Shown in pieces: positions 1 to 64,000 of a stretch of DNA of 64,000 bases. A model generated the notes under the pieces. That model was not told the DNA's origin. It saw nothing but the letters and a program-made list of their open reading frames with translations, and did not search any database. The DNA comes from Halomonas sp. (GTDB lineage: Bacteria > Pseudomonadota > Gammaproteobacteria > Pseudomonadales > Halomonadaceae). The first letter of the stretch is position 1. Every line of letters begins with the position of its first letter. The stretch is from assembly GCF_017983445.1 (NCBI RefSeq), contig NZ_JAGOBJ010000009.1, positions 186,001 through 250,000 on the forward strand, read 5' to 3'. The translations under genes were made by a program, and so were the position numbers.

Positions 1-1
1 A

Positions 2-82
2 ATGGAACATTGGGGCATTACGGAAGGCCAGTGGGAAGAAGCCGTTGCTACGGCGCTTGCAGACCATGAAGCAGCCGAATAA
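2..82 (+). CDS. C-terminal tail of an unidentified protein (5' end outside window)
   Basis: An open frame runs from the first bases of the window to a TAA at 80-82 and encodes about 26 acidic residues (start ..EHWGITEGQ.., end ..DHEAAE). A good hairpin terminator follows within 30 bases, so this is more likely the end of a longer upstream gene than a complete microprotein, although an in-frame ATG lies at base 2. I do not recognise the family. Confidence 0.45.
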   Translation: MEHWGITEGQWEEAVATALADHEAAE

Positions 83-111
83 ATACGCGCTTTACTAGAC
101 TTTAAATTTAG

Positions 112-143
112 AACCGTCCGCTTCAAGCGTTGGCGGTTTTTTT
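112..143 (+). terminator. Rho-independent terminator after the upstream partial gene
   Basis: An imperfect hairpin whose outer arms are AACCG and CGGTT, with GC-rich inner pairs, is followed directly by a run of seven T. It sits 30 bases after the stop codon at 80-82 and points with that gene. Confidence 0.65.
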
Positions 144-280
144 AAATATTCTCATAAGTTATTAAAAAATATTAAAACAGTATTGGATAGGCGTTACTAA
201 CGGAATATGTGCAACCAAAACCCGTTCATTGAGTCACAGCATATAGAATCAGGGAATAATACAGGTCCAGGAGAAAGATA

Positions 281-484
281 ATGTCCATTATGATTGATGA
301 CATACTAATGCTGCCAAAAACGGATTTTGATAAACAGCTATCGGTAGGTGATGAATGTGAACATTATGGTTTAAAGGATAAGCGTGATGAGTACCATCAG
401 ATTTCACGAGACGTTATTGTGAAAGTAATTGCCGTTCATGATGACGATTACGAAGTTAAAGTTATCGATATATTGACTGAATAG
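281..484 (+). CDS. Small hypothetical protein, 67 aa
   Basis: The ORF starts with ATG at 281 after a clear purine-rich ribosome site (AGGAGA, 8-10 bases upstream) and ends at TAA 482-484. The product is acidic, with a central charged stretch (..LKDKRDEYHQ..) and a C-terminal half rich in Val, Ile and Asp that could form beta strands. There is no signal peptide, membrane segment or cysteine. It stands alone between a terminator and a convergent small gene. I do not recognise the family; the good ribosome site is the main reason to keep it. Confidence 0.55.
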   Translation: MSIMIDDILMLPKTDFDKQLSVGDECEHYGLKDKRDEYHQISRDVIVKVIAVHDDDYEVKVIDILTE

Positions 485-554
485 GCTATGGAAAGCACTG
501 GTTAGCTTTATGGAATTGCGAAATCAGTGCTTTCTTATAGTTTTATGTCCCCTC

Positions 555-737
555 CTACTCTTCTACAGTAACTTTTCGAAGCTCATCAACGCTTACCCCA
601 TCGGGTAATTCAGATTCATCTGCAGGCAGCCATATGGGCGATAAATCGCTATCCTCATGTCCATTCTTATGGGTATGGCCGGGTATACGATAAACCACTT
701 GGCCACGACGATCATCCCAGGCAAAAATGCGGTCCAT
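555..737 (-). CDS. Small hypothetical protein, 60 aa
   Basis: ATG at 737 (minus strand) is preceded by GGAGGAAAG at ideal spacing, a strong ribosome site. The product is a soluble, acidic 60-residue protein with an aromatic N-terminus (MDRIFAWDD) and a Gly/His-rich middle (..PGHTHKNGHEDSD..). No known motif was recognised. It lies 23 bases downstream of the HMCES-type gene on the same strand and is probably co-transcribed with it. Function unknown. Confidence 0.55.
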   Translation of the reverse strand: MDRIFAWDDRRGQVVYRIPGHTHKNGHEDSDLSPIWLPADESELPDGVSVDELRKVTVEE

Positions 738-760
738 ATCGCTTTCCTCCGATCAACTAA

Positions 761-1417
761 TTAAGCGGGGTTGAGTAGTTCAGCATTGCCGTTACCCGAA
801 GGTTTGTTAATACCTGGGCTAACTGGCCAATGCGTAAGCATATCAGTGTCAATATGCCGGATTACGTTACGCAGCATCTCAGGATCAGCAAACTCACGAT
901 CAAGCCATATTTCCAAGCTTTCATCATCAAGCGCTAAAGGCATTCGATCATGGACCGCTTTTATATCCCCTTGGGCCGGCTGAGTGATAATGGCACAACC
1001 AAGCTTTCCATCACTGCGCGCAGTAGAGATAGCAGCAAACCAGAGTAATTCACGATCTTCACGGCAGATAAAGTGAGGCTGTTTGGGATCCACACTCCTA
1101 TCCCACTCATACCAGCCATCTGCAGGCACTACACAACGGCTATGTGCATAAGCCTGTTTGAAATAACCCGAGATACTTACCTTTTCGATCGTTGCATTGA
1201 TGGGCTGTGGCGCTTTATCACCGGCCCAGTGCGGCTTATAACCCCACCACATCTGGTCAAGCACTGGCGAAGAAACCTCTTGTGAATACGAAATGACAGG
1301 TATAAATGTGCCGGGAGGAATGTTGTATCGAGGCACAAATTGATGGTCAGCGAGTTTAGCGCCAACTTTGGCTTTTACAGCAGCCCACCGGGTGAAAAAT
1401 GCATAACGTCCACACAT
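761..1417 (-). CDS. yedK: SRAP-family abasic-site protein (YedK/HMCES type)
   Basis: SRAP proteins bind abasic sites in single-stranded DNA and cross-link to them through a cysteine that becomes residue 1 after Met removal. The sequence starts MCGRYAFF, giving the required Cys2. It continues with the family hallmarks RYNIPPG, a WWGYKPHW segment, NATIEKV, the CVVPADGWYEWD block and a C-terminal HDRMPLAL motif. The length of 218 aa is normal. The start is set at 1417 because Cys must directly follow Met; the adjacent ATG at 1420 would bury it. The longer open frame upstream is an artefact of reading through the tRNA-Pro gene. Probable role: shielding abasic sites during replication. Confidence 0.93.
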   Translation of the reverse strand: MCGRYAFFTRWAAVKAKVGAKLADHQFVPRYNIPPGTFIPVISYSQEVSSPVLDQMWWGYKPHWAGDKAPQPINATIEKVSISGYFKQAYAHSRCVVPADGWYEWDRSVDPKQPHFICREDRELLWFAAISTARSDGKLGCAIITQPAQGDIKAVHDRMPLALDDESLEIWLDREFADPEMLRNVIRHIDTDMLTHWPVSPGINKPSGNGNAELLNPA

Positions 1418-1452
1418 CATTGCAGTGTAGCTGAAAGTATTTTGAAGGCATA

Positions 1453-1492
1453 AAAAAACGCCGCTCTGTGTAACCAGTGAGCGGCGTTTTTT
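1453..1492 (-). terminator. Terminator of tRNA-Pro (works in both directions)
   Basis: A perfect 8-bp stem (CGCCGCTC 1460-1467 with GAGCGGCG 1480-1487) is flanked by an A run on the left and a T run on the right. It starts 8 bases after the 3' end of the tRNA on the minus strand. The symmetry means it could stop transcription from either side. Confidence 0.9.
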
Positions 1493-1499
1493 ATTTAGT

Positions 1500-1576
1500 T
1501 GGTCGGAGTGACAGGATTCGAACCTGCGACCTTTGCAACCCCATTGCAACGCGCTACCAAGCTGCGCCACACTCCG
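1500..1576 (-). tRNA. tRNA-Pro, anticodon GGG
   Basis: A 77-nt cloverleaf reads on the minus strand: acceptor CGGAGTG/CACTCCG, D-arm with AGCTTGGTAGCGC, anticodon stem TTGCA/TGCAA closing the loop ATGGGGT (anticodon GGG), and T-arm GCAGG-TTCGAAT-CCTGT. The CCA end is encoded (discriminator A, then CCA). It reads the CCC (and CCU) proline codons. A sigma70-like promoter lies upstream and a strong terminator downstream, so it is a single-gene unit. Confidence 0.96.
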
Positions 1577-1610
1577 ATGCCTCGTTGGCATTTTCCTTAA
1601 GACGGTGCGT

Positions 1611-1639
1611 ATAATAGCGCTTTATCCGACAAATGAAAA
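1611..1639 (-). promoter_or_regulatory. Predicted sigma70 promoter of tRNA-Pro
   Basis: On the minus strand TTTTCA (1634-1639) is separated by exactly 17 bases from TATTAT (1611-1616). The 5' end of the tRNA is about 35 bases further on, a normal distance for a precursor leader. Inferred from sequence only. Confidence 0.6.
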
Positions 1640-1707
1640 GCTCTTTTTGCGCTTTCTTTTCAAGTATTTGCCATGACAAGGGGATCACTTGATTACACCG
1701 AGTAGGC

Positions 1708-2517
1708 TTATTGCTGATCGGCGTCTAGCAATAGCTTTTTCATCGCCTGGTATACACCGGGTGCAGTTACCAGTAATTCTTTAGGGTATAGATCAACGGG
1801 CACACCTTCAGGAACTGCCACGAGATGGCCAACAGTTGCACCGGCCTCACGCGCAATCACCCAGCCAGCGACAAAATCCCAGGGCGAAACCGTTTCGTAA
1901 TAAGCTCCTAGACGGCCGCAAGCAACATCGCATAAATCAAGCGCAGCAGCACCGTTACGCCGGACATCGCGACACTTGGCCAAGACGGCCCCTAAACGAG
2001 GCATCAACGACAGGCGTGTCTCTTTCTGATAGGGAAAACCGGTACCCACTAATGTTTCAACCAATAAACTTACCTTGCCAGCCTGGATAGGCTGCTGGTT
2101 GCAAAAAGCACCTAGCCCTTCTGCTGCGCTAAATGTTTCATTCAAGAAAGGGGCATGTACCACGCCCACTTTGCCAACGCCCTCTTCCATCCAGCCAATA
2201 GAGACAGCGACATGCTTTAAACCCTGAGCAAAATTAACCGTTCCATCAATAGGATCGACGACCCAGAGTTTTGCAACGTTGGCATCCAACGCACGCTCTG
2301 GTGCCAACTCTTCACTCAGAAGCGCCTCGCCAGGGAAGCAACTATTCAAGCGTTGCCTTATGAGTTGATCTACCGCAACGTCAACATCGGTAACCAGTTC
2401 TTCGTCAGCTTTTAAGCGCTGCGAGAACGATTGCTCTGCACGAGCCTTGCGAATGAGCTCCCCCGCCTCATGGGCGATAGAAATTGTTAACGCCAAACGC
2501 TCTTCCAATGTATACAT
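1708..2517 (-). CDS. Inositol-monophosphatase family phosphatase
   Basis: A Mg2+-dependent, Li+-sensitive-type sugar/nucleotide phosphatase of 269 aa, the normal length. The metal-binding motifs are present: the acidic pair in ..LLSEELAPE.. (around residue 68), WVVDPIDGTVNF (around 85-96), and the C-terminal WDFVAGWVIAREAGA motif. Typical substrates are inositol-1-phosphate (SuhB) or PAP (CysQ); the sequence does not let me choose. The ATG at 2517 has no strong ribosome site but the N-terminus matches the family. It is a single gene on the minus strand upstream of the tRNA. Confidence 0.88.
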   Translation of the reverse strand: MYTLEERLALTISIAHEAGELIRKARAEQSFSQRLKADEELVTDVDVAVDQLIRQRLNSCFPGEALLSEELAPERALDANVAKLWVVDPIDGTVNFAQGLKHVAVSIGWMEEGVGKVGVVHAPFLNETFSAAEGLGAFCNQQPIQAGKVSLLVETLVGTGFPYQKETRLSLMPRLGAVLAKCRDVRRNGAAALDLCDVACGRLGAYYETVSPWDFVAGWVIAREAGATVGHLVAVPEGVPVDLYPKELLVTAPGVYQAMKKLLLDADQQ

Positions 2518-2612
2518 GCTCTTTTATCCTTCAAACACTTGACCAAAATTTTAGAGCATAGTCACACACCATGACTTTTTTAAGTCACACACATGCAGTA
2601 AAAGCATCAATA

Positions 2613-3068
2613 TTAACGCAGTGCGTCCACCAGTATATCAACCACTACCCGCGTTGCTGCCTCAATCAATACAACATCGTTGCCAACATATTCCCACTCA
2701 TAGCCGGGATAGCTGGGTAATTGAGTGGCGATTGATCTGTCAAAACGCTTAGCAATGCCGGGAGGTAAGGGCCTCCCCCGTTCCAGTTGGCGCTGAATAC
2801 CCGGCGGCAAAGACTCTGTTACAGGTGCATTGAGCTCACGCAATAGGCGTATCAGCTCACGCTCATTCACACGTGGTAAATCGACATACTGATCGTTGCG
2901 CTCATTACGTGATGGGTGAGCATCTTTATGATGTTGCTGCTCATGATGCCCATTGTTATCACGCGCACCATGCGCTGGAGCGTGAGCAGGCTGCGCAAAA
3001 GCGGTATTTAGACCAAGGAGCAATCCAAAAACACCCAATAATAAGACCACATTGCTAATATGTTTCAT
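2613..3068 (-). CDS. CigR-like secreted protein
   Basis: A 151-aa protein with an N-terminal signal peptide (hydrophobic VVLLLGVFGLLLGL, cleavage probably after AFA near residue 25). A His/Glu-rich low-complexity segment (residues 27-60, several HH and HA pairs) comes next. The C-terminal domain carries the repeated LPPGI motif (..ESLPPGIQRQLERG..PLPPGIAKRF..) and YPGYEWEYVGNDVVLIE. That arrangement matches the CigR/RcnB-like family, in which Salmonella CigR is described as an anti-virulence regulator. The His-rich part suggests metal binding in the periplasm (inference). Single gene, minus strand. Confidence 0.75.
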   Translation of the reverse strand: MKHISNVVLLLGVFGLLLGLNTAFAQPAHAPAHGARDNNGHHEQQHHKDAHPSRNERNDQYVDLPRVNERELIRLLRELNAPVTESLPPGIQRQLERGRPLPPGIAKRFDRSIATQLPSYPGYEWEYVGNDVVLIEAATRVVVDILVDALR

Positions 3069-3179
3069 CGTAAGCTCTTCACCTGACGCAGAAGCCTACA
3101 GTGTAGAGAGAAAATAAGTAGACAGTGTGGAAATAAAAAGGCCTATCAAGTAAGACAGTACGCTAAAGCATGCTGGCCA

Positions 3180-3599
3180 TTAGGAGTTCTCAGAAACAAT
3201 ATTGCCAGCTTCAATGTTAATGCTGCCAGCACTGTCACCACGATGTGTCTTGATACCCTCTACGTCAACGCTAGCGCCGCTACCTATAAAAGCCGTAGTT
3301 AAGTTTTCCTTACTAACTGCCGATGCGGCAAGGTCACAAGAATTAAATTTAAAATCATTGATAGCTACGGGATTGGCTTCTTCTACTTGAGAAAGGGAGT
3401 AACTAGTCAACACCATGTTTCGATAAGAAGCCAACTCACCTTCACAGGCAGTTAATGAGGCCTTATCAAGATAATTGCCATATTGCGGTACCGCCACCGC
3501 CATCAAAACACCAATAATGGCAATCACGACCATTAACTCTATAAGCGTAAAACCACACTGAAAGCTTATGCCTCTGATATCATTAGCATATCTTTTCAT
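3180..3599 (-). CDS. pilA: Type IV pilin (major pilin precursor)
   Basis: The structural subunit of the type IV pilus, 139 aa. A 16-residue leader ends in Gly before the mature start F-TLIELMVVIAIIGVLMAVAVPQY, with Glu5 conserved; PilD cleaves after that Gly and N-methylates Phe1. The hydrophobic N-terminal helix is followed by a variable head. Two head cysteines (..TACEGE.. and ..NSCDLA..) could form the disulfide of the D-region, though they sit further from the C-terminus than usual. A GAGGATAT ribosome site precedes ATG 3599. The gene diverges from pilBCD, sharing a 225-bp AT-rich intergenic region. Confidence 0.95.
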   Translation of the reverse strand: MKRYANDIRGISFQCGFTLIELMVVIAIIGVLMAVAVPQYGNYLDKASLTACEGELASYRNMVLTSYSLSQVEEANPVAINDFKFNSCDLAASAVSKENLTTAFIGSGASVDVEGIKTHRGDSAGSINIEAGNIVSENS

Positions 3600-3824
3600 T
3601 TCATATCCTCAAAAAATTTAGGAAAGCCTATTTCCCAAGGCCACAAACTATAAGCACTCCACTATTAGCAGCCTCATCTAATCCACGAACCTAATAACAA
3701 ATAACATCAAATAAAAAACATACCAAATAAAAATTAACTTTTTTTATAAAAAGCATTGTTTTTAGCACCCTATCATAGGAATATAGTTATTATCCATTTA
3801 TATAAATTATTTGCTTGGGCCGCT

Positions 3825-5519
3825 ATGAACTCAGGACTAGCTAGTCGTTTAACCAAGAATAAGCTTTTAAGCTATGATCAGGCAGCAAAAGCAGACATAG
3901 CGTCCCAAGCATTAGACATATCGTTATTACAATATATATCTGAACAAAAACTAGTGGGTTCGATTACTTTAGCCACAGCGGCGGCTTACGAATACGGCTT
4001 GCCAGTTATTGATTTAGACGCTGTACAGCTGCAGGCCCTTCCTGAAGTCTCTATATTTCCTTCTCACCTGTTAAAATCATTCAGAGTGCTTCCTCTAGCA
4101 CTTTATAAGCGGCAATTGACCGTGGCAGTTTCTTGCCCATCCGTACTATGTCAGCTTGACGAGCTAAGATTTGCATTAGATGTCATCTATGTAGAGGGTA
4201 TTCTTGCGCCCTTCGACCAATTAGAAGCGGCACTAGATAGCTACCTCAATCACCATCGCTACGCCGCCTTAAAGAGCACAGATGACGTTATGAGCCACGC
4301 CGCTTCCATTGACGTTCAAGAAAGCGCTACGCTTGATGATGCCACGCTAAATGTCGATGATGGACCGGTCGTGGAACTGGTTAATAAAGTGATTCTGGAC
4401 GCTATTGACCGAGGCGCTTCAGATATTCATTTCGAGCCCTATGAACAACTCTATCGAATCCGGTTTCGTATTGATGGTGTGCTTATCGAAGTCGCTCAGC
4501 CGCCCAAAGCGATGCGCTACCAGATCGCTGCCCGCTTAAAAATCATGGCTCGCCTGGATATTTCTGAACGTCGCCTTCCTCAAGACGGCGCCATTAAACT
4601 GGCTCTATCAGGCGCTCGGTCGTTAGAGCTGCGTATCAACTCTCTCCCTACGGTGTATGGTGAGAAAATTGTGCTTCGCTTGCTCGACCCTGCGGCCGTG
4701 CAATTGGGAATTGACCAGCTGGGTTTTACTGACGATCAGCGAGCGCTATATGAACAGGCGCTCAAGCAACCTCAAGGCATGATCTTGGTAACCGGCCCTA
4801 CGGGCAGCGGTAAAACGGTCTCGCTGTATACGGGCATTACGCTACTTAATAAGATAGAACGCAATATTTGCACTGCGGAAGATCCTGTTGAAATCAAGGT
4901 ACCGGGCATTAATCAGGTTAATGTTCTGCCTAAAATTGGGCTGGATTTCGCTAATGCGTTACGCGCATTTCTTCGTCAAGATCCCGATGTAGTTATGGTG
5001 GGTGAAATACGCGATTTGGAAACCGCTGAAATAGCGGTGAAAGCAGCACAGACTGGCCACCTGGTACTTTCAACGGTACATACTAACTCTGCGGCACAGA
5101 CACTGACTCGGCTATCTAATATGGGCGTTTCAGCATTTAATATCGCAAGCTCTGTCAGTCTTATTATTGCTCAGCGCCTTGCCCGCAAACTGTGCAACCA
5201 CTGCAAGGAACCTGCTGACATTCCTGTCGAAGCGTTATGCAGCGAAGGCTTTATGGACGCTGATATTCAACATGCCACCTTCTATCACGCTGTAGGCTGC
5301 AAGAAATGCACACACGGCTATAAGGGGCGAATCGGTATTTATGAAGTAGTACCTGTCTCGGAATCCGTTCGCCAACTTATTATGCAAAATGCACCGGCTA
5401 TTGATATTGATCAGCAAGCTAGAAGGGAAGGATACCCAGGGCTTCGTCAGAGTGGTTTCCATTACATTACCCAAGGCATTACGAGCCTTGAGGAAATCAA
5501 TCGGATCAGCAAGGAGTAG
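3825..5519 (+). CDS. pilB: Type IV pilus assembly ATPase PilB
   Basis: The hexameric motor ATPase that drives pilus extension from the cytoplasmic face, 564 aa from ATG 3825. An N-terminal T2SSE_N domain (about residues 30-140) precedes the ATPase core. The core has Walker A GPTGSGKT, an Asp box, Walker B with DPDVVMVGEIRD and a His box (TVHTNSAAQTL). A zinc-binding tetra-cysteine set follows (CNHCKE..CKKC). An upstream in-frame TTG at 3756 would add 23 residues that do not look like the family, so ATG 3825 is preferred. pilC starts 3 bases after the stop, so the two are in one operon. Confidence 0.95.
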   Translation: MNSGLASRLTKNKLLSYDQAAKADIASQALDISLLQYISEQKLVGSITLATAAAYEYGLPVIDLDAVQLQALPEVSIFPSHLLKSFRVLPLALYKRQLTVAVSCPSVLCQLDELRFALDVIYVEGILAPFDQLEAALDSYLNHHRYAALKSTDDVMSHAASIDVQESATLDDATLNVDDGPVVELVNKVILDAIDRGASDIHFEPYEQLYRIRFRIDGVLIEVAQPPKAMRYQIAARLKIMARLDISERRLPQDGAIKLALSGARSLELRINSLPTVYGEKIVLRLLDPAAVQLGIDQLGFTDDQRALYEQALKQPQGMILVTGPTGSGKTVSLYTGITLLNKIERNICTAEDPVEIKVPGINQVNVLPKIGLDFANALRAFLRQDPDVVMVGEIRDLETAEIAVKAAQTGHLVLSTVHTNSAAQTLTRLSNMGVSAFNIASSVSLIIAQRLARKLCNHCKEPADIPVEALCSEGFMDADIQHATFYHAVGCKKCTHGYKGRIGIYEVVPVSESVRQLIMQNAPAIDIDQQARREGYPGLRQSGFHYITQGITSLEEINRISKE

Positions 5520-5522
5520 TGC

Positions 5523-6755
5523 ATGGCCCGTCATATCGCTAGGCGCAAGGCGCATTCTCCTCCGCTGCATTGCTGGAAGTGGACAGGCCTTGGACCTCAA
5601 GCACGCCTATTGAGTGGAGAAACCATTGCCCATAGCAAAGCGGATGTTATCGCTACGCTAACTAAGCAAAATATTAGTGTTCGCCGTATCCATAAAAGAA
5701 GCAGCCTGCGTAGCCATGGCCGAATAAAACCTTATGACATCATGATTTTTTCGCGCCAAATGGCAACCATGATTCAAGCAGGTATCCCTCTTCTACAAGC
5801 TTTTCGAGTAGTTGAGGAAAGTCTTAAAAAACCAGTTCTGGTCGCTACGGTTCGCACGCTATCTAAGGATGTAGCCTCTGGAACAAGCTTTTCGGATTCC
5901 TTACGACGCCATCCGCAACACTTTGATCGCTTGTTCATCAATATGGTGGATGCAGGCGAGCAGTCAGGCACCCTCGCTAAAATGCTTGAGCGGAACGCTC
6001 TCTATAAAGAGAAGGTCGAATCACTTAAAGGCCGTGTAAAAAAAGCCCTTTGGTACCCCGCTATCGTGATGCTGACAGGTATCGTTATTACTCTGCTATT
6101 ACTGGTTAAAGTAGTTCCCCAGTTTGAAAGCATGTTTCAAAGCTTCGGTGCTGAACTGCCGGCAGTTACTCAATTCACCGTTAATTTATCGGTGGTGGCT
6201 CAAGAGTACTGGCTACCCATGATAGGGCTTTTATTAGCCACTATGCTCATACTCAGATGGTTAACAAGGCGGTCCCCAACCCTTGTCTTTTACCTGCACC
6301 GTTTACTGTTACGTCTGCCTATCATCGGTAGCATCATCGATAAAGCCGCCGTCGCTCGCTTTTCTCGCACACTGGCGACAACCTTCGCCTCTGGCATTCC
6401 CTTAGTGGAGGGACTGGAAACAGCGGCGGGCGCAACAGGAAACAAAGTGTATGAAAAAGCAGTACGCCAAGCACAAACAGATGTTGCTACCGGTCAACAG
6501 CTGCATTTTTCTATGCGTATGACCAACTGCTTCCCCGCCTTGGCGATTCAGATGGTAAGTATCGGGGAAGAGGCTGGCGCGCTAGATACCATGCTTCTTC
6601 GCGTAGCTGATTATTATGAAGAACAGGTCGATAACCATGTCGATGCGCTAACGTCCTTGATGGAGCCTTTTATTATCATCGTGCTAGGAACTCTAGTTGG
6701 AGGTATCGTGGTTGCAATGTATTTACCCATATTTGAGCTGGGCAGTATTCTGTAG
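5523..6755 (+). CDS. pilC: Type IV pilus inner-membrane platform protein PilC
   Basis: An integral membrane protein that couples the pilus motors to the growing pilus, 410 aa. It contains the two T2SSF repeats (around residues 75-200 and 275-400). There are three transmembrane segments: after the first repeat (WYPAIVMLTGIVITLLLLVKVV), before the second (IGLLLATMLILRWL) and at the C-terminus (FIIIVLGTLVGGIVVAMYLPIF). The family signatures FSRQMATMIQAGIPLLQA and SIGEEAGAL are present. It lies between pilB (3-bp gap) and pilD (17-bp gap). Confidence 0.95.
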   Translation: MARHIARRKAHSPPLHCWKWTGLGPQARLLSGETIAHSKADVIATLTKQNISVRRIHKRSSLRSHGRIKPYDIMIFSRQMATMIQAGIPLLQAFRVVEESLKKPVLVATVRTLSKDVASGTSFSDSLRRHPQHFDRLFINMVDAGEQSGTLAKMLERNALYKEKVESLKGRVKKALWYPAIVMLTGIVITLLLLVKVVPQFESMFQSFGAELPAVTQFTVNLSVVAQEYWLPMIGLLLATMLILRWLTRRSPTLVFYLHRLLLRLPIIGSIIDKAAVARFSRTLATTFASGIPLVEGLETAAGATGNKVYEKAVRQAQTDVATGQQLHFSMRMTNCFPALAIQMVSIGEEAGALDTMLLRVADYYEEQVDNHVDALTSLMEPFIIIVLGTLVGGIVVAMYLPIFELGSIL

Positions 6756-6772
6756 GCTTATCAAGGAGCGTT

Positions 6773-7615
6773 ATGAGTTCGTCGGCATTAGGTATTGGCG
6801 CAGCAGTCTTTGTACTAGGGCTTTGCCTGGGAAGCTTTTTAAATGTGGTGATTACCCGTCTGCCCGTCATGTTAATGCATTACTGGCGCCATGAAGCACG
6901 GGCGGCACTCGAGCTGCCTATTGAGCCCCCTTCACGCTTTAACCTGGCCACACCAGGTTCACTATGCCCGCGCTGTGAACAACCCATTGCCTGGCACGAT
7001 AACCTTCCTCTGATAGGCTGGATAAAACGGCGTGGCCAATGTGCAAGCTGCCAAACCGATATCAGCCCACAGTATCCTCTTATAGAGCTAATGGGCGGTC
7101 TGCTTGCCTTGGCCGTTACGTTACTCCATGGGTTTAGCGTTTCAAGCCTATTTATTTATGCGGCGTGCATGACACTTCTGGCGCTCGCAGTTATCGATTT
7201 TCGAACGTACCTTCTACCCGACGTGCTAACACTGCCATTACTCTGGGCCGGCTTGCTATATCAATTATTTTTTCAGCCATTCTCACTGACTAACGCTGTA
7301 ATAGGCGCCATGGCGGGCTACCTGATACTTTGGAGTTTCTTTTGGGCATTTAAGCTGCTTACGGGTAAAGAAGGCATGGGGTATGGAGACTTCAAGCTTC
7401 TAGCCGCTTTGGGTGCTTGGCTCGGCTGGACATTTTTACCCTTGCTATTATTGCTTTCAGCTGGCCTTGGGGCAATTGTCGGCATTATTGCGCAGGCAAG
7501 CTTTCCACGCTTACGCGGCGCCCCTCTTCCTTTTGGGCCCTTCCTGGCTATTGCGGGATGGGTATGCCTGTTAGTAGGTAACGACCTAATGGCTGTCTAT
7601 CTCTCTTATCCCTAA
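6773..7615 (+). CDS. pilD: Prepilin peptidase / N-methyltransferase PilD
   Basis: A bifunctional membrane aspartyl protease that removes the prepilin leader and methylates the new N-terminus; it probably processes the PilA encoded opposite and any type II secretion pseudopilins. The 280-aa protein has the cytosolic tetra-cysteine zinc loop (CPRCEQPI..CASCQ, residues 63-96), the first catalytic Asp in AVIDFRTYLLPDVLT and the second in the GMGYGDFKLLA motif. Seven or eight hydrophobic segments are visible. ATG 6773 follows AAGGAG. It is the last gene of the pilBCD run. Confidence 0.95.
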   Translation: MSSSALGIGAAVFVLGLCLGSFLNVVITRLPVMLMHYWRHEARAALELPIEPPSRFNLATPGSLCPRCEQPIAWHDNLPLIGWIKRRGQCASCQTDISPQYPLIELMGGLLALAVTLLHGFSVSSLFIYAACMTLLALAVIDFRTYLLPDVLTLPLLWAGLLYQLFFQPFSLTNAVIGAMAGYLILWSFFWAFKLLTGKEGMGYGDFKLLAALGAWLGWTFLPLLLLLSAGLGAIVGIIAQASFPRLRGAPLPFGPFLAIAGWVCLLVGNDLMAVYLSYP

Positions 7616-7745
7616 TATTTCAACCTCGCTCTCCTTACTGGCTTATCAATCATTTTGTTATGGCCAGAATATCAATCTGAAGATACCGACTTTCCACGTA
7701 AAAGCGCGTAAAATAGACCCTCAAAGAACGTATTGAAGGGCGGCT

Positions 7746-8336
7746 ATGATTATTGGCTTAACCGGTGGTATTGGTTCAGGAAAATCAACGGTTGCACGCG
7801 CATTTGAATCGCTAGGTATTGGTTGGGTCGATGCTGACGATGTCGCCAGAGAGATAGTTGAGCCAGGTGAGCCTGCACTAAGCGCAATCATCAATTACTT
7901 TGGCCAGTGCGTTGCCAAAACAGATGGCACGCTTGATAGGGCGACGCTGCGCTCACTGATTTTCGAAGACCCATCCAAGCGTCAGTGGCTTGAAGCAGTA
8001 ACACACCCTCGAATCAGGCAGCGCCTGATTGAGCATCTGACGCGTTTATCGGGTGGCTCGCCTTACATTTTACTCGTCTCACCGCTACTTTTTGAATCAG
8101 GCCAAGATGCGTTGGTTGCCCGTTCGATCGTTGTGGATGTGCCGACCGACATGCAGCTCTCACGAACGCTCGCCCGCGACGGGGTAAGCGCCAAACAGGT
8201 TCACGCAATTCTTGCCGCTCAGCTTCCCCGTGAAGAGCGCTTAGCGAAAGCCGACGATGTGATTGATAACAGTGGTAACCATGCCTACTTGATGAAACAA
8301 GTCGAGCGCTTGGACAAAGCCTACCGTAACGGCTGA
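7746..8336 (+). CDS. coaE: Dephospho-CoA kinase
   Basis: Catalyses the final step of coenzyme A synthesis, phosphorylating the 3'-hydroxyl of dephospho-CoA. The 196-aa protein has the P-loop GLTGGIGSGKST at residues 4-15, the DADDVARE substrate motif around 32, the VSPLLFE region and a C-terminal lid (LAAQLPREERLAKADDVIDN). ATG 7746 follows GAAGGGCGG. The pilD-coaE-yacG order is common in gammaproteobacteria and supports the assignment. Confidence 0.96.
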   Translation: MIIGLTGGIGSGKSTVARAFESLGIGWVDADDVAREIVEPGEPALSAIINYFGQCVAKTDGTLDRATLRSLIFEDPSKRQWLEAVTHPRIRQRLIEHLTRLSGGSPYILLVSPLLFESGQDALVARSIVVDVPTDMQLSRTLARDGVSAKQVHAILAAQLPREERLAKADDVIDNSGNHAYLMKQVERLDKAYRNG

Positions 8337-8366
8337 TTTAATTTTTAAATTTTAGGATTTTTTGCT

Positions 8367-8600
8367 ATGTCTCACTCCGCCAATGATGCCCCGCTTGAAG
8401 TTAACTGCCCACAATGCGGCAAAACGGTTGCCTGGTCACCTGAAAGCACCTATCGACCGTTTTGCAGTAAGCGCTGTCAATTAATTGATTTTGGCGCGTG
8501 GGCAGAAGAATCTCACCGTATAGCAGGTGAATCAGCCATGGACGAAGCTGATCTGGATACCTTGCTGGCACAAGCTGATAAAGATGCGCCTCTTTCTTAA
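8367..8600 (+). CDS. yacG: DNA gyrase inhibitor YacG (zinc-ribbon protein)
   Basis: A small zinc protein (77 aa) of the family in which E. coli YacG binds GyrB and inhibits gyrase. Four zinc-ligand cysteines are visible, CPQCGK near residue 14 and [14 protein letters not shown] near 34, followed by an acidic C-terminal tail. It follows coaE by 30 bases and is probably co-transcribed with it. Confidence 0.93.
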
Positions 8601-8633
8601 CGGATGGTTGATCAGATGAGGTAAATATTAGCC

Positions 8634-9509
8634 ATGCAGCAACCCGACGTAACCGCTTATCACTTATTGCATGAGCTTGATGATCGATTTGACCATCTAG
8701 TTGATGCTATCGAGGTAGCCTTGAGCCTTTACGAACGGCAGCGCCCAGCTACGTGGGTTCTGCATCAGTCGACCGTCGATTCCGACTGGCTGCGTCACGC
8801 GCTGCTAGATATGTGGCATCAGGAAGGCCAAGATGGGCGGGAGACACGTAATTACGTAGGGGTGGTTGCCGCTGATGAACCGCTTATCGAAGCCGTTGGC
8901 GTTATTAATCATGCTAAAACGGCGATTAGCGAGTTAATCCAAAAAATAAAAGCGCTCTCTCCAAAAGCGTTTGGAGAAATCAAACACCGCCTACCGCAGC
9001 GTCATCCCCACGTGGACAATGTACTGCAGCGCAGCGGCTTTGCCAGGCTGCATCTTAAGCAATGTTGGCGACATCTACCCATCGCTGAAACGCCCGTCTC
9101 ACGTATACGTCTTGCCTGGTACAGCAGTGGTCGTTCGATCAAACGACTGAGCGTCCAGGAGGCGGAACGCAAACTGATGCAGCTGGACACACAAGCACCA
9201 CACATACGTATTCAGTTGCGTAAGCTGGCCGCTCTTCCGAGCAGTGAGGTATTGGCACAGGTGCAAGCCCAAGCACCTTTAATGCGAGCCAACCTCTTTT
9301 TTACCGAACCTCTGCTTGATGGACATTCGCGACGAGCTCTTAATATAGCCATGCCACTATTTGTCCCCGCTCCTGAGCAGCGTCTACCCCACGTTAACTC
9401 GCCGCCCTTGCAGCCACCTCTAGAGCGCACACGCGCTAGAAGACGTGATGAAAAGCTTGAGCACGATCCATACCTGCCTAGCTTGCGTATTTATCGCTAC
9501 CGTCAGTAA
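8634..9509 (+). CDS. tus: Tus-like replication terminus site-binding protein
   Basis: A 291-aa basic protein that by eye aligns along its length with E. coli Tus (309 aa), the Ter-site binder that blocks replisomes from one side. Shared landmarks are the INHAKTAISELI helix (Tus HINKLKTTFEHI), IRLAWYSSGRSIKRLS (Tus LRFGWANKHIIKNLH), the RKLAALPSS turn (Tus IAALPQN), the strand before an ..NIAMPLF.. stretch (Tus TPLIALI), and a C-terminal LPSLRIYRYRQ (Tus IPRLHLYVAD). Identity is modest, so Ter recognition is inferred. It lies 33 bases after yacG. No E. coli-type Ter core was found in this window. Confidence 0.72.
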   Translation: MQQPDVTAYHLLHELDDRFDHLVDAIEVALSLYERQRPATWVLHQSTVDSDWLRHALLDMWHQEGQDGRETRNYVGVVAADEPLIEAVGVINHAKTAISELIQKIKALSPKAFGEIKHRLPQRHPHVDNVLQRSGFARLHLKQCWRHLPIAETPVSRIRLAWYSSGRSIKRLSVQEAERKLMQLDTQAPHIRIQLRKLAALPSSEVLAQVQAQAPLMRANLFFTEPLLDGHSRRALNIAMPLFVPAPEQRLPHVNSPPLQPPLERTRARRRDEKLEHDPYLPSLRIYRYRQ

Positions 9510-9510
9510 G

Positions 9511-9545
9511 GCCTGTTGACGGTTAACGATGAGCCATCAACAGGC
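9511..9545. terminator. Inverted repeat between convergent genes
   Basis: A perfect 9-bp inverted repeat (GCCTGTTGA with TCAACAGGC, 17-base loop) starts right after the tus-like stop codon and ends 11 bases before the stop of the convergent gene. There is no real T run, so it may be a weak bidirectional terminator or simply protect 3' ends. Confidence 0.5.
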
Positions 9546-9556
9546 ATATATAAGGG

Positions 9557-9895
9557 TTAAGGCGCAGAAATAGCCGGTGCTTGTTCTTGCGGCCAGAGGT
9601 CATATTCCAACAAGGTTGAAATCAGTTCATTCAATGCCTGGTCTGATTGGTCGTATTCGTTCATTAACGCTTTCAATTGCTGCTCGAACAAACGATCCCT
9701 TACCTGTAGCTGTTCATCTGCGTCGTCTTTTTCTAACGCAGCCAAAGAGCGTACCGGGGGTCCTGTAGGAATATCAAAGCCACTATCAGGATCTTCCAAC
9801 TGACGTAATGCCTGCGCAAATGCATCATCCAACTCACGAAACTTGCGCAGTTTGTCACGTTCATCCAACTGTTTTGGAGCTTTGTGATATTTCAT
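9557..9895 (-). CDS. Hypothetical protein, 112 aa, helical and acidic
   Basis: No family recognised. The product starts with a basic segment (MKYHKAPKQLDERDKLRKF), continues with Leu/Glu/Asp-rich stretches predicted to be helical (..DDAFAQALRQLEDPDSG.. and ..LFEQQLKALMNEYDQSDQALNEL..) and ends in a Pro/Ala tail. It has no cysteine, signal peptide or membrane segment. Codon use looks like that of its neighbours, which supports a real gene. It converges on the tus-like gene and its upstream side faces the 1-kb gene-free region. Confidence 0.6.
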   Translation of the reverse strand: MKYHKAPKQLDERDKLRKFRELDDAFAQALRQLEDPDSGFDIPTGPPVRSLAALEKDDADEQLQVRDRLFEQQLKALMNEYDQSDQALNELISTLLEYDLWPQEQAPAISAP

Positions 9896-10237
9896 TGATG
9901 TTTCATTTACACCTTACTTGAAATGGTCGAAGCACCTGTCAGGCAGGTATTTTCCACAAGTTGTGCTCAATTGCGTAAAGTTAATCGAACAATTAGTCTC
10001 TGTTTGATGCAAGACAACCAATAAATTGTGATAACTCGCAGGTCTATCAATTTAGCTCTCTCAGTGAAAGCTCGCTGATGCCGATAAATGCACATGAACT
10101 AGCAAAGAACGCAAAAAAACATGCAGCTACACTATCTAAGAATAGATAGGTAATCATATACTGACCCGCCAGCAATCCCATGACCCGTCAGAAAATCATT
10201 GAAAGCTGATAGCAGACACCGAACACGCACCTAAAAC

Positions 10238-10282
10238 AGCCAGACACTGCTCAACTTACTAGTACGGACTAAAAGTCTGGCT
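10238..10282. repeat. Inverted repeat in gene-free region
   Basis: AGCCAGAC at 10238-10245 is the exact reverse complement of GTCTGGCT at 10275-10282, with a 29-base loop. There is no T run. It may be structural or a remnant of a mobile-element end. Confidence 0.4.
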
Positions 10283-10320
10283 GCAAGAAAATACGCTGAT
10301 TAAACTACCCAGCCAGCAGT

Positions 10321-10774
10321 AACGGCTTTGCGAACCGTTTAATGTATCCAGCATCGCGGCGAGTCATCAGCGTTATCAACACAGAGCATAGTTCACAATC
10401 GAACGACTCTCAATCATGTAGCAATGGATATCAAAGCATACAGACTAAGGCAGGTATATCAAATATCTGATCAACCAGCTGTACAAAAAATCCTGGCCAA
10501 TTAGTCGACAGGCTATACGCTGGCTGAAGAAGCCAAGCACTGTCACTCACCTTTCCATAGTGATCTGACAACACCAGAACATATGCAGCCCGGAGTAATT
10601 CGAGATCGCCTATCTGCGAAACACTAAGGGAGTATACCTTGAAAAGACCTACATTGCTGGCCTGCCTGTATTAACCCTTGGCTAATGCAGGTTGAGCATC
10701 TTACCCAGTTTACTCAATCATCAATACGGTAAAATCAGTTCTGATTACTCCACAAAAGCACAACGGCTTTGCGA
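10321..10774 (+). repeat. Direct repeat AACGGCTTTGCGA, two copies
   Basis: The 13-base word AACGGCTTTGCGA occurs at 10321-10333 and again at 10762-10774, in the same orientation, 441 bases apart, both inside the gene-free region. The flanks do not match beyond the word. Confidence 0.6.
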
Positions 10775-10919
10775 TATCTTAACCACCTGAATTAATAGCT
10801 TCACTGGTTTATTAGACCCTATTAGTGACTGGTTTTCTCGTTGTTAAAAGCTTTTTGGGAATTTGACCAGCGGTAATACAAAAACGGCATTTCTTGGTAG
10901 AAATGCCGATCATTACTAT

Positions 10920-11297
10920 TTAGTCTTCCATGCTTTCCAGCCAAGACTCAACAGTTTCATCACCGTATTCGTCTTTCCAGCTACGCAAACCTTTATGGTT
11001 ACCGCCGCGAGTTTCAATTACTTCACCCGTTTTTGGGTTTTTGTAAATTTTTAGACGGCGCTTACGGCGATTTGCATTATTACCAGTAACAGCTTTCGTG
11101 CCACGCTGATCGTTCGCGGGGTCTAAAAGCGCAATAACATCTGCAGGACGCTTACCAAACTCGTTCATCAACGCTTCAAGCTTAGCCTTGAATTCCAACT
11201 CGCTTTTTAAACGCTGATCGCCTTCGAGACGCTGCAAGTCTTCTTGAAGCTGCTTAAGTTGCTGCTCTTTTTGAATATATTCATTTAAAAGTGACAT
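10920..11297 (-). CDS. mvaT: MvaT/MvaU-type H-NS family xenogeneic silencer
   Basis: A nucleoid protein of the Pseudomonas MvaT group that coats AT-rich DNA and silences acquired genes. The 125-aa protein has an N-terminal coiled-coil oligomerisation region (residues 1-60, MSLLNEYIQKEQQLKQLQ..). The C-terminal DNA-binding domain carries KIYKNPKTGEVIETRGGNHK (about 82-101) and DETVESWLE, closely matching MvaT. ATG 11297 is preceded by AAGGA. The gene has its own AT-rich upstream region (11298-11537), a typical setting for autoregulation (inference). Its position next to rpsA, where ihfB is usual, is odd. Confidence 0.92.
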   Translation of the reverse strand: MSLLNEYIQKEQQLKQLQEDLQRLEGDQRLKSELEFKAKLEALMNEFGKRPADVIALLDPANDQRGTKAVTGNNANRRKRRLKIYKNPKTGEVIETRGGNHKGLRSWKDEYGDETVESWLESMED

Positions 11298-11537
11298 GGG
11301 GGAGTCCTTATACTTCAGGTTTATCTACTAGATATTGAATTGACCTACTCAATATCCATTAGTTCAGAATGCGCGCTCATTATTACGTTAAAACTACACT
11401 TTGACAATAGTCTAGCCGGTTTTCATTTGGCTACTAATATTTTTTTAAGTGTTTAATGTACTTTTATAAACATTTAAATATTTGATTAGCGCCAATCAAA
11501 TAAAACAATACCACTAGAGGACAGTAAACTCACATAC

Positions 11538-11563
11538 AAAAAAACGCCGCCCATAGGGCGGCG
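11538..11563 (-). terminator. rpsA terminator
   Basis: A perfect 8-bp GC stem (CGCCGCCC 11545-11552 with GGGCGGCG 11556-11563), a 3-base loop and a run of seven A on the plus strand (T on the transcript) form a strong terminator about 27 bases after the rpsA stop. It indicates that the supraoperon ends with rpsA here. Confidence 0.92.
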
Positions 11564-11589
11564 CTTCTTAGAACCAGCGACTAAATAGC

Positions 11590-13266
11590 TTAGTCTTGGC
11601 CCATCTGCTGCTTGATCAGATCACCGATAGTGGTCGGACCACCAGCTTCGGGCTCTTGATCACGCAGTTTCTTCAGGTTCTGACGAGTATCGTCTTGCTC
11701 TTTCGCTTTGATCGACAGATTGATCTGACGGCTCTTGCGATCAACATTGATGATACGCGCTTCAACGCTGTCGCCTTCGTTCAGTACATTGCGCGCGTCT
11801 TCAACACGGTCAGCACTGATTTCAGAGGCTTTGAGGATGGCAATAACATCGGTTGCCAGCTCAACGTGTGCTTCTTTAGCATCTACTTCAACAATACGGC
11901 CAGTCACAATGCTGCCCTTATCGTTAACAGATAAGTATTCAGCAACAGGATCGGAATCCATTTGCTTGATACCTAAAGAGATGCGCTCACGCTCAGGATC
12001 GATAGACAGAATAACGGCTTCGGCTTCATCACCTTTCTTGAAGTTACGAACCGCTTCTTCGCCAGTCTCTGTCCAGGAAATGTCGGACAGGTGAACCAGA
12101 CCATCGATACCGCCTTCAAGGCCGATGAAGATACCGAAGTCAGTGATTGACTTGATGGTACCTGAAACACGGTCGCCCTTGTTGTATTCAGCGTTGAACG
12201 TTTCCCACGGGTTAGCAGTGCACTGCTTGATACCCAGAGAAATACGACGACGCTCTTCATCGATATCCAACACCATGACGTCAACATCATCGCCCACTTG
12301 GACAACTTTAGACGGATGGATGTTTTTGTTGGTCCAATCCATTTCAGAAACGTGAACCAGACCTTCAACGCCCTCTTCCAGCTCAGCAAAGCAGCCGTAA
12401 TCGGTCAGATTAGTGACCACAGCATGTACTTTGGTGCCTTCCGGGTAACGCTGTTTAATGTTGACCCACGGATCTTCGCCCAATTGCTTCAGACCAAGTG
12501 AAACACGGTTACGCTCGCGGTCAAACTTAAGCACTTTAACGTTGATTTCGTCGCCAACAGCAACGATTTCAGACGGATGCTTGATACGTTTCCACGCCAT
12601 ATCGGTGATATGCAGCAGGCCGTCAACACCACCCAGATCTACGAACGCGCCGTAATCTGTCAGGTTCTTAACGATACCTTTAATCTGCTGGCCTTCCTGA
12701 AGCGTTGCCAGTAGCGCTTCGCGCTCGGCACTGTTTTCAGCTTCAAGAACGGCACGACGAGAAACAACAACGTTATTACGCTTCGGATCGAGCTTGATGA
12801 CTTTAAAGTCCAGCTCTTTGTTTTCCAAATGCGCAGTATCGCGAACCGGACGTACGTCGACCAAAGAACCCGGCAGGAAGGCACGGATAGAGTCGACGTC
12901 GACAGTGAAGCCGCCTTTGACTTTACCGTTGATCACGCCTTTGATGATTTCGTCTTTCTCGAAGGCGGCTTCCAGAATCTTCCAAGCTTCTGCGCGCTTG
13001 GCTTTTTCACGGGACAGACGCGTTTCACCGAAGCCATCTTCTACAGCTTCCAGTGCAACGTGAACGTCGTCACCGATAGCGATGTTTAATTCGCCATTTT
13101 CATCGCGGAATTGTGCCGCCGGGATTTGGCCTTCGGATTTCAGACCAGCATTGACGGTAACCCAGTCGCCATCGATGTCGACAACTTGAGCCGCGACGAT
13201 AGCGCCTGGCTCCATGTTAATGTCGTTAAGGGACTGTTCAAAAAGTTCAGCAAAGCTTTCGCTCAT
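11590..13266 (-). CDS. rpsA: 30S ribosomal protein S1
   Basis: Essential RNA-binding protein that helps the small subunit bind mRNAs. The 558 aa are the usual length, with six S1 (OB-fold) repeats; repeats 3 to 6 carry the recurring pattern of KGxxxxxTDYGxFxxLxGxxGLxHxSDxxW followed by VxVLxxDxERxRxSLGxKQ. Residues 1-25 form the ribosome-anchoring start ([15 protein letters not shown]). It lies 195 bases after cmk on the same strand and ends at a strong terminator. Long open frames on the opposite strand here are shadows of its codon bias. Confidence 0.98.
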
Positions 13267-13461
13267 GGTTTTCCTACGTGATCAACGTTGTTGAGGCATA
13301 AATGCCTTCTCCGTACCACCAGCGAGTACGGGCCTAATGTCACTCTGCTTTTGGAGGTGTTAACGCTGGTTAGACCTGACCGGGCTCACTGATATGAACG
13401 ATCATATGAACTGCCGCCCTGCCACGTCGTGACACCTTTCCAAAAACGCCGCAAGGGAGAA

Positions 13462-14151
13462 TCAATTGCCGGATGCTAACCCTTCTTGGGTAAGCAATTC
13501 CGTCAACCGTTCAACCACTTCCGGTATGCTCAGGCGCGTGGTATCAAGCATAATGGCATCATCTGCCGGCTTGAGAGGTGCCACGCTGCGCTGCGTATCG
13601 CGCGCATCGCGTGCCTGAATCTCCTTCAAAAGACTCGAAAGACTAGCATCCATGCCCGCTTCCTGCAACTGAAGATGGCGGCGGCGCGCGCGTTCTTCAG
13701 CACTAGCGGTTAGAAATATCTTGAGTGGCGCATCCGTGAATACCACGGTTCCCATATCACGGCCATCGGCCACGAGCCCTGGCGCCTGCTGAAAATCCCT
13801 CTGGCGCTGCAATAAAGCAGCGCGAACGGCGGGCAGCGCAGCCACTTGTGAAGCCAACTCGCCGGTCTGTTCGGTCCGGATCGACTGACTTACATCATCG
13901 CCTTCAAGAAGCGTGCGGGGCTTGCCGTTTTCTATGGGGAATGCCACATCAAGTGATTCGGCTAATGCAGCAACCGCTTTTTCGTCATCAAGTGCGATGC
14001 CGTGCTTAACCGCTGCGGTAGCTGTTAGCCTATAAAGCGCCCCGCTATCCAGCAAGTGCCAGCCCAAACGTTCGGCAACCAAACTGCTAATGGTTCCCTT
14101 GCCTGCCCCACCGGGTCCATCGATGGCCAGAACAGGGATACGCTTAGTCAT
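13462..14151 (-). CDS. cmk: Cytidylate kinase
   Basis: Phosphorylates CMP and dCMP to the diphosphates. The 229-aa protein has the P-loop [12 protein letters not shown] (residues 10-21), the [10 protein letters not shown] substrate motif (36-45), [12 protein letters not shown] and the RxxRR lid (..[12 protein letters not shown]..). Its start overlaps the end of tyrA-aroA by 8 bases, so translation is probably coupled. The order aroA-cmk-rpsA is conserved in gammaproteobacteria. Confidence 0.96.
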
Positions 14152-16432
14152 GCTGCCCCTCCGCGTTAACCTTCATGCCAATTTTATTAGCCAGTTCAAC
14201 GAAGCTGGGGAATGACGTTGCCACATTGGCGCAGTCATCAATGATAATGTCGTCACTAGCCCGCAATGAAGCAATCGCAAACGCCATGGCGATGCGGTGA
14301 TCACCTAAGCTATCGATACGTCCACCGCCGTAGCTTGGCACTTGTGCATCAGCGTTACCCAGGATATCGATACCATCCTCAACTACCGTATGTTCAACGC
14401 CTAAAATTGCCAACCCATCGGCCATGGCCTGAATACGATCAGACTCTTTAACGCGGAGTTCTTCAGCACCACGCAAGCGCGTTATACCTTGGGCGTTAGC
14501 GGCGGCTATAAATAGCGCAGGGAATTCATCAATCGCAAGCGGCACTTGATCGACCGGAATATCGACACCTTTCAACGGCGCATATCGAATGCGAATATCA
14601 GCCACCGGCTCACCGCCCACTTCAGCTTCGTTAAGAAGCTCAAGGTTGGCGCCCATCAGCGTAAGAATATTGATGACGCCAATGCGGGTAGGATTAATGC
14701 CTACATGCTCAAGGGTGATATCGGCCCCTGGCGTAATCGCAGCGGCTACCATAAAGAATGTCGCCGATGAAATATCCGAGGGTACGTCAATTGGGCCGGC
14801 GCTTAAGGCTCCACCACCCTGCAACCAGCAGGTGTCCCCTTCGCGTGACACTAAATAGCCAAACCCATTAAGCATACGCTCAGTATGATCACGCGTTGGC
14901 GCTGGTTCGCGCACGCGGGTTTCACCTTCAGCATAAAGCCCTGCCAACAGCAGGCATGATTTCACCTGGGCGCTAGCCATGGGCATGTCGTAGAAAATGC
15001 CTTTAAGCGCCGCGCCACCTTTAATTTTTAATGGCGGACGACCACCCTCAGCAGTCTCAATAGCAGCACCCATCAAGCGCAGCGGATCAGCCACACGCGC
15101 CATAGGGCGCTTGGTTAATGACTCATCACCAGTAAGCTCACTATCAAATGCCTGCCCGGCCAAAAGCCCCGCGAACAGCCGCATGGCGGTTCCAGAGTTA
15201 CCTACATAAATGGGTCCGGCCGGCGCTTTAAGGCCCTTCATTCCCACACCGTGAATCGTTACACGCCCCTGATGCGGGCCTTCGATTGCCACACCCATTT
15301 CACGAAAGGCCTGCAGCGTGGCCAGGCTATCTTCACCTTCAAGAAACCCCTTGACCTCAGTCACGCCCTCGGCAAGGGCTCCCAGCATAATAGAACGGTG
15401 CGACATGGATTTATCGCCCGGAACACGTAAATGGCCTTGAGCCTGGCCACCTGGCCGTACTCGATAAGTTACCTTACCTTGTGGTTGCATATTATATTCC
15501 GCTTGGTAGCTGGTTTTATTCAATAACGTATCAAAGTAATGCCGTGCGTGACTGGCGCGATCAAAAGTCGCAATAAGAGCATCACTATCGCCCTGCTCAA
15601 TCGCTTGGCGCAGCCGGGCAAGACCTGCTTCAAAATCGTCCAGCGACGCCAGCACCGCATCGCGGTTAGCTGTAAAAATATCCCGCCACATCACCGGGTC
15701 GCTGCCGGCGATACGCGTAAAATCGCGAAAACCTCCGGCAGCGTATCGAAATATCTCAAGACGCTCGTCCTGGCGGGCAAGCGTATCAACCAATGAAAAT
15801 GCTAACAAATGGGGTAAATGGCTGGTCCGCGCCAACACCTGATCGTGGCGCTCAACGCCCATCTCCAGCACATTGGCGCCGCAGGCTTGCCACAGCGTGC
15901 GCACACGCCTTAAAGCATCTGGATCAACATCCGGCTCAGGAGTCAAAATGACGTTGTGATGAACATAAAGCTTTGGATTAGCCGCGGCCACACCGCTCTT
16001 TTCTGATCCTGCGATAGGATGCCCCAAAACCATATTGGGTGGCACGCAACCAAATACACGCGCCGCGCAGTCACGAATGGTCGCCTTCGTACTGCCCACA
16101 TCCGTTAGCACCACGTTGTCAGCAGCATGAGGGAGTAGGTCTGAAAGCGACGCCATCACCGACTCCATTGCAAGCACAGGCACCGCGATAACGATCATGC
16201 TGGCACCTGCCACTTGATCACCAAGCGCCACGCCACCGGCATCGATTAACCCCATATCGATACCGCGGGCAATTTCATCTTCACTTGGATCACAAGCCGT
16301 GATCACGCCCTTGAATCCTGAGGCGCGCAAGGCCGCCGCCAAGGATCCACCAATCAAGCCCAAGCCAACGATTAGCAGGCGCTGCTCGTAGCAAGTAGGC
16401 ATACCATTAATCGGTGATACGATAGCCGTCAC
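14144..16432 (-). CDS. tyrA-aroA: Fused prephenate dehydrogenase / EPSP synthase (TyrA-AroA)
   Basis: One 762-aa polypeptide carries two aromatic-pathway enzymes. Residues about 15-305 are the NAD-dependent cyclohexadienyl/prephenate dehydrogenase, with dinucleotide fold [14 protein letters not shown], the GSTK segment and [10 protein letters not shown]. Residues about 320-755 are 5-enolpyruvylshikimate-3-phosphate synthase, with [31 protein letters not shown] and the [12 protein letters not shown] motif. The fusion is known in Pseudomonas and Halomonadaceae. It overlaps pheA by 4 bases and cmk by 8 bases, so it is part of a tightly packed operon. Confidence 0.97.
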
Positions 16433-17520
16433 AGCACGCCCTGCGGATAAGAGCCCAAAACGCGTAACTCAGAGGCACGCAGCCTGACTTCTTCCAACAC
16501 GGCAGCCACGCGAGGCTCATCAGCATGGCCTTTAAAATCGATGAAAAATACGTAATTCCAGACACCGCTGCGTGACGGGCGCGTTTCAATACGCGTTAAA
16601 TCGATTTTATGACGATGGAAAGGCTCTAGCAGATCATGCAGCGCGCCGGGCAAGTTACGCATGGCCACCACAACCGACGTTTTATCGTCCCCCGCCATGG
16701 GCACCTGCTGATTGCCGATAATTAAAAACCGGGTCGAATTATCCGGCCGATCTTCAATTTTATCGGCAATACGCTCAAGCCCGTAAAGCTTTGCGGCCAT
16801 ATCACCGGCGATTGCCGCGCTATGCCATTCGGTTTTTACCAGTTTGGCCGCTTCAGCATTAGACGACACCGGTACACGTTCTGCGTGCGGGTAATGCGCA
16901 TCCAACCACTTGCGGCACTGTCCAAACGATTGGGGATGGGAATAGATACGCGATATCTTATCGCGCCGCGTCGTATCACTAATCAACAGGTGATGGTGAA
17001 TACGTAATACGACCTCGCCACAAATATGAATAGAAGAATCCATAAAAGTATCGAGCGTATGGTTCACCACGCCTTCCGTCGAGTTCTCGACGGGTACAAC
17101 GCCATAGTTGACGGCACCAGCCTCTACTTCACGAAAGACTTCATCAATGGCCGCCATGGGCAGGCTAATGGCGCTCCCGCCAAAGTGCTTTAACGCAGCC
17201 TGTTGAGTAAAGGTACCCTCAGGCCCCAGATAAGCCACTTTAACGGGTTGTTCAAGAGCCAGACACGCCGACATGATTTCGCGAAACAGCCGCGCCATCT
17301 CTTCAGAATCAAGCGGCCCCTGGTTTAGCGCCATAATACGGCGCAATACCTGCGCTTCGCGCTCAGGACGATAAAATACCGCATTTTTGTCTTGAGCAAG
17401 CTTAACGTGAGCTACTTTCTGGGCGCAGTCAGCACGCTCACTGATCAGGCGTAAAATATCGCCATCCAGTTGATCAATACGCTGTCGCAGCTCGTCCAAA
17501 TCGACCGGCGTGTCGGACAT
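16429..17520 (-). CDS. pheA: Bifunctional chorismate mutase / prephenate dehydratase
   Basis: Makes phenylpyruvate from chorismate via prephenate. The 363-aa protein has an AroQ-type chorismate mutase (residues 1-90, LDELRQRIDQLDGDILRLISERA), a prephenate dehydratase domain (about 95-270, YLGPEGTFTQQAAL and the NSTEGVVNHTLD signature) and a C-terminal ACT domain (about 280-360) with the IETRPSRSG phenylalanine-sensing motif. Feedback inhibition by Phe is expected. It lies 5 bases after serC and overlaps the start of tyrA-aroA by 4 bases. The hisC gene found between pheA and tyrA in Pseudomonas is absent. Confidence 0.97.
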   Translation of the reverse strand: MSDTPVDLDELRQRIDQLDGDILRLISERADCAQKVAHVKLAQDKNAVFYRPEREAQVLRRIMALNQGPLDSEEMARLFREIMSACLALEQPVKVAYLGPEGTFTQQAALKHFGGSAISLPMAAIDEVFREVEAGAVNYGVVPVENSTEGVVNHTLDTFMDSSIHICGEVVLRIHHHLLISDTTRRDKISRIYSHPQSFGQCRKWLDAHYPHAERVPVSSNAEAAKLVKTEWHSAAIAGDMAAKLYGLERIADKIEDRPDNSTRFLIIGNQQVPMAGDDKTSVVVAMRNLPGALHDLLEPFHRHKIDLTRIETRPSRSGVWNYVFFIDFKGHADEPRVAAVLEEVRLRASELRVLGSYPQGVL

Positions 17521-17525
17521 AGTTG

Positions 17526-18629
17526 TTAGCCCCTTCGTTTTTCAAAATCTGCCATAAAAGCCACCAATGCATCGACCGCCTCTTCGGGCACTGCATTGTA
17601 TAAACTGGCGCGCATCCCTCCCACGCTGCGATGGCCTTTTAAATTCAGCAGCCCAGCCTGATCGGCTTCTTGCAAAAAGGCCTTATCCAGCGCCGAATCG
17701 GCTAGTACAAACGGCACGTTCATGCGTGAGCGGTTCTTTGCAGCAATCGGATTGCTGTAAAAGTCGCTGGCCTCAATGGCGGCATAGAGTTTGTCCGACT
17801 TACGCTGATTGATCGCATCCATGGCCGTTAGACCACCGATATCATTACGCAGCCATTCGAAGACAAGCCCAGCCAGATACCATGCATAGGTTGGCGGTGT
17901 ATTCACCATCGACCCGGCTTCCGCCAGCATTTGATAATCAAACAGCGAAGGAATGTCAGGGTTTGCACGGCCTAACAGGTCGTCGCGTACCACCACCAGC
18001 GTTAATCCCGCAGGACCTATATTCTTCTGCGCTCCGGCGTAGATAACGCCAAACTCCGAGACATCAATCGGCTTGGAGAGGATGTTGGATGACATATCGC
18101 ACACGAGCGGCACGGACTGGCCATCTTCACGAATCATATGCGGCGTGTAGTCAAACTCCAGCCCCCCAATTGTTTCATTGGAAGTGTAGTGCAGATAAGC
18201 AGCGTCTTTGCTGACACGCAGCGCATCGTGCTGAGGAACAGCAACATGCCCGTTAGGCTCGCTGCTGCCCGCCACATGACACGTATAGCCCAGCCGTTTG
18301 GCTTCGCTAAGTGCCTTTTTGCCCCAGATGCCCGTCTGGATAAAGTCAGCACTACCGCCCTGGCCCAACAGGTTCATGGGCAGCATGGCAAATTGCATGC
18401 TGGCGCCGCCTTGCAAAAACAGTACTTTATAGTTTTCGGGCACGCCGAGCAGTTGGCGAAAATCTGCCTCCGCCTTTTCGGCAATCGCGACAAACTCATC
18501 GCTACGGTGGCTCATCTCCATAACGGACAAGCCACGTCCTTGAAAGTCCACCAGCTCGCTGCGGGCTCTTTCGAGCACCGCAACTGGCAGGGCCGCTGGC
18601 CCTGCACAAAAGTTATAGTGACGTGTCAT
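17526..18629 (-). CDS. serC: Phosphoserine aminotransferase
   Basis: PLP enzyme that converts 3-phosphohydroxypyruvate to phosphoserine (serine path) and also serves pyridoxal synthesis. About 367 aa from ATG 18629, which begins [15 protein letters not shown], the family's N-terminus; a longer in-frame start upstream lies inside gyrA and is rejected. Visible motifs are [13 protein letters not shown], the GGASMQF phosphate cup and [12 protein letters not shown] with the PLP lysine. Its start overlaps the gyrA stop by 17 bases, a conserved linkage in this group. Confidence 0.96.
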
Positions 18630-21324
18630 CAGTCCCAGTGTCCTGTGCGCTTGCGTCCGCGTTGTCTTGCTCGCCCTCGTCAACCAGTGTTTCCAGCTCA
18701 CCATCAACAGGCTCATCGACGCGAACGGTTTTAACCAATTTTTCTTCTTTACCCAGACGAATCAGCATGACGCCCTGGGTATTACGAGAAGTGGTGGAAA
18801 CCTCTTCCACGCGTGTACGCACCAATGTTCCACGATCTGTAATCAGCATCATTTCGTCGCTGTCATAAACCTGCATGGCGGCGACCAATGAACCGTTACG
18901 CTCACTGGTTTGCATGGCGATAACACCTTGACCGCCACGCCCACGCAGCGGGAATTCTTCCAGACGCGTACGCTTGCCATAACCATTTTCACTGGCCGTC
19001 AGAATGTAGATCTGACCTTCTACCTGGGTACTTTCAGTGACGTTTTCTTGCGTGCTTTCTGCAACCCCATCGGCATCGGCTTCTGCGTCAATCTGCTGGC
19101 TCTTGGGAATGATCAAGCTGATGACTTCAGCGCCATCCGCCAGACGCATTCCACGCACACCGCGAGCGGTACGGCCCATTGCCCGCGCCTTACCCTCTTC
19201 GAAGCGAATCGCCTTGCCATTTGAAGAGAGCAACATGGCATGGTCAGAACCTGACGTAATCGCCGCGCCGACCAGACGGTCGCCTTCTTCCAGATCAATG
19301 GCAATCAGACCCACACTACGCGGGCGTGAGAACTGCTCAAGGCTTGTGCGCTTCACGGTACCATTGGCCGTCGCGAAGAAAATATAGTGTTCTGGATCGT
19401 AATCACGTACCGGCAGAATGGCGTTAACTGACTCGCCCTCTTCGAGCGGTAACATATTGACCAGAGGCTTACCACGCGAGCCACGGCTAGCAGAAGGCAT
19501 CTCGTAAACTTTCAGCCAGTACACTTTGCCGCGGTTGGAGAACAGCAGAACGGTATCGTGCGTCGAAGCAACGAGCAGGTGCTCAATCACATCCTCGTCT
19601 TTCATCGATGTTGCGGACTTGCCGCGCCCGCCACGCCGCTGGGCTTGATAATCCGAAAGCGGCTGGGTTTTGGCGTAGCCAGAACGTGACACGGTAACCA
19701 CCATGTCTTCTTCGGCAATCAGGTCTTCAATGGAAAGATCCAGATGACTTGCCTGAATTTCAGTGCGTCGATCGTTACCAAACTGATCGCGTACGGCATG
19801 CAGCTCTTCACGAATCACTTCCATCAACCGGTCGGCTGAGGCAAGAATTTCGGTCAGTTCAGCAATTCGCTCAAGAATAGCCAGGTATTCGTTGAGCAGC
19901 TTTTCGGTCTCAAGACCGGTTAAGCGGTGCAGACGAAGTTCAAGAATTGCCTGCGCCTGAGCGGGCGACAGACGGTATTCGGTAGCGGAGGGGTTGAGGC
20001 CAAAGCTTTCATCCAGCTCTTCTGGCTTACAGGAGGTTGCGCCAGCTCTTTCAAGCATGGCGGTTACCTGGCCAGGCTGCCACGTCTTCGCCAGCAGTTT
20101 CTCTTTTGCTTCAGCGGCGCTGGGCGAGGCTTTAATCATCTCGATGATGTCGTCGATATTCGAGATAGCAACTGCCAAGCCTTCCAGAAGATGACCACGT
20201 TCACGGGCTTTTTTAAGCTCAAACAGCGTCCGACGCGTCACAACCTCACGGCGGTGACGAATAAACGCTTCCAGCATTTCTTTCAGATTCAGCGTGCGTG
20301 GCTGGCCATTTTCCAAGGCCACCATATTGATACCAAACACGTTTTGAAGCTGCGTCTGGGCAAAGAGATTATTAACGACGACTTCACCCGACTCGCCGCG
20401 TTTAATCTCAATTACGACCCGTAAGCCGTCTTTATCAGACTCATCACGAAGCTCGGCAATGCCTTCGATTTTCTTTTCTTTAACCAGCTCGGCGATTTTT
20501 TCAATCAGACGCGCTTTGTTTACCTGATAAGGCAGCTCGGTAATGATGATGTGATCACGACCCGTCTTATCATGGTGCTCGATCGTGTGGCTGGCACGCA
20601 CATAGATGCGCCCACGCCCGGTGCGGTAAGCATCTAAAATGCCGGCACGCCCATTGATAATACCCGCAGTGGGAAAATCAGGGCCGGGGATGTACTCCAT
20701 CAGATCATCCACCGACAGCGTGTAGTCATCGATCAATGCTAAACAGCCGTCGATCACTTCACGCATGTTGTGCGGTGGAATATTGGTCGCCATACCTACC
20801 GCAATACCCGACGAACCGTTAATCAGCAGGTTGGGGACTTTAGTGGGTAATACGGCAGGAATACGTTCGGTACCGTCGTAGTTATCGACCCAATCGACGG
20901 TATCTTTTTCAAGATCCGCCAGCAGCTCATGCGCCAGGCGCGACATGCGCACCTCGGTATAACGCATGGCGGCGGCGTTATCGCCATCAATCGAACCGAA
21001 GTTACCCTGGCCATCGACCAGAACGTGGCGCATCGAAAAGTGCTGCGCCATCCGTACGATGGTGTCGTAAACCGCACTATCACCATGCGGGTGATATTTA
21101 CCGATGACATCGCCGACAACACGCGCCGATTTCTTGTACGGTTTATTCCAGTCATTACCCAGCTCATGCATGGCAAACAGCACACGCCGGTGAACAGGTT
21201 TCAGACCGTCACGCACATCGGGTAGCGCGCGGCCGATAATGACACTCATCGCATAGTCGAGATACGACTGTTTGAGCTCGTCTTCAATATTGACGGGCAA
21301 GATTTCTCTGGCGATGTCACCCAT
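18613..21324 (-). CDS. gyrA: DNA gyrase subunit A
   Basis: The breakage-reunion subunit of gyrase, 903 aa. The N-terminal winged-helix/tower domain has the catalytic tyrosine in [12 protein letters not shown] and the quinolone-determining region [18 protein letters not shown], with Ser and Asp at the usual resistance positions (wild type by inspection). The GyrA box QRRGGRGKS opens the C-terminal beta-pinwheel. An acidic insert and tail (..[13 protein letters not shown].., ..[12 protein letters not shown]..) fit halophile protein style. It heads the gyrA-serC-pheA-tyrA/aroA-cmk-rpsA run on the minus strand. Confidence 0.98.
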
Positions 21325-21473
21325 GAAAGTCAGATCCTTTGCACTGCATTGGCACTGCGAGAGTTGAAAGCGCTTAAATACCGCTACTGCTAGACAGCAA
21401 GACGGTGCGCAGATACTGCTCCATCATACCACCGCATCCGCAGCAAGGGCAGCCGGGTACCGCGCATTGATTG

Positions 21474-21908
21474 TTATACTGAAAACTGCTCTTTGGTTAG
21501 TATCAATCTATTAAGCGCATTACTCACGCTGCCTTCGATGGCCGCCGCCTTGTTGGCCTGCATATCGAGAAGCACGAAGGTGAGATCAGCCTGGGCAATC
21601 AGTACGCCATCGTCTCGATAAATTCGATGATGGCAAATAGCGCTTCGTTCGCCCACATCCACAATACCCGTCAATACGATTAAATCATCGCCGTGCCCTG
21701 CCGCCGCGCGGTAATCAATATTCAGATTCACCACGACAAATGCACGTCCGGCGTCATGAAGTTCGCTAATCAGCGCAGGGTGGTCGTCAAAGAATGCCCA
21801 ACGCCCCTCCTCCATAAATTCCAGATAGCGGGCGTTATTAACATGCCCGTAACCATCCAAATGAAAACCACGAACACGCAGATGAACACGAGAGAGCGAT
21901 ATGGACAT
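21474..21908 (-). CDS. YbgC/4HBT-like hot-dog acyl-CoA thioesterase
   Basis: A 144-aa single hot-dog domain with the signature GYGHVNNARYLEFMEEGRWAFF (residues 19-40), where the HVNN element marks the 4-hydroxybenzoyl-CoA/acyl-CoA thioesterase superfamily. No signal or membrane segment. The substrate cannot be told from sequence. A GAGTTG-type ribosome site precedes ATG 21908. It stands alone between gyrA and the divergent rdgC. Confidence 0.85.
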   Translation of the reverse strand: MSISLSRVHLRVRGFHLDGYGHVNNARYLEFMEEGRWAFFDDHPALISELHDAGRAFVVVNLNIDYRAAAGHGDDLIVLTGIVDVGERSAICHHRIYRDDGVLIAQADLTFVLLDMQANKAAAIEGSVSNALNRLILTKEQFSV

Positions 21909-22076
21909 GACAACTCCTCTGATAGTTGGCCAGTTAACTTAACATGTGGCTGATAAGACCAGGACTTAATCAAACACAAGTTTAAAACACATACAATAAG
22001 CACCTAAACGGTAAGGTGCTGGCAGGAATGCCCCGCTTTCGACATAATGTGCCACCTTTTGAACAGGATCGGTGAC

Positions 22077-23015
22077 ATGTGGTTTAAGCACCTGCATTTA
22101 TATCGCCTACACGGCGCGCCAGAGCTAGACAGCACAACACTTTCTGATGCGCTACAAGCTCACGCAGCCAAACCGCTGGGCAATGCGGATGCCCGGCGCC
22201 TGGGCTGGACAGCACCCGCGGGAAGGCTTAGCGGTGGTCAGTTGCTCCATGAGATTCAAGGCCAGCGTTTGCTTTCAGTATTGCGTCAAGAGCGCCTGCT
22301 GCCCGCCTCAGTGGTGAAAGAAGAAGTCGATGAGCAGGTCGCCGATATAGAAGCCCGTGAAGGTCGCAAGGTAACGCGTAAAGAGAAGACGGCTCTCAAA
22401 GAGCAGGTAACCGAAGCGCTTCTTCCGCGTGCCTTTGTGCGCAGCCAGAAGATTGATCTGTGGTGGGATACGCGGCGCCACTTGATTGGCATTAACGCAA
22501 GCTCCCGCACTCGAGCTGAAGATCTTCTGGATCTACTCCGCGAGACGCTGGGCAGCCTTAAAGCCACGCCTTTATCGTCCCAGACGCTACCCATCCGCGC
22601 GATGACGACCTGGCTTGGCGACCCCGCCAGCCGCCCTGCAGATCTACAGCTGGGTGACCAGGTTGAACTCAAAGCCAAAGGCGATGATGGCGTACTCCGC
22701 GCCCGTCAGGTTGATCTGGATAGCGATGAAATTCAGCAACTTCTGGAGAGTGGGCGTCAGGCAAGCAAGCTCGCGATGAGCTTGGAAGGCCGTTTAAGCT
22801 TTGTGCTGCATGACGATCTCGCGCTTAAATCGCTACGTTTTGGCGATGCCTTGATCGAAGAAGCGGACCACGCAGACGATGGCGATGACGCACTGGCCCG
22901 ACTTGAAACCGACTTTATTTTAATGGCGCAGGCGTTATCCGATGACGTTGCTCGTCTGATAGAGTGGCTGGGTGGTGAATACAAGCAGGAACCTGCGACG
23001 CCAGCAGATGCCTAG
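22077..23015 (+). CDS. rdgC: Recombination-associated protein RdgC
   Basis: A ring-shaped, sequence-independent DNA-binding protein that restrains RecA. 312 aa from ATG 22077, beginning MWFKHLHLYRL as in the family; an upstream in-frame ATG at 22047 is not conserved. Family landmarks include LGWTAPAGRLSGGQLLHEIQG, SVVKEEVDEQVADIE and KLAMSLEGRLSFVLHDDL. An AGGAT ribosome site lies 8 bases before the chosen start. Confidence 0.95.
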   Translation: MWFKHLHLYRLHGAPELDSTTLSDALQAHAAKPLGNADARRLGWTAPAGRLSGGQLLHEIQGQRLLSVLRQERLLPASVVKEEVDEQVADIEAREGRKVTRKEKTALKEQVTEALLPRAFVRSQKIDLWWDTRRHLIGINASSRTRAEDLLDLLRETLGSLKATPLSSQTLPIRAMTTWLGDPASRPADLQLGDQVELKAKGDDGVLRARQVDLDSDEIQQLLESGRQASKLAMSLEGRLSFVLHDDLALKSLRFGDALIEEADHADDGDDALARLETDFILMAQALSDDVARLIEWLGGEYKQEPATPADA

Positions 23016-23070
23016 TGTTTGATCTCGCTGCAATGAATCGATTTTTACTGTTTATCATCCAACGGATCGC

Positions 23071-24255
23071 ATGACTCATCACAACGACGTACCCAACGCT
23101 CTGAATGCCACCGACCCGTGGGCGGATATACGCCCATATACGGACAGCGAAGTGGCCGATGTCCTTGCACGCCTGGCCCGCGACAGTGAGCTACTGGATG
23201 CACTGACCCGCTTTCGATTACCCCGCATGGCACGCTGGGTTCCATCGCTTGCGCGTAAGCTTGCAAGCAATGCGATACAGCGTGAAGTAAAGGGGGTCGC
23301 GACGGTACGCGATTTTCAAATGCGCATTGCCAGCTACATGGAGCGCATGATTCGCACCACGACTGATGCATTTGAAGTCTCAGGTCTGGATAAACTCGAC
23401 CCAGAAAGTGCCTATCTGTTTATTGGTAACCATCGTGATATATCGCTCGATCCCGCCTTTGTCAATTATGCGCTCTACCAGGCAGGGCGCGATACGGTGC
23501 GTATTGCCATTGGCGATAATTTGCTGAAAAAGCCCTATGTCACCGATCTAATGCGGCTTAATAAAAGCTTTATCGTTCCGAGAAGCGCCCGTGGCAAACG
23601 CGCCATGCTGGCCGCCTACCAGCAGCTTTCCGCCTACATTCGCCATTCGATTACCGAGGATAACCACTCTATCTGGATGGCGCAGCGTGAAGGGCGTGCT
23701 AAAAATGGCATTGACCGCACTGACCCCGCGATCATCAAGATGCTCACCATGGCCAAGCGCAACGCAGAGCGCGATATGGTGTTTGGCGACGCGGTGGCTG
23801 AGCTTAAGCTCGTCCCGGTCTCCATTAGCTATGAATACGACCCCTGTGATCTGCAAAAAGCCCAGGAGCTGCATGACATAGCGAACCAGGGAAGCTACGC
23901 AAAAAGCGAATTTGAAGATATTCGCTCGATTGTCGCGGGCATCACCGGCGAAAAAGGCAGAGTGCAGCTACGCTTTGGCAGCCCGGTAGGTGCGGACATG
24001 GCTACTCCAGATGAAGTAGCGGCGGAGATCGATCGCCAAGTCATCGGCGGTTATCGGCTTTATCCAAGCCACTACTTGGCTTTGGAAGCCCTTGGTGAAG
24101 CACCTGAACTAGTGGCTCGCAAGACGATTACCCGTCAGGACCGCGAGCGCTTTAAAGCGCGCATGGAGAGCGTTCCTGAGAACCTTCGGCCATACTGGTT
24201 AGCACAGTATGCCAACCCCGTTAAACATAAGGCGGGGCGTCTAACGCTTAAGTAA
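23071..24255 (+). CDS. PlsC/PlsB-like 1-acyl-glycerol-3-phosphate acyltransferase
   Basis: A 394-aa soluble-looking acyltransferase. The catalytic block is FIGNHRDISLDPAFV (about residues 114-128), a variant of the usual HX4D with Asp at +2 and +6 from His. A FIVPRSARGKRAML block and the substrate-binding SIWMAQREGRAKNG follow. The order matches LPLAT-superfamily enzymes that transfer acyl chains to glycerophosphate acceptors at the inner membrane. The N-terminal 100 residues are helical and not catalytic. It follows rdgC by 55 bases. The acceptor is not known. Confidence 0.82.
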   Translation: MTHHNDVPNALNATDPWADIRPYTDSEVADVLARLARDSELLDALTRFRLPRMARWVPSLARKLASNAIQREVKGVATVRDFQMRIASYMERMIRTTTDAFEVSGLDKLDPESAYLFIGNHRDISLDPAFVNYALYQAGRDTVRIAIGDNLLKKPYVTDLMRLNKSFIVPRSARGKRAMLAAYQQLSAYIRHSITEDNHSIWMAQREGRAKNGIDRTDPAIIKMLTMAKRNAERDMVFGDAVAELKLVPVSISYEYDPCDLQKAQELHDIANQGSYAKSEFEDIRSIVAGITGEKGRVQLRFGSPVGADMATPDEVAAEIDRQVIGGYRLYPSHYLALEALGEAPELVARKTITRQDRERFKARMESVPENLRPYWLAQYANPVKHKAGRLTLK

Positions 24256-24393
24256 TAGAATTGCAGTAATAGGATTGCGCTGCAGGCTTTGAGCCCAGAC
24301 GAGCCATGCCCGCTCCACGAAAAAATGCTATGGTCAATGCATTGACTGGCTGCGCTTGCCAATAAGCTCACGCGCAGCGTTAAGGAGAGCTTT

Positions 24394-24675
24394 ATGTCTG
24401 CATCAGAAATTCAAAAAACGCGTATTATTAACGAACTACGCGGCTTTATACGCAAGCTGCTTCAAGACCCCAATATTCTTGAACAGTCATTGGTAATCGC
24501 TCGCCAGCAGTTAACTGAAGGCAGCAGCCCTACGGTGATGGCACGGATCGCCAATGAAATTTCAGACACCACCAGTGTTCATATTCCAGAAGATCCTGCC
24601 GAACACTCAGATGCCGACAAGCTGTTTTTAGAACTCTTGAAAGAAGTCGTTCAAGAAGAGCAAGCACTGTACTAG
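24394..24675 (+). CDS. Small conserved-looking hypothetical protein, 93 aa
   Basis: ATG 24394 follows AAGGAGAG, a strong ribosome site. The protein is acidic and mostly helical (MSASEIQKTRIINELRGFIRK.. to ..ELLKEVVQEEQALY), without cysteine, signal peptide or transmembrane segment. It has its own downstream hairpin, so it is probably a single-gene unit. I do not recognise a family and assign no function. Confidence 0.7.
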   Translation: MSASEIQKTRIINELRGFIRKLLQDPNILEQSLVIARQQLTEGSSPTVMARIANEISDTTSVHIPEDPAEHSDADKLFLELLKEVVQEEQALY

Positions 24676-24688
24676 CCTCATGAAAAGT

Positions 24689-24730
24689 GAAGATGCAGGC
24701 GTCTGATTCATCTGACTTGCTGGCATCTTC
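24689..24730 (+). terminator. Hairpin after the 93-aa gene
   Basis: GAAGATGC (24689-24696) pairs perfectly with GCATCTTC (24723-24730), 14 bases after the stop codon. The loop is long (26 bases) and there is no T run, so termination strength is uncertain. Confidence 0.45.
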
Positions 24731-24813
24731 GCCTCTTGATTACGCTAACCGGCCAAGCTGCCGGTTAACTTCGCCGTTTTATTGTCATCGCCTAATCGGA
24801 ATTATCATTCACC

Positions 24814-26850
24814 ATGTCTAACTCTGCCACGCGCAACATTCTGGTGACCAGCGCGCTCCCCTACGCCAATGGAGCCATTCACCTCGGTCACTTGCTTGAA
24901 TATATCCAAACCGATATCTGGGTACGTTTTCAGAAAAGCCGTGGCCAGCAGTGCTACTACGTTTGCGCCGATGACGCTCATGGCACGGCTATCATGCTGC
25001 GTGCCGAGCAGGAAGGCATCTCGCCGGAAGCCTTGATTGACCGGGTCTCACGGGATCATCAGGAAGATTTTTCGCGTTTTGGCGTAGGCTTTGATAACTA
25101 CCACTCCACGCATTCCGATGAAAACCGTTATTTCAGCGAGCTAATCTATAAGCGTCTGCGCGACAAAGGCCATATTGCTACCCGCGATATCGAGCAGATG
25201 TACGACCCCCAGAAAGGACTGTTTCTGGCGGACCGCTTCATCAAGGGTACCTGTCCAAAATGCGGGACGGACGATCAGTATGGCGATAACTGCGAAAAAT
25301 GCGGCGCCACCTATACCCCAGCCGACCTGATCAACCCGGTGTCAGCTATTTCTGGCGCAATTCCGGAAGTGCGCAGCTCAACTCACTACTTCTTCAAACT
25401 GCCCGATTTTGAAGCGTTTTTGCAGGCCTGGATAAACGATGGTCATGTTCAACCACAAATTCGCAACAAGCTGATGGAGTGGTTTGAGTCAGGTTTTAAT
25501 GAGTGGGATATCTCTCGCGATGCGCCCTACTTTGGCTTTGAAATTCCGGACGCGCCAGGCAAGTATTTTTACGTGTGGCTTGACGCCCCTATCGGCTACT
25601 TGGCCAGCTTTAAAAATCTATGCGACCGTGAAGGTATTGATTTTGATAGCTATTGGCATAAAGATTCCAGCGCCGAGGTCTATCACTTCATTGGTAAAGA
25701 TATCGTTTATTTCCATGCCCTTTTCTGGCCAGCCATGCTGCACGGTGCCGAGTTACGCACGCCCACTGCGGTTAACTGCCACGGATTTTTAACCGTGGAC
25801 GGCGCCAAGATGTCTAAATCCCGCGGCACGTTCATTAAAGCCGCCACCTACGCCGACTACTTGAATCCCGAGTACTTGCGCTACTACTTTGCTGCAAAGC
25901 TTACCTCCAAAGTTGATGATCTTGACCTCAACCTGGAAGATTTTTCTGCTCGGGTTAACGCTGATCTCGTGGGCAAAGTGGTTAATATCGCCAGTCGCTG
26001 TGCCGGGTTCGTGAAAAAGATTGGCGGCGGTACGCTTTCCGCGCACTGTGCCGAACCGCAGATGGTCGCCCGGTTTATTGCCGCGGGCGATGAGATCGCC
26101 GACGACTTCGAGGCGCGCGAGTTTAGCCGGGCCATGCGCAAAATCATGGAACTGGCTGACGAAGCCAATACCTATATTGCCGAGAAAGAGCCCTGGGCAC
26201 TTGCCAAGCAAGACGGCCGTGACGAAGAAGTACTCGAGATTTGTTCAGTAGGCATTAACCTCTTCCGTCAACTGATGGTGTACCTGGCCCCCGTGGTTCC
26301 TACCATGGCAACCCAAGCACAAGCCTTCTTGAAGCTCGATTCACTTAACTGGGAAAGCCGTCATAGCGTACTGGTGAGCCATGAGGTGGAGAAATTCAAA
26401 CCCCTTATGACCCGCGTAGAGCGTGACAAGATTGACGCCATGATTGAAGCCTCAAAGGAGGATCTGGTGGAAGAGCAAAAGCTTAAAGAAGCTCCCAAAG
26501 GGCCTCTGGCAGATGACCCCATTGCTGCCGAAATCAGCTTTGACGATTTTGCCAAGGTAGATCTGCGTATCGCGCGTATCACCAAAGCGCAGTACGTAGA
26601 AGGCGCGGACAAGCTGCTGCAATTGACGCTGGACTTAGGCGGCGAAACCCGCAACGTTTTCTCCGGCATTCGCAGCTCCTATGCACCTGAGGCGCTTGAG
26701 GGTCGTCTTACTGTCATGGTAGCCAACCTTGCGCCCCGTAAAATGCGCTTTGGCCTTTCTGAAGGCATGGTGCTTGCCTCTGCCAATAAAGACGGCATTT
26801 ATCTGCTTTCACCTGATGCTGGTGCCGAACCCGGCCAACGTGTAATGTAG
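24814..26850 (+). CDS. metG: Methionyl-tRNA synthetase
   Basis: Charges initiator and elongator tRNA-Met. The 678-aa class I synthetase has the HIGH-type motif HLGHLLE (residues 22-28), a zinc knuckle ([21 protein letters not shown], about 147-167), KMSKSRGT (about 331) and a C-terminal tRNA-binding OB domain (from about residue 575, [14 protein letters not shown]) typical of dimeric MetRS. It is a single gene with a terminator downstream. Confidence 0.97.
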
Positions 26851-26871
26851 CCGGCCTTTAAGCATTTCCAG

Positions 26872-26910
26872 AGGGGGTAGAGACGACTAGGCTCTGCCCC
26901 CTTCTTATTA
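26872..26910 (+). terminator. metG terminator
   Basis: A 10-bp stem (GGGGG-T-AGAG with CTCT-G-CCCCC, one T-G wobble) and a 9-base loop are followed by TTCTTATT. It lies 22 bases after the metG stop. Confidence 0.8.
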
Positions 26911-26959
26911 CTTTCATTGCTTGATAAACCTTCTAAAAGCCCTTCGGTTAGGCCTGATT

Positions 26960-28561
26960 ATGATTCGGCGCTTCTCTCAATCACTGCGTTTTCAATTTCT
27001 AGTAGCGTTGAGTGGTGTGCTATTGCTCGCTCTATGTTCGTTGGCCATGATGAGCCAATGGTTTATTTTTCCGGCGCTGCACGAAGAGGAGCGCGGTATT
27101 ATCGGCCAGGAGCTAAAACGTGTTGAGCGTGGCCTTGCACTGGCCCAGCAAGACCTTCTGGCTCAGGCACGCGACTGGGCAAATTGGGACGATACCTATC
27201 AATTCGTTCAGGGCGGCAACCCACGCTACGCCGACGTCAACTTCAGCCCTGAAATGATGGAGGAGATGCGTTATCAGCTGATAGCGTTTTTCGACGTTAA
27301 TGGCGAGATTTACTACCTTTCAGGCTTAGCACCTGACACCAACCATTTTGCAACCTGTGTGCAGGTTGTTGATGATTGCGCCTGGATGGCAACCTTTATT
27401 GACAGTATTCAGCGATCAATACAAAACACCCCTGACCAGCAGCATTTTCTTTCCCCGGGTATCAGCTCGCCAGCCATAATAGCCATCACGCCGATTCTGC
27501 GCACTGATGGCAGTGGCCCAAGCACCGGCTGGTTAGCAAAAGTGCGCTTAATGGATAAAAAGTGGGTAGAGCAAATGGAAAATGTGACTGGCCTTCCGAT
27601 CATTCTTGACCGACAGCCTAGTGCTCAAGCTGCGCCATTAACCAATATTAAAGGCGACACCATTTATGCTCATCATTTACTATCTACGAATGACCCTAAT
27701 ATCAGTATCTTAGTGGGCACTCAACTTAATCGCACCCATTACCTGGCAAGCCTGAGTACCATTCGCTATGTATTGATTTGGACAGCCTGCCTCATGCTGT
27801 TTGTGATTGGCTTTGTACTCTGGCTTATGGAGCGCATGATTTTAAAGCCCCTGAAGGCATTGGCCATTTTTGCAAAACAGACGTCAAGTGAAGACAGCAG
27901 CCTGGACTCTGCACTACTTTGTCAGCGTAACGATGAAATTGGCATGTTGGCGCGAAGCTTTGAGCAACAGCTAACTCGTCAGCGCGAGCTTAATGCTGAG
28001 CTTTTAAACCTTTCCACACATGATGCTTTAACGGGGCTGCCTAACCGGAGGCTGTTCGACCAGCGCCTTCAAGCGACCATTCATGAAATGGAAGCGTCAT
28101 CCCAACCCTTGGCAGTGATGATGCTGGATATCGATCATTTCAAGCTATTCAATGATCATTACGGACATCAACAAGGCGATGAGTGTTTACAGCAGGTTGC
28201 CCATGCGCTGCAAAAAGTGGCTACCACCCATGACTTTTTAATCGCCCGGACCGGGGGTGAAGAATTTAGCGCACTGCTGCCTAACACATCCGCTCAACAG
28301 GCAAAGCATATTGGCCAGTTGCTACATGACACGATAGATGCTTTAGCGTTTCCTCACCTGGCCTCGCCAGTGGCGTCCTATGTTACTATTAGCGTGGGTA
28401 TCGGATCGCTTGACGAAGGCACCGATATCTCTCCGAATGTACTTATGAGCACCGCCGATCAAGCGCTTTATAGTGCCAAAGCGGCAGGTCGCCATCAGGT
28501 CAAGATATTTACACCGGCTAACGCTGTTTCTTCTGTTGCCAGCCACGATACGTCACTATGA
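26960..28561 (+). CDS. CHASE4-GGDEF membrane diguanylate cyclase
   Basis: Predicted to make cyclic-di-GMP in response to a periplasmic signal. From ATG 26960 (533 aa): a transmembrane helix (about 9-31), a periplasmic CHASE4 domain (about 35-265, with the typical [11 protein letters not shown]), a second helix (about 270-290), HAMP (about 290-345) and a GGDEF domain. The active motif is GGEEF (about 432). The inhibitory RxxD I-site is not present before it (THDFL instead). An upstream in-frame TTG at 26921 is an alternative start. Its TGA overlaps the rsxA ATG (ATGA), suggesting coupled translation with the Rsx operon. Confidence 0.9.
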
Positions 28562-29139
28562 GTGAGTTATTCATCATTCTGATCAGCACTGCGCTGGTCA
28601 ATAATTTTGTATTGGTACAGTTTTTGGGGCTCTGTCCGTTTATGGGGGTTTCCAATAAGCTGGACTCAGCCATGGGCATGTCCCTGGCGACCACTTTCGT
28701 ATTAACACTCGCCTCGGCGGCAAGCTACGTTGTCTACTACGGCTTATTGGTGCCGCTGGATGTCACCTATTTGCGCACCATCAGCTTTATTGTAGTAATT
28801 GCTGCGGTGGTACAGTTCACCGAAATTATGGTGCGGCATTTAAGCCCGCTGCTACATCAAGTGCTGGGCATCTTTCTACCCTTGATTACGACCAACTGTG
28901 CGGTACTGGGTGTCGCTCTGCTTTCACTTAACCGTGAGTTAAGCTTTTTCCATACCACGCTTTATGGGCTCGGGGCGGCGCTTGGCTTTTCATTGATTCT
29001 GGTGCTGTTTGCCGCCATGCGTGAGCGTTTGGCCGGGGCGGATATTCCCAAGCCTTTCAGGGGTGCCGCTATTGCCATGATCACCGCCAGCTTGATGTCA
29101 CTCGCCTTTCTCGGTTTTTCCGGTTTAACCCAAGGGTAA
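28558..29139 (+). CDS. rsxA: Rsx/Rnf electron-transport complex subunit A
   Basis: Inner-membrane subunit of the Rsx (Rnf) complex, which moves electrons between NADH and ferredoxin-like carriers and in E. coli keeps SoxR reduced. The 193-aa protein has six hydrophobic segments and the family signatures [20 protein letters not shown] at the start and [16 protein letters not shown] in the middle, each with a conserved Cys. It begins within the stop of the diguanylate cyclase gene and precedes rsxB by 9 bases. Confidence 0.96.
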
Positions 29140-29148
29140 TTCAATGCC

Positions 29149-29757
29149 ATGAGCGATACGTTTTCTCTCTGGGGTATTGTCAGCGCCATTGGCATACTCA
29201 CGGGCCTGGGAGTTGGTTTTGGCGCCCTTTTAGGGGCTATTAGCGAGCGTTTCAAGGGCGATGAGCATCCGCTTGTCGATCAGATTGATGCGCTGCTGCC
29301 CCAAACTCAGTGCGGCCAGTGCGGCCACCCTGGCTGCCGTCCCTATGCAGAAGCGATAAATGAAGGCGACGCGCTCAACAAGTGTCCGCCCGGCGGCGAG
29401 GCAACCATTCATGCCCTGGCCGACCTGCTTGGCCGCGAGCCAGAGCCACTTGATGGGGATGCCCCCAGCGAAGCGAAGGTAGCGTTTATCCGCGAAGCTG
29501 AGTGTATCGGGTGTACCAAGTGCATTCAGGCGTGTCCGGTGGATGCCATTATCGGTGCTGCCAAACAGATGCATACCATTATTGAAGATGAGTGCACGGG
29601 CTGTGACTTATGCGTCGATCCTTGCCCGGTGGACTGTATTGATATGCTGCCTAGAAGTACGCCACTTAGTCAGTGGCAACCGGTTGTCTCACCCGTTCAC
29701 AGCGTCATTGCAAGCGACCGCATACCATCAATCGTACACCAACAACCAGAGGGCTAG
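29149..29757 (+). CDS. rsxB: Rsx/Rnf complex iron-sulfur subunit B
   Basis: Membrane-anchored ferredoxin-type subunit, 202 aa. An N-terminal helix (about 5-28) is followed by a 4Fe-4S motif ([13 protein letters not shown], about 52-64) and two ferredoxin clusters ([12 protein letters not shown], about 118-129, and [12 protein letters not shown], about 148-159). rsxC starts immediately after the stop. Electron entry or exit through these clusters follows from the family. Confidence 0.96.
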
Positions 29758-31431
29758 ATGGCACGCCTATTTGATTTCCCAGGCGGTGTTTACCCTCCCG
29801 AGCGCAAAGCCCGCTCGGCGCAATCACCGCTACGCCGTGCGCCCCTACCTGCGCATGTGGTACTCCCCTTGCGTCAGCATAGCGGCCGTCCGGCAACGCC
29901 CTGCGTTAGCCCTGGCGATAACGTTCATGCAGGTAGCCTGATCGCAAAACGCGATGGCCTGATATCCGCTGACGTTCATGCCACGGTCAGCGGTACGGTT
30001 AGCCATGTGGATAGTGATGCTATTGGGATAGACAGCGATGGTCAGGATACCCGGCAATGCCTGCCCCCGCTTGATTGGCGCGCGACAGATGCGCCTATTC
30101 TGCTTGCCCGTTTGGACGAAAGCGGTGTGGTCGGGTTAGGCGGTGCCGGGTTTCCAACCCATATCAAAGCCCGCGTAATTGAACGCCACGCTATCGATAC
30201 GCTGGTAATCAATGCCGCCGAATGCGAGCCCTATATCACGGCCGATGACCTAACGCTGCGCTGCTACCCAGACGAAGTGCTCGAAGGCGCGCAGTTAATG
30301 GCCTCATTGTGCGGTGCTCAGCGGATTGTTATCGGCATTGAAGATAATAAACCTGAGGCCATTGCCACCTTACAGCGCGTCATGGCGCAAAGTCAGCCTG
30401 CAAGCGTTACGTTAACGGTCATCCCTACCCGCTATCCAAGCGGCAGCGAGCGACAGTTAATTAAAAAGCTTTTGAATCGTACGGTACCCAGCCAGGGCCT
30501 GCCGGCGGATGTTGGCGTGCTTTGCCATAACCCCGGCACGTTACTGGCAGCACTTTACGCGGTGCGTGATGGCCAACCCCTGGTTGAGCGTGTAGTAACG
30601 TTAACCGGGGACGCAATCACTCATCCAGGCAACTACTGGGTGCGCTTGGGAACGTCTATTGAGGCGCTTTTAGATTATGTAGGGCTTGATAACGCCCGGC
30701 TCAGTCGCATTGTCCAGGGCGGGCCGATGATGGGCAGCTTACTTGAAATGCTTAATACACCCGTCATAAAGACCACCAACTGCCTGGTTGCGGCAACGCT
30801 TGAAGAGTTGCCACCCGCGCCGATGGAGTCGCCCTGCATTCGCTGCGGGGCGTGTGAAAGCGTATGCCCGGCCCAGCTTCTTCCTCAGCAGCTACACTGG
30901 TATGCCCGCACCCAGGATGACGACAAGCTGGAGCGTTACCATCTTTTTGACTGCATTGAGTGTGGCGCCTGCAGCTACGTTTGCCCAAGCCATATACCGC
31001 TGGTTGATGATTACCGCGAAGCGAAAGGCCGCCTTCGTCACAACAAGATTGAGGCAGCCAAGGCGGAACATGCCAAACATCGCTTCGAGTTTCGTCAGGC
31101 ACGCTTAGCTCGTGAAGAAGCCGAAAAACAGGCACGCCGTCAGGCCCGGCTAGCGCACAATAAACCCATCGATGGAGGTGCCAGCAACGAGAGCGCCAGC
31201 GCTTCCCCCGTCGACTTGCGCAGTCTGCGCATTGCTCAAACGGCGGCCAAGGCAGCGGTTAGAAAAGCTGAAAAAGTCCTCGCACGAGCAGCCCAGCAAG
31301 AGCCGCAGCAATCTCATGAAGATCTGGAAACGCTGCTGGCAACCGCTCAGGAAAACCTTAAAGCCGCCGACTTGCAACTGGCGCAAGCGCGTGAAAGCGC
31401 TAAAGCGCCTACCGCTGAGGACACCCCATGA
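29758..31431 (+). CDS. rsxC: Rsx/Rnf complex NADH-binding subunit C
   Basis: The flavin/NADH-binding soluble subunit, 557 aa. It has the N-terminal barrel (GDNVHAGSLIAKRDG), the Complex1-51K-like fold with GLGGAGFPTHIK and NAAECEPYITADD, an SLBB domain, and two 4Fe-4S motifs (CIRCGACESVCP about 361-372 and CIECGACSYVCP about 400-411). A C-terminal Ala/Lys/Glu-rich helical tail of about 120 residues is present; such tails vary in length between species. It overlaps rsxD by 4 bases. Confidence 0.96.
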   Translation: MARLFDFPGGVYPPERKARSAQSPLRRAPLPAHVVLPLRQHSGRPATPCVSPGDNVHAGSLIAKRDGLISADVHATVSGTVSHVDSDAIGIDSDGQDTRQCLPPLDWRATDAPILLARLDESGVVGLGGAGFPTHIKARVIERHAIDTLVINAAECEPYITADDLTLRCYPDEVLEGAQLMASLCGAQRIVIGIEDNKPEAIATLQRVMAQSQPASVTLTVIPTRYPSGSERQLIKKLLNRTVPSQGLPADVGVLCHNPGTLLAALYAVRDGQPLVERVVTLTGDAITHPGNYWVRLGTSIEALLDYVGLDNARLSRIVQGGPMMGSLLEMLNTPVIKTTNCLVAATLEELPPAPMESPCIRCGACESVCPAQLLPQQLHWYARTQDDDKLERYHLFDCIECGACSYVCPSHIPLVDDYREAKGRLRHNKIEAAKAEHAKHRFEFRQARLAREEAEKQARRQARLAHNKPIDGGASNESASASPVDLRSLRIAQTAAKAAVRKAEKVLARAAQQEPQQSHEDLETLLATAQENLKAADLQLAQARESAKAPTAEDTP

Positions 31432-32465
31432 GCATGTTTCACGCCTCACAGGTCGATGCTGACTCCTCTTTATCAATGGCCCCGCCAACGGCGTCATTAA
31501 TGCGTTGGGTGGTGATTGCCACGCTGCCCGGCGTGTTGGCCATGACGTATTACTTTGGCTTGGGCGTGCTCAGCAATATTGTTCTGGCGGCCCTTATGGG
31601 AGCACTCCTGGAGGCGGGCATGCTACGCCTTCGCAGCCGTCCCATAGCGCCGGCCTTAACCGACACCAGCGCGTTACTCACCGGTGTACTGCTAGGCGCT
31701 TCTTTACCCCCGGCAAGCCCCTGGTGGTTAATTGGGGTCGGCATGATAGCCGCCGTAGTGATCACCAAACAGCTTTATGGCGGCTTGGGGCATAACCCGT
31801 TTAACCCGGCCATGGTGGGCTATGCCCTACTCCTGATCTCATTTCCTGCTTACATGACACTGTGGTCGCCGCCCCAGCCGCTGATCAGCGATACGCTTTG
31901 GGCACACATCCTGGGCACGTTACCTACTTCCCAGCTTGATGCGCTTAGCGGTGCCACGCCACTGGATGCGTTTAAACATAAACCAAAGGAGCTATCTGCC
32001 CAACAGTTCTGGTCAAGCAGTCCACTGCCTGAACAAACGCTCACCGCCTGGTACACGATTAGTCTCGCTTGGCTTGCGGGCGGTGTTCTGCTGCTGTTTA
32101 AACGGATTATCAGCTGGCATATTCCCGTTGCCCTGCTGGGTAGTCTAGTGACACTCGCAGCGCTATTTTATCTGAGCGACTCCGAGCGCTTTGCATCGCC
32201 GATTTTTCACCTTTTGACCGGCGCGACGCTATTCGGCGCTTTCTTTATTGCCACCGATCCGGTATCCGCCGCGACCAGCCAGCGCGGTAAGTTGCTGTAT
32301 GGCGTGGGTATTGGGGTGCTTATTATCGTGATTCGCAACCTTGGCGGCTACCCGGATGCCGTGGCCTTTGCCGTGCTGCTGATGAATCTCTGTGTCCCTC
32401 TGATCGACCTGTACACGGTGCCTCGCCCAACGGGACACTCAAAAGTGCCCGGAGTACCACGATGA
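31428..32465 (+). CDS. rsxD: Rsx/Rnf complex membrane subunit D
   Basis: NqrB/RnfD-family membrane protein, 345 aa with about nine hydrophobic segments. The covalent FMN site is visible as SGATPLDAFK (about residue 182), with the Thr as the expected attachment residue. GHNPFNPAMVGYALLLISFP and FFIATDPVSAATSQRGKLLYG are family signatures. It overlaps rsxC and rsxG by 4 bases each. Confidence 0.96.
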   Translation: MSMFHASQVDADSSLSMAPPTASLMRWVVIATLPGVLAMTYYFGLGVLSNIVLAALMGALLEAGMLRLRSRPIAPALTDTSALLTGVLLGASLPPASPWWLIGVGMIAAVVITKQLYGGLGHNPFNPAMVGYALLLISFPAYMTLWSPPQPLISDTLWAHILGTLPTSQLDALSGATPLDAFKHKPKELSAQQFWSSSPLPEQTLTAWYTISLAWLAGGVLLLFKRIISWHIPVALLGSLVTLAALFYLSDSERFASPIFHLLTGATLFGAFFIATDPVSAATSQRGKLLYGVGIGVLIIVIRNLGGYPDAVAFAVLLMNLCVPLIDLYTVPRPTGHSKVPGVPR

Positions 32466-33097
32466 CGCACATGAGCGCCGTGCGGCGCGGGGCTTTCACG
32501 CTGGGTTTCTTTGCGCTGATTACTGCGGGCAGCGTTGCCGTGACCCGCGCGCTAACGGCTGAACGTATTACTCAGCACCAGCAGGCCTATCAACACCGTC
32601 AGTTGCAGGCGGTACTGCCCCAGGCATTAGCTGACACATCGATTGATCAGCTGCTGGAAAGCGCATTCGACCTGCCTAATGCCGCCGCCTTGGGCCACCG
32701 CAATTCCGCGATGGGCTGGCATATCAGCCGTGGTAATCATCGCGCCATTATTCTGCCGGTAATTTCCCGTCAGGGGTATAGCGGTGAGATTGATTTATTA
32801 GTAGGGGTCGATGAGCAGCAGCGTATTAGCGGTGTACGCGTTACCTATCACCAGGAAACCCCAGGCCTGGGCGATAAGATTGAACGCCAGCGCAGCGACT
32901 GGATTACCCGGTTTAACGGTTTAAGCCTTGATGAACTGCCACCCAGCGCCTGGGCGGTTAAAAAGGACGGTGGGGAGTTTGATGGATTTACCGGAGCGAC
33001 CATTACACCTCGCGCCGTCGTTCAAGCAGTTCATACGGCCTTGCTGTATGTGGCGGAGATGCCATTATCCACTAGCGTTGAGGAGCCTTCTCAATGA
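32462..33097 (+). CDS. rsxG: Rsx/Rnf complex FMN-binding subunit G
   Basis: Periplasmic subunit with one N-terminal membrane anchor (about residues 10-30), 211 aa. The FMN-binding domain ends in [17 protein letters not shown] (about 177-193), where the Thr of GAT-I-T carries FMN covalently. The [12 protein letters not shown] motif (about 125-136) is also conserved. It overlaps its neighbours rsxD and rsxE by 4 bases. Confidence 0.95.
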
Positions 33098-33795
33098 GGC
33101 AATGGCAAAAGCTAACCTACGAAGGGCTTTGGGCCAATAACCCCGCATTGGTTCAACTCTTGGGGCTGTGTCCACTTCTGGCCGTCAGCACGACCGTGGT
33201 TAATTCGCTGGGTTTAGCCATTGCCACGCTGTTTGTAATGGTAAGCGCCAGCACTGCCGTGTCGCTGGTGCGTCATCAGGTTCCCAGCGCCGTTCGGCTC
33301 CCGGCGTTTGTGATGATCATCGCCGCTTTTGTTACCTGTGCTGAGCTATTAATGGCTGCCTATGCCTACCCGCTTTATCAATTGCTGGGTATTTTCATCC
33401 CGCTGATCGTCACGAACTGCGCCATTTTAGGCCGTGCCGATGCATTTGCCTCCCGCCAACCGGTAGGGCTTGCCGCGCTCGATGGTCTGATGATGGGCGT
33501 TGGGTTTGGTAGCGTTCTAGTGGTGCTTGGCGGGCTGCGTGAGTTGCTGGGTCAAGGCACGCTGTTTAGCGATATGGCGCTGCTGTTTGGCCCTATCGCG
33601 GCCAATTGGCAGCTTACCCTGGTAGAGGATTATCAGTTCTTATTTTTTGTTCTGCCACCTGGCGCCTTTTTTGTTGCCGGTATGCTGATTGCGCTGAAAA
33701 ACGTAGTGGACCAGCGCCGCGCCATGCGCGCTTTGCCTGCAGCGGCCTCACCGCGTACAGAACGTCGCGTCCGGGTCACCGGTATTATCAAGTAA
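33094..33795 (+). CDS. rsxE: Rsx/Rnf complex membrane subunit E
   Basis: The RsxA paralogue that completes the membrane core, 233 aa with six hydrophobic segments. [22 protein letters not shown] at the N-terminus and [17 protein letters not shown] in the middle carry the paired conserved cysteines shared with RsxA. The Arg-rich C-terminal tail is cytosolic. It lies 15 bases before nth. Confidence 0.96.
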
Positions 33796-33810
33796 CCGTA
33801 GAGACACGCT

Positions 33811-34449
33811 ATGAATGCCCAAAAGCGTCATGAAATTTTTGCTCGCCTTCAAGCAGCGGATCCGCACCCCACAACTGAACTCAACTGGACCACCCCTTTC
33901 GAGCTGCTGGCGGCGGTTTTGCTCTCCGCGCAAGCCACCGATGTTGGCGTTAACAAGGCAACCGCGCGGCTCTATCCCGTTGCCAATACGCCCCAGGCAA
34001 TCATCGACCTGGGTATCGATGAACTTAAAACACATATCAAGACAATCGGCCTCTATAACACCAAAGCTGAAAACTTGATGAAGACCTGCCATATTCTGGT
34101 TAATCAGCACGGCGGCGTCGTGCCCAACACGCGCAGTGCGTTAGAAGCATTGCCGGGCGTCGGGCGTAAAACCGCCAATGTGATTCTCAATACGGCCTTT
34201 GGCCAGCCGACCATTGCGGTAGACACGCATATCTTTCGCGTTTCAAACCGTACCGGTATCGCCAAGGGTAAAAATGTCGTCGAGGTAGAGCAAAAGCTGA
34301 TACGCCATGTGCCCAAGGGCTTCCGGCAGGATGCCCATCACTGGCTGATTCTTCATGGCCGCTATACATGTATTGCGCGCAAGCCACGTTGCGGAAGCTG
34401 CATAATCGAAGACCTGTGCGAGTTTCCGGATAAAACAGAACTCGCCTAG
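33811..34449 (+). CDS. nth: Endonuclease III
   Basis: DNA glycosylase/AP lyase that removes oxidised pyrimidines, 212 aa. It has the helix-hairpin-helix LPGVGRKTANVILNTAFG with catalytic Lys (about 120), the catalytic Asp in AVDTHIFRVSNR (about 138) and the 4Fe-4S cluster (C-X6-C-X2-C-X5-C: CIARKPRCGSCIIEDLC). The rsx-nth linkage is conserved in gammaproteobacteria. Confidence 0.97.
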   Translation: MNAQKRHEIFARLQAADPHPTTELNWTTPFELLAAVLLSAQATDVGVNKATARLYPVANTPQAIIDLGIDELKTHIKTIGLYNTKAENLMKTCHILVNQHGGVVPNTRSALEALPGVGRKTANVILNTAFGQPTIAVDTHIFRVSNRTGIAKGKNVVEVEQKLIRHVPKGFRQDAHHWLILHGRYTCIARKPRCGSCIIEDLCEFPDKTELA

Positions 34450-34474
34450 CCTACGTTTACATGAGGATGGCCTT

Positions 34475-35545
34475 ATGCCGATGCCTGCTACTTTGCTACA
34501 TAACCAGCCCATTGAGCAGCGTATCGACGCTCTATTTGCGTTATCCCGTCAGCACGCTGAACACTTCTGCAGTGCTGGCGCCTGGCTTTCGCGTCAGCGC
34601 TATCTGGCGCAGCATCCCACATCCATCGTGGTCATGAAGTGCATGGATGGACGTATCCATATTCCTCACGCCACCCGTACACCGCTAGGTATCATTACCC
34701 CGTTTCGCAACCTTGGCGGGATTTTCGATTTAGGCTGGCCGTATCTGGGTGAGTTACTCACCGATACCGTGGTTGATGCCGCTAATGCTGGGCGGGGCAC
34801 GTTACTGCTGATTACCTATCACTTTTCCCATGGCAACCAGGCACGGGGGTGCGCCGGGTTTGGTTGTGATACCCAGGCAGCCAAAGCGCACGCCTATGCG
34901 ATTGCCCGTCAGGCAGGTCAACTGTTTGGCGAAGATCATCAGCAGGTCTATCCGCTGGTATGCGGGTTTGAAACTGACAGCGATGCTTTGATACTTCATG
35001 GACAGGGAGACGCGATTCTGGATAGTCGCGAGTGGGTCGGACAGCCTATCCAGGCCCTGAGCGCTCATCTACAGGCTGTGTGCCCCGATATGCCTGAGGA
35101 TATGCGCCGGGATTTACTGCCTCTGCTTGAGGGTAATCTGGCTCACGTCAAAGATCTTCAAGGTGTTGAGCGTGAACTGGACATTGAGCATCGTGAGTGG
35201 GCGATTTGTATCGGCCGTGGGTTCGACTTTTTGCATTTACCAAATACCGCACTCATTATTGGCCCTTACAGCCCGGATTTAGCCGAGCCGATCGGCACCG
35301 CTGCCACCATCATCGAAGCCAATATGCAGGCAGGCAGAATTCCCGATGACGGCTTTATGCTTCTGGCATCAACGCCTTATCAGCATAGCGGCGTTGATCG
35401 CGCCCGCGCGATGTTGAAGTCACGTTTTTTATCCGATTTCGCCGAGCAGGTGATTCGTCGCGAACATCCCGTTCTTGCCCAAAAAATGCGCCGCCATACG
35501 GCCGTTGTTCACTGGCCAACGCGGCGCCTTGACTCACTTGCCTGA
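34475..35545 (+). CDS. Carboxysome-type (CsoSCA-like) beta-carbonic anhydrase homologue
   Basis: A 356-aa protein with beta-carbonic-anhydrase-like catalytic features. KCMDGRIHIP (about residues 60-69) resembles the CxDxR zinc-ligand and Asp-Arg dyad. YHFSHGNQARGCAGFGC (about 111-127) supplies the His and Cys needed for the remaining zinc ligands. The layout recalls the CsoSCA family of carboxysome shell enzymes, but no carboxysome or RuBisCO gene lies in this window, so a stand-alone role is likely. Catalytic competence is inferred. It follows nth by 25 bases, and its end overlaps the convergent glycosyltransferase gene by 12 bases. Confidence 0.6.
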   Translation: MPMPATLLHNQPIEQRIDALFALSRQHAEHFCSAGAWLSRQRYLAQHPTSIVVMKCMDGRIHIPHATRTPLGIITPFRNLGGIFDLGWPYLGELLTDTVVDAANAGRGTLLLITYHFSHGNQARGCAGFGCDTQAAKAHAYAIARQAGQLFGEDHQQVYPLVCGFETDSDALILHGQGDAILDSREWVGQPIQALSAHLQAVCPDMPEDMRRDLLPLLEGNLAHVKDLQGVERELDIEHREWAICIGRGFDFLHLPNTALIIGPYSPDLAEPIGTAATIIEANMQAGRIPDDGFMLLASTPYQHSGVDRARAMLKSRFLSDFAEQVIRREHPVLAQKMRRHTAVVHWPTRRLDSLA

Positions 35546-36616
35546 CGCAACGCCTGCAATGTCCGATGCCAGCACCGAACGATACGTCTCACGCCAGGCA
35601 GACCACTGCCAAGCCTCCATGCTTATAGCATCTGGACGCGTTTCGGGAGTAGTAAGCCACGCATGCAACCGCTGATACAGACCTTCTGAGGTGCCGTCGT
35701 ATCGGTAGATTTCAGGATACAGCTCAGGAAAGCACAGCCTGTCCGGTACTAACGGCAAAGCGCCCTGCTGGGCGGCTTCCATGATCGCCAACCCCTGAAA
35801 TTCATGCCAGGTAGTTGATACCACGATACCGGCAGTGGCCAACAGCTCACGGTACTCCTGCTCAGGCTGTGGGCCCCAGGCCACTATATGCGCTGCCAGC
35901 TTCTCCTGGGCAATATCAAAAATGGGTGGGGTTTGTCGAAAGCGCTGACCCAATACGGCTAGCTCAAAACCAACCCCCTGCTCGCTTAAAGCAATCAATA
36001 CCTTAAAGAAATCGTCTGGATTTTTGTCGTACTCCCAGCGGTGGTTCCACACAATACGTTGGGAAATCGAGCCATTAGCGTTCGCGTCAGCAATCGGAGT
36101 AAGCGGCACGGGCAGTACGTGGGCACGCGAGCGTAATGCTTCAAGGGGCTTTGCGGCAGGCAGGTTTTCAGGCATTTTCTTTAAGAATGCGCGCACCCCA
36201 GCAAAGAAAGAGTCACGGTTATAAGCGGTGTTAAAGACGATGGTATCGGCGGCAAGCGCTGCGTAGAGGTTAACCATCTTGGCCTCTACCTGAGGCATCT
36301 GGTCACTGGATTCCGGGTAGGCAAACTGGTTTTCATGAAAATAGACAATTTTTCTCGCCCGTCCTAAATGGGGAAAAAGCCCAATCAGCGTCGCCAGATC
36401 GACCATGGACGTTGCCAGCACCGCGTCATAAAGCTGGCTGAGTGTTTCATGCTCTTTTAACCACCAGCTAAGCGGGTTACCGCGAATTCGCCAAGCAAAG
36501 TGGCGCGGCGGTAAGCTCAGCGTTTGCCACGTCACTTCGGGAAGATTGGCCATTAAACTATCTGCCCAGTAACGGTGGCTTACCGCTTCGTACGCCGAGA
36601 GAAGTAGAACGCGCAT
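35534..36616 (-). CDS. tRNA-queuosine mannosyltransferase (QTMAN/GTDC1)-like glycosyltransferase
   Basis: A GT-B glycosyltransferase of 360 aa that by eye follows human GTDC1/QTMAN, the enzyme that mannosylates queuosine in tRNA-Asp. Shared landmarks are LSAYEAVSHRYWADSL at the start, VLATSMVDLATL, KIVYFHENQFAYP (about 90-102), VFNTAYNRDSF, IVWNHRWEYDKNPDDFFKVL (about 183-202) and STTWHEFQGLAIMEA (about 266-280). In a bacterium the acceptor may be Q-tRNA or something else (inference). Four short tandem repeats overlap the start codon. It runs convergent to the carbonic-anhydrase homologue. Confidence 0.78.
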   Translation of the reverse strand: MRVLLLSAYEAVSHRYWADSLMANLPEVTWQTLSLPPRHFAWRIRGNPLSWWLKEHETLSQLYDAVLATSMVDLATLIGLFPHLGRARKIVYFHENQFAYPESSDQMPQVEAKMVNLYAALAADTIVFNTAYNRDSFFAGVRAFLKKMPENLPAAKPLEALRSRAHVLPVPLTPIADANANGSISQRIVWNHRWEYDKNPDDFFKVLIALSEQGVGFELAVLGQRFRQTPPIFDIAQEKLAAHIVAWGPQPEQEYRELLATAGIVVSTTWHEFQGLAIMEAAQQGALPLVPDRLCFPELYPEIYRYDGTSEGLYQRLHAWLTTPETRPDAISMEAWQWSAWRETYRSVLASDIAGVASGK

Positions 36617-36667
36617 TAAAACCCATGTATTAAAAATTAGTATTAAAAACCAGTATTAAAACCCGGT
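36615..36667 (-). repeat. Four tandem ATTAAAA-type units over the glycosyltransferase start
   Basis: Units at 36615-36628, 36629-36641, 36642-36654 and 36655-36667 each begin ATTAAAA and end in GT, with a period of 13-14 bases. The first unit contains the ATG of the QTMAN-like gene and the others its ribosome-site region. Copy-number change would alter the leader, not the frame. Confidence 0.75.
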
Positions 36668-36682
36668 ATCAGAAACTCGCCG

Positions 36683-37690
36683 CTAAAAGCCTTGGTGCTC
36701 GAGCTTATCAGCCAGCGATTCTAGCACGTCGATCCCTTGCACATCGGTCGCCAACCAAGGCAGCGTGGGTCGAGGAAGATGCTCAAAGAGCGTGTCGATT
36801 CGCTCAAGATAGGTCGCCTCCTGCGCGCGTCGTGCCTGCAAAAAGGCACCATCCGCTTCTTCAGGTATTACCCGGTTAACCAGCACGCCCGCCACGTTAA
36901 TCTTAACCTCTTCCAAGGCGTTGACGGCGCGCTGAGTCTCAAGGATGGGCAGCCGCTCGGGAGTCATCACAAATAAAAAGCTGCACGCCTTGGCATCCTC
37001 TATTCGTCGCCGAGCCTGGTGGAAAAGCCGTCGTCGATTGATGAGCGTTTCTGCCACCTCGCGGGTACGCTCATCCAGGCCGGAAAACGCATCTTCCGTT
37101 GGGTTATCAAAAGGGGTGGCGATATCCTGCCCGCGTGAGGGCGTAAGATGCTTTAACACGCCGCTTAACTCAGCCGATTTTCGGTTGTGCGCCAGCAGTC
37201 CGTCCGTCCAGGCTGCCATGGCTTCGGGTAGGGTTAAAAGGCGCAGCGTATGTCCGGTGGGTGCTGTATCGATAATCACCAGGTCATACGGTGCATCGTC
37301 ATCCAGAATCAGTCGAGCCAGCCGCTCAAGCAGGGCCGCTTCCTGAGTGCCTGGGGATTGACGCGTCAGACGCATTTGCCGCTCTAGCTCCTGCATCATT
37401 TCGGGCGCGGCGAAGCGGCGCATTTGCTGGGTGACTCTAGTTAAATGCGCTTCAACCTCACTATCCGGATCTATCTCCATGGCATCCAGGTTAGGCAGCA
37501 AACGGCGTGGCGTATCGCCTAACGCGCGATCAAACACATCGCCCAGGCTATGCGCGGGGTCAGTCGAAACCACCAGCACGCGCTTATTACGCCTGGCTGC
37601 AAGAATCGCCAAAGAGGCGGCGACAGTCGTTTTACCCACGCCACCTTTGCCGCCTACCCACAGTAAGCGGCGGTTGAGAACTGAGTGCAT
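36683..37690 (-). CDS. ArsA/Get3-family ATPase
   Basis: A single-domain SIMIBI-class ATPase, 335 aa. It has the deviant P-loop GGKGGVGKTTVAASLA (about 13-28) with the intermonomer lysine, switch I STDPAHSLGDVF (about 42-53) and switch II DTAPTGHTLRLL (about 140-151). The family includes arsenite-pump ATPases and Get3 membrane-protein targeting factors. No arsB or arsR is nearby, so an arsenic role is not supported. It heads a minus-strand stretch with a Cys-Cys-ended small protein and a CstA-type transporter; in transcription order the transporter comes first and the ATPase last. Confidence 0.85.
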   Translation of the reverse strand: MHSVLNRRLLWVGGKGGVGKTTVAASLAILAARRNKRVLVVSTDPAHSLGDVFDRALGDTPRRLLPNLDAMEIDPDSEVEAHLTRVTQQMRRFAAPEMMQELERQMRLTRQSPGTQEAALLERLARLILDDDAPYDLVIIDTAPTGHTLRLLTLPEAMAAWTDGLLAHNRKSAELSGVLKHLTPSRGQDIATPFDNPTEDAFSGLDERTREVAETLINRRRLFHQARRRIEDAKACSFLFVMTPERLPILETQRAVNALEEVKINVAGVLVNRVIPEEADGAFLQARRAQEATYLERIDTLFEHLPRPTLPWLATDVQGIDVLESLADKLEHQGF

Positions 37691-37769
37691 AGGCTACCTA
37701 TTTGTTAAATTAATTTAGCCGCCTATTTATAAGTTCATTTGCCAGGCTTTTTAACCTGGAAGTGACGCT

Positions 37770-38072
37770 TTAGCAGCAGCGAAAATGATCCAACGGTGAA
37801 TGCTCCATGCCCATTCGCGTATGCCAGTCGTGAAAACGCTCAAGCAGCAGCGGCTGAAGCTCCAGCGTGTAATAGGCCGCGGGGTTAGGTACCCCCATCA
37901 TTTCTGAAAAGACTAACAGCATGAACAGGTCATCTTCATCGCGGCGCGCTCGCGCAATCGCCCCACGATAGCGCGCACTATAGACCTCTTCGGTAAAAAA
38001 ACGGGCCCGCCCCAGCCAGGCCCGAAACGTATCCCGCTTGGATGACGACGCTTTACTCGAGTCATCACGCAT
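37770..38072 (-). CDS. Small protein ending in Cys-Cys (cory-CC-star-like)
   Basis: A 100-aa basic/aromatic protein lying between the CstA-type and ArsA-family genes. The core FRAWLGRARFFTEEVYSARYRG (about residues 16-37) and DLFMLLVFSEMMGVPNP (about 48-64) lead to a C-terminal EHSPLDHFRCC followed directly by the stop codon. The terminal CC, the Arg/Tyr-rich core and the position beside a CstA homologue fit my recollection of a family labelled cory-CC-star; no function is known to me. A CC tail suggests metal or thiol chemistry (inference). Confidence 0.75.
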   Translation of the reverse strand: MRDDSSKASSSKRDTFRAWLGRARFFTEEVYSARYRGAIARARRDEDDLFMLLVFSEMMGVPNPAAYYTLELQPLLLERFHDWHTRMGMEHSPLDHFRCC

Positions 38073-38106
38073 TATGCTGCCCCTCTTATTTAATCACCGC
38101 TGGGTT

Positions 38107-39783
38107 TTAGTCGCCTTGGGCCGCCATTTCAGCGCGCGAGCGTTTAAGCGCTGCGGCACACTCCATGGCGACTAGAATGGCCGCCATCAGCACTACAATA
38201 TCCAGCACTAACAAGAACATGTTGCCCTGGTTCCAGAAAGTACGCAGTTGGATAAGAAGCGCCAGAATGGTCATGATTAATAGGAAGCAAAGAGGCGCTA
38301 GGGTGTACCACATGGGGCGCCGCAGGCGTACCAACATAACGGTAATTACCAAGAGCGTTAACCCGGCAAGCAGCTGGTTGGTAGTGCCAAACAGCGGCCA
38401 GATAATCAAGCCACCGGAGCCATCCGCACCTCCGGCACCAAATGCCAGTAATAGGCAGGTGCCAACGGCAAGCGCGGTTGCCAGCGAAGGTTTTTTCATC
38501 CATTGCTGGTTATAGATATCGCCCCACTCCTGGAAGATATAGCGCTGCAAACGAAGCCCGGTATCCATGGTAGTGCCTGCAAACAATGCGGCCATGACGG
38601 TCAGTAGCGTTGCCGCGGTGGTTTCAGGCAGGCCCAGGCCGTTATGAATAATAAATGCGCCGCCTTCCACAAACGCGTTCACCCCGCCCTGACCAAAGGC
38701 GCTGTACATGGCCTGCCAATCGCCAAATGTCGCAAACCCAGCGGTAGCCGCCAAAATAGCCGCCAACGCCAGCATGCCCTCGCCCACCGCGCCAAAGTAG
38801 CCCACAAACCGCGCATCGGTTTCTTTATTGAGCTGCTTGGAAGTAGTGCCTGAAGAGACCAGCCCGTGGAATCCTGATATTGCACCGCAGGCAATCGTGA
38901 CAAACAGCAGCGGAATCATTGAAGGCGTACCGGCAGGCACGTTGTCATTAAAGGCAGGCGCAACCAGCGTTGGGTTAAGCAGCACCAGCGCCCCATAAAG
39001 AATCAGCAGGCCGATAAATAGCTGCAAACCGTTGATGTAGTCGCGTGGCTGCAGCAGCATCCATACTGGTAAAAGTGAAGCGATGGCCGCGTAGCCAAAG
39101 AGAATCAGAATCCAGATCGCGTTACCCGATATCCCGGCAACGTCGGCAGGCATTTGAATGGGCACCATGGGGCCAATACCAATCAGCGCATAAAGAGCGA
39201 TAACGCCTAGTACGGATACCACCGCCAAGCTCATTATCCGCCGATAAATCAGCTGTCCAATGATCAGCGCCACAAAAATCGCCCCCCACACCGGCACCAC
39301 TGCACTGGGGAAATTCATCATTAACCCGGCAATGACCACGGCAAACACGGCATTGACCATGAGCAGCACCAGGAAAATCACGATCATGAAAATACTGCGG
39401 GCGCGCTTACCCACCACATCGCCCGTCAAGGCGCCTACCGATTTGGCTTTATTGCGCACACTGGCCCAGATAGCACCAAAGTCATGCACGCCGGCAAAGA
39501 AGATCGTACCGAAAACAACCCATAAAAACGCCGGAGCCCAGCCCCATATCACTGCAATTGCAGGGCCTACAATGGGGGCGGCTCCGGCAACCGAGGTAAA
39601 GTGATGTCCCCATAGCACAAAGCGGTTGGTTGGCACATAGTCGATGCCGTCTTCGAATTCATGGGCGGGGGTTTTGAAATCAGGATCAAGTTGATAGATC
39701 TTTTGGGCAATAAATTTGGAATACAGAAAGTATCCTAAAGCCATTGCCCCAAGTCCGATTAATAACAGGATAACAGCACTCAT
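38107..39783 (-). CDS. cstA: CstA-family (carbon starvation / peptide or pyruvate) transporter
   Basis: A polytopic inner-membrane protein, 558 aa with about 16 hydrophobic segments. The N-terminal LDPDFKTPAHEFEDGIDYVPTN segment, WGHHFTSVAGAAPIVGPAIAV (about 58-78), AGVHDFGAIWAS and the SGFHGLVSSGTTSKQ block identify the CstA family. E. coli members CstA and BtsT import peptides or pyruvate. This is the shorter family type (E. coli CstA is about 700 aa). AAGGAGC precedes ATG 39783. It is first in a minus-strand run with the CC-ended small protein (34-base gap) and the ArsA-family ATPase. Confidence 0.93.
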   Translation of the reverse strand: MSAVILLLIGLGAMALGYFLYSKFIAQKIYQLDPDFKTPAHEFEDGIDYVPTNRFVLWGHHFTSVAGAAPIVGPAIAVIWGWAPAFLWVVFGTIFFAGVHDFGAIWASVRNKAKSVGALTGDVVGKRARSIFMIVIFLVLLMVNAVFAVVIAGLMMNFPSAVVPVWGAIFVALIIGQLIYRRIMSLAVVSVLGVIALYALIGIGPMVPIQMPADVAGISGNAIWILILFGYAAIASLLPVWMLLQPRDYINGLQLFIGLLILYGALVLLNPTLVAPAFNDNVPAGTPSMIPLLFVTIACGAISGFHGLVSSGTTSKQLNKETDARFVGYFGAVGEGMLALAAILAATAGFATFGDWQAMYSAFGQGGVNAFVEGGAFIIHNGLGLPETTAATLLTVMAALFAGTTMDTGLRLQRYIFQEWGDIYNQQWMKKPSLATALAVGTCLLLAFGAGGADGSGGLIIWPLFGTTNQLLAGLTLLVITVMLVRLRRPMWYTLAPLCFLLIMTILALLIQLRTFWNQGNMFLLVLDIVVLMAAILVAMECAAALKRSRAEMAAQGD

Positions 39784-40044
39784 ATGCGCGGCTCCTTTGG
39801 TAATGATTGTTGTTGTTTGTTAAAACCAAGGCACGTATAGGTGTTTCTGTTTACATGTTGGTACGGCTTCTTGAATACGTCTATGTCTAAATTCCTTTCA
39901 ATCCCACTCTTCACCCAAAAGTCGTAAGCTGGCGTCCGCAATGGCTTTCTATTCGGCCAAGGTCGTCTTGGCCCGCCCTGCTTCGCTATCTACACTCTTA
40001 ATGATGTAGCGTATTTTTAAATAACAACCGATTAGGTGGGCTCC

Positions 40045-40419
40045 ATGGCAAAAGTGCTGGTGGTCGATGACGAACCGAACATTGTGCTATCGATCGAGTT
40101 TTTAATGGAGCAGGCAGGGTTTGAAGTTACGAGTGCCGTCGACGGTGAACAGGCACTTGAACAGGTAACAATCAATAAGCCGGATGTCGTGCTACTGGAT
40201 ATCAGCCTTCCTGGCATCAGCGGGTTCGATGTACTGGAAGCACTGCGTAGCCGCCCGGCGACATTATTACTTCCGGTTATCATGCTTACAGCGCACGGGC
40301 GAGAGGTAGAGCGTGAGAAGGGATTCGCACTGGGCGCTAACGCCTACATTACCAAACCGTTTTCAACCCAGGCGCTTGTTGATCAAGTGCAAACCGTGCT
40401 GGCTGAAAGAACCTCATGA
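40045..40419 (+). CDS. Stand-alone CheY-like response regulator
   Basis: A single receiver domain of about 124 aa with no output domain. Acidic pocket VVDDEPN (about 5-11), phosphoacceptor Asp in [11 protein letters not shown] (about 51), Thr in MLTAHG (about 81) and Lys in YITKPFS (about 103) are all present. ATG 40045 follows AGGTGGG; an in-frame GTG at 40036 is an alternative. It overlaps the next gene by 4 bases and is a likely phosphorylation partner of the histidine kinase at the end of the cluster. Confidence 0.93.
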
Positions 40420-42473
40420 TGCCCAAGGGGCTGCCCAAACGACAGCGCCTGATTGGCGCCTGGCTGTTACTAAGCGCTTTTAGCCTGCTGGGCGGCGCTC
40501 TGTTTGCCGTGTGGCTGGAAAGCCAGCTGGAAGTTACCGGGGTCTATCAGCTGCTGCTCTGGCTGGGGTGTTTTTCAGGTAGCGCCACAATATTTGCAAT
40601 GGGTTTATTGCTTGAGCGCATGCTGTTTAGACCTGTACGCCAGCTACAGGCGCAGCTCGCCCGCCTGGTTGCCAACCCTGATACCGAAGATTTCTCGCAA
40701 CCTCAGGGCTGGCTGAAAGGATTAGCCCCGGACTTGCGCCGCGCGCAAGAGGGCTGGCAGTCAGACCGCCGCAGACTGCATAGAGCCCATGCGGACGGCG
40801 CCAAAAGCGCTACCCGCATTCGTAAAGAGCTTGAGGCTTTGCTTCAAGTGCTGGAAACGCCCCTTCTGCTTTACGATAGACACCGCCGTCTGATGCTCTT
40901 TAACCAGGCGGCTGAGCGGTTTTTTTCTGGCACGCCCAGCCTGGGCTTGGGTAAGCGGCTGGAAGCACTGTTTCCGCTGGCGAGTTTGCAACAAACCCTA
41001 AGCCAGCTGCCGGCCGATGGCACCCAGCGTGAGCTTCTAGTGCCCTGTGATAACCGCTGGCTGAAAGTGATCATACGCCGCGTGCCTGAAAGCCAGGATG
41101 AAACGCTGATTACCTGTAGCGATGCGACCGCCGCCTGGACAAACGAAAGGGGCGTTCGTGCAGAGCTTGCGCAAATGTTAACCCCGTTGCGCCAGCATAC
41201 GGCAAGCCTGGTAACGGCCACCGACGCATTGGGGCAACTGCGCCAGCACGATGATGAAAGCGGCTCCCTTGGCCACCGCTTGGAGCAAGTGGCGAGTGAA
41301 GAAAGCATCGCCCTGAGTGAGACAGTGGCCCGAATTGGCGGGCTTATTGAAGCTATACAGCAGCAAGGCGAGCGCCTTACCTCCATATGGTCCAATGATT
41401 TTTGGCAAATGCTGGACGACCACCTGGACCCCGCCCACCGTTTGATTACCCCGATTGGGGTACCTGCATGGTTTAAAGGCGATGCTCCGGCACTCATGGC
41501 CCTGTTTAGCTCGCTGGTTAAGCACCTAAGTGACTTTATTACGGGCAGCATCTTCGAGGGCGAAGTTTCTATCAGTCCCAAACATACCTACCTGGACCTT
41601 ATATGGCGAGGCCAGCCGATACCAGAGCGCGAACTTACCCAATGGTGTAAAAAATCGTTGGATACGCTTCCGTTGAGCCCCAGCGCTGCGGACGTACTGC
41701 GCCAACATGCCAGTGACGTATGGAGTATCCAGGACGCCGACGGCCAGCATGCACGCCTGCGGCTACCACTGCCTTCTGTTGAGCAAGGTGAGGCACCGCG
41801 CGTTGTCATGCCGCGGCCTGAATTCCATGATTTTGGCATCGCCGACTTACCTTCTCCCGACGCGGCCTTGGCCAACCGCCCCTTAAGCAGCCTTGAGCTG
41901 GTTATTTTTGATACCGAAACAACCGGGCTCGAGCTTCGCCGGGGCGATACGGTTATTAGTCTGGGCGCCTGCCGTATCGTCAACGGGCGCTTACTAGCCA
42001 GCGATGTTTTTGATCATTACGTGAACCCGCAACGGCCAATTCCCGCGGCAAGCACCGCGATCCACGGAATTACCGATAATGATGTTATCGATGCGCCTGC
42101 TCTAACGCCCGTACTGGCACGTTTTCGCGACTACATCGGTGACGCGGTGTTGCTTGCCCATAATGCTGCTTTTGATATGCTCGCGATTAACCAAAAAAGC
42201 GTTTTATTCGATATGCCGGTGCTGGATACCTTGCTAATCTCACGGGCACTGGATGAAGCGCTTGATGGCCATGATCTAGACAGTCTGGTACAGCGCTACG
42301 GCTTAATATTACCCCCGGGATTGCGCCATACGGCGCTGGGCGATGCTCGGGTAACCGGAGAACTTTGGCTTGCTCTGTTACCCCGCCTTGAAGCGCGAGG
42401 TATTACGACACTTGAGCAGCTGTTGCGCTTTCAAGCTAGCGCGTTTGATCGAGAGGATGCCAGCGCTTCATGA
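40416..42473 (+). CDS. Membrane protein fusing a histidine-kinase-like body to a DEDDh exonuclease
   Basis: A 685-aa mosaic. Two N-terminal transmembrane helices (about 10-33 and 43-64) lead to a HAMP-like segment (..[14 protein letters not shown]..) and a PAS-like region ([29 protein letters not shown], about 140-170 in two halves). A long region (about 250-485) resembles HisKA plus ATPase, but I see no phospho-His HELR box and no G-box motifs. A complete DnaQ-like exonuclease follows: FDTETTGL (about 496), HNAAFDMLA (about 581) and HTALGDAR (about 637) supply the DEDDh residues. It overlaps the receiver gene and the next small gene by 4 bases each. DNA or RNA substrate unknown. Confidence 0.82.
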
Positions 42474-42673
42474 CTCCTTCAAACCCACGCCACCGCGAAA
42501 GGCTGCTAGTGCTGGTCATCTTGGCCCTGGTGCTTTTCTGCCCGCCGTTACTACTGGTGGTCGACCGCTTCCCCTCGTTTGGTATCGGTTGGTTACCGGT
42601 TTATCTTTTCTGTAGTTGGGCCTTGATTATTGGTCTGACCGCGTGGCTGATGGAACCTACTACAAGGCGATAA
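42470..42673 (+). CDS. Small two-helix membrane protein, 67 aa
   Basis: ATG 42470 overlaps the exonuclease-fusion stop by 4 bases, and the stop is 2 bases before the CrbS-like start. A basic N-terminus ([11 protein letters not shown]) precedes two hydrophobic helices (LLVLVILALVLFCPPLLLVV, about 12-31, and WLPVYLFCSWALIIGLTAWLM, about 41-61). The shape recalls small partner subunits of sodium/solute symporters (DUF4212/DUF485 style), but I cannot confirm a family. Its place inside a four-gene operon suggests it assembles with the transporter-kinase. Confidence 0.7.
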   Translation: MTPSNPRHRERLLVLVILALVLFCPPLLLVVDRFPSFGIGWLPVYLFCSWALIIGLTAWLMEPTTRR

Positions 42674-42675
42674 CC

Positions 42676-45429
42676 ATGCGAACGGATGCGCTGATACTGA
42701 GTGCGGTGTTCGGCTATTTAGGGCTGCTGTTTCTGGTGGCCGCTTGGGGTGACCGGCGAGCCGAACAGGGCCGCTCTATCATCAACTCGCCCACGGTTTA
42801 TGCACTTTCCATTGCGGTTTATTGTACGGCGTGGACGTTCTACGGCAGCGTAGGACGGGCAGCGCAATTTGGTCCAAGCTTTTTGCTTATCTATCTCGGG
42901 CCAACGCTTGCGATGATGTTATCACCGTTTATTATCCGCAAGATGGTACGCATTGCCGCGCGCCAGCGGCTGACCTCCATCGCGGATTTTATTAGTGCGC
43001 GCTACGGCAAAAGCGTCGGACTTGGCGCGTTAGTAGCGCTCATATCGCTGATTACCATTACGCCCTATATCGCGCTGCAGTTAAAAGCGATTACGGTTAG
43101 CCATGCGGTGCTGATCAACTACCCCCAAAGCGCCGATTCGATCCTTTATAACGAGCGCTTCTGGATGGATCGGTCGCTATGGGTGGCCCTCGTATTAGCC
43201 GTATTTATCATTTTATTCGGTACCCGTCACCTGGACGCCAGTGAACGCCATGAAGGCATGGTGGCAGCTATTGCCCTGGAATCGCTGGTCAAGCTGGTGG
43301 CCTTCCTGGCGGTGGGCATTTTTGTCGTTTTCATTTTGTTTGAAGGGCCAGGCGCGCTTTTTGCTAAAGTGGCTCAAACGCCTGCGTTAAGCCAATTAAT
43401 GCAGCTGGAGAGTGTTCCAGGTGGTGCAACCGGCTGGGTGGGCATGTTGATTCTCGCCTTTCTGGCGTTTTTAACCCTGCCACGCCAGTTTCAGGTATTG
43501 GTGGTGGAAAATGTCGATGAGCAGCACTTGGCTCGGGCCAGCTGGTTGTTCCCCTGTTATCTACTACTGATCAACCTATTCGTTATTCCCATTGCCCTGG
43601 CGGGATTACTACTCGATGCGGGGGACCCAGACAGTTTTGTACTTACGCTACCGCTTTCCGCAGGGCTCGAGGGTCTTCCACTGCTGGTCTTTATTGGTGG
43701 GCTTTCTGCGGCCACGGGTATGGTCATCGTTGAAACCATTGCACTTTCCACCATGGTCAGCAACCAATTGATCATGCCGCTTTTATTACGCTCCAAAGCC
43801 CTGCATGCAGATAGCCGAGGAGGTCTTGCCAGGTTGCTGCTAAGAGTACGCCGGGTAGCCATCGTGCTTATTTTGCTGCTTGGCTATCTCTATCACGCGC
43901 TCATTGGCGATACCTACAGTCTGGTTACCATTGGGCTGGTATCTTTTGTCGGAGCGGCACAGTTTGCGCCTGCACTTCTGATTGGACTTTATTGGCGTGG
44001 AGCAACCCGGCTGGGAGCAATGTATGGGTTAATCGCCGGTTTTTTAATCTGGGGCTACACGCTGCTTCTGCCCGGTTTTGCTCAATCTGGTTGGCTGGAC
44101 TCATCGCTACTTTCGGATGGCCCTTGGGGAATTGGCTGGCTAACGCCCTACGCACTTTTCGGGTTGGAAGAGTGGGATATTTATAGCCATTCACTTCTCT
44201 GGAGCATGCTCATAAATGTTGGGCTGCTGGTAGGGATTTCGCTCTTTACGCGCCCCACTCCGCTTGAACAAACCCAGGCGGCCCTGTTTACCGAGGCGCT
44301 ACATCCCAATTTGCAAACCACAACGCTACAGCGCGGCCAGACTACTCAAGGCGCGCTGTATGAGCTACTGGTTCGTTACTTGGGTTTTAAAGTCGCCCTG
44401 CGGGTTTTCTCAAAACGTACCCATAACTTCGAATTAACCCAGCCCAATCAACCCGCGTCCGATGACGTTATTATGCGCGCTGAGCAGGCACTCGCGGGCT
44501 CACTGGGTAATGCCTCGGCACGCATACTGATCAACTCGGTGGTGAGGGGTGAAGCGCTCGATATCGAATCAATTCTCAGCATGCTGGATACCACGACGCA
44601 AACCCTGGAATATAACCGTCAGTTAAAGCAGAAATCAGACGAACTTGCGCGCATAGGACAAGACTTACAAAGTGCCAATGACCGCCTTCGCGAGCTCGAC
44701 CGCTTAAAAGATGAGTTTGTGGCCATGGTCAGTCATGAACTACGCACGCCGCTCACCTCGATTCGTGCGTTTGCAGAAATTCTCGCAAGCCATCAGACCA
44801 TTCCTGAAACCAAGCGACAGCACTTTCTGCAAGTAATGGTGCTAGAGAGCCAGCGTCTATCACGCCTGATTGATGAAATTCTCGATCTTGCTCGCTTGGA
44901 GAGCGGCCGTATGCCCCTCAATGCTGTGCCGCTTGATTTGGCTGCACTTGCCGATCATAGCCTTGAGGCTATTGCGAGACTCCAGGAAGAGCGCAACGTT
45001 AGTCTTACCATCGCAATTGATGAACGACCCGCCCGAGTCATCGGCGACCCCGACCGCCTGGAACAAATTATTATCAATCTGTTAGATAACGCCAGTAAGT
45101 TTGCAAACCAGGAGGATCCGCGCGTCTTACTGCGTCTGTTTAAGCAGAATCAGCATATCTATCTATGCGTTGAGGATAATGGCGTGGGTATTGATGAGAA
45201 GGAGCGCGAACAGGTATTTGAAAAATTCAATCAACTGCTGTCCAGCGATAAAGCAACGAGTAAACGCCCAAAAGGCAGCGGCTTAGGGCTACCCATTAGC
45301 CGAGCGATCGCTACACATTTAGGCGGCAGGCTTTGGGTAGAAAATGCCCAGGTTTTAAACGGCGCGCGCTTTGTGTTAGAACTTTCTGAAGCTGCTACCA
45401 ATCTAGAGACCCCAACTGATGGGCACTAG
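42676..45429 (+). CDS. CrbS/CbrA-like sodium:solute-symporter histidine kinase
   Basis: About 917 aa. The N-terminal 550 residues form a sodium:solute symporter fold with about 13 hydrophobic segments (SIAVYCTAWTFYGSVGRAAQ at about 37-56). A linker with coiled coil (about 635-680) leads to HisKA with the phospho-His in VSHELRTPLTSIRAF (about 690) and a complete HATPase domain (NLLDNASKF, DNGVGI, GSGLGLPIS). No C-terminal receiver domain is present. CrbS homologues control the acetate switch in Vibrio and Pseudomonas; acs is not in this window. ATG 42676 is chosen because the longer frame overlaps the upstream small gene. Confidence 0.9.
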   Translation: MRTDALILSAVFGYLGLLFLVAAWGDRRAEQGRSIINSPTVYALSIAVYCTAWTFYGSVGRAAQFGPSFLLIYLGPTLAMMLSPFIIRKMVRIAARQRLTSIADFISARYGKSVGLGALVALISLITITPYIALQLKAITVSHAVLINYPQSADSILYNERFWMDRSLWVALVLAVFIILFGTRHLDASERHEGMVAAIALESLVKLVAFLAVGIFVVFILFEGPGALFAKVAQTPALSQLMQLESVPGGATGWVGMLILAFLAFLTLPRQFQVLVVENVDEQHLARASWLFPCYLLLINLFVIPIALAGLLLDAGDPDSFVLTLPLSAGLEGLPLLVFIGGLSAATGMVIVETIALSTMVSNQLIMPLLLRSKALHADSRGGLARLLLRVRRVAIVLILLLGYLYHALIGDTYSLVTIGLVSFVGAAQFAPALLIGLYWRGATRLGAMYGLIAGFLIWGYTLLLPGFAQSGWLDSSLLSDGPWGIGWLTPYALFGLEEWDIYSHSLLWSMLINVGLLVGISLFTRPTPLEQTQAALFTEALHPNLQTTTLQRGQTTQGALYELLVRYLGFKVALRVFSKRTHNFELTQPNQPASDDVIMRAEQALAGSLGNASARILINSVVRGEALDIESILSMLDTTTQTLEYNRQLKQKSDELARIGQDLQSANDRLRELDRLKDEFVAMVSHELRTPLTSIRAFAEILASHQTIPETKRQHFLQVMVLESQRLSRLIDEILDLARLESGRMPLNAVPLDLAALADHSLEAIARLQEERNVSLTIAIDERPARVIGDPDRLEQIIINLLDNASKFANQEDPRVLLRLFKQNQHIYLCVEDNGVGIDEKEREQVFEKFNQLLSSDKATSKRPKGSGLGLPISRAIATHLGGRLWVENAQVLNGARFVLELSEAATNLETPTDGH

Positions 45430-45466
45430 GCGCTTACTGGCTTATGCTCCGACGGGCTTTAGGTTT

Positions 45467-45817
45467 CTACTGGTTTTGGGTAGCCGATTGGGCGTCATCG
45501 CCTGCCTGACGGGGATCAGGTGCAAAGATAGCCTCACCCACTTCATCGATGTAGCGCTGCGCTTTAGTGACCATCATGGCGTCACAGGCATCGCGACTGG
45601 GTAACATATCAGAGCGTTCAAAACGGTGTTCACGAGCTTCCCCGCTATCGCTTGGCTGCTTGATCCATCCGCTGACGCGGTATTGGCCGCTTTGTTGGTC
45701 GGGCTGTGAAATAATCAAATAGCCTTTGTATTCCACCGGTTCAGCCGCTTTAACACCCGCGTTAGAGGCCGCTTTACCTTCACTACTAAAGAGTCCTGAA
45801 AAGAGCTTTTTAAACAT
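45467..45817 (-). CDS. HlyU-family protein
   Basis: A 116-aa protein starting MFKKLFSGLFSSEGKA at ATG 45817 (AGGAG ribosome site), with the domain signature VEYKGYLIISQPDQQSGQYRVSGWI (in two halves, about 32-56) and EHRFERSDMLPSRDACDAM. It matches the short HlyU-like family named after a Vibrio haemolysin activator; many members are not proven transcription factors. A longer in-frame start overlaps argG and is rejected. It lies downstream of argG beyond a strong terminator. Confidence 0.82.
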   Translation of the reverse strand: MFKKLFSGLFSSEGKAASNAGVKAAEPVEYKGYLIISQPDQQSGQYRVSGWIKQPSDSGEAREHRFERSDMLPSRDACDAMMVTKAQRYIDEVGEAIFAPDPRQAGDDAQSATQNQ

Positions 45818-45835
45818 ACTGGCTCCTAGCGTTAT

Positions 45836-45865
45836 AAAAAAGCGGCAGGAAAACCTGCCGCTTTT
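45836..45865 (-). terminator. argG terminator (works in both directions)
   Basis: A perfect 9-bp stem (AGCGGCAGG with CCTGCCGCT) and AAAA loop are flanked by A and T runs. It starts 8 bases past the argG stop. Confidence 0.92.
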
Positions 45866-45872
45866 AACGGGA

Positions 45873-47093
45873 TTAGCTCTGCTGACGACCCTTGCCAGCG
45901 GCGATCCGTAAGCGTAAAGCGTTGAGCTTGATAAAGCCTTCCGCGTCTTTCTGGTTGTAAGCACCGGCGTCGTCTTCAAACGTCGCGATGGACTCATCGA
46001 ACAACGACTGCTCGGACTTACGTCCTACTACGGTGGCATTGCCTTTATAGAGCTTCATGCGCACAACGCCTGAAACGTTTTTCTGCGTCTCGTCGATAGC
46101 GGCTTGCAGCATGCGACGCTCAGGGCTCCACCAGTAACCGTTGTAGATCACTTCTGCGTATTTCGGCATTAGCTGATCTTTAAGGTGGGCTTCTTCGCGA
46201 TCAAGCGTCAGAGATTCAATGGCGCGGTGGGCGCGCAGCATAATGGTGCCCCCCGGCGTTTCGTAGCAGCCGCGTGACTTCATGCCCACGTAACGGTTTT
46301 CTACGATATCCAGTCGGCCAATGCCGTTATCGCCGCCTACTTTATTGAGTTTCTCAAGCACTTCGTGGGCTTTGAGGGCTTCGCCGTCAATCGCCACGAT
46401 ATCGCCTTTCTCGAACGTCAGCTCGACATAAGTAGGCTGATCGGGCGCGGCTTCTGGCGATACGCTCCAACGCCACATATCGTCTTCGGCTTCGGCCCAC
46501 GGGTCTTCCAGAATTCCGCCTTCGTAAGAGATATGCAGCAGGTTGGCGTCCATGGAGTACGGTGATTTCTTCTTCTTGTTGGAGAAGTCGACCGGGATAT
46601 TGTGCTCTTCGCAGTAAGCCATCAGCTTTTCACGCGAAGTCAGATCCCATTCGCGCCACGGCGCAATAACTTTAACGCCCGGCTTCAGCGCGTAGCCGCC
46701 CAGCTCGAAACGCACCTGGTCATTACCTTTACCCGTTGCACCGTGAGAAATGGCGTCCGCGCCAGTTTCATTGGCAATTTCAATCAAGCGCTTGGCGATC
46801 AGCGGGCGCGCAATCGACGTACCCAGCAGGTATTCACCTTCGTAGATCGTGTTGGCACGGAACATGGGGAAAACGTAGTCGCGTACAAATTCTTCACGCA
46901 GGTCTTCGATGTAAATTTCTTTAACACCCAGCGCCTGGGCCTTAGCACGTGCCGGCTCGACTTCTTCGCCTTGACCGATGTCGGCAGTAAAGGTCACTAC
47001 CTCGCAGTTGTAGGTTTCCTGCAACCACTTAACGATTACGGATGTGTCCAGGCCGCCTGAATATGCCAGCACAACCTTTTTGACATCGGACAT
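45873..47093 (-). CDS. argG: Argininosuccinate synthase
   Basis: Condenses citrulline and aspartate with ATP in arginine synthesis. The 406-aa protein has the N-type ATP pyrophosphatase motif AYSGGLDTS (residues 9-17), [13 protein letters not shown] (about 118-130) and the aspartate/citrulline-binding region with [12 protein letters not shown]. The type is the one found in most Proteobacteria. Its leader (47094-47170) holds a 9-bp hairpin and a TATACT -10 element. It is divergent from rnt. Confidence 0.97.
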
Positions 47094-47131
47094 TCTTTGC
47101 TCCTTGTTTATGAAAGCAAGTTCACTAGAAA

Positions 47132-47157
47132 ATGCAGCACCTAACTGCGTGCTGCAT
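47132..47157 (-). promoter_or_regulatory. Hairpin in the argG leader
   Basis: ATGCAGCAC (47132-47140) pairs perfectly with GTGCTGCAT (47149-47157) over an 8-base loop, between a TATACT -10 element (complement at 47174-47179) and the argG start codon. It is followed on the transcript by ATTTTC. It may be an attenuator-like structure or operator; function inferred only. Confidence 0.45.
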
Positions 47158-47305
47158 GTTTAAATAAACCCTGAGTATAGCGTTCTCTATGCCCAGCGAA
47201 TACCGTCAACGACGCCTTAGGGAGAAAGCTGCTAGAATCACACCATTCAAGAGGCGGCTTGCTGCCCATTTTTGACCGATTACTCGCTTTACTAAGGAGA
47301 GCTGC

Positions 47306-47974
47306 ATGAGCGAGGCAATTGCCCGCGAATTAATGGCCCAACGTTTTCGTAGTTATCTACCGGTTGTCATTGATTTAGAAACGGGTGGCTTCAATGCCCA
47401 AAGTGATGCCGTGCTTGAGATTGCAGCCGTCACGCTCACCATGGACCCAGAAGGTAACCTGCTGCCTGATGCGACCTACGCCTATCATATCAAGCCGTTT
47501 GAAGGCGCTAATGTCGAACAGTCCGCACTCGATTTTACCGGCATTAATCTCGATGACCCACTGCGTCGCCAAGTAGCGCTCAGTGAGTCTGAAGCGTTAG
47601 GCGAAATTTTCCGTCCCATACGCAAATCGATAAAAGCGCATGGCTGCTCCCGGGCGATTTTGGTAGGCCATAATGCCGCCTTTGATCAAGGCTTTCTTAA
47701 CGCGGCTGCTAACCGCTGCAACGTTAAACGTAACCCTTTTCACCCTTTCTCGAGTTTTGATACCGCAACGCTTGCTGGCCTGGTTTATGGGCAGACAGTG
47801 CTGGCACGGGCTTGTCGCGCAGCGGGTATCGAATTTGATAATAAAGCGGCGCACTCTGCACGCTATGATACCGAGCGTACCGCGGAATTATTCTGCGCCA
47901 TGGTCAACCGTTACAAGGATCTGGGCGGCTGGCGTTTAGCTCAGCGCGAACAGGATCTGGACGACGGCGAATAA
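47306..47974 (+). CDS. rnt: Ribonuclease T
   Basis: DEDDh 3'-5' exoribonuclease that trims tRNA and other stable RNA ends, 222 aa. The three exonuclease motifs are visible: [20 protein letters not shown] (about 22-41), [10 protein letters not shown] (about 122-131) and [14 protein letters not shown] (about 182-195). TAAGGAG lies 8 bases before ATG 47306. It is divergent from argG with a 212-bp shared promoter region. Confidence 0.96.
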
Positions 47975-48101
47975 GCCGTTCGTTGGATGCAGCCATTATC
48001 GCTTTACGCTAAACTTCGCCACTTTGAGGCACCGGTAGTGAACGTATTTAACACTTGCCGAGTGCTCCACTTTTTCGCTTTTCAAGAGATGAGACGTTTC
48101 A

Positions 48102-49361
48102 ATGGCTCAGCATAATGCCTTTTACGCCCAGTCAGGCGGCGTTACCGCCGTTATTAACGCTAGCGCCTGTGGCGTTATCGAAGCTTGCCGTCAGGCGCCC
48201 GAGCAGATTGGCAAAGTGTATGCCGGACATAACGGCATCATTGGCGCGTTGACTGAAGATCTTATTGATGTAAGCCAGGAAAGTGATGAATCGATCGCTG
48301 CGCTACGCCATACACCAGGCGGTGCGTTCGGCTCTTGCCGTTACAAGCTGAAAGATATCGACACGCACCGCACGCAGTACGAGCGTTTGATCGAGGTTTT
48401 TAAAGCTCACGATATTCGCTACTTCTTCTATAACGGTGGCGGCGACAGTGCCGATACCTGCCTGAAAATTTCCCAGCTGTCTGAAAAACTGGGTTATCCG
48501 CTGACCGCCATCCACGTGCCAAAAACCGTGGATAACGATCTGCCGATTACCGATAACAGCCCGGGCTTTGGTAGCGTTGCCAAATATATTGCTACCTCTA
48601 CCCGCGAAGCCTCGCTGGATATCGCTTCCATGTGCGCCACGTCTACCAAAGTATTCGTGCTTGAAGTGATGGGCCGCCATGCTGGCTGGATTGCCGCCGC
48701 GGGTGGGCTTGCTGGGGAAGGCGAAGGCGAGCCGCCGCATTTGATTATTTTTCCGGAAATTGCCTTCAACCGTAAAGCGGTGATGGCCCGTGTCGAGGAA
48801 AGCGTCAAGCAGAACGGCTACTGCGTGATTGTGGTATCCGAAGGTGCGCGCTATGAAGACGGTACCTTCCTGGCTGACGCGGGCAATACCGATGCCTTTG
48901 GCCATCGTCAGCTGGGCGGCGTTGCGCCCACGCTTGCCGGTATGATCAAGCAGGACTTGGGCTATAAGTACCACTGGGCCGTTGCTGATTACTTACAGCG
49001 TGCGGCACGCCATTTGGCGTCTAAAACCGACGTTGAGCAAGCCTATGCGGTTGGCCGTGAAGCGGTGACGCTGGCCCTTGCCGGTAAAAACTCGATGATG
49101 CCGGCAATTCGGCGTGTCTCCCAATCGCCATACCAGTGGGACGTGATTTCCGCGCCGTTGGCTCAGATTGCCAACCAGGAAAAGTTTATGCCGCGTGACT
49201 TTATCAGCGAAAGCGGTTTTGCGATTACCCAGGCGTGCCGTGACTACCTCTCCCCGCTGATTCAAGGCGAAGACTTCCCGCCGTTTGAAAACGGCTTGCC
49301 CAAAGTGGCTAAGCTCAAGCTTGCCAAGGTTGAGCAAAAACTCCCGACCTTCACGCTGTAA
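48102..49361 (+). CDS. pfp: 6-phosphofructokinase, pyrophosphate-dependent type
   Basis: Phosphorylates fructose-6-phosphate, probably reversibly with PPi. The 419-aa protein carries NGGGDSADT (about 112-120), with Asp at the site that is Gly in ATP enzymes, and PKTVDNDLP (about 140-148), where Lys replaces the Gly of the ATP-type PGT motif. Both changes mark PPi-dependent PFKs. GFGSVAKYI and EVMGRHAGWIA are substrate motifs. A soluble pyrophosphatase gene lies 2 kb away. A strong terminator follows. Confidence 0.88.
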   Translation: MAQHNAFYAQSGGVTAVINASACGVIEACRQAPEQIGKVYAGHNGIIGALTEDLIDVSQESDESIAALRHTPGGAFGSCRYKLKDIDTHRTQYERLIEVFKAHDIRYFFYNGGGDSADTCLKISQLSEKLGYPLTAIHVPKTVDNDLPITDNSPGFGSVAKYIATSTREASLDIASMCATSTKVFVLEVMGRHAGWIAAAGGLAGEGEGEPPHLIIFPEIAFNRKAVMARVEESVKQNGYCVIVVSEGARYEDGTFLADAGNTDAFGHRQLGGVAPTLAGMIKQDLGYKYHWAVADYLQRAARHLASKTDVEQAYAVGREAVTLALAGKNSMMPAIRRVSQSPYQWDVISAPLAQIANQEKFMPRDFISESGFAITQACRDYLSPLIQGEDFPPFENGLPKVAKLKLAKVEQKLPTFTL

Positions 49362-49380
49362 CTCCAAACGCTTACCAAAA

Positions 49381-49412
49381 CGGGCGATGATCATTTCATC
49401 GCCCGTTTTTTT
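49381..49412 (+). terminator. pfp terminator
   Basis: A perfect 10-bp stem (CGGGCGATGA with TCATCGCCCG), a 5-base loop and seven T lie 20 bases after the pfp stop. It also separates pfp from the convergent kinase-like gene. Confidence 0.94.
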
Positions 49413-49450
49413 ATGGCCAGCTATTTGATAGCCGTTTTAATCTGGTTTCG

Positions 49451-51169
49451 CTAACGCATCAGCCACGACAGCACAAGCAGAAGCAGCAATACGCCAGCAA
49501 CCCCCTGCCAGAAATGCCGCCGAGGCTCCGGGCGGGCTTCTTCGCGGGCGGGTAGACGACCCAGCGGTACTCGAAGTGCATGTAAAAACTCCGACAGACG
49601 CCTGAAGCGTAGCGCCCGCTGAGGATCCAGTGCGCGTCTTAACGCCTCATCCAGCTCAATGGATATTTCCGGATTCTGGGCACGCGAGCTGCGGTAGCTA
49701 AGCTCTTCCAGATCCGTATGGCTGCGCAACTTGTTCGGCGTGAATTGATACGGCAATGCGCCAGTCAACAACCAGTAAACGGTTGAGGCTAAGGAGTACT
49801 GATCGCTGCGGCGCCCAACGCTGTCGCCCAGCGCATACTCAGGCGCGGTATGCTCGTTAAAACCAATTTGACGTAACAGCTCCCCAGACTGACGGTGGCC
49901 ATCTGCTTCACGCATATGACATGCGCTAAAATCGTTCAGCATCAGCTTTCCATGCGTATCGATCAAGATATTATCCGGGGTAATTTGTTGATGGATGATA
50001 TCCCGGTGATGCAGCGCCTGAACGGCTTTACCCAGCTGATTGGCAATATCGAGTCGTTGGACAAGGCTTGCCTGGGGATGCCTTTCGGCCCACTGGCGAA
50101 GCGTCTCGCCTTCCACGTGCTGCATGAGATAATAAAGATAGCGTCGCGGCCTTGAAGGCTTCACCACTTTGACAATGAAGGGTGAATTGACCCGTTCAAC
50201 GACCCATTGCTGAAGCAGAAAATGCTCCAGATAAGCATTACGCAGTGAAAGCTCGGGGCTAGGTGCCTTCATGACCATTTCACGTTCAGTGTGCACATCC
50301 CGCACGCGGTAAACGCGGGACTGCGCATTCCGTGACAGCACTTCAATGACTTCCAGACCGTCCAAACGCTCACCCGGGACAAGCTCGGGTGGAATCGGCA
50401 GGTCGCCGTAAATCAGGCTTGGGTCATCCGGCGTCTCTTCGGGAAGCTCATCGATACGCACTAGTTGAAAACAGAACTGGTCACCCCCGTAGCCACGCTC
50501 CTGGGCACGCTGTTTGGCTTCACTGGCCAAGCGCTCGCAGGCGGCATCCAGGTCGCTGGCATCCTGGCGAATCAGGCGCACGTAATCCGAGGGCAGCAGC
50601 GTGCCGCGCACCCCCCGCGTGGTAAACAGGAAAATATCCCCTTGCTTGAGCCCCAGGTGGGTGTAATCGATATCCACACTGCCGTCCATCCCCAGCGCTC
50701 GGGAGGGGTAGTGATAGCCGCCGATATCAGTGACATGGTCACGGCTCAGTTGCTCAAACTCAGCGCCGCGCAGGCGAAAAACCAGCGTATCGCCCATATG
50801 AAAAAGATGGGCTTCGCGCTGACGGAAGACCATTACCGACATGGAGGACACAAAGCCACCCTCTTTTACATGTTGGCTTTGGCTGTAGCACCAGCTATTC
50901 AGTGCGCGCAGCACGCGGGTTGCCGATGTTTTCGTGTCCCAGTGGTCGGGCGTGGAAAAGTAGTCTGCCAAAAACCCCCGCACGCTCAAGTCGCCCGCCT
51001 GCTTGGCCAGCGTATTGCGTGAAACGGAGTCGCTGATAACCGCACAGCCCCCTTTGACTTTCAATATCGGCGCATCAGGGAAACGCACCGACATGGAGCT
51101 GCGATGCAAGCGCCTGTCAGGAGCCACAAACGCTTGACCATAACTGATTAGCAACTGGGCATGCCCCAC
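49451..51169 (-). CDS. PP2C phosphatase / Ser-Thr kinase-like membrane protein with degenerate motifs
   Basis: A 572-aa protein with a PP2C-like domain (about 1-245), a protein-kinase fold (about 275-540) and one C-terminal transmembrane helix (about 551-570, preceded by an Arg-rich stretch). The kinase part keeps the ATP lysine (MVMKAP), a DF motif (LNDFSA) and APEYA. The catalytic loop reads IIHQQITPDN, so the HRD aspartate is Gln and the following Lys is Thr: a predicted pseudokinase. The PP2C part is also altered (SDS for the ADG motif, GDTL for GDSR, GDQ for the DN motif). Similar intact fusions occur near nitrate-assimilation genes in other species; none are here. Confidence 0.82.
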   Translation of the reverse strand: MGHAQLLISYGQAFVAPDRRLHRSSMSVRFPDAPILKVKGGCAVISDSVSRNTLAKQAGDLSVRGFLADYFSTPDHWDTKTSATRVLRALNSWCYSQSQHVKEGGFVSSMSVMVFRQREAHLFHMGDTLVFRLRGAEFEQLSRDHVTDIGGYHYPSRALGMDGSVDIDYTHLGLKQGDIFLFTTRGVRGTLLPSDYVRLIRQDASDLDAACERLASEAKQRAQERGYGGDQFCFQLVRIDELPEETPDDPSLIYGDLPIPPELVPGERLDGLEVIEVLSRNAQSRVYRVRDVHTEREMVMKAPSPELSLRNAYLEHFLLQQWVVERVNSPFIVKVVKPSRPRRYLYYLMQHVEGETLRQWAERHPQASLVQRLDIANQLGKAVQALHHRDIIHQQITPDNILIDTHGKLMLNDFSACHMREADGHRQSGELLRQIGFNEHTAPEYALGDSVGRRSDQYSLASTVYWLLTGALPYQFTPNKLRSHTDLEELSYRSSRAQNPEISIELDEALRRALDPQRALRFRRLSEFLHALRVPLGRLPAREEARPEPRRHFWQGVAGVLLLLLVLSWLMR

Positions 51170-51291
51170 TCATCCTCCTTGGCTAACCGCTCAGCATGAA
51201 TTTCACAACCGCTATAATACACGCAACGACCTCAATGCGATGCCCAACTAACGTCACGATTGCGGTGATACGCTCCCCGCGCCATGTTGCA

Positions 51292-51321
51292 TTGGCAATC
51301 GTAGAGCCATCTTCGTATAAT
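51292..51321 (+). promoter_or_regulatory. Predicted sigma70 promoter of ppa
   Basis: TTGGCA (51292-51297), an 18-base spacer and a perfect TATAAT (51316-51321) place a transcript start near 51328, giving a leader of about 60 bases before ATG 51390. A second TATAAT at 51213 lacks a convincing -35 element. Confidence 0.7.
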
Positions 51322-51389
51322 TCCCGCCTATTCGTGCAACGCATCAATTGCTTAGCCACTGCATCACCCAAGGACTTAAGGATTCAACG

Positions 51390-51920
51390 ATGAACTTCGA
51401 TAACATCCCTGCTGGAAAGGATTTGCCGAACGATATTTACGTGGCGATCGAGATTCCTGCGAACCACGCCCCGATCAAATATGAAATCGACAAAGACATG
51501 GGCGCGCTGCTGGTTGACCGCTTCATGGCCACGCCGATGTTCTACCCCGCCAACTATGGCTTTATCCCGCACACGCTGGCTGATGATGGCGATGCGCTGG
51601 ACGCGCTTGTCGTTACCCCTTATCCAGTAGCGCCGGGTAGCATTATTCGCGCGCGCCCCGTCGGCATCCTGAACATGACCGATGAAGCGGGCGAAGACGC
51701 CAAACTTGTGTGCGTACCGCACCCCAAACTCAGCGCGCTTTATGATGACGTTCAGGAAGTCACCGACCTGCCTGAGCTGCTGCGTCAGCAAATTGCACAC
51801 TTCTTTGAGAACTACAAAGATCTTGAAAAAGGCAAGTGGGTAAAAGTTGAGTCCTGGGAAGGCGTAGAAGCTGCGCGTAAAGCCATCGAGAAATCAGCGG
51901 CAGCTTACCAGAAAGCGTAA
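51390..51920 (+). CDS. ppa: Inorganic pyrophosphatase (family I)
   Basis: Hydrolyses PPi to phosphate and drives biosynthesis forward. About 176 aa from ATG 51390 ([18 protein letters not shown]). Metal-binding residues are visible in [23 protein letters not shown] (in two halves, about 52-74), [13 protein letters not shown] and [12 protein letters not shown]. An upstream in-frame ATG at 51348 is not conserved. A strong terminator follows. Confidence 0.96.
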
Positions 51921-51951
51921 AGTGAACTAACGTTCGCGTTTTGTCTCTATT

Positions 51952-51980
51952 AAGAAGGCCGCCCTCAAGGCGGCCTTCTT
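51952..51980 (+). terminator. ppa terminator
   Basis: A perfect 12-bp stem (AAGAAGGCCGCC with GGCGGCCTTCTT) and a 5-base loop lie 31 bases after the stop. T-rich sequence is short but the stem is very strong. Confidence 0.88.
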
Positions 51981-52094
51981 ATTATGCCAAGCTAATGTTT
52001 GTTATCGTACTGTTGCCCCATAGAGGCGTCCGGCTTTACCTGCGTAAGCTTCATGCAGAGGGTCACCCCGTCATACCGCCGTTAAGGATGTATC

Positions 52095-53993
52095 GTGTTA
52101 TCCATCAAACGCTTAAGTTCGCTCTTGCTTCTCTGTTGCCTGCCCTTTACCACCCAGGCACAGTGGTTTTCATCTAGCAGTGATGATGCGTTTTTATCGG
52201 TGATGGAGGCGTTCCAGCCCAGCGCCTGGCACGATGGCGAAACACTTTATGTTGGCATGCAGATTACTCAAGGCTACTACCTTTATCGGCATCAGTTTGC
52301 CGTTGAAAGCCAGACGCCGTCGGTAACTCTAGGTGACTCCGTTCTGCCGGAAGGCACGTTTACCACTGACGAATTTTTTGGCGACGTTTACACGTTCCGT
52401 GATCAGGTAGTATTTGAAACACCTCTTGAAAGTGTCTACTCAGGCCCTATTGATATAGCGCTCACCTTTCAGGGGTGCGCCGATGCCGGGCTTTGTTATC
52501 CCCCCGAGCGCGTAAACCTCCAGGCGGCTGAATCAGAACCGCCCGCCCACTATGCTGAGTGGTTAAGCGAGAATACCAGCCAGCCAGCCAGCAGCGTAGA
52601 ACCTGGCAATATGTCAGGTTCTGACATGGCAGGCCCTGTCTCAAGTTCTGTCTCAAGTTCTGTTTCAAGCCCTGCCATAGGCACACCCCAGAGTGCCGAC
52701 AGCCGCTTTAGCACGCTGTTAAGCGAAGCAAGCCTGCCTCTGGCATTAGGGCTATTTTTTCTTGCTGGGCTAAGCCTTACGTTTACGCCCTGCGTATTAC
52801 CCATGATTCCAATACTTTCATCCATCATTGTTGGCCAGAATCCCACCAGACCGCGCGCCTTTGTACTCTCGGCAAGCTACGTGCTGGGTATGTCAATAAC
52901 CTACGCCGTTGTAGGCGTTCTGATGGGGTTATTTGGAGCCGGCCTTAACTTGCAGGCGCGCCTTCAGTCGGCACCGGTATTAATCACCTTTGCTCTGTTA
53001 TTCACGCTGTTTGCGCTGGCCATGTTTGGCGCCTTTGAAGTGCGCTTTTCACAACGGCTCACTAACCGTATCGATGCCTGGCAAGCGCGTGCCCAAAAAA
53101 GCGGCCCTGGTGGGCTGGCATTAGCGGGAGCGCTTTCCGTTTTAGTGGTATCTCCCTGCGTAACGGCTCCCTTAGCTGGCGCGCTGGTATTTATTTCTTC
53201 AACGGGCGATGCCGTTATTGGCGGCGCGGTACTGTTTGCCTTAGGCCTGGGGATGGGGTTGCCGCTGTTGCTTGTAGGTACATTCGGCGTGACGCTACTG
53301 CCCCGCACAGGCGCCTGGATGAATGGCGTTAAAACTGCCTTTGGCCTGTTGCTATTGGGTGTCGCGGTTTGGATGATCGAACGCTTGGTTGCAGGCCCTA
53401 TCGGGCTGTTACTCTGGGCGGCACTGGCTATTGGTAGCGCCCTGGCGCTAGGGGCTTTAACGTTGAACCAGCGGCCAGGCTGGTCACGTGCCCGGCAAAC
53501 GCTAGGGCTAATGCTACTGGCCTGGGGATTAGCCTTAGTATTGGGCGCAGCTCAGGGCAATAACAACCCCCTTCGCCCGTTAAGTCTTTCAAGCACATCC
53601 GAGCCAAGCGCCAATGCGGTGCTGGCATTTGAAGAAGTGGATAGCTTGGACGAACTGCAATCGGCGCTTAGTGAAGCAGACGATGCCAACCGGCCCGCTT
53701 TTGTACACTTCACTGCCGAATGGTGTATTTCATGCAAGCTGATGGAGCGTGATGTCTATCCTGACCCCCGCGTTGTTGCTGCCTTGGAAGGCTTTACCCT
53801 GATTGCAGTCGATGTAACAGACACCACCCCGCAGAGCCGACAGTTGCTGAATCAATATCAGCTCTTTGGCCCGCCAAGCCTGCTGTTCTTTCATCAAGGT
53901 AACGAGATACGCGCAGCGCGTATTCAGGGGGAGGCAAACGCCAGCGAGCTTGCCGAGCATCTTTCGTCATTAAAGCAGTGGCTGTCGAGTTAG
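52095..53993 (+). CDS. dsbD: Thiol:disulfide interchange protein DsbD
   Basis: Carries electrons from cytosolic thioredoxin across the inner membrane to periplasmic DsbC, DsbG and cytochrome maturation. 632 aa from GTG 52095 (AAGGA upstream). It has a signal peptide (1-22), an N-terminal nDsbD domain with the Cys pair CADAGLCYPP (about 129-138), a Ser-rich repetitive linker (about 165-205), eight-helix core with TPCVLPMIPIL and SPCVTAPLAGAL, and a C-terminal thioredoxin domain with WCISCK (about 542-547). Confidence 0.95.
   Translation: MLSIKRLSSLLLLCCLPFTTQAQWFSSSSDDAFLSVMEAFQPSAWHDGETLYVGMQITQGYYLYRHQFAVESQTPSVTLGDSVLPEGTFTTDEFFGDVYTFRDQVVFETPLESVYSGPIDIALTFQGCADAGLCYPPERVNLQAAESEPPAHYAEWLSENTSQPASSVEPGNMSGSDMAGPVSSSVSSSVSSPAIGTPQSADSRFSTLLSEASLPLALGLFFLAGLSLTFTPCVLPMIPILSSIIVGQNPTRPRAFVLSASYVLGMSITYAVVGVLMGLFGAGLNLQARLQSAPVLITFALLFTLFALAMFGAFEVRFSQRLTNRIDAWQARAQKSGPGGLALAGALSVLVVSPCVTAPLAGALVFISSTGDAVIGGAVLFALGLGMGLPLLLVGTFGVTLLPRTGAWMNGVKTAFGLLLLGVAVWMIERLVAGPIGLLLWAALAIGSALALGALTLNQRPGWSRARQTLGLMLLAWGLALVLGAAQGNNNPLRPLSLSSTSEPSANAVLAFEEVDSLDELQSALSEADDANRPAFVHFTAEWCISCKLMERDVYPDPRVVAALEGFTLIAVDVTDTTPQSRQLLNQYQLFGPPSLLFFHQGNEIRAARIQGEANASELAEHLSSLKQWLSS
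52636..52671 (+). repeat. Three 12-base tandem units in dsbD
   Basis: CTGTCTCAAGTT at 52636 and 52648, then CTGTTTCAAGCC at 52660, encode a Ser/Val linker (VSSSVSSSVSS) between the periplasmic and membrane domains. The 12-base period keeps frame, so copy number could vary without harm. Confidence 0.8.
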
Positions 53994-54330
53994 AAACATG
54001 ATCTCTCGGTTTGTGTCTTTATGGGACTTGGTTCGCACCAATAACGGCAGGGTCTTCGCTAAATAGTGATCAAGCCATCTAGTACATCAATGGGGCGTAA
54101 TGGCTTAGCTATCCACTGGACAAGCGCTGGACATGCACTTGTTTTTTCGGCAAACTCCGCTTCCATATTAGTTAAATTCTCGATTTTTTAGCTTTAGAAG
54201 AGGGAACGTTCGCTAACATGCAGCGTTCTCTTGTTTTTTAAATTCGGTTTACTGCGTGCTGAACATCACATCGTAAACCTTGCGTTCAGCGTAGCCAGGT
54301 CGCAACCTTTAAACAGTAATGGGGCTCAGT
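53994..54330. other. 337-bp intergenic region upstream of accB
   Basis: No gene is seen. The left part shows nothing I recognise. The right part holds a hairpin-like element with a T run near 54197-54240 and then the accB leader. The aroQ gene that often precedes accB is absent, and no clear remnant of it is visible. Confidence 0.6.
54197..54240 (+). terminator. Possible terminator in the dsbD-accB gap
   Basis: AGAG-GG-AACG pairs with CGTT-CTCT (two-base bulge), followed by TGTTTTTT. It is far from the dsbD stop (about 200 bases) and might instead act as an attenuator ahead of accBC. Confidence 0.5.
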
Positions 54331-54795
54331 ATGGATATTCGCAAAGTAAAAAAACTGATCGAACTGCTCGAAGAATCAAACATCAGTGAGATCGAAATTC
54401 AGGAAGGCGAAGAGTCGGTACGTATCAGCCGCCACCCTAATGGCGCCACATGGCAGCCCCAGCCTATGCCGCAGTACGGCTACCCGGCACAAGCCCCCGC
54501 ACCTGCCCCGGCACCCGCAGCTCCGGGCGCTGATGTTGAGACTCAGGGTGCAAGCTTCCGTGGCGAAGCCGTTAATTCACCCATGGTCGGTACGTTCTAC
54601 CGCAGCCCGGCACCCGGTGCCAAATCCTTCGTAGAAGTAGGCGATACCGTAAAACAGGGTGATACGGTTTGCATCGTGGAAGCGATGAAAATGATGAACC
54701 AGATTGAAGCCGATCGCGACGGTGTAGTTGAGGCCATCCTGGTGGAAGATGGTGAGCCAGTGGAATTTGATCAGCCCATGATCGTCCTCGCTTAA
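54331..54795 (+). CDS. accB: Biotin carboxyl carrier protein of acetyl-CoA carboxylase
   Basis: Carries biotin between the carboxylase and transferase halves of acetyl-CoA carboxylase. 154 aa from ATG 54331 ([20 protein letters not shown], the family start); an ATG 12 bases upstream is possible. A Pro/Ala hinge (about 40-70) precedes the biotinyl domain, with the biotinylated Lys in [12 protein letters not shown] (about 117-128). accC follows within 31 bases. Confidence 0.97.
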
Positions 54796-54825
54796 TCTTT
54801 CACATCAACACGGGTGGACTCTCCC

Positions 54826-56166
54826 ATGCTGGACAAGGTACTTATCGCGAATCGCGGCGAGATAGCCCTACGTATTCTGAGGGCCTGTAAAGAACTGGGC
54901 ATCAAAACCGTAGCGGTTCACTCCAAGGCCGACCGCGAGCTTATGCACGTGCGCCTGGCGGATGAAGCTGTGTGTATTGGCCCAGCCTCATCGGCACAAT
55001 CGTATTTGAATATTCCTGCGCTGATCAGCGCCGCTGAAGTGACTGACTCAAGCGCGATTCATCCGGGCTATGGCTTTTTGTCTGAAAATGCCAACTTTGC
55101 CGAGCAGGTCGAGCGTTCGGGCTTTGCGTTTATTGGCCCACGCGCTGAAACCATTCGTCTGATGGGCGACAAAGTCAGCGCCATTGAAGCCATGAAGAAG
55201 GCCGGCGTGCCGACCGTTCCAGGCTCTGACGGCCCGCTTGGCGATGATGACGTTTCGAACCTGGCCGCTGGTCAGCGCGTTGGCTACCCGGTCATTATCA
55301 AGGCAGCCGCTGGCGGCGGTGGCCGGGGCATGCGGGTCGTGCACTCAGAAAGCCAACTGCTCGAAGCCATCAGTATTACCCAAAACGAAGCTCAGGCAGC
55401 GTTTGGCGATGGTACGGTTTACATGGAAAAATTCCTTGAGAAGCCGCGCCACGTGGAAGTACAGGTGCTTGCCGATGGCCAGGGCAACGCTATCCACCTG
55501 TATGACCGGGACTGCTCGCTTCAACGCCGCCATCAGAAAGTACTGGAAGAAGCGCCCGCCCCAGGCATTGAGCCACAAGCGCGTGCGGATGTACTCGAAG
55601 CCTGCCGTCAGGCGTGTATCGAAATCAATTATCGCGGCGCGGGGACGTTTGAGTTTCTATATGAAGACGGCAAATTCTTCTTCATCGAAATGAACACCCG
55701 CGTTCAGGTAGAGCACCCGGTCACCGAAATGGTAACGGGCATCGATATCGTCAAAGAGCAGTTGCGCATCGCATCAGGCTTGCCGCTGTCGATTCGCCAG
55801 GAAGACGTAAAGCTTAACGGTCACGCGTTCGAGTGCCGGATCAATGCCGAAGATTCGCGTACCTTTATGCCCTCACCAGGTAAAGTGACGCTGTTTCATG
55901 CGCCGGGCGGCCTGGGCGTTCGTATGGACTCGCATCTTTATACGGGCTATACCGTTCCGCCTCACTACGACTCGCTAATCGGCAAGTTGATCACTTGGGG
56001 TGCTGACCGCGAGATTGCGCTGACGCGCATGCGCAATGCCCTGGATGAGCTCCTGGTTGAAGGTATCAAGACCAATATCGACCTGCAGAAAGACCTGGTG
56101 CGCGATAGTCATTTCCGCCAGGGTGGTGTCAACATTCACTACCTGGAAAAGAAACTTGCTGGCTAA
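54826..56166 (+). CDS. accC: Biotin carboxylase subunit of acetyl-CoA carboxylase
   Basis: ATP-grasp enzyme that carboxylates biotin on AccB, 446 aa from ATG 54826 ([20 protein letters not shown]). The glycine-rich ATP loop [13 protein letters not shown] (about 162-174), the catalytic [14 protein letters not shown] (about 288-301) and [15 protein letters not shown] are present. An in-frame GTG at 54814 is less likely. A perfect 10-bp stem terminator follows. Confidence 0.97.
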
Positions 56167-56211
56167 ATTTGAAATCCGCTAATTTTCAATGGTTAGCCGA
56201 TAGTGATGCCA

Positions 56212-56250
56212 AACGGGGTGGCTGAGTCCACCCCGTTACCGTTTTTGTTT
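56212..56250 (+). terminator. accBC terminator
   Basis: AACGGGGTGG (56212-56221) pairs perfectly with CCACCCCGTT (56228-56237) over a 6-base loop, followed by ACCGTTTTTGTTT. It lies about 45 bases after the accC stop. Confidence 0.9.
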
Positions 56251-56268
56251 CTACCGCGGAGACACGCC

Positions 56269-57180
56269 ATGCCTTGGCTTCAACTCAAAGCCCATGTCGC
56301 GCCTGAGCAGGCGGAGCTGCTTGAAGACCTGCTGCTTGAAGAAGGCGCAACGGCCATTGGGCTTCAAGATGCCCACGATGATCCCGTTTTCGAGCCTGAG
56401 CGCGGCACCACGCCCTTGTGGCAGGATACGATCCTGACCGGCCTCTACGATGATCTCGAAGGCGTTGAGAGCATGCTTATGCGTATTGCGGCAGCGTGGG
56501 CTGAACAGATGCCTGACGAGCCCTGCCCGGCGATCGAGTATGAGCTGCTGGCCGATCGCGACTGGGAACGCGAGTGGATGGACGACTTCACGCCACTTCA
56601 GATGGGACAGCGGCTCTGGATTGTTCCCAGCTGGCACACTCCACCAGAAGCCGATGCGGTCAATTTGATTCTGGATCCAGGCTTAGCTTTTGGTACCGGC
56701 ACCCACCCCACCACCGCACTGTGTCTTGAATGGCTCGATCAGCTAGCGGTTGAAGGTACACTTGCCGACAAGAACGTACTCGATATTGGCTGTGGCTCGG
56801 GCATTCTGGCGATTGCAGCTCTCAAGCTTGGCGCCCAGCATGCTGATGGCACGGATATTGACCCCCAGGCGCTGCAAGCCAGCCGCGATAATGCCGAACG
56901 CAATCAGATTGCTGAGCAGGACCTTGCGCTTTATTACCCAGAGCAGCTAACCGGCGGCCCCTACCCGGTAGTCACCGCGAACATTTTAGCTGGTCCTTTA
57001 GTGGAACTGGCGCCGACGATTGCAGGCCATGTTGCGCCGAAGGGGCTGCTTGCGCTGTCAGGTATACTTGCCAATCAGGCCCAGGACGTCCTCAAGGCCT
57101 ACGAAGCAGAAGGCATAATGATGGATGAGCCCGTTATTCGCGAAGGCTGGGTGCGACTTACTGGCCATCGCCCCGGTTAA
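56269..57180 (+). CDS. prmA: Ribosomal protein L11 methyltransferase
   Basis: Methylates lysines and the N-terminus of ribosomal protein L11. About 303 aa from ATG 56269 (MPWLQLKAHV); the longer open frame runs back through the accC terminator and is rejected. The L11-binding N-terminal domain carries YELLADRDWEREWMDDF (about 89-105). The SAM-binding core has LDPGLAFGTGTHPTT (about 141-155), VLDIGCGSGILAIAALKLGA (about 172-191) and VTANILAGPLVEL. Confidence 0.96.
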   Translation: MPWLQLKAHVAPEQAELLEDLLLEEGATAIGLQDAHDDPVFEPERGTTPLWQDTILTGLYDDLEGVESMLMRIAAAWAEQMPDEPCPAIEYELLADRDWEREWMDDFTPLQMGQRLWIVPSWHTPPEADAVNLILDPGLAFGTGTHPTTALCLEWLDQLAVEGTLADKNVLDIGCGSGILAIAALKLGAQHADGTDIDPQALQASRDNAERNQIAEQDLALYYPEQLTGGPYPVVTANILAGPLVELAPTIAGHVAPKGLLALSGILANQAQDVLKAYEAEGIMMDEPVIREGWVRLTGHRPG

Positions 57181-57264
57181 TCTGCGCAACAGCCTTCATT
57201 CCACTCCCGAGTAGGCGTATCATACGCCCCCTTGAAACGACCTACTCGTTTATCCAACAGCGCA

Positions 57265-58311
57265 ATGTCCATGACCTTAGCCCCGCAACAATCGACGGCC
57301 ATTGGCCCTTACACCTTGCCCAACCAGGTTATTCTGGCCCCTATGGCAGGTGTTACCGACCGCCCTTTTCGTCAGCTATGCCGACAGCTGGGCGCGGGCT
57401 GGGTGGTGGGTGAAATGGTAACTGCCGATCCCAGCCTTTGGCATACGCGCAAGTCACAACTGCGCATGGACCACCAGGGCGAGCCTGATCCGCGCGTTGT
57501 CCAGATTGCCGGCGGCGATGCCGAGATGCTTGCTCAGGCGGCGAGGCTCAATGTGGAGCTTGGCGCTCAGATCATTGATATCAACATGGGCTGCCCGGCT
57601 AAAAAGGTCTGCAATAAGGCAGCAGGTTCTGCCCTGTTGCGCGATGAAGCCTTAGTGGCGGAGATTCTGGATGCGGTGGTCAAGGCTGTCGATGTTCCCG
57701 TTACGCTAAAAATTCGTACCGGCTGGTGCGCTGAATCCAACAACGGCGTAAGAATTGCTCGGCTTGCAGAAGATGCTGGCATTCAAGCATTAGCCGTTCA
57801 TGGCCGACATCGCGAACAGCGCTATACTGGTTGGGCTGAATACGACACGATTGCCGATATCAAATCGCGTCTTTCGATCCCTGTGATTGCCAATGGTGAT
57901 ATTACAAGCCCTGAAAAAGCAGCTGAAGTCCTCCGCTATACCGGCGCAAATGCGGTAATGGTGGGACGAGGCGCCCAAGGCAATCCCTGGATTTTTAAGC
58001 AGATAACCCATTATCTGGATCACGGCGAACAGCTAGCACTGCCAAGCCTTGAAGAGCGTCGCCGCGTACTTCTCGCGCATGTTGCGGCCCTTCATGCGTT
58101 TTACGGAGACACAATGGGTGTGCGTATTGCCCGCAAGCATATTGGCTGGTATCTCGAAAGTGACCAGCGTTTTTGCGAGGCAACACGCCGCAAATTGAAA
58201 CAACAATTCAATGCGTTAACGTTACCAGAAGCGCAATTTAATTGGATTAATGATGCGATGGCGCTTGATGCTGACAAGCGTCTGCTAGCCAAAGGAAGCC
58301 ATGCTGCATGA
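57265..58311 (+). CDS. dusB: tRNA-dihydrouridine synthase B
   Basis: FMN enzyme that reduces uridine in the D-loop of tRNA. About 348 aa from ATG 57265 (57271 is an alternative; a TTG at 57232 would add an unconserved tail). It has APMAGVTDRPFRQLCRQLGA at the start, the catalytic Cys in INMGCPAKKVCNKAAGSALL and FMN-binding VMVGRGAQGNPWIF. fis starts within its last codons, the classic dusB-fis operon. Confidence 0.96.
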   Translation: MSMTLAPQQSTAIGPYTLPNQVILAPMAGVTDRPFRQLCRQLGAGWVVGEMVTADPSLWHTRKSQLRMDHQGEPDPRVVQIAGGDAEMLAQAARLNVELGAQIIDINMGCPAKKVCNKAAGSALLRDEALVAEILDAVVKAVDVPVTLKIRTGWCAESNNGVRIARLAEDAGIQALAVHGRHREQRYTGWAEYDTIADIKSRLSIPVIANGDITSPEKAAEVLRYTGANAVMVGRGAQGNPWIFKQITHYLDHGEQLALPSLEERRRVLLAHVAALHAFYGDTMGVRIARKHIGWYLESDQRFCEATRRKLKQQFNALTLPEAQFNWINDAMALDADKRLLAKGSHAA

Positions 58312-58631
58312 ACGAACGCGATCTTCTTTCCAGCGAGTTATCCTCGCGCCTGGCGGGCACGCTCGCTGACCCGGCGGCAAGCGTTCCGCCGCAGCCGTTA
58401 AGAGAGGCCGTGGAAACCGCCATGCGCCGCTACTTCGAGCATCTCGATGGCAGTCAGGCCACCGACCTGTACGCCATGGTGATGGCCGAAGTAGAAGCGC
58501 CGCTGCTCACCTGTGTTATGGAACATACCGAGGGTAACCAGACACGAGCGGCTGACGTACTCGGATTAAACCGGGGTACGTTGCGTAAAAAACTCAAGCT
58601 TTACGGACTTATCGAAGGTGACGCCCCATAA
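58308..58631 (+). CDS. fis: Nucleoid protein Fis
   Basis: DNA-bending factor for rRNA promoters, recombination and replication control, 107 aa. The C-terminal helix-turn-helix [23 protein letters not shown] (about 75-97, in two parts) matches the family well. It overlaps dusB by 4 bases. The stop codon lies inside the stem of the terminator at 58622-58641, so the last codons and the terminator share sequence. Confidence 0.97.
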
Positions 58632-58652
58632 CCATGGGGCGTTGTTGTTTTT
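58622..58652 (+). terminator. dusB-fis terminator overlapping the fis stop
   Basis: CGCCCCAT (58622-58629) pairs perfectly with ATGGGGCG (58634-58641) over a 4-base loop, followed by TTGTTGTTTTTATTT. The fis TAA is at 58629-58631. Confidence 0.92.
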
Positions 58653-58668
58653 ATTTCCAACTCTGCAC

Positions 58669-60261
58669 ATGAGCCCCCTAATGGTTGATAGTACTGCTAA
58701 CCCTGTTCGCCGCGCCCTACTGAGCGTTTCCGATAAAACCGGCATCGTGGAGTTTGCCCGCGGCTTATCCGAGCGCGGTATCGAGCTGCTTTCTACAGGC
58801 GGTACGTTCCGCTTGCTACAGGAAAATGCCATTGCGGTGACGGAAGTTTCCGAACATACCGGCTTTCCTGAAATCATGGACGGCCGGGTAAAAACGCTAC
58901 ACCCGAAAATCCATGGCGGCATTCTGGCTCGCCGTGGTCAAGACGACGCCGTCATGGCTGAAAACGATATCACTCCGATCGATATGGTCGTGGTCAACCT
59001 TTATCCATTCGCAGCGACCGTTGCCAAGCCTGACTGCAGCCTAGAAGACGCTATCGAGAATATCGATATTGGCGGCCCGACCATGGTACGCGCCTGCGCC
59101 AAGAACCACGCCTACACCACTATTGTGGTTAACGCCGATGACTATTCGCGAGTGCTGGCAGAACTGGCCGCCAACGATGGCCAGGTGAGCACTGCCACGC
59201 GGTTTGACCTTGCGGTTAAAGCATTTGAGCATACCGCTGGCTACGACGGCGCTATTGCCGAGTATCTGGGTCGCAAAGTCAATGAAAGCGATGCGGCGTT
59301 CGCACGTACGTTCAACCTGCAGCTACATAAAAAGCAGGACATGCGCTACGGCGAGAACCCGCATCAACAGGCGGCCTTTTACGTTGATCCTTCCGCCTCT
59401 GAACCCAGCGTTGCCACGGCCACTATGCTCCAGGGCAAACCGCTCTCGTTCAATAACGTGGCCGATACCGATGCGGCTTTCGAGTGCGTTAAAGCCTTTG
59501 ATGAAACGGCCTGCGTGATCGTCAAACACGCTAACCCGTGCGGCGTCGCGATTGGTGCCACCGCGTTAGAGGCTTACGACAAAGCGTTTGCGACTGACCC
59601 CACCAGCGCCTTTGGCGGCATTATTGCCTTCAATACGCCGCTTGAAGCCAATACCGCCCGCGCCATTGTTGACCGCCAGTTTGTTGAGGTCATTATTGCA
59701 CCCGGCATAAGCGATGAAGCAGTAGCGATTATCGCCGAGAAGAAAAATGTTCGCTTGCTGGATGTCAGCGCTCATTGGCCTGGCGAAACCCAGCCCGCGT
59801 TTGATTTCAAGCGGGTTAACGGTGGCTTGCTGGTACAAGAGCGCGATCAGGGTATGGTGACGCGTGAAGAGCTGACCGTGGTAAGCGAGCGCGCGCCCTC
59901 AGAACAGGAGCTGCGCGATTTGGCATTCGCATGGCGCGTCGCCAAATTCGTTAAATCCAACGCCATTGTTTACGCCAAAGCAGGCCAGACGATCGGTGTG
60001 GGTGCGGGCCAGATGAGCCGCGTGTACTCAGCCAAAATTGCGGGCATTAAAGCGGCCGATGAAAACCTGTCCGTACCGGGTTCAGTCATGGCGTCTGACG
60101 CTTTCTTCCCGTTCCGTGATGGCATTGACGCGGCAGCTGGCGCGGGTATCACCGCCGTTATTCAGCCGGGCGGCTCGATGCGCGATCAGGAAGTGATTGA
60201 TGCAGCCAACGAAGCAGGCATCGCCATGGTCTTCACCGGCATGCGTCATTTCCGTCACTAA
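58669..60261 (+). CDS. purH: Bifunctional AICAR formyltransferase / IMP cyclohydrolase
   Basis: Catalyses the last two steps of IMP synthesis. About 530 aa from ATG 58669 (58681 also possible); the longer frame begins inside the fis terminator. N-terminal IMP cyclohydrolase (about 1-150, [38 protein letters not shown]) and C-terminal transformylase ([20 protein letters not shown] with the catalytic Lys-His pair, and [14 protein letters not shown]) are visible. Confidence 0.97.
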
Positions 60262-60291
60262 GCAGTCATTAGATAAGCGTCGTAGATAAGC

Positions 60292-60327
60292 AAAAAGCCT
60301 CGCAAGCAATGCTTGCGAGGCTTTTTT
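60292..60327. terminator. Bidirectional terminator between purH and gabD
   Basis: A long near-perfect stem (AAGCCTCGCAAGC with GCTTGCGAGGCTT) is flanked by A and T runs between two convergent genes, and so can end both transcripts. Confidence 0.95.
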
Positions 60328-60360
60328 ATCAGTACAACCTTAAAGATAATTTATCTGGCA

Positions 60361-61818
60361 TCAGCCAAGATCAATACACAGGTACTTGGTTTCCAGATAC
60401 TCTTCCAAGCCTTGATGGCCTCCTTCGCGCCCCAGGCCTGAGGCTTTTACACCGCCAAACGGCGCCGACGCATTGGAAATTAGACCGGTATTAATGCCCA
60501 CCATGCCATATTCCAACGCTTCAGCCACCCGCCAAACGCGCGATAGATCCCGGGAATAGAAGTAGGACGCCAGCCCATACTGAGTATCATTGGCCATTTC
60601 GATGGCAGTTTCTTCATCATCGAAAGGGAAGACGGCCGCCAGAGGACCAAACGTTTCTTCCTGGGCCACCTTCATATCTTCCGTTGCAAAGCTGATAAGC
60701 GTAGGCGTGAAGAAATTGCCACCCAACGGGTGCGGATGACCACCCAGCAGTAACTCGGCACCTTTGTCGAGAGCATCCTGCACATGCTCGCTGACTTTCT
60801 TAATGCCATTTTCATCAATCAGCGGGCCAATATTAATATTCGGCTGCGTGCCATCACCCACGTGAAGCTCACTGTTCATAGCCACTGCGAGTTTTTCACA
60901 AAATGCATTAATGACGCTGGACTGAACTAAAAAACGGTTAGTGCAGATGCAGGTCTGCCCCGCATTGCGAAACTTGGCAGCCATCGCGCCTTCAACGGCG
61001 GCATCTAAATCAGCATCTTCAAAAACGATAAACGGTGCGTTGCCACCCAGCTCCAGCGAGATTTTCTGTACATGCTCCGAGGCCTTCGCCATCAACGACC
61101 GGCCCACTTCGGTGGAACCGGTAAAGGTAATTTTGCGAACTTTAGGTGACTGAGTGAGCGCTTCGGCAATTTCACCGGCGCGACCAGGCACCACATTAAA
61201 GACGCCGCGCGGTATACCAGCACGCTCAGCCAATAGCGCGAGTGCCGTAGCTGAAAAAGGCGTTTGACTGGCAGGCTTGACCACAATAGTACAACCCGCT
61301 GCTAAAGCGGCACCGACCTTGCGGGTAATCATCGCCGCCGGAAAGTTCCAGGGGGTAATCGCCCCTACAACGCCAACCGGCTGCTTGATGGCCATGATGC
61401 GCTGGTTTGCCTTGGAGGCAGGAATGGTTTCACCGTATACGCGCCGAGCCTCTTCGGCGAACCAGCGCAGAAAGCTTGCCGCATAGGCAATTTCACCTTC
61501 GGCTTCCTTGACAGGCTTGCCCTGCTCATAGGTCATCAGCAGCGCAAGGTCATGCTGATGCTCAAGCATCAAATCGTGCCATTTGAGTAGAAGATCGGCA
61601 CGCTCCTGCGCGGTTAACGACCGCCATGCGGGTAAAGCGGCATCGGCTGCATCAATCGCGCGTTCAGTTTCCGCTTTGCCTAAGCGGGGCATGTCCCCCA
61701 CCGGCTTACCCGTGGCGGGGTTAATAACGTTAATTTGCTCTCCACTGTCAGCTGCTACCCAGCTGCCGTCGATATAGGCAAAGGGGCAATAAAGCTGTGT
61801 CTCTTTTAACGCTTCCAT
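60361..61818 (-). CDS. gabD: NAD(P)-dependent succinate-semialdehyde dehydrogenase
   Basis: Oxidises succinate semialdehyde to succinate in GABA breakdown. The 485-aa aldehyde dehydrogenase has ITPWNFPAAMITRK (about 152-165), the catalytic Glu in LELGGNAPFIVF (about 255-266) and the catalytic Cys in NAGQTCICTNR (about 285-295). The GabD assignment rests on overall similarity; a related semialdehyde substrate is possible. No gabT is nearby. Confidence 0.88.
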   Translation of the reverse strand: MEALKETQLYCPFAYIDGSWVAADSGEQINVINPATGKPVGDMPRLGKAETERAIDAADAALPAWRSLTAQERADLLLKWHDLMLEHQHDLALLMTYEQGKPVKEAEGEIAYAASFLRWFAEEARRVYGETIPASKANQRIMAIKQPVGVVGAITPWNFPAAMITRKVGAALAAGCTIVVKPASQTPFSATALALLAERAGIPRGVFNVVPGRAGEIAEALTQSPKVRKITFTGSTEVGRSLMAKASEHVQKISLELGGNAPFIVFEDADLDAAVEGAMAAKFRNAGQTCICTNRFLVQSSVINAFCEKLAVAMNSELHVGDGTQPNINIGPLIDENGIKKVSEHVQDALDKGAELLLGGHPHPLGGNFFTPTLISFATEDMKVAQEETFGPLAAVFPFDDEETAIEMANDTQYGLASYFYSRDLSRVWRVAEALEYGMVGINTGLISNASAPFGGVKASGLGREGGHQGLEEYLETKYLCIDLG

Positions 61819-61940
61819 GACAGACTCCTGGCCAAATGATGGCCCTGTGGGCTCATATTTACGCTTTCATGCTAAGACGAAACCGCGTAATTAACCAAGT
61901 GTTTGGCAAACATCGCCACTCTGACCATGGAGACGCAACC

Positions 61941-62492
61941 TTAATTAATCAGCGTTAAAAATTCCTGGCGCGTGGCCGGGTTGTCACGGAACCCACCAAG
62001 CATTACCGATGAGGTCATGCTCGAGTTCTGCTTTTCTACGCCACGCATCATCATGCACAAATGCCGCGCTTCAACCACGACAGCCACCCCTTTAGACCCG
62101 GTTACCTGCTGGACAGCATCGGCAATTTCACGGGTCAGGTTTTCCTGAATCTGCATGCGCCGCGCATACATATCGACGATACGCGCAAACTTAGACAGCC
62201 CTAACACCTTGCCATCGGGTAAATAGGCAATATGGCATTTACCAATAAAGGGCAATAAGTGGTGTTCACACATTGAATAAAGCTCAATGTTTTTCACCAG
62301 CACCATCTCGTCGGTCTTGGATTCAAAAACCGCCCCGTTGATAATTTCTTCAAGCGATTGCTGATAGCCTGCATTTAAAAACTGCATGGCTTTAGCTGCA
62401 CGCTTAGGCGTATCCCGCAGCCCCTCACGATCAGGGTCTTCACCAAGAGCAGTAATGATCTGGCGATAGTGCTTGGCGATGTCGTCGGTCAT
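61941..62492 (-). CDS. folE: GTP cyclohydrolase I (FolE)
   Basis: First step of folate (and queuosine) precursor synthesis. About 183 aa from ATG 62492 ([11 protein letters not shown]); an in-frame GTG at 62504 is possible. The zinc site MCEHHLLPF (about 104-112) and [15 protein letters not shown] (about 172-186 of the longer frame) give the Cys-His-Cys ligands. It shares no operon with the queuosine-type glycosyltransferase, 25 kb away. A large hairpin lies in its leader. Confidence 0.96.
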
Positions 62493-62504
62493 ATTAAATC
62501 TCAC

Positions 62505-62843
62505 TAAAACGGGGCCTGCCTTCTCGCTGGCAATTGCTCATCGTAGCAATTCCGCCAGCGAGTCAAGCATCCTAAAACAGTGCCTAAGCCCTTTATTCAT
62601 AGGTTATGCAATATGAAGTCAATAAAAAAGCTAATGCAAATTAATAGAAGTATTAAAAAACACATTAGCGAATTATTTTAACGCACCTAACCGCTATGTG
62701 GCAGATGGCAACGACTTTTAAAACCATTAAACCCTTGATCCTCAAAACGCTGCTGGCCTGAATTCATGAGTTTATGCGGCGCCCAATGCTTCAAAGCAGC
62801 AGGTAATTCATTCTCTAGCCACGCGGTGCTTTTGAGAAAACAC
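62505..62843. other. 339-bp region between srkA and folE
   Basis: It holds the folE-leader hairpin (62523-62562), an AT-rich stretch (about 62600-62680) with no recognisable signal, and a doubtful 60-codon frame (62687-62869) that starts with TTG inside srkA. Confidence 0.55.
62523..62562 (-). promoter_or_regulatory. Large hairpin in the folE leader
   Basis: CTCGCTGGC-AATTGCT (62523-62538) pairs with AGCAATT-CC-GCCAGCGAG (62545-62562), a 16-bp stem with a CC bulge and a 6-base loop. It ends about 30 bases upstream of the folE ATG. No T run follows on either strand, so it is not a normal terminator; a leader control element or protein site is possible. Confidence 0.55.
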
Positions 62844-62869
62844 TCAAGCCAGCCATATAGGCCGCTCAA
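62687..62869 (-). CDS. Doubtful 60-aa ORF after srkA
   Basis: An open frame on the minus strand begins with TTG at 62869, inside the 3' end of srkA in another frame, and stops at 62687. The product (..ENELPAALKHWAPHKLMN.. to ..SRCHLPHSG) has a plausible composition but no recognisable domain and no clear ribosome site. It may be spurious. Confidence 0.25.
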   Translation of the reverse strand: MSGLYGWLECFLKSTAWLENELPAALKHWAPHKLMNSGQQRFEDQGFNGFKSRCHLPHSG

Positions 62870-63818
62870 GCTGCAAACATTGCTGCCCTAACTGTCGGAT
62901 GTGCTGATCCCAGTAACCGCTTTCCGCCATCCAAGGAAAAGCTCGTGGAAATGCAGGGTCATTCCAGCGCGACACCAACCAGGCACTATGCCGAATCAAT
63001 CGATAGGCTCTTAATGGTTCAATTAACGACATCTGGTTATGAGGAAACGGCTGCGACTCCTCATACCCTTCACTGAATTCACTAAGCTGTGCTCGCCAGC
63101 CGTCGGGCTCATCGGTAGGCAGCAACATCCAAATATCCTGTATGGCGGGCGCCATAAGGCAGTCATCGAAATCAACCAGAGTAAAATGCTCATCCCGCCC
63201 CAGTACGTTACCCAAGTGACAGTCACCATGACAACGAATCAACGAAGCTGAATCCACCGCTTTGGAGGCAAGCAGATGCTGCATCTTTTCAATCACCGCT
63301 TGATAAGCACGCTGCTGAAATTTACTTAGCCGCTGGCTTTGCACAACTCGTTGGCGGGCATCTTCTATTCCGCTTTCGAGCACCAGCTGGGGGCGATGCT
63401 GAAAGGCTTTGCGATGCGCTACTTTATGCAGCCGCCCCAGCACTTCGCCCAGCGCATAAAGGTGCGCTGGGTTATCGAGCTCCGGGGCCTGACCAGCACA
63501 TTGGCGGAAAAGCGTAAAACGGAAACCGGCGTAATGATGCAATGACTCACCTTCACTATTGCGCCAAGGTGCTACTACCGGCACACCTGCTTTATCCAAC
63601 TCTTGTAAAAAATCATGCTCTTCTTGAATAGTGGCATCCGACCAGCGCTCAGGACGGTAAAATTTTATCACCCAGTTTCGTGCTTCATCATCACGAAACA
63701 TCAATACACGGTTTTCATAGCTATTGAGTGCAAAGGGCTCGCCAGCTGGCCAAATATCGACAGATTCAGCCGCCGACATGACTGTATCAGGCGAAAGTGC
63801 ACTAAAAGGATGTGACAT
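62844..63818 (-). CDS. srkA: Stress response kinase SrkA (YihE)
   Basis: An aminoglycoside-phosphotransferase-fold Ser/Thr kinase that in E. coli protects against stress-induced death. About 324 aa from ATG 63818 (CAGGAGCG upstream); an earlier in-frame start lacks a ribosome site. The catalytic loop IRCHGDCHLGNVLG (about 195-208) and metal-binding LVDFDDCLMAP (about 214-224) are intact, as is the FALNSYENRVLMF nucleotide-binding strand. Confidence 0.94.
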   Translation of the reverse strand: MSHPFSALSPDTVMSAAESVDIWPAGEPFALNSYENRVLMFRDDEARNWVIKFYRPERWSDATIQEEHDFLQELDKAGVPVVAPWRNSEGESLHHYAGFRFTLFRQCAGQAPELDNPAHLYALGEVLGRLHKVAHRKAFQHRPQLVLESGIEDARQRVVQSQRLSKFQQRAYQAVIEKMQHLLASKAVDSASLIRCHGDCHLGNVLGRDEHFTLVDFDDCLMAPAIQDIWMLLPTDEPDGWRAQLSEFSEGYEESQPFPHNQMSLIEPLRAYRLIRHSAWLVSRWNDPAFPRAFPWMAESGYWDQHIRQLGQQCLQLERPIWLA

Positions 63819-63851
63819 AAATCGCTCCTGCGTAACCAAACGCCTATATTA

Positions 63852-64000
63852 TCAACTATTGCCCAGCGGCGTTCTGGCAACGGCCCAACTGTCTACACGG
63901 GTTGCGCCAGCTTTATGGGCAATCCTTGCCAGCGCGTTGGTAGTGGCTCCGGTGGTAATGACGTCATCAACCAAGGTTATATGTGCGGGCAACGACCCTT
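63852..64000 (-). CDS. comF: ComF-family protein, C-terminal end only
   Basis: The last 48 codons of a minus-strand gene whose start is outside the window. The phosphoribosyltransferase motif LVDDVITTGATTNALARI and the ending RVDSWAVARTPLGNS match ComF/GntX-type proteins linked to DNA uptake or phosphoribosyl chemistry. The stop is TGA at 63852-63854. Confidence 0.85.
   Translation of the reverse strand, partial: GSLPAHITLVDDVITTGATTNALARIAHKAGATRVDSWAVARTPLGNS

Follow-up and report, generated by a model that had tools for sequence, protein, structure and literature searches.

What role in a signalling cluster falls to a histidine kinase without its phospho-accepting histidine, when it is joined within one protein to an exonuclease with a complete catalytic set? 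The question is raised by four + strand genes at 40045-45429 of the window, the 64,000-nucleotide stretch of Halomonas sp. DNA analysed here. Start and stop codons of all four were checked.

40045..40419, + strand, lone receiver (124 aa; ATG start, with the mechanical open reading frame opening at a GTG nine bases upstream)
40416..42473, + strand, membrane-anchored pseudokinase-exonuclease fusion (685 aa)
42470..42673, + strand, small two-helix membrane protein (67 aa; overlaps the fusion gene and ends 2 bases before the kinase gene)
42676..45429, + strand, sodium/solute-symporter-type sensor histidine kinase (917 aa; Pfam SSF, HisKA, HATPase)

The junctions are, in order, a 4-base overlap, a 4-base overlap and a 2-base gap, as given in a preliminary description of this DNA, and the receiver, exonuclease and transporter-histidine kinase domains named there were recovered with Pfam. 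The same four-gene order recurs at 15 other loci (L041, L042, L043, L045-L048, L066-L069, L072, L076, L081, L121), L067-L069 being Halomonas records, and the order small protein, symporter-kinase, receiver, fusion is found at 12 (L051, L053, L085, L090, L095, L106, L110, L111, L115, L122, L129, L133). The cluster as observed is confirmed, and because the four genes recur together at these 15 and 12 loci the clustering goes beyond chance.

The fusion protein is divided as follows.

40416..40787, + strand, two-helix membrane hairpin and helical linker (residues 1-124; hydropathy peaks at residues 21 and 55; model helices 8-37 and 42-86)
40821..41126, + strand, PAS domain (about residues 136-237; sub-threshold Pfam PAS match, 0.0099, and predicted model)
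41127..41369, + strand, DHp-like helical hairpin (residues 238-318; Thr256 at the phospho-His place; R259 (H+3) kept)
41370..41780, + strand, CA (HATPase) fold without ATP-binding motifs (residues 319-455; W397 replaces the G1 Asp)
41883..42425, + strand, predicted DEDDh 3'-5' exonuclease domain (residues 490-670; D499, E501, D587, H638, D643)

By hydropathy and model the anchor is a short hairpin only, and a sizeable periplasmic domain is absent. Since such a hairpin leaves no large periplasmic sensor, the probable source of the input is the cytoplasm, the membrane or the partner kinase. Of the HAMP/PAS-like region proposed earlier, the PAS part stands, on the sub-threshold match and the model; the HAMP part does not hold for the window protein, in which HisKA, HATPase and HAMP gave no Pfam match at E <= 0.1. 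Among the 57 fusion members scanned with Pfam, PAS was called in 28, PAS_4 in 29, HAMP in three and HisKA in only two. Although missed by Pfam in the window protein, the kinase-like body is real as judged by alignment and modelling: it matched the DHp-CA region of the neighbouring kinase in profile-profile comparison (probability 99.2, E 2e-19, 207 columns), and the predicted structure, a check of the kind proposed in the preliminary description, also supports a DHp-CA fold. Structure alignments covered 57 sequences (the window protein and 56 of its 79 relatives). The whole-protein, single-chain model (mean pLDDT 86.2, pTM 0.43) leaves the packing of the predicted domains, including the placement of the exonuclease, unfixed.

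The family set comprised the window protein and 79 relatives, all open reading frames of at least 560 aa carrying both the pseudokinase and the exonuclease part. The absence of the phospho-His, noted earlier for the window protein, extends to the family: His occupies that place in none of the 77 members having a residue there, which mostly carry Glu (36) or Asp (20). The G1 Asp is found in none of the 80, with Trp in its position in 77; a second Trp (410) is conserved in 74. The N-box Asn is present in 2/80 at its first place and 0/80 at its second, and the G2 glycines are absent from the profile alignment with the neighbouring kinase. Judged by these residues, ATP binding appears to be lost. 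The protein had been called a decayed kinase; the loss of catalytic residues stands, and "decayed" is too weak a term for it. Because the non-catalytic state is common to the family, which has conserved Trp residues of its own, a repurposed pseudokinase fits better than decay. Recent casual decay was rejected, the relatives being without the same residues. The adjoining genes have kept theirs: the phospho-Asp and Lys are retained in 55/55 aligned receivers next to fusions, and the His, N, G1 and G2 residues in 40/40 aligned adjacent symporter-kinases (the window's included in both counts). Of these proteins, then, the fusion alone gave up catalysis and its neighbours kept it. Pairwise dN/dS values for DHp and CA (0.16-0.21; three of six comparisons computable) are a rough sign of constraint, synonymous sites being near or past saturation.

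The exonuclease domain is apparently intact. RNase_T (PF00929) matched residues 496-649 (1.1e-26; 94.8 bits against a curated cut-off of 24), and the complete DEDDh set described earlier recurs in 80/80 members, a count to be read with the family search patterns, FDTETTGL (two of the catalytic residues) and the linker [PEA]RPEF[YH]DF, which partly selected for these features. An R-P-E-x-x-D-F linker is conserved between the CA domain and the exonuclease. The nearest solved chains by sequence are the PolC and DnaQ exonucleases, PolC being the best. A FastTree of 119 exonuclease domains, built from a set leaving out PolC-type domains and PP_0353 of Pseudomonas putida itself, placed 94 sequences in one clade at 0.79 (80 fusions, nine short forms, three exonuclease-DUF294 fusions and two others). 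This clade and three PP_0353-like sequences have joint support of 0.953, the three grouping with each other at only 0.045; the deep branches (0.79; 0.045) are weak. A separate clade at 0.999 holds 18 control exonucleases, the genome's DnaQ and one more. The window exonuclease shares domain and catalytic residues with DnaQ and PolC but has no visible polymerase link; the DnaQ-type controls fall in their own clade, and PolC lies outside the tree.

By record title the relatives belong to Halomonadaceae, Marinobacterium, Ectothiorhodospira, Rhodobacterales (including Rhodobacter capsulatus), Rhodospirillales, Burkholderiales, Rhodocyclales and Desulfuromonadales; a single record is from Pseudomonas, and a few metagenome bins bear the names of other phyla; 80 of at least 268 confirmed loci were used for this distribution. 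Neighbours were counted by seed BLAST rather than curated annotation at 88 of 97 loci, nine being dropped for want of an anchor having both domains. Within 8 kb, DUF294 was found at 62 of the 88, a lone receiver at 56, a symporter-kinase at 39, an SSF transporter at 38, the small protein at 35 and DUF485 at ten. A symporter-kinase was absent within 8 kb at 49/88, some of these loci being incomplete in sequence. Sixty loci have wide flanks, and five of these (L082, L099, L118, L120, L141) are without symporter-kinase, DUF294, SSF and DUF485. None of the 18 control exonuclease genes has any of these features within 8 kb; this control set is confined to Gammaproteobacteria and consists mostly of proteins of DnaQ size, L162 and L176 have little flanking sequence to one side, and the fusion loci come from a wider range of phyla. 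Linkage of the exonuclease by chance, which the preliminary description had allowed for, is rejected in view of the 79 fused relatives and the 0/18 controls.

The symporter-kinase had been linked to the CrbS type, which governs acetate use. Its Pfam matches are HATPase (1e-23), HisKA (1.6e-19) and SSF (2.3e-5), with H687 and the ATP motifs intact; PAS and receiver domains gave no Pfam match in it. CrbS is described as a hybrid kinase in the available part of PMC5715377, and elsewhere in the same genome such a hybrid, of 1313 aa and with the architecture SSF-PAS-PAS-HK-REC, lies near an SSF transporter and a DUF294 gene (L158). Among 145 genomes of the window's taxonomic order, five contain the kinase part of the fusion, and the same five hold a symporter-kinase 65-100% identical to the window's (65-78% for the relatives); other symporter-kinases among the matches listed reach at most 45% identity and lie within other proteins. 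Orthology to CrbS was rejected for the window kinase, which is without PAS and its own receiver in a genome with a CrbS-like hybrid elsewhere. That the cluster is a CrbS/CrbR acetate system with a nuclease as chance neighbour is very improbable: both kinases are SSF-type, with 43% identity over the symporter part, but the CrbS-like hybrid is separate, the cluster itself holds no cognate DNA-binding response regulator (its receiver is a lone 124-aa domain), and the exonuclease is itself fused to the pseudokinase, in the window's protein as in its 79 relatives. As in CrbS/CrbR (MxtR/ErdR), CbrA and RpuS (SLC5/STAC kinases), a symporter domain is joined to a kinase core; unlike these, the window kinase presumably passes its signal to a lone receiver and not to a transcription factor.

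The small protein has two predicted helices, as proposed earlier (hydropathy peaks at 22 and 47), and matched nothing in Pfam or NCBIfam. In size, layout and two-helix prediction it is like CbrX, a small open reading frame in front of P. putida cbrA that, in the available portion of PMC6591292, acts through translational coupling with cbrA and not through its peptide sequence. By analogy, the small protein may serve in translational coupling. Its sequence is conserved enough for BLAST to find relatives within 8 kb of 35/88 fusions, which is set against a pure coupling role.

The receiver is a CheY-like single domain (Pfam Response_reg, 6.5e-30) with phospho-acceptor D52, T82 and K104 present. 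Among loci flanked by 1 kb or more on each side, those with an open reading frame at an end being left out, a receiver lies beside 51/70 pseudokinase fusions versus 0/11 forms without pseudokinase (Fisher p 4.5e-6, kinship ignored). Two loci with frames broken in their contigs (L071, L108) were dropped, which took the forms without pseudokinase from 13 to 11 and p from 6.6e-7 to 4.5e-6. Ten of the 11 keep the membrane part and one (L144) is without it; L105 has a weak pseudokinase remnant. The receiver is also lost where the pseudokinase stays, 19/70 pseudokinase members being without an adjoining one. On an exonuclease tree of 81 tips there are about six changes of state for the pseudokinase and about 14 for the receiver, thus more than one event, yet far fewer than the counts suggest. 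Among columns selected from 218 tested, R259 is Arg in 50/51 receiver-linked members versus 11/19 others, W436 is kept in 50/51 versus 6/19, and E296 in 49/51 versus 10/19. Gln at 259 occurs in six members, five of them delta-proteobacterial records (four titled Desulfuromonadales or Desulfuromonas, one Deltaproteobacteria), so descent confounds the R259 test; it confounds the co-loss test as well, and the conservation of R259 could be structural.

R259, three residues past the phospho-His place, is equivalent by spacing to R553 of Caulobacter DivL; replacing R553 with Ala makes the binding of DivK~P weaker in the available text of PMC4211667. That text also describes DivL as a kinase fold without the catalytic His, with PAS in front, as in the fusion, and as a reader of a phosphorylated single-domain receiver, a reading that is only predicted for the window fusion. 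DivL has no nuclease and is not an orthologue of the fusion.

Sequence comparison and models show the domain make-up, the loss of kinase residues, the retention of those of exonuclease, receiver and partner kinase, and the gene linkage. The best explanation, held tentatively and at a little less than an even chance, is a two-component pathway ending in a nuclease, in which the pseudokinase reads the receiver. The symporter-type kinase would sense a small carboxylate, as the neighbours and PP_0353 suggest, and would phosphorylate the lone receiver. The membrane-anchored pseudokinase would offer its DHp helices as the docking site for the phosphorylated receiver and would be a receiver reader such as DivL is for DivK~P; the co-loss and the DivL precedent point to this step. 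The resulting change would travel through the CA domain and the linker to the exonuclease, which would be switched on or off at the membrane and would trim a 3' nucleotide end, that of mRNA, of short RNA or of the product of a nearby DUF294 nucleotidyltransferase. The nuclease would then be the output of the sensor. Against this explanation count the 19/70 pseudokinase members without a neighbouring receiver, the 49/88 loci at which a symporter-kinase is absent within 8 kb, the confounding of the co-loss and R259 tests by descent, and the unfixed packing of the exonuclease in the model. Alternatively, the pseudokinase would act upstream, pairing with or restraining the symporter-kinase or receiver at the membrane, with an independent exonuclease merely held there. 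Pseudokinases can regulate active kinases, as DivL does CckA, and fusion and symporter-kinase share a locus in 39/88; this is nevertheless unlikely, since Rhodobacterales loci such as L078, L080 and L083, the last from a Rhodobacter capsulatus record, have receiver and fusion with the symporter-kinase absent from the retrieved stretch.

A role for a nuclease in such a path, which had been thought undescribed, is partly anticipated by PP_0353. Like the window's family, this is an exonuclease of RNase_T type with ties to a CBS/DUF294 gene, to ActP and to a pathway with an SSF-type kinase (MxtR/ErdR); it differs in standing alone, without membrane anchor, PAS, pseudokinase or lone receiver, whereas the exonuclease of the window forms the C-terminal end of a membrane protein of 685 aa. 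The homologues of PP_0353 and PP_0354 in P. aeruginosa are presumably PA3232/PA3233. The available part of PMC9927547 reports that these homologues adjoin actP and yjcH, that the genes of PP_0353 (RNase_T match) and the CBS protein PP_0354 lie in one operon, that ErdR binds the PP_0354 promoter, and that a PP_0353 mutant has poor growth on pyruvate but normal growth on 20 mM acetate or succinate; transposon data from the literature, cited in the same paper, point to a part for PP_0353 at 5 mM acetate. The lack of an acetate defect at 20 mM in that account, the stand-alone form of PP_0353, and the low identity, only 28%, between the PP_0353-like gene of L048 and the window exonuclease domain count against the best explanation. 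On propionate, PA3232-PA3235 were up about 16-fold during growth, and PA3233-PA3235 were down two-fold after its addition, in the portion of PMC9765439 available.

The substrate divides the remaining readings. In a variant of the best explanation, the exonuclease would degrade central-carbon or transport transcripts. The discoverers of PP_0353 speculated on mRNA degradation (PMC9927547, available part), and carbon-source genes lie near the loci; the variant is nonetheless doubtful, the nearest solved relatives by sequence being DNA-polymerase exonucleases (PolC, DnaQ). A further alternative, also on the unlikely side but slightly less so, has DUF294 adding nucleotides to protein or RNA, the DEDDh exonuclease removing them and the pathway setting the balance. 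DUF294 lies within 8 kb of 62/88 fusion loci, the G-x-x-R...DxD nucleotidyltransferase motif is kept in 72/73 of their DUF294 open reading frames, same-clade exonucleases are fused to CBS-DUF294 in L054, L055 and L056 (Pfam on L054; alignment; tree), and PP_0354/PP_0353-like gene pairs occur in L048 and in the window genome (L159). The window cluster, however, has no DUF294 gene beside it; the genome has only two copies, both elsewhere, and one is without the nucleotidyltransferase motif used. In the part of PMC9927547 available, moreover, the pyruvate growth phenotype was seen for the PP_0353 mutant and none for the PP_0354 mutant. Because the DUF294 partner recurs and is fused to same-clade exonucleases in L054-L056, a nucleotidyl writer-eraser pair is the boldest reading: a conserved and widespread phosphorelay in which a membrane-tethered exonuclease, gated by the phospho-receiver by way of the pseudokinase and set against DUF294, would write and erase nucleotide ends and so control the use of acetate- or pyruvate-like carbon. 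We regard this as improbable.

A dead kinase joined to an exonuclease, often accompanied by a symporter-kinase and a receiver, suggests a signalling route that ends in a nuclease, probably one for acetate- or pyruvate-like nutrients. No description of a two-component output consisting of a nuclease on a pseudokinase was found in searches of open PMC papers. If the explanation is true, two-component signalling would gain such an output class, the final step of the pathway being neither transcription, nor cyclic-nucleotide turnover, nor motility. Two further matters would be affected, the unexplained pyruvate phenotype of PP_0353 in P. putida and the neighbourhoods of DUF294, exonuclease and symporter genes found across many Proteobacteria.

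In three of the loci collected for comparison (L054, L055 and L056), a CBS-DUF294 nucleotidyltransferase carries an N-terminal exonuclease from the same clade as the exonuclease domain of the window's pseudokinase-exonuclease fusion. A short DUF294 nucleotidyltransferase of about 370-420 aa lies directly downstream of the cluster in relatives, among them L041, L043 and L066; CBS was not matched by Pfam in the two short proteins scanned (L041 and L043). No DUF294 gene adjoins the cluster of the window, whose genome holds only two, both elsewhere. One of these (L159) is paired with an exonuclease resembling the stand-alone 3'-5' exonuclease PP_0353 of P. putida. The nucleotidyltransferase motif was present in 72 of 73 DUF294 ORFs of the fusion loci and is missing from the L159 protein, which may be a pseudo-enzyme.

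DUF294 genes
L054 9528-11690, exonuclease-CBS-DUF294 fusion (Pfam)
L055 7915-10092, exonuclease-CBS-DUF294 fusion (alignment)
L056 8825-10924, exonuclease-CBS-DUF294 fusion (alignment)
L041 3779-5017, short DUF294 nucleotidyltransferase (Pfam)
L043 4319-5434, short DUF294 nucleotidyltransferase (Pfam)
L066 from 13027 on, short DUF294 nucleotidyltransferase
L159 4487-6427, DUF294 partner of the PP_0353-like exonuclease, window's own genome

The CstA-family transporter gene beside the cluster recurs at 86% identity in two fusion loci, L066 and L067; a third, L071, contains pieces of it. The top NCBIfam name for its product is pyruvate/proton symporter CstA, at 248 bits, far below the cut-off of 1188. 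Such a transporter would be in keeping with a carboxylate link.

Genes of the window near the cluster
36683-38072, minus strand, Cory-CC-star protein (NCBIfam NF041419), adjoining a putative ArsA-type ATPase gene (judged by eye)
38107-39783, minus strand, CstA-family transporter, divergent from the receiver gene
47306-47974, plus strand, RNase T (NCBIfam TIGR01298), argG adjacent

The RNase T, a second DEDDh protein close to the cluster, is ordinary; it falls outside the fusion's exonuclease clade and served as outgroup in the exonuclease tree. Positions 1-12000 of the window, with putative pilus assembly and coaE genes (judged by eye), have a G+C content of 0.45-0.49, versus 0.51-0.56 across the remainder.

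Six Rhodobacterales forms (L124, L132, L134, L135, L138 and L139) of 470-495 aa retain the membrane part and the exonuclease, lack the pseudokinase and have no adjoining receiver. They represent natural deletions of use in testing.
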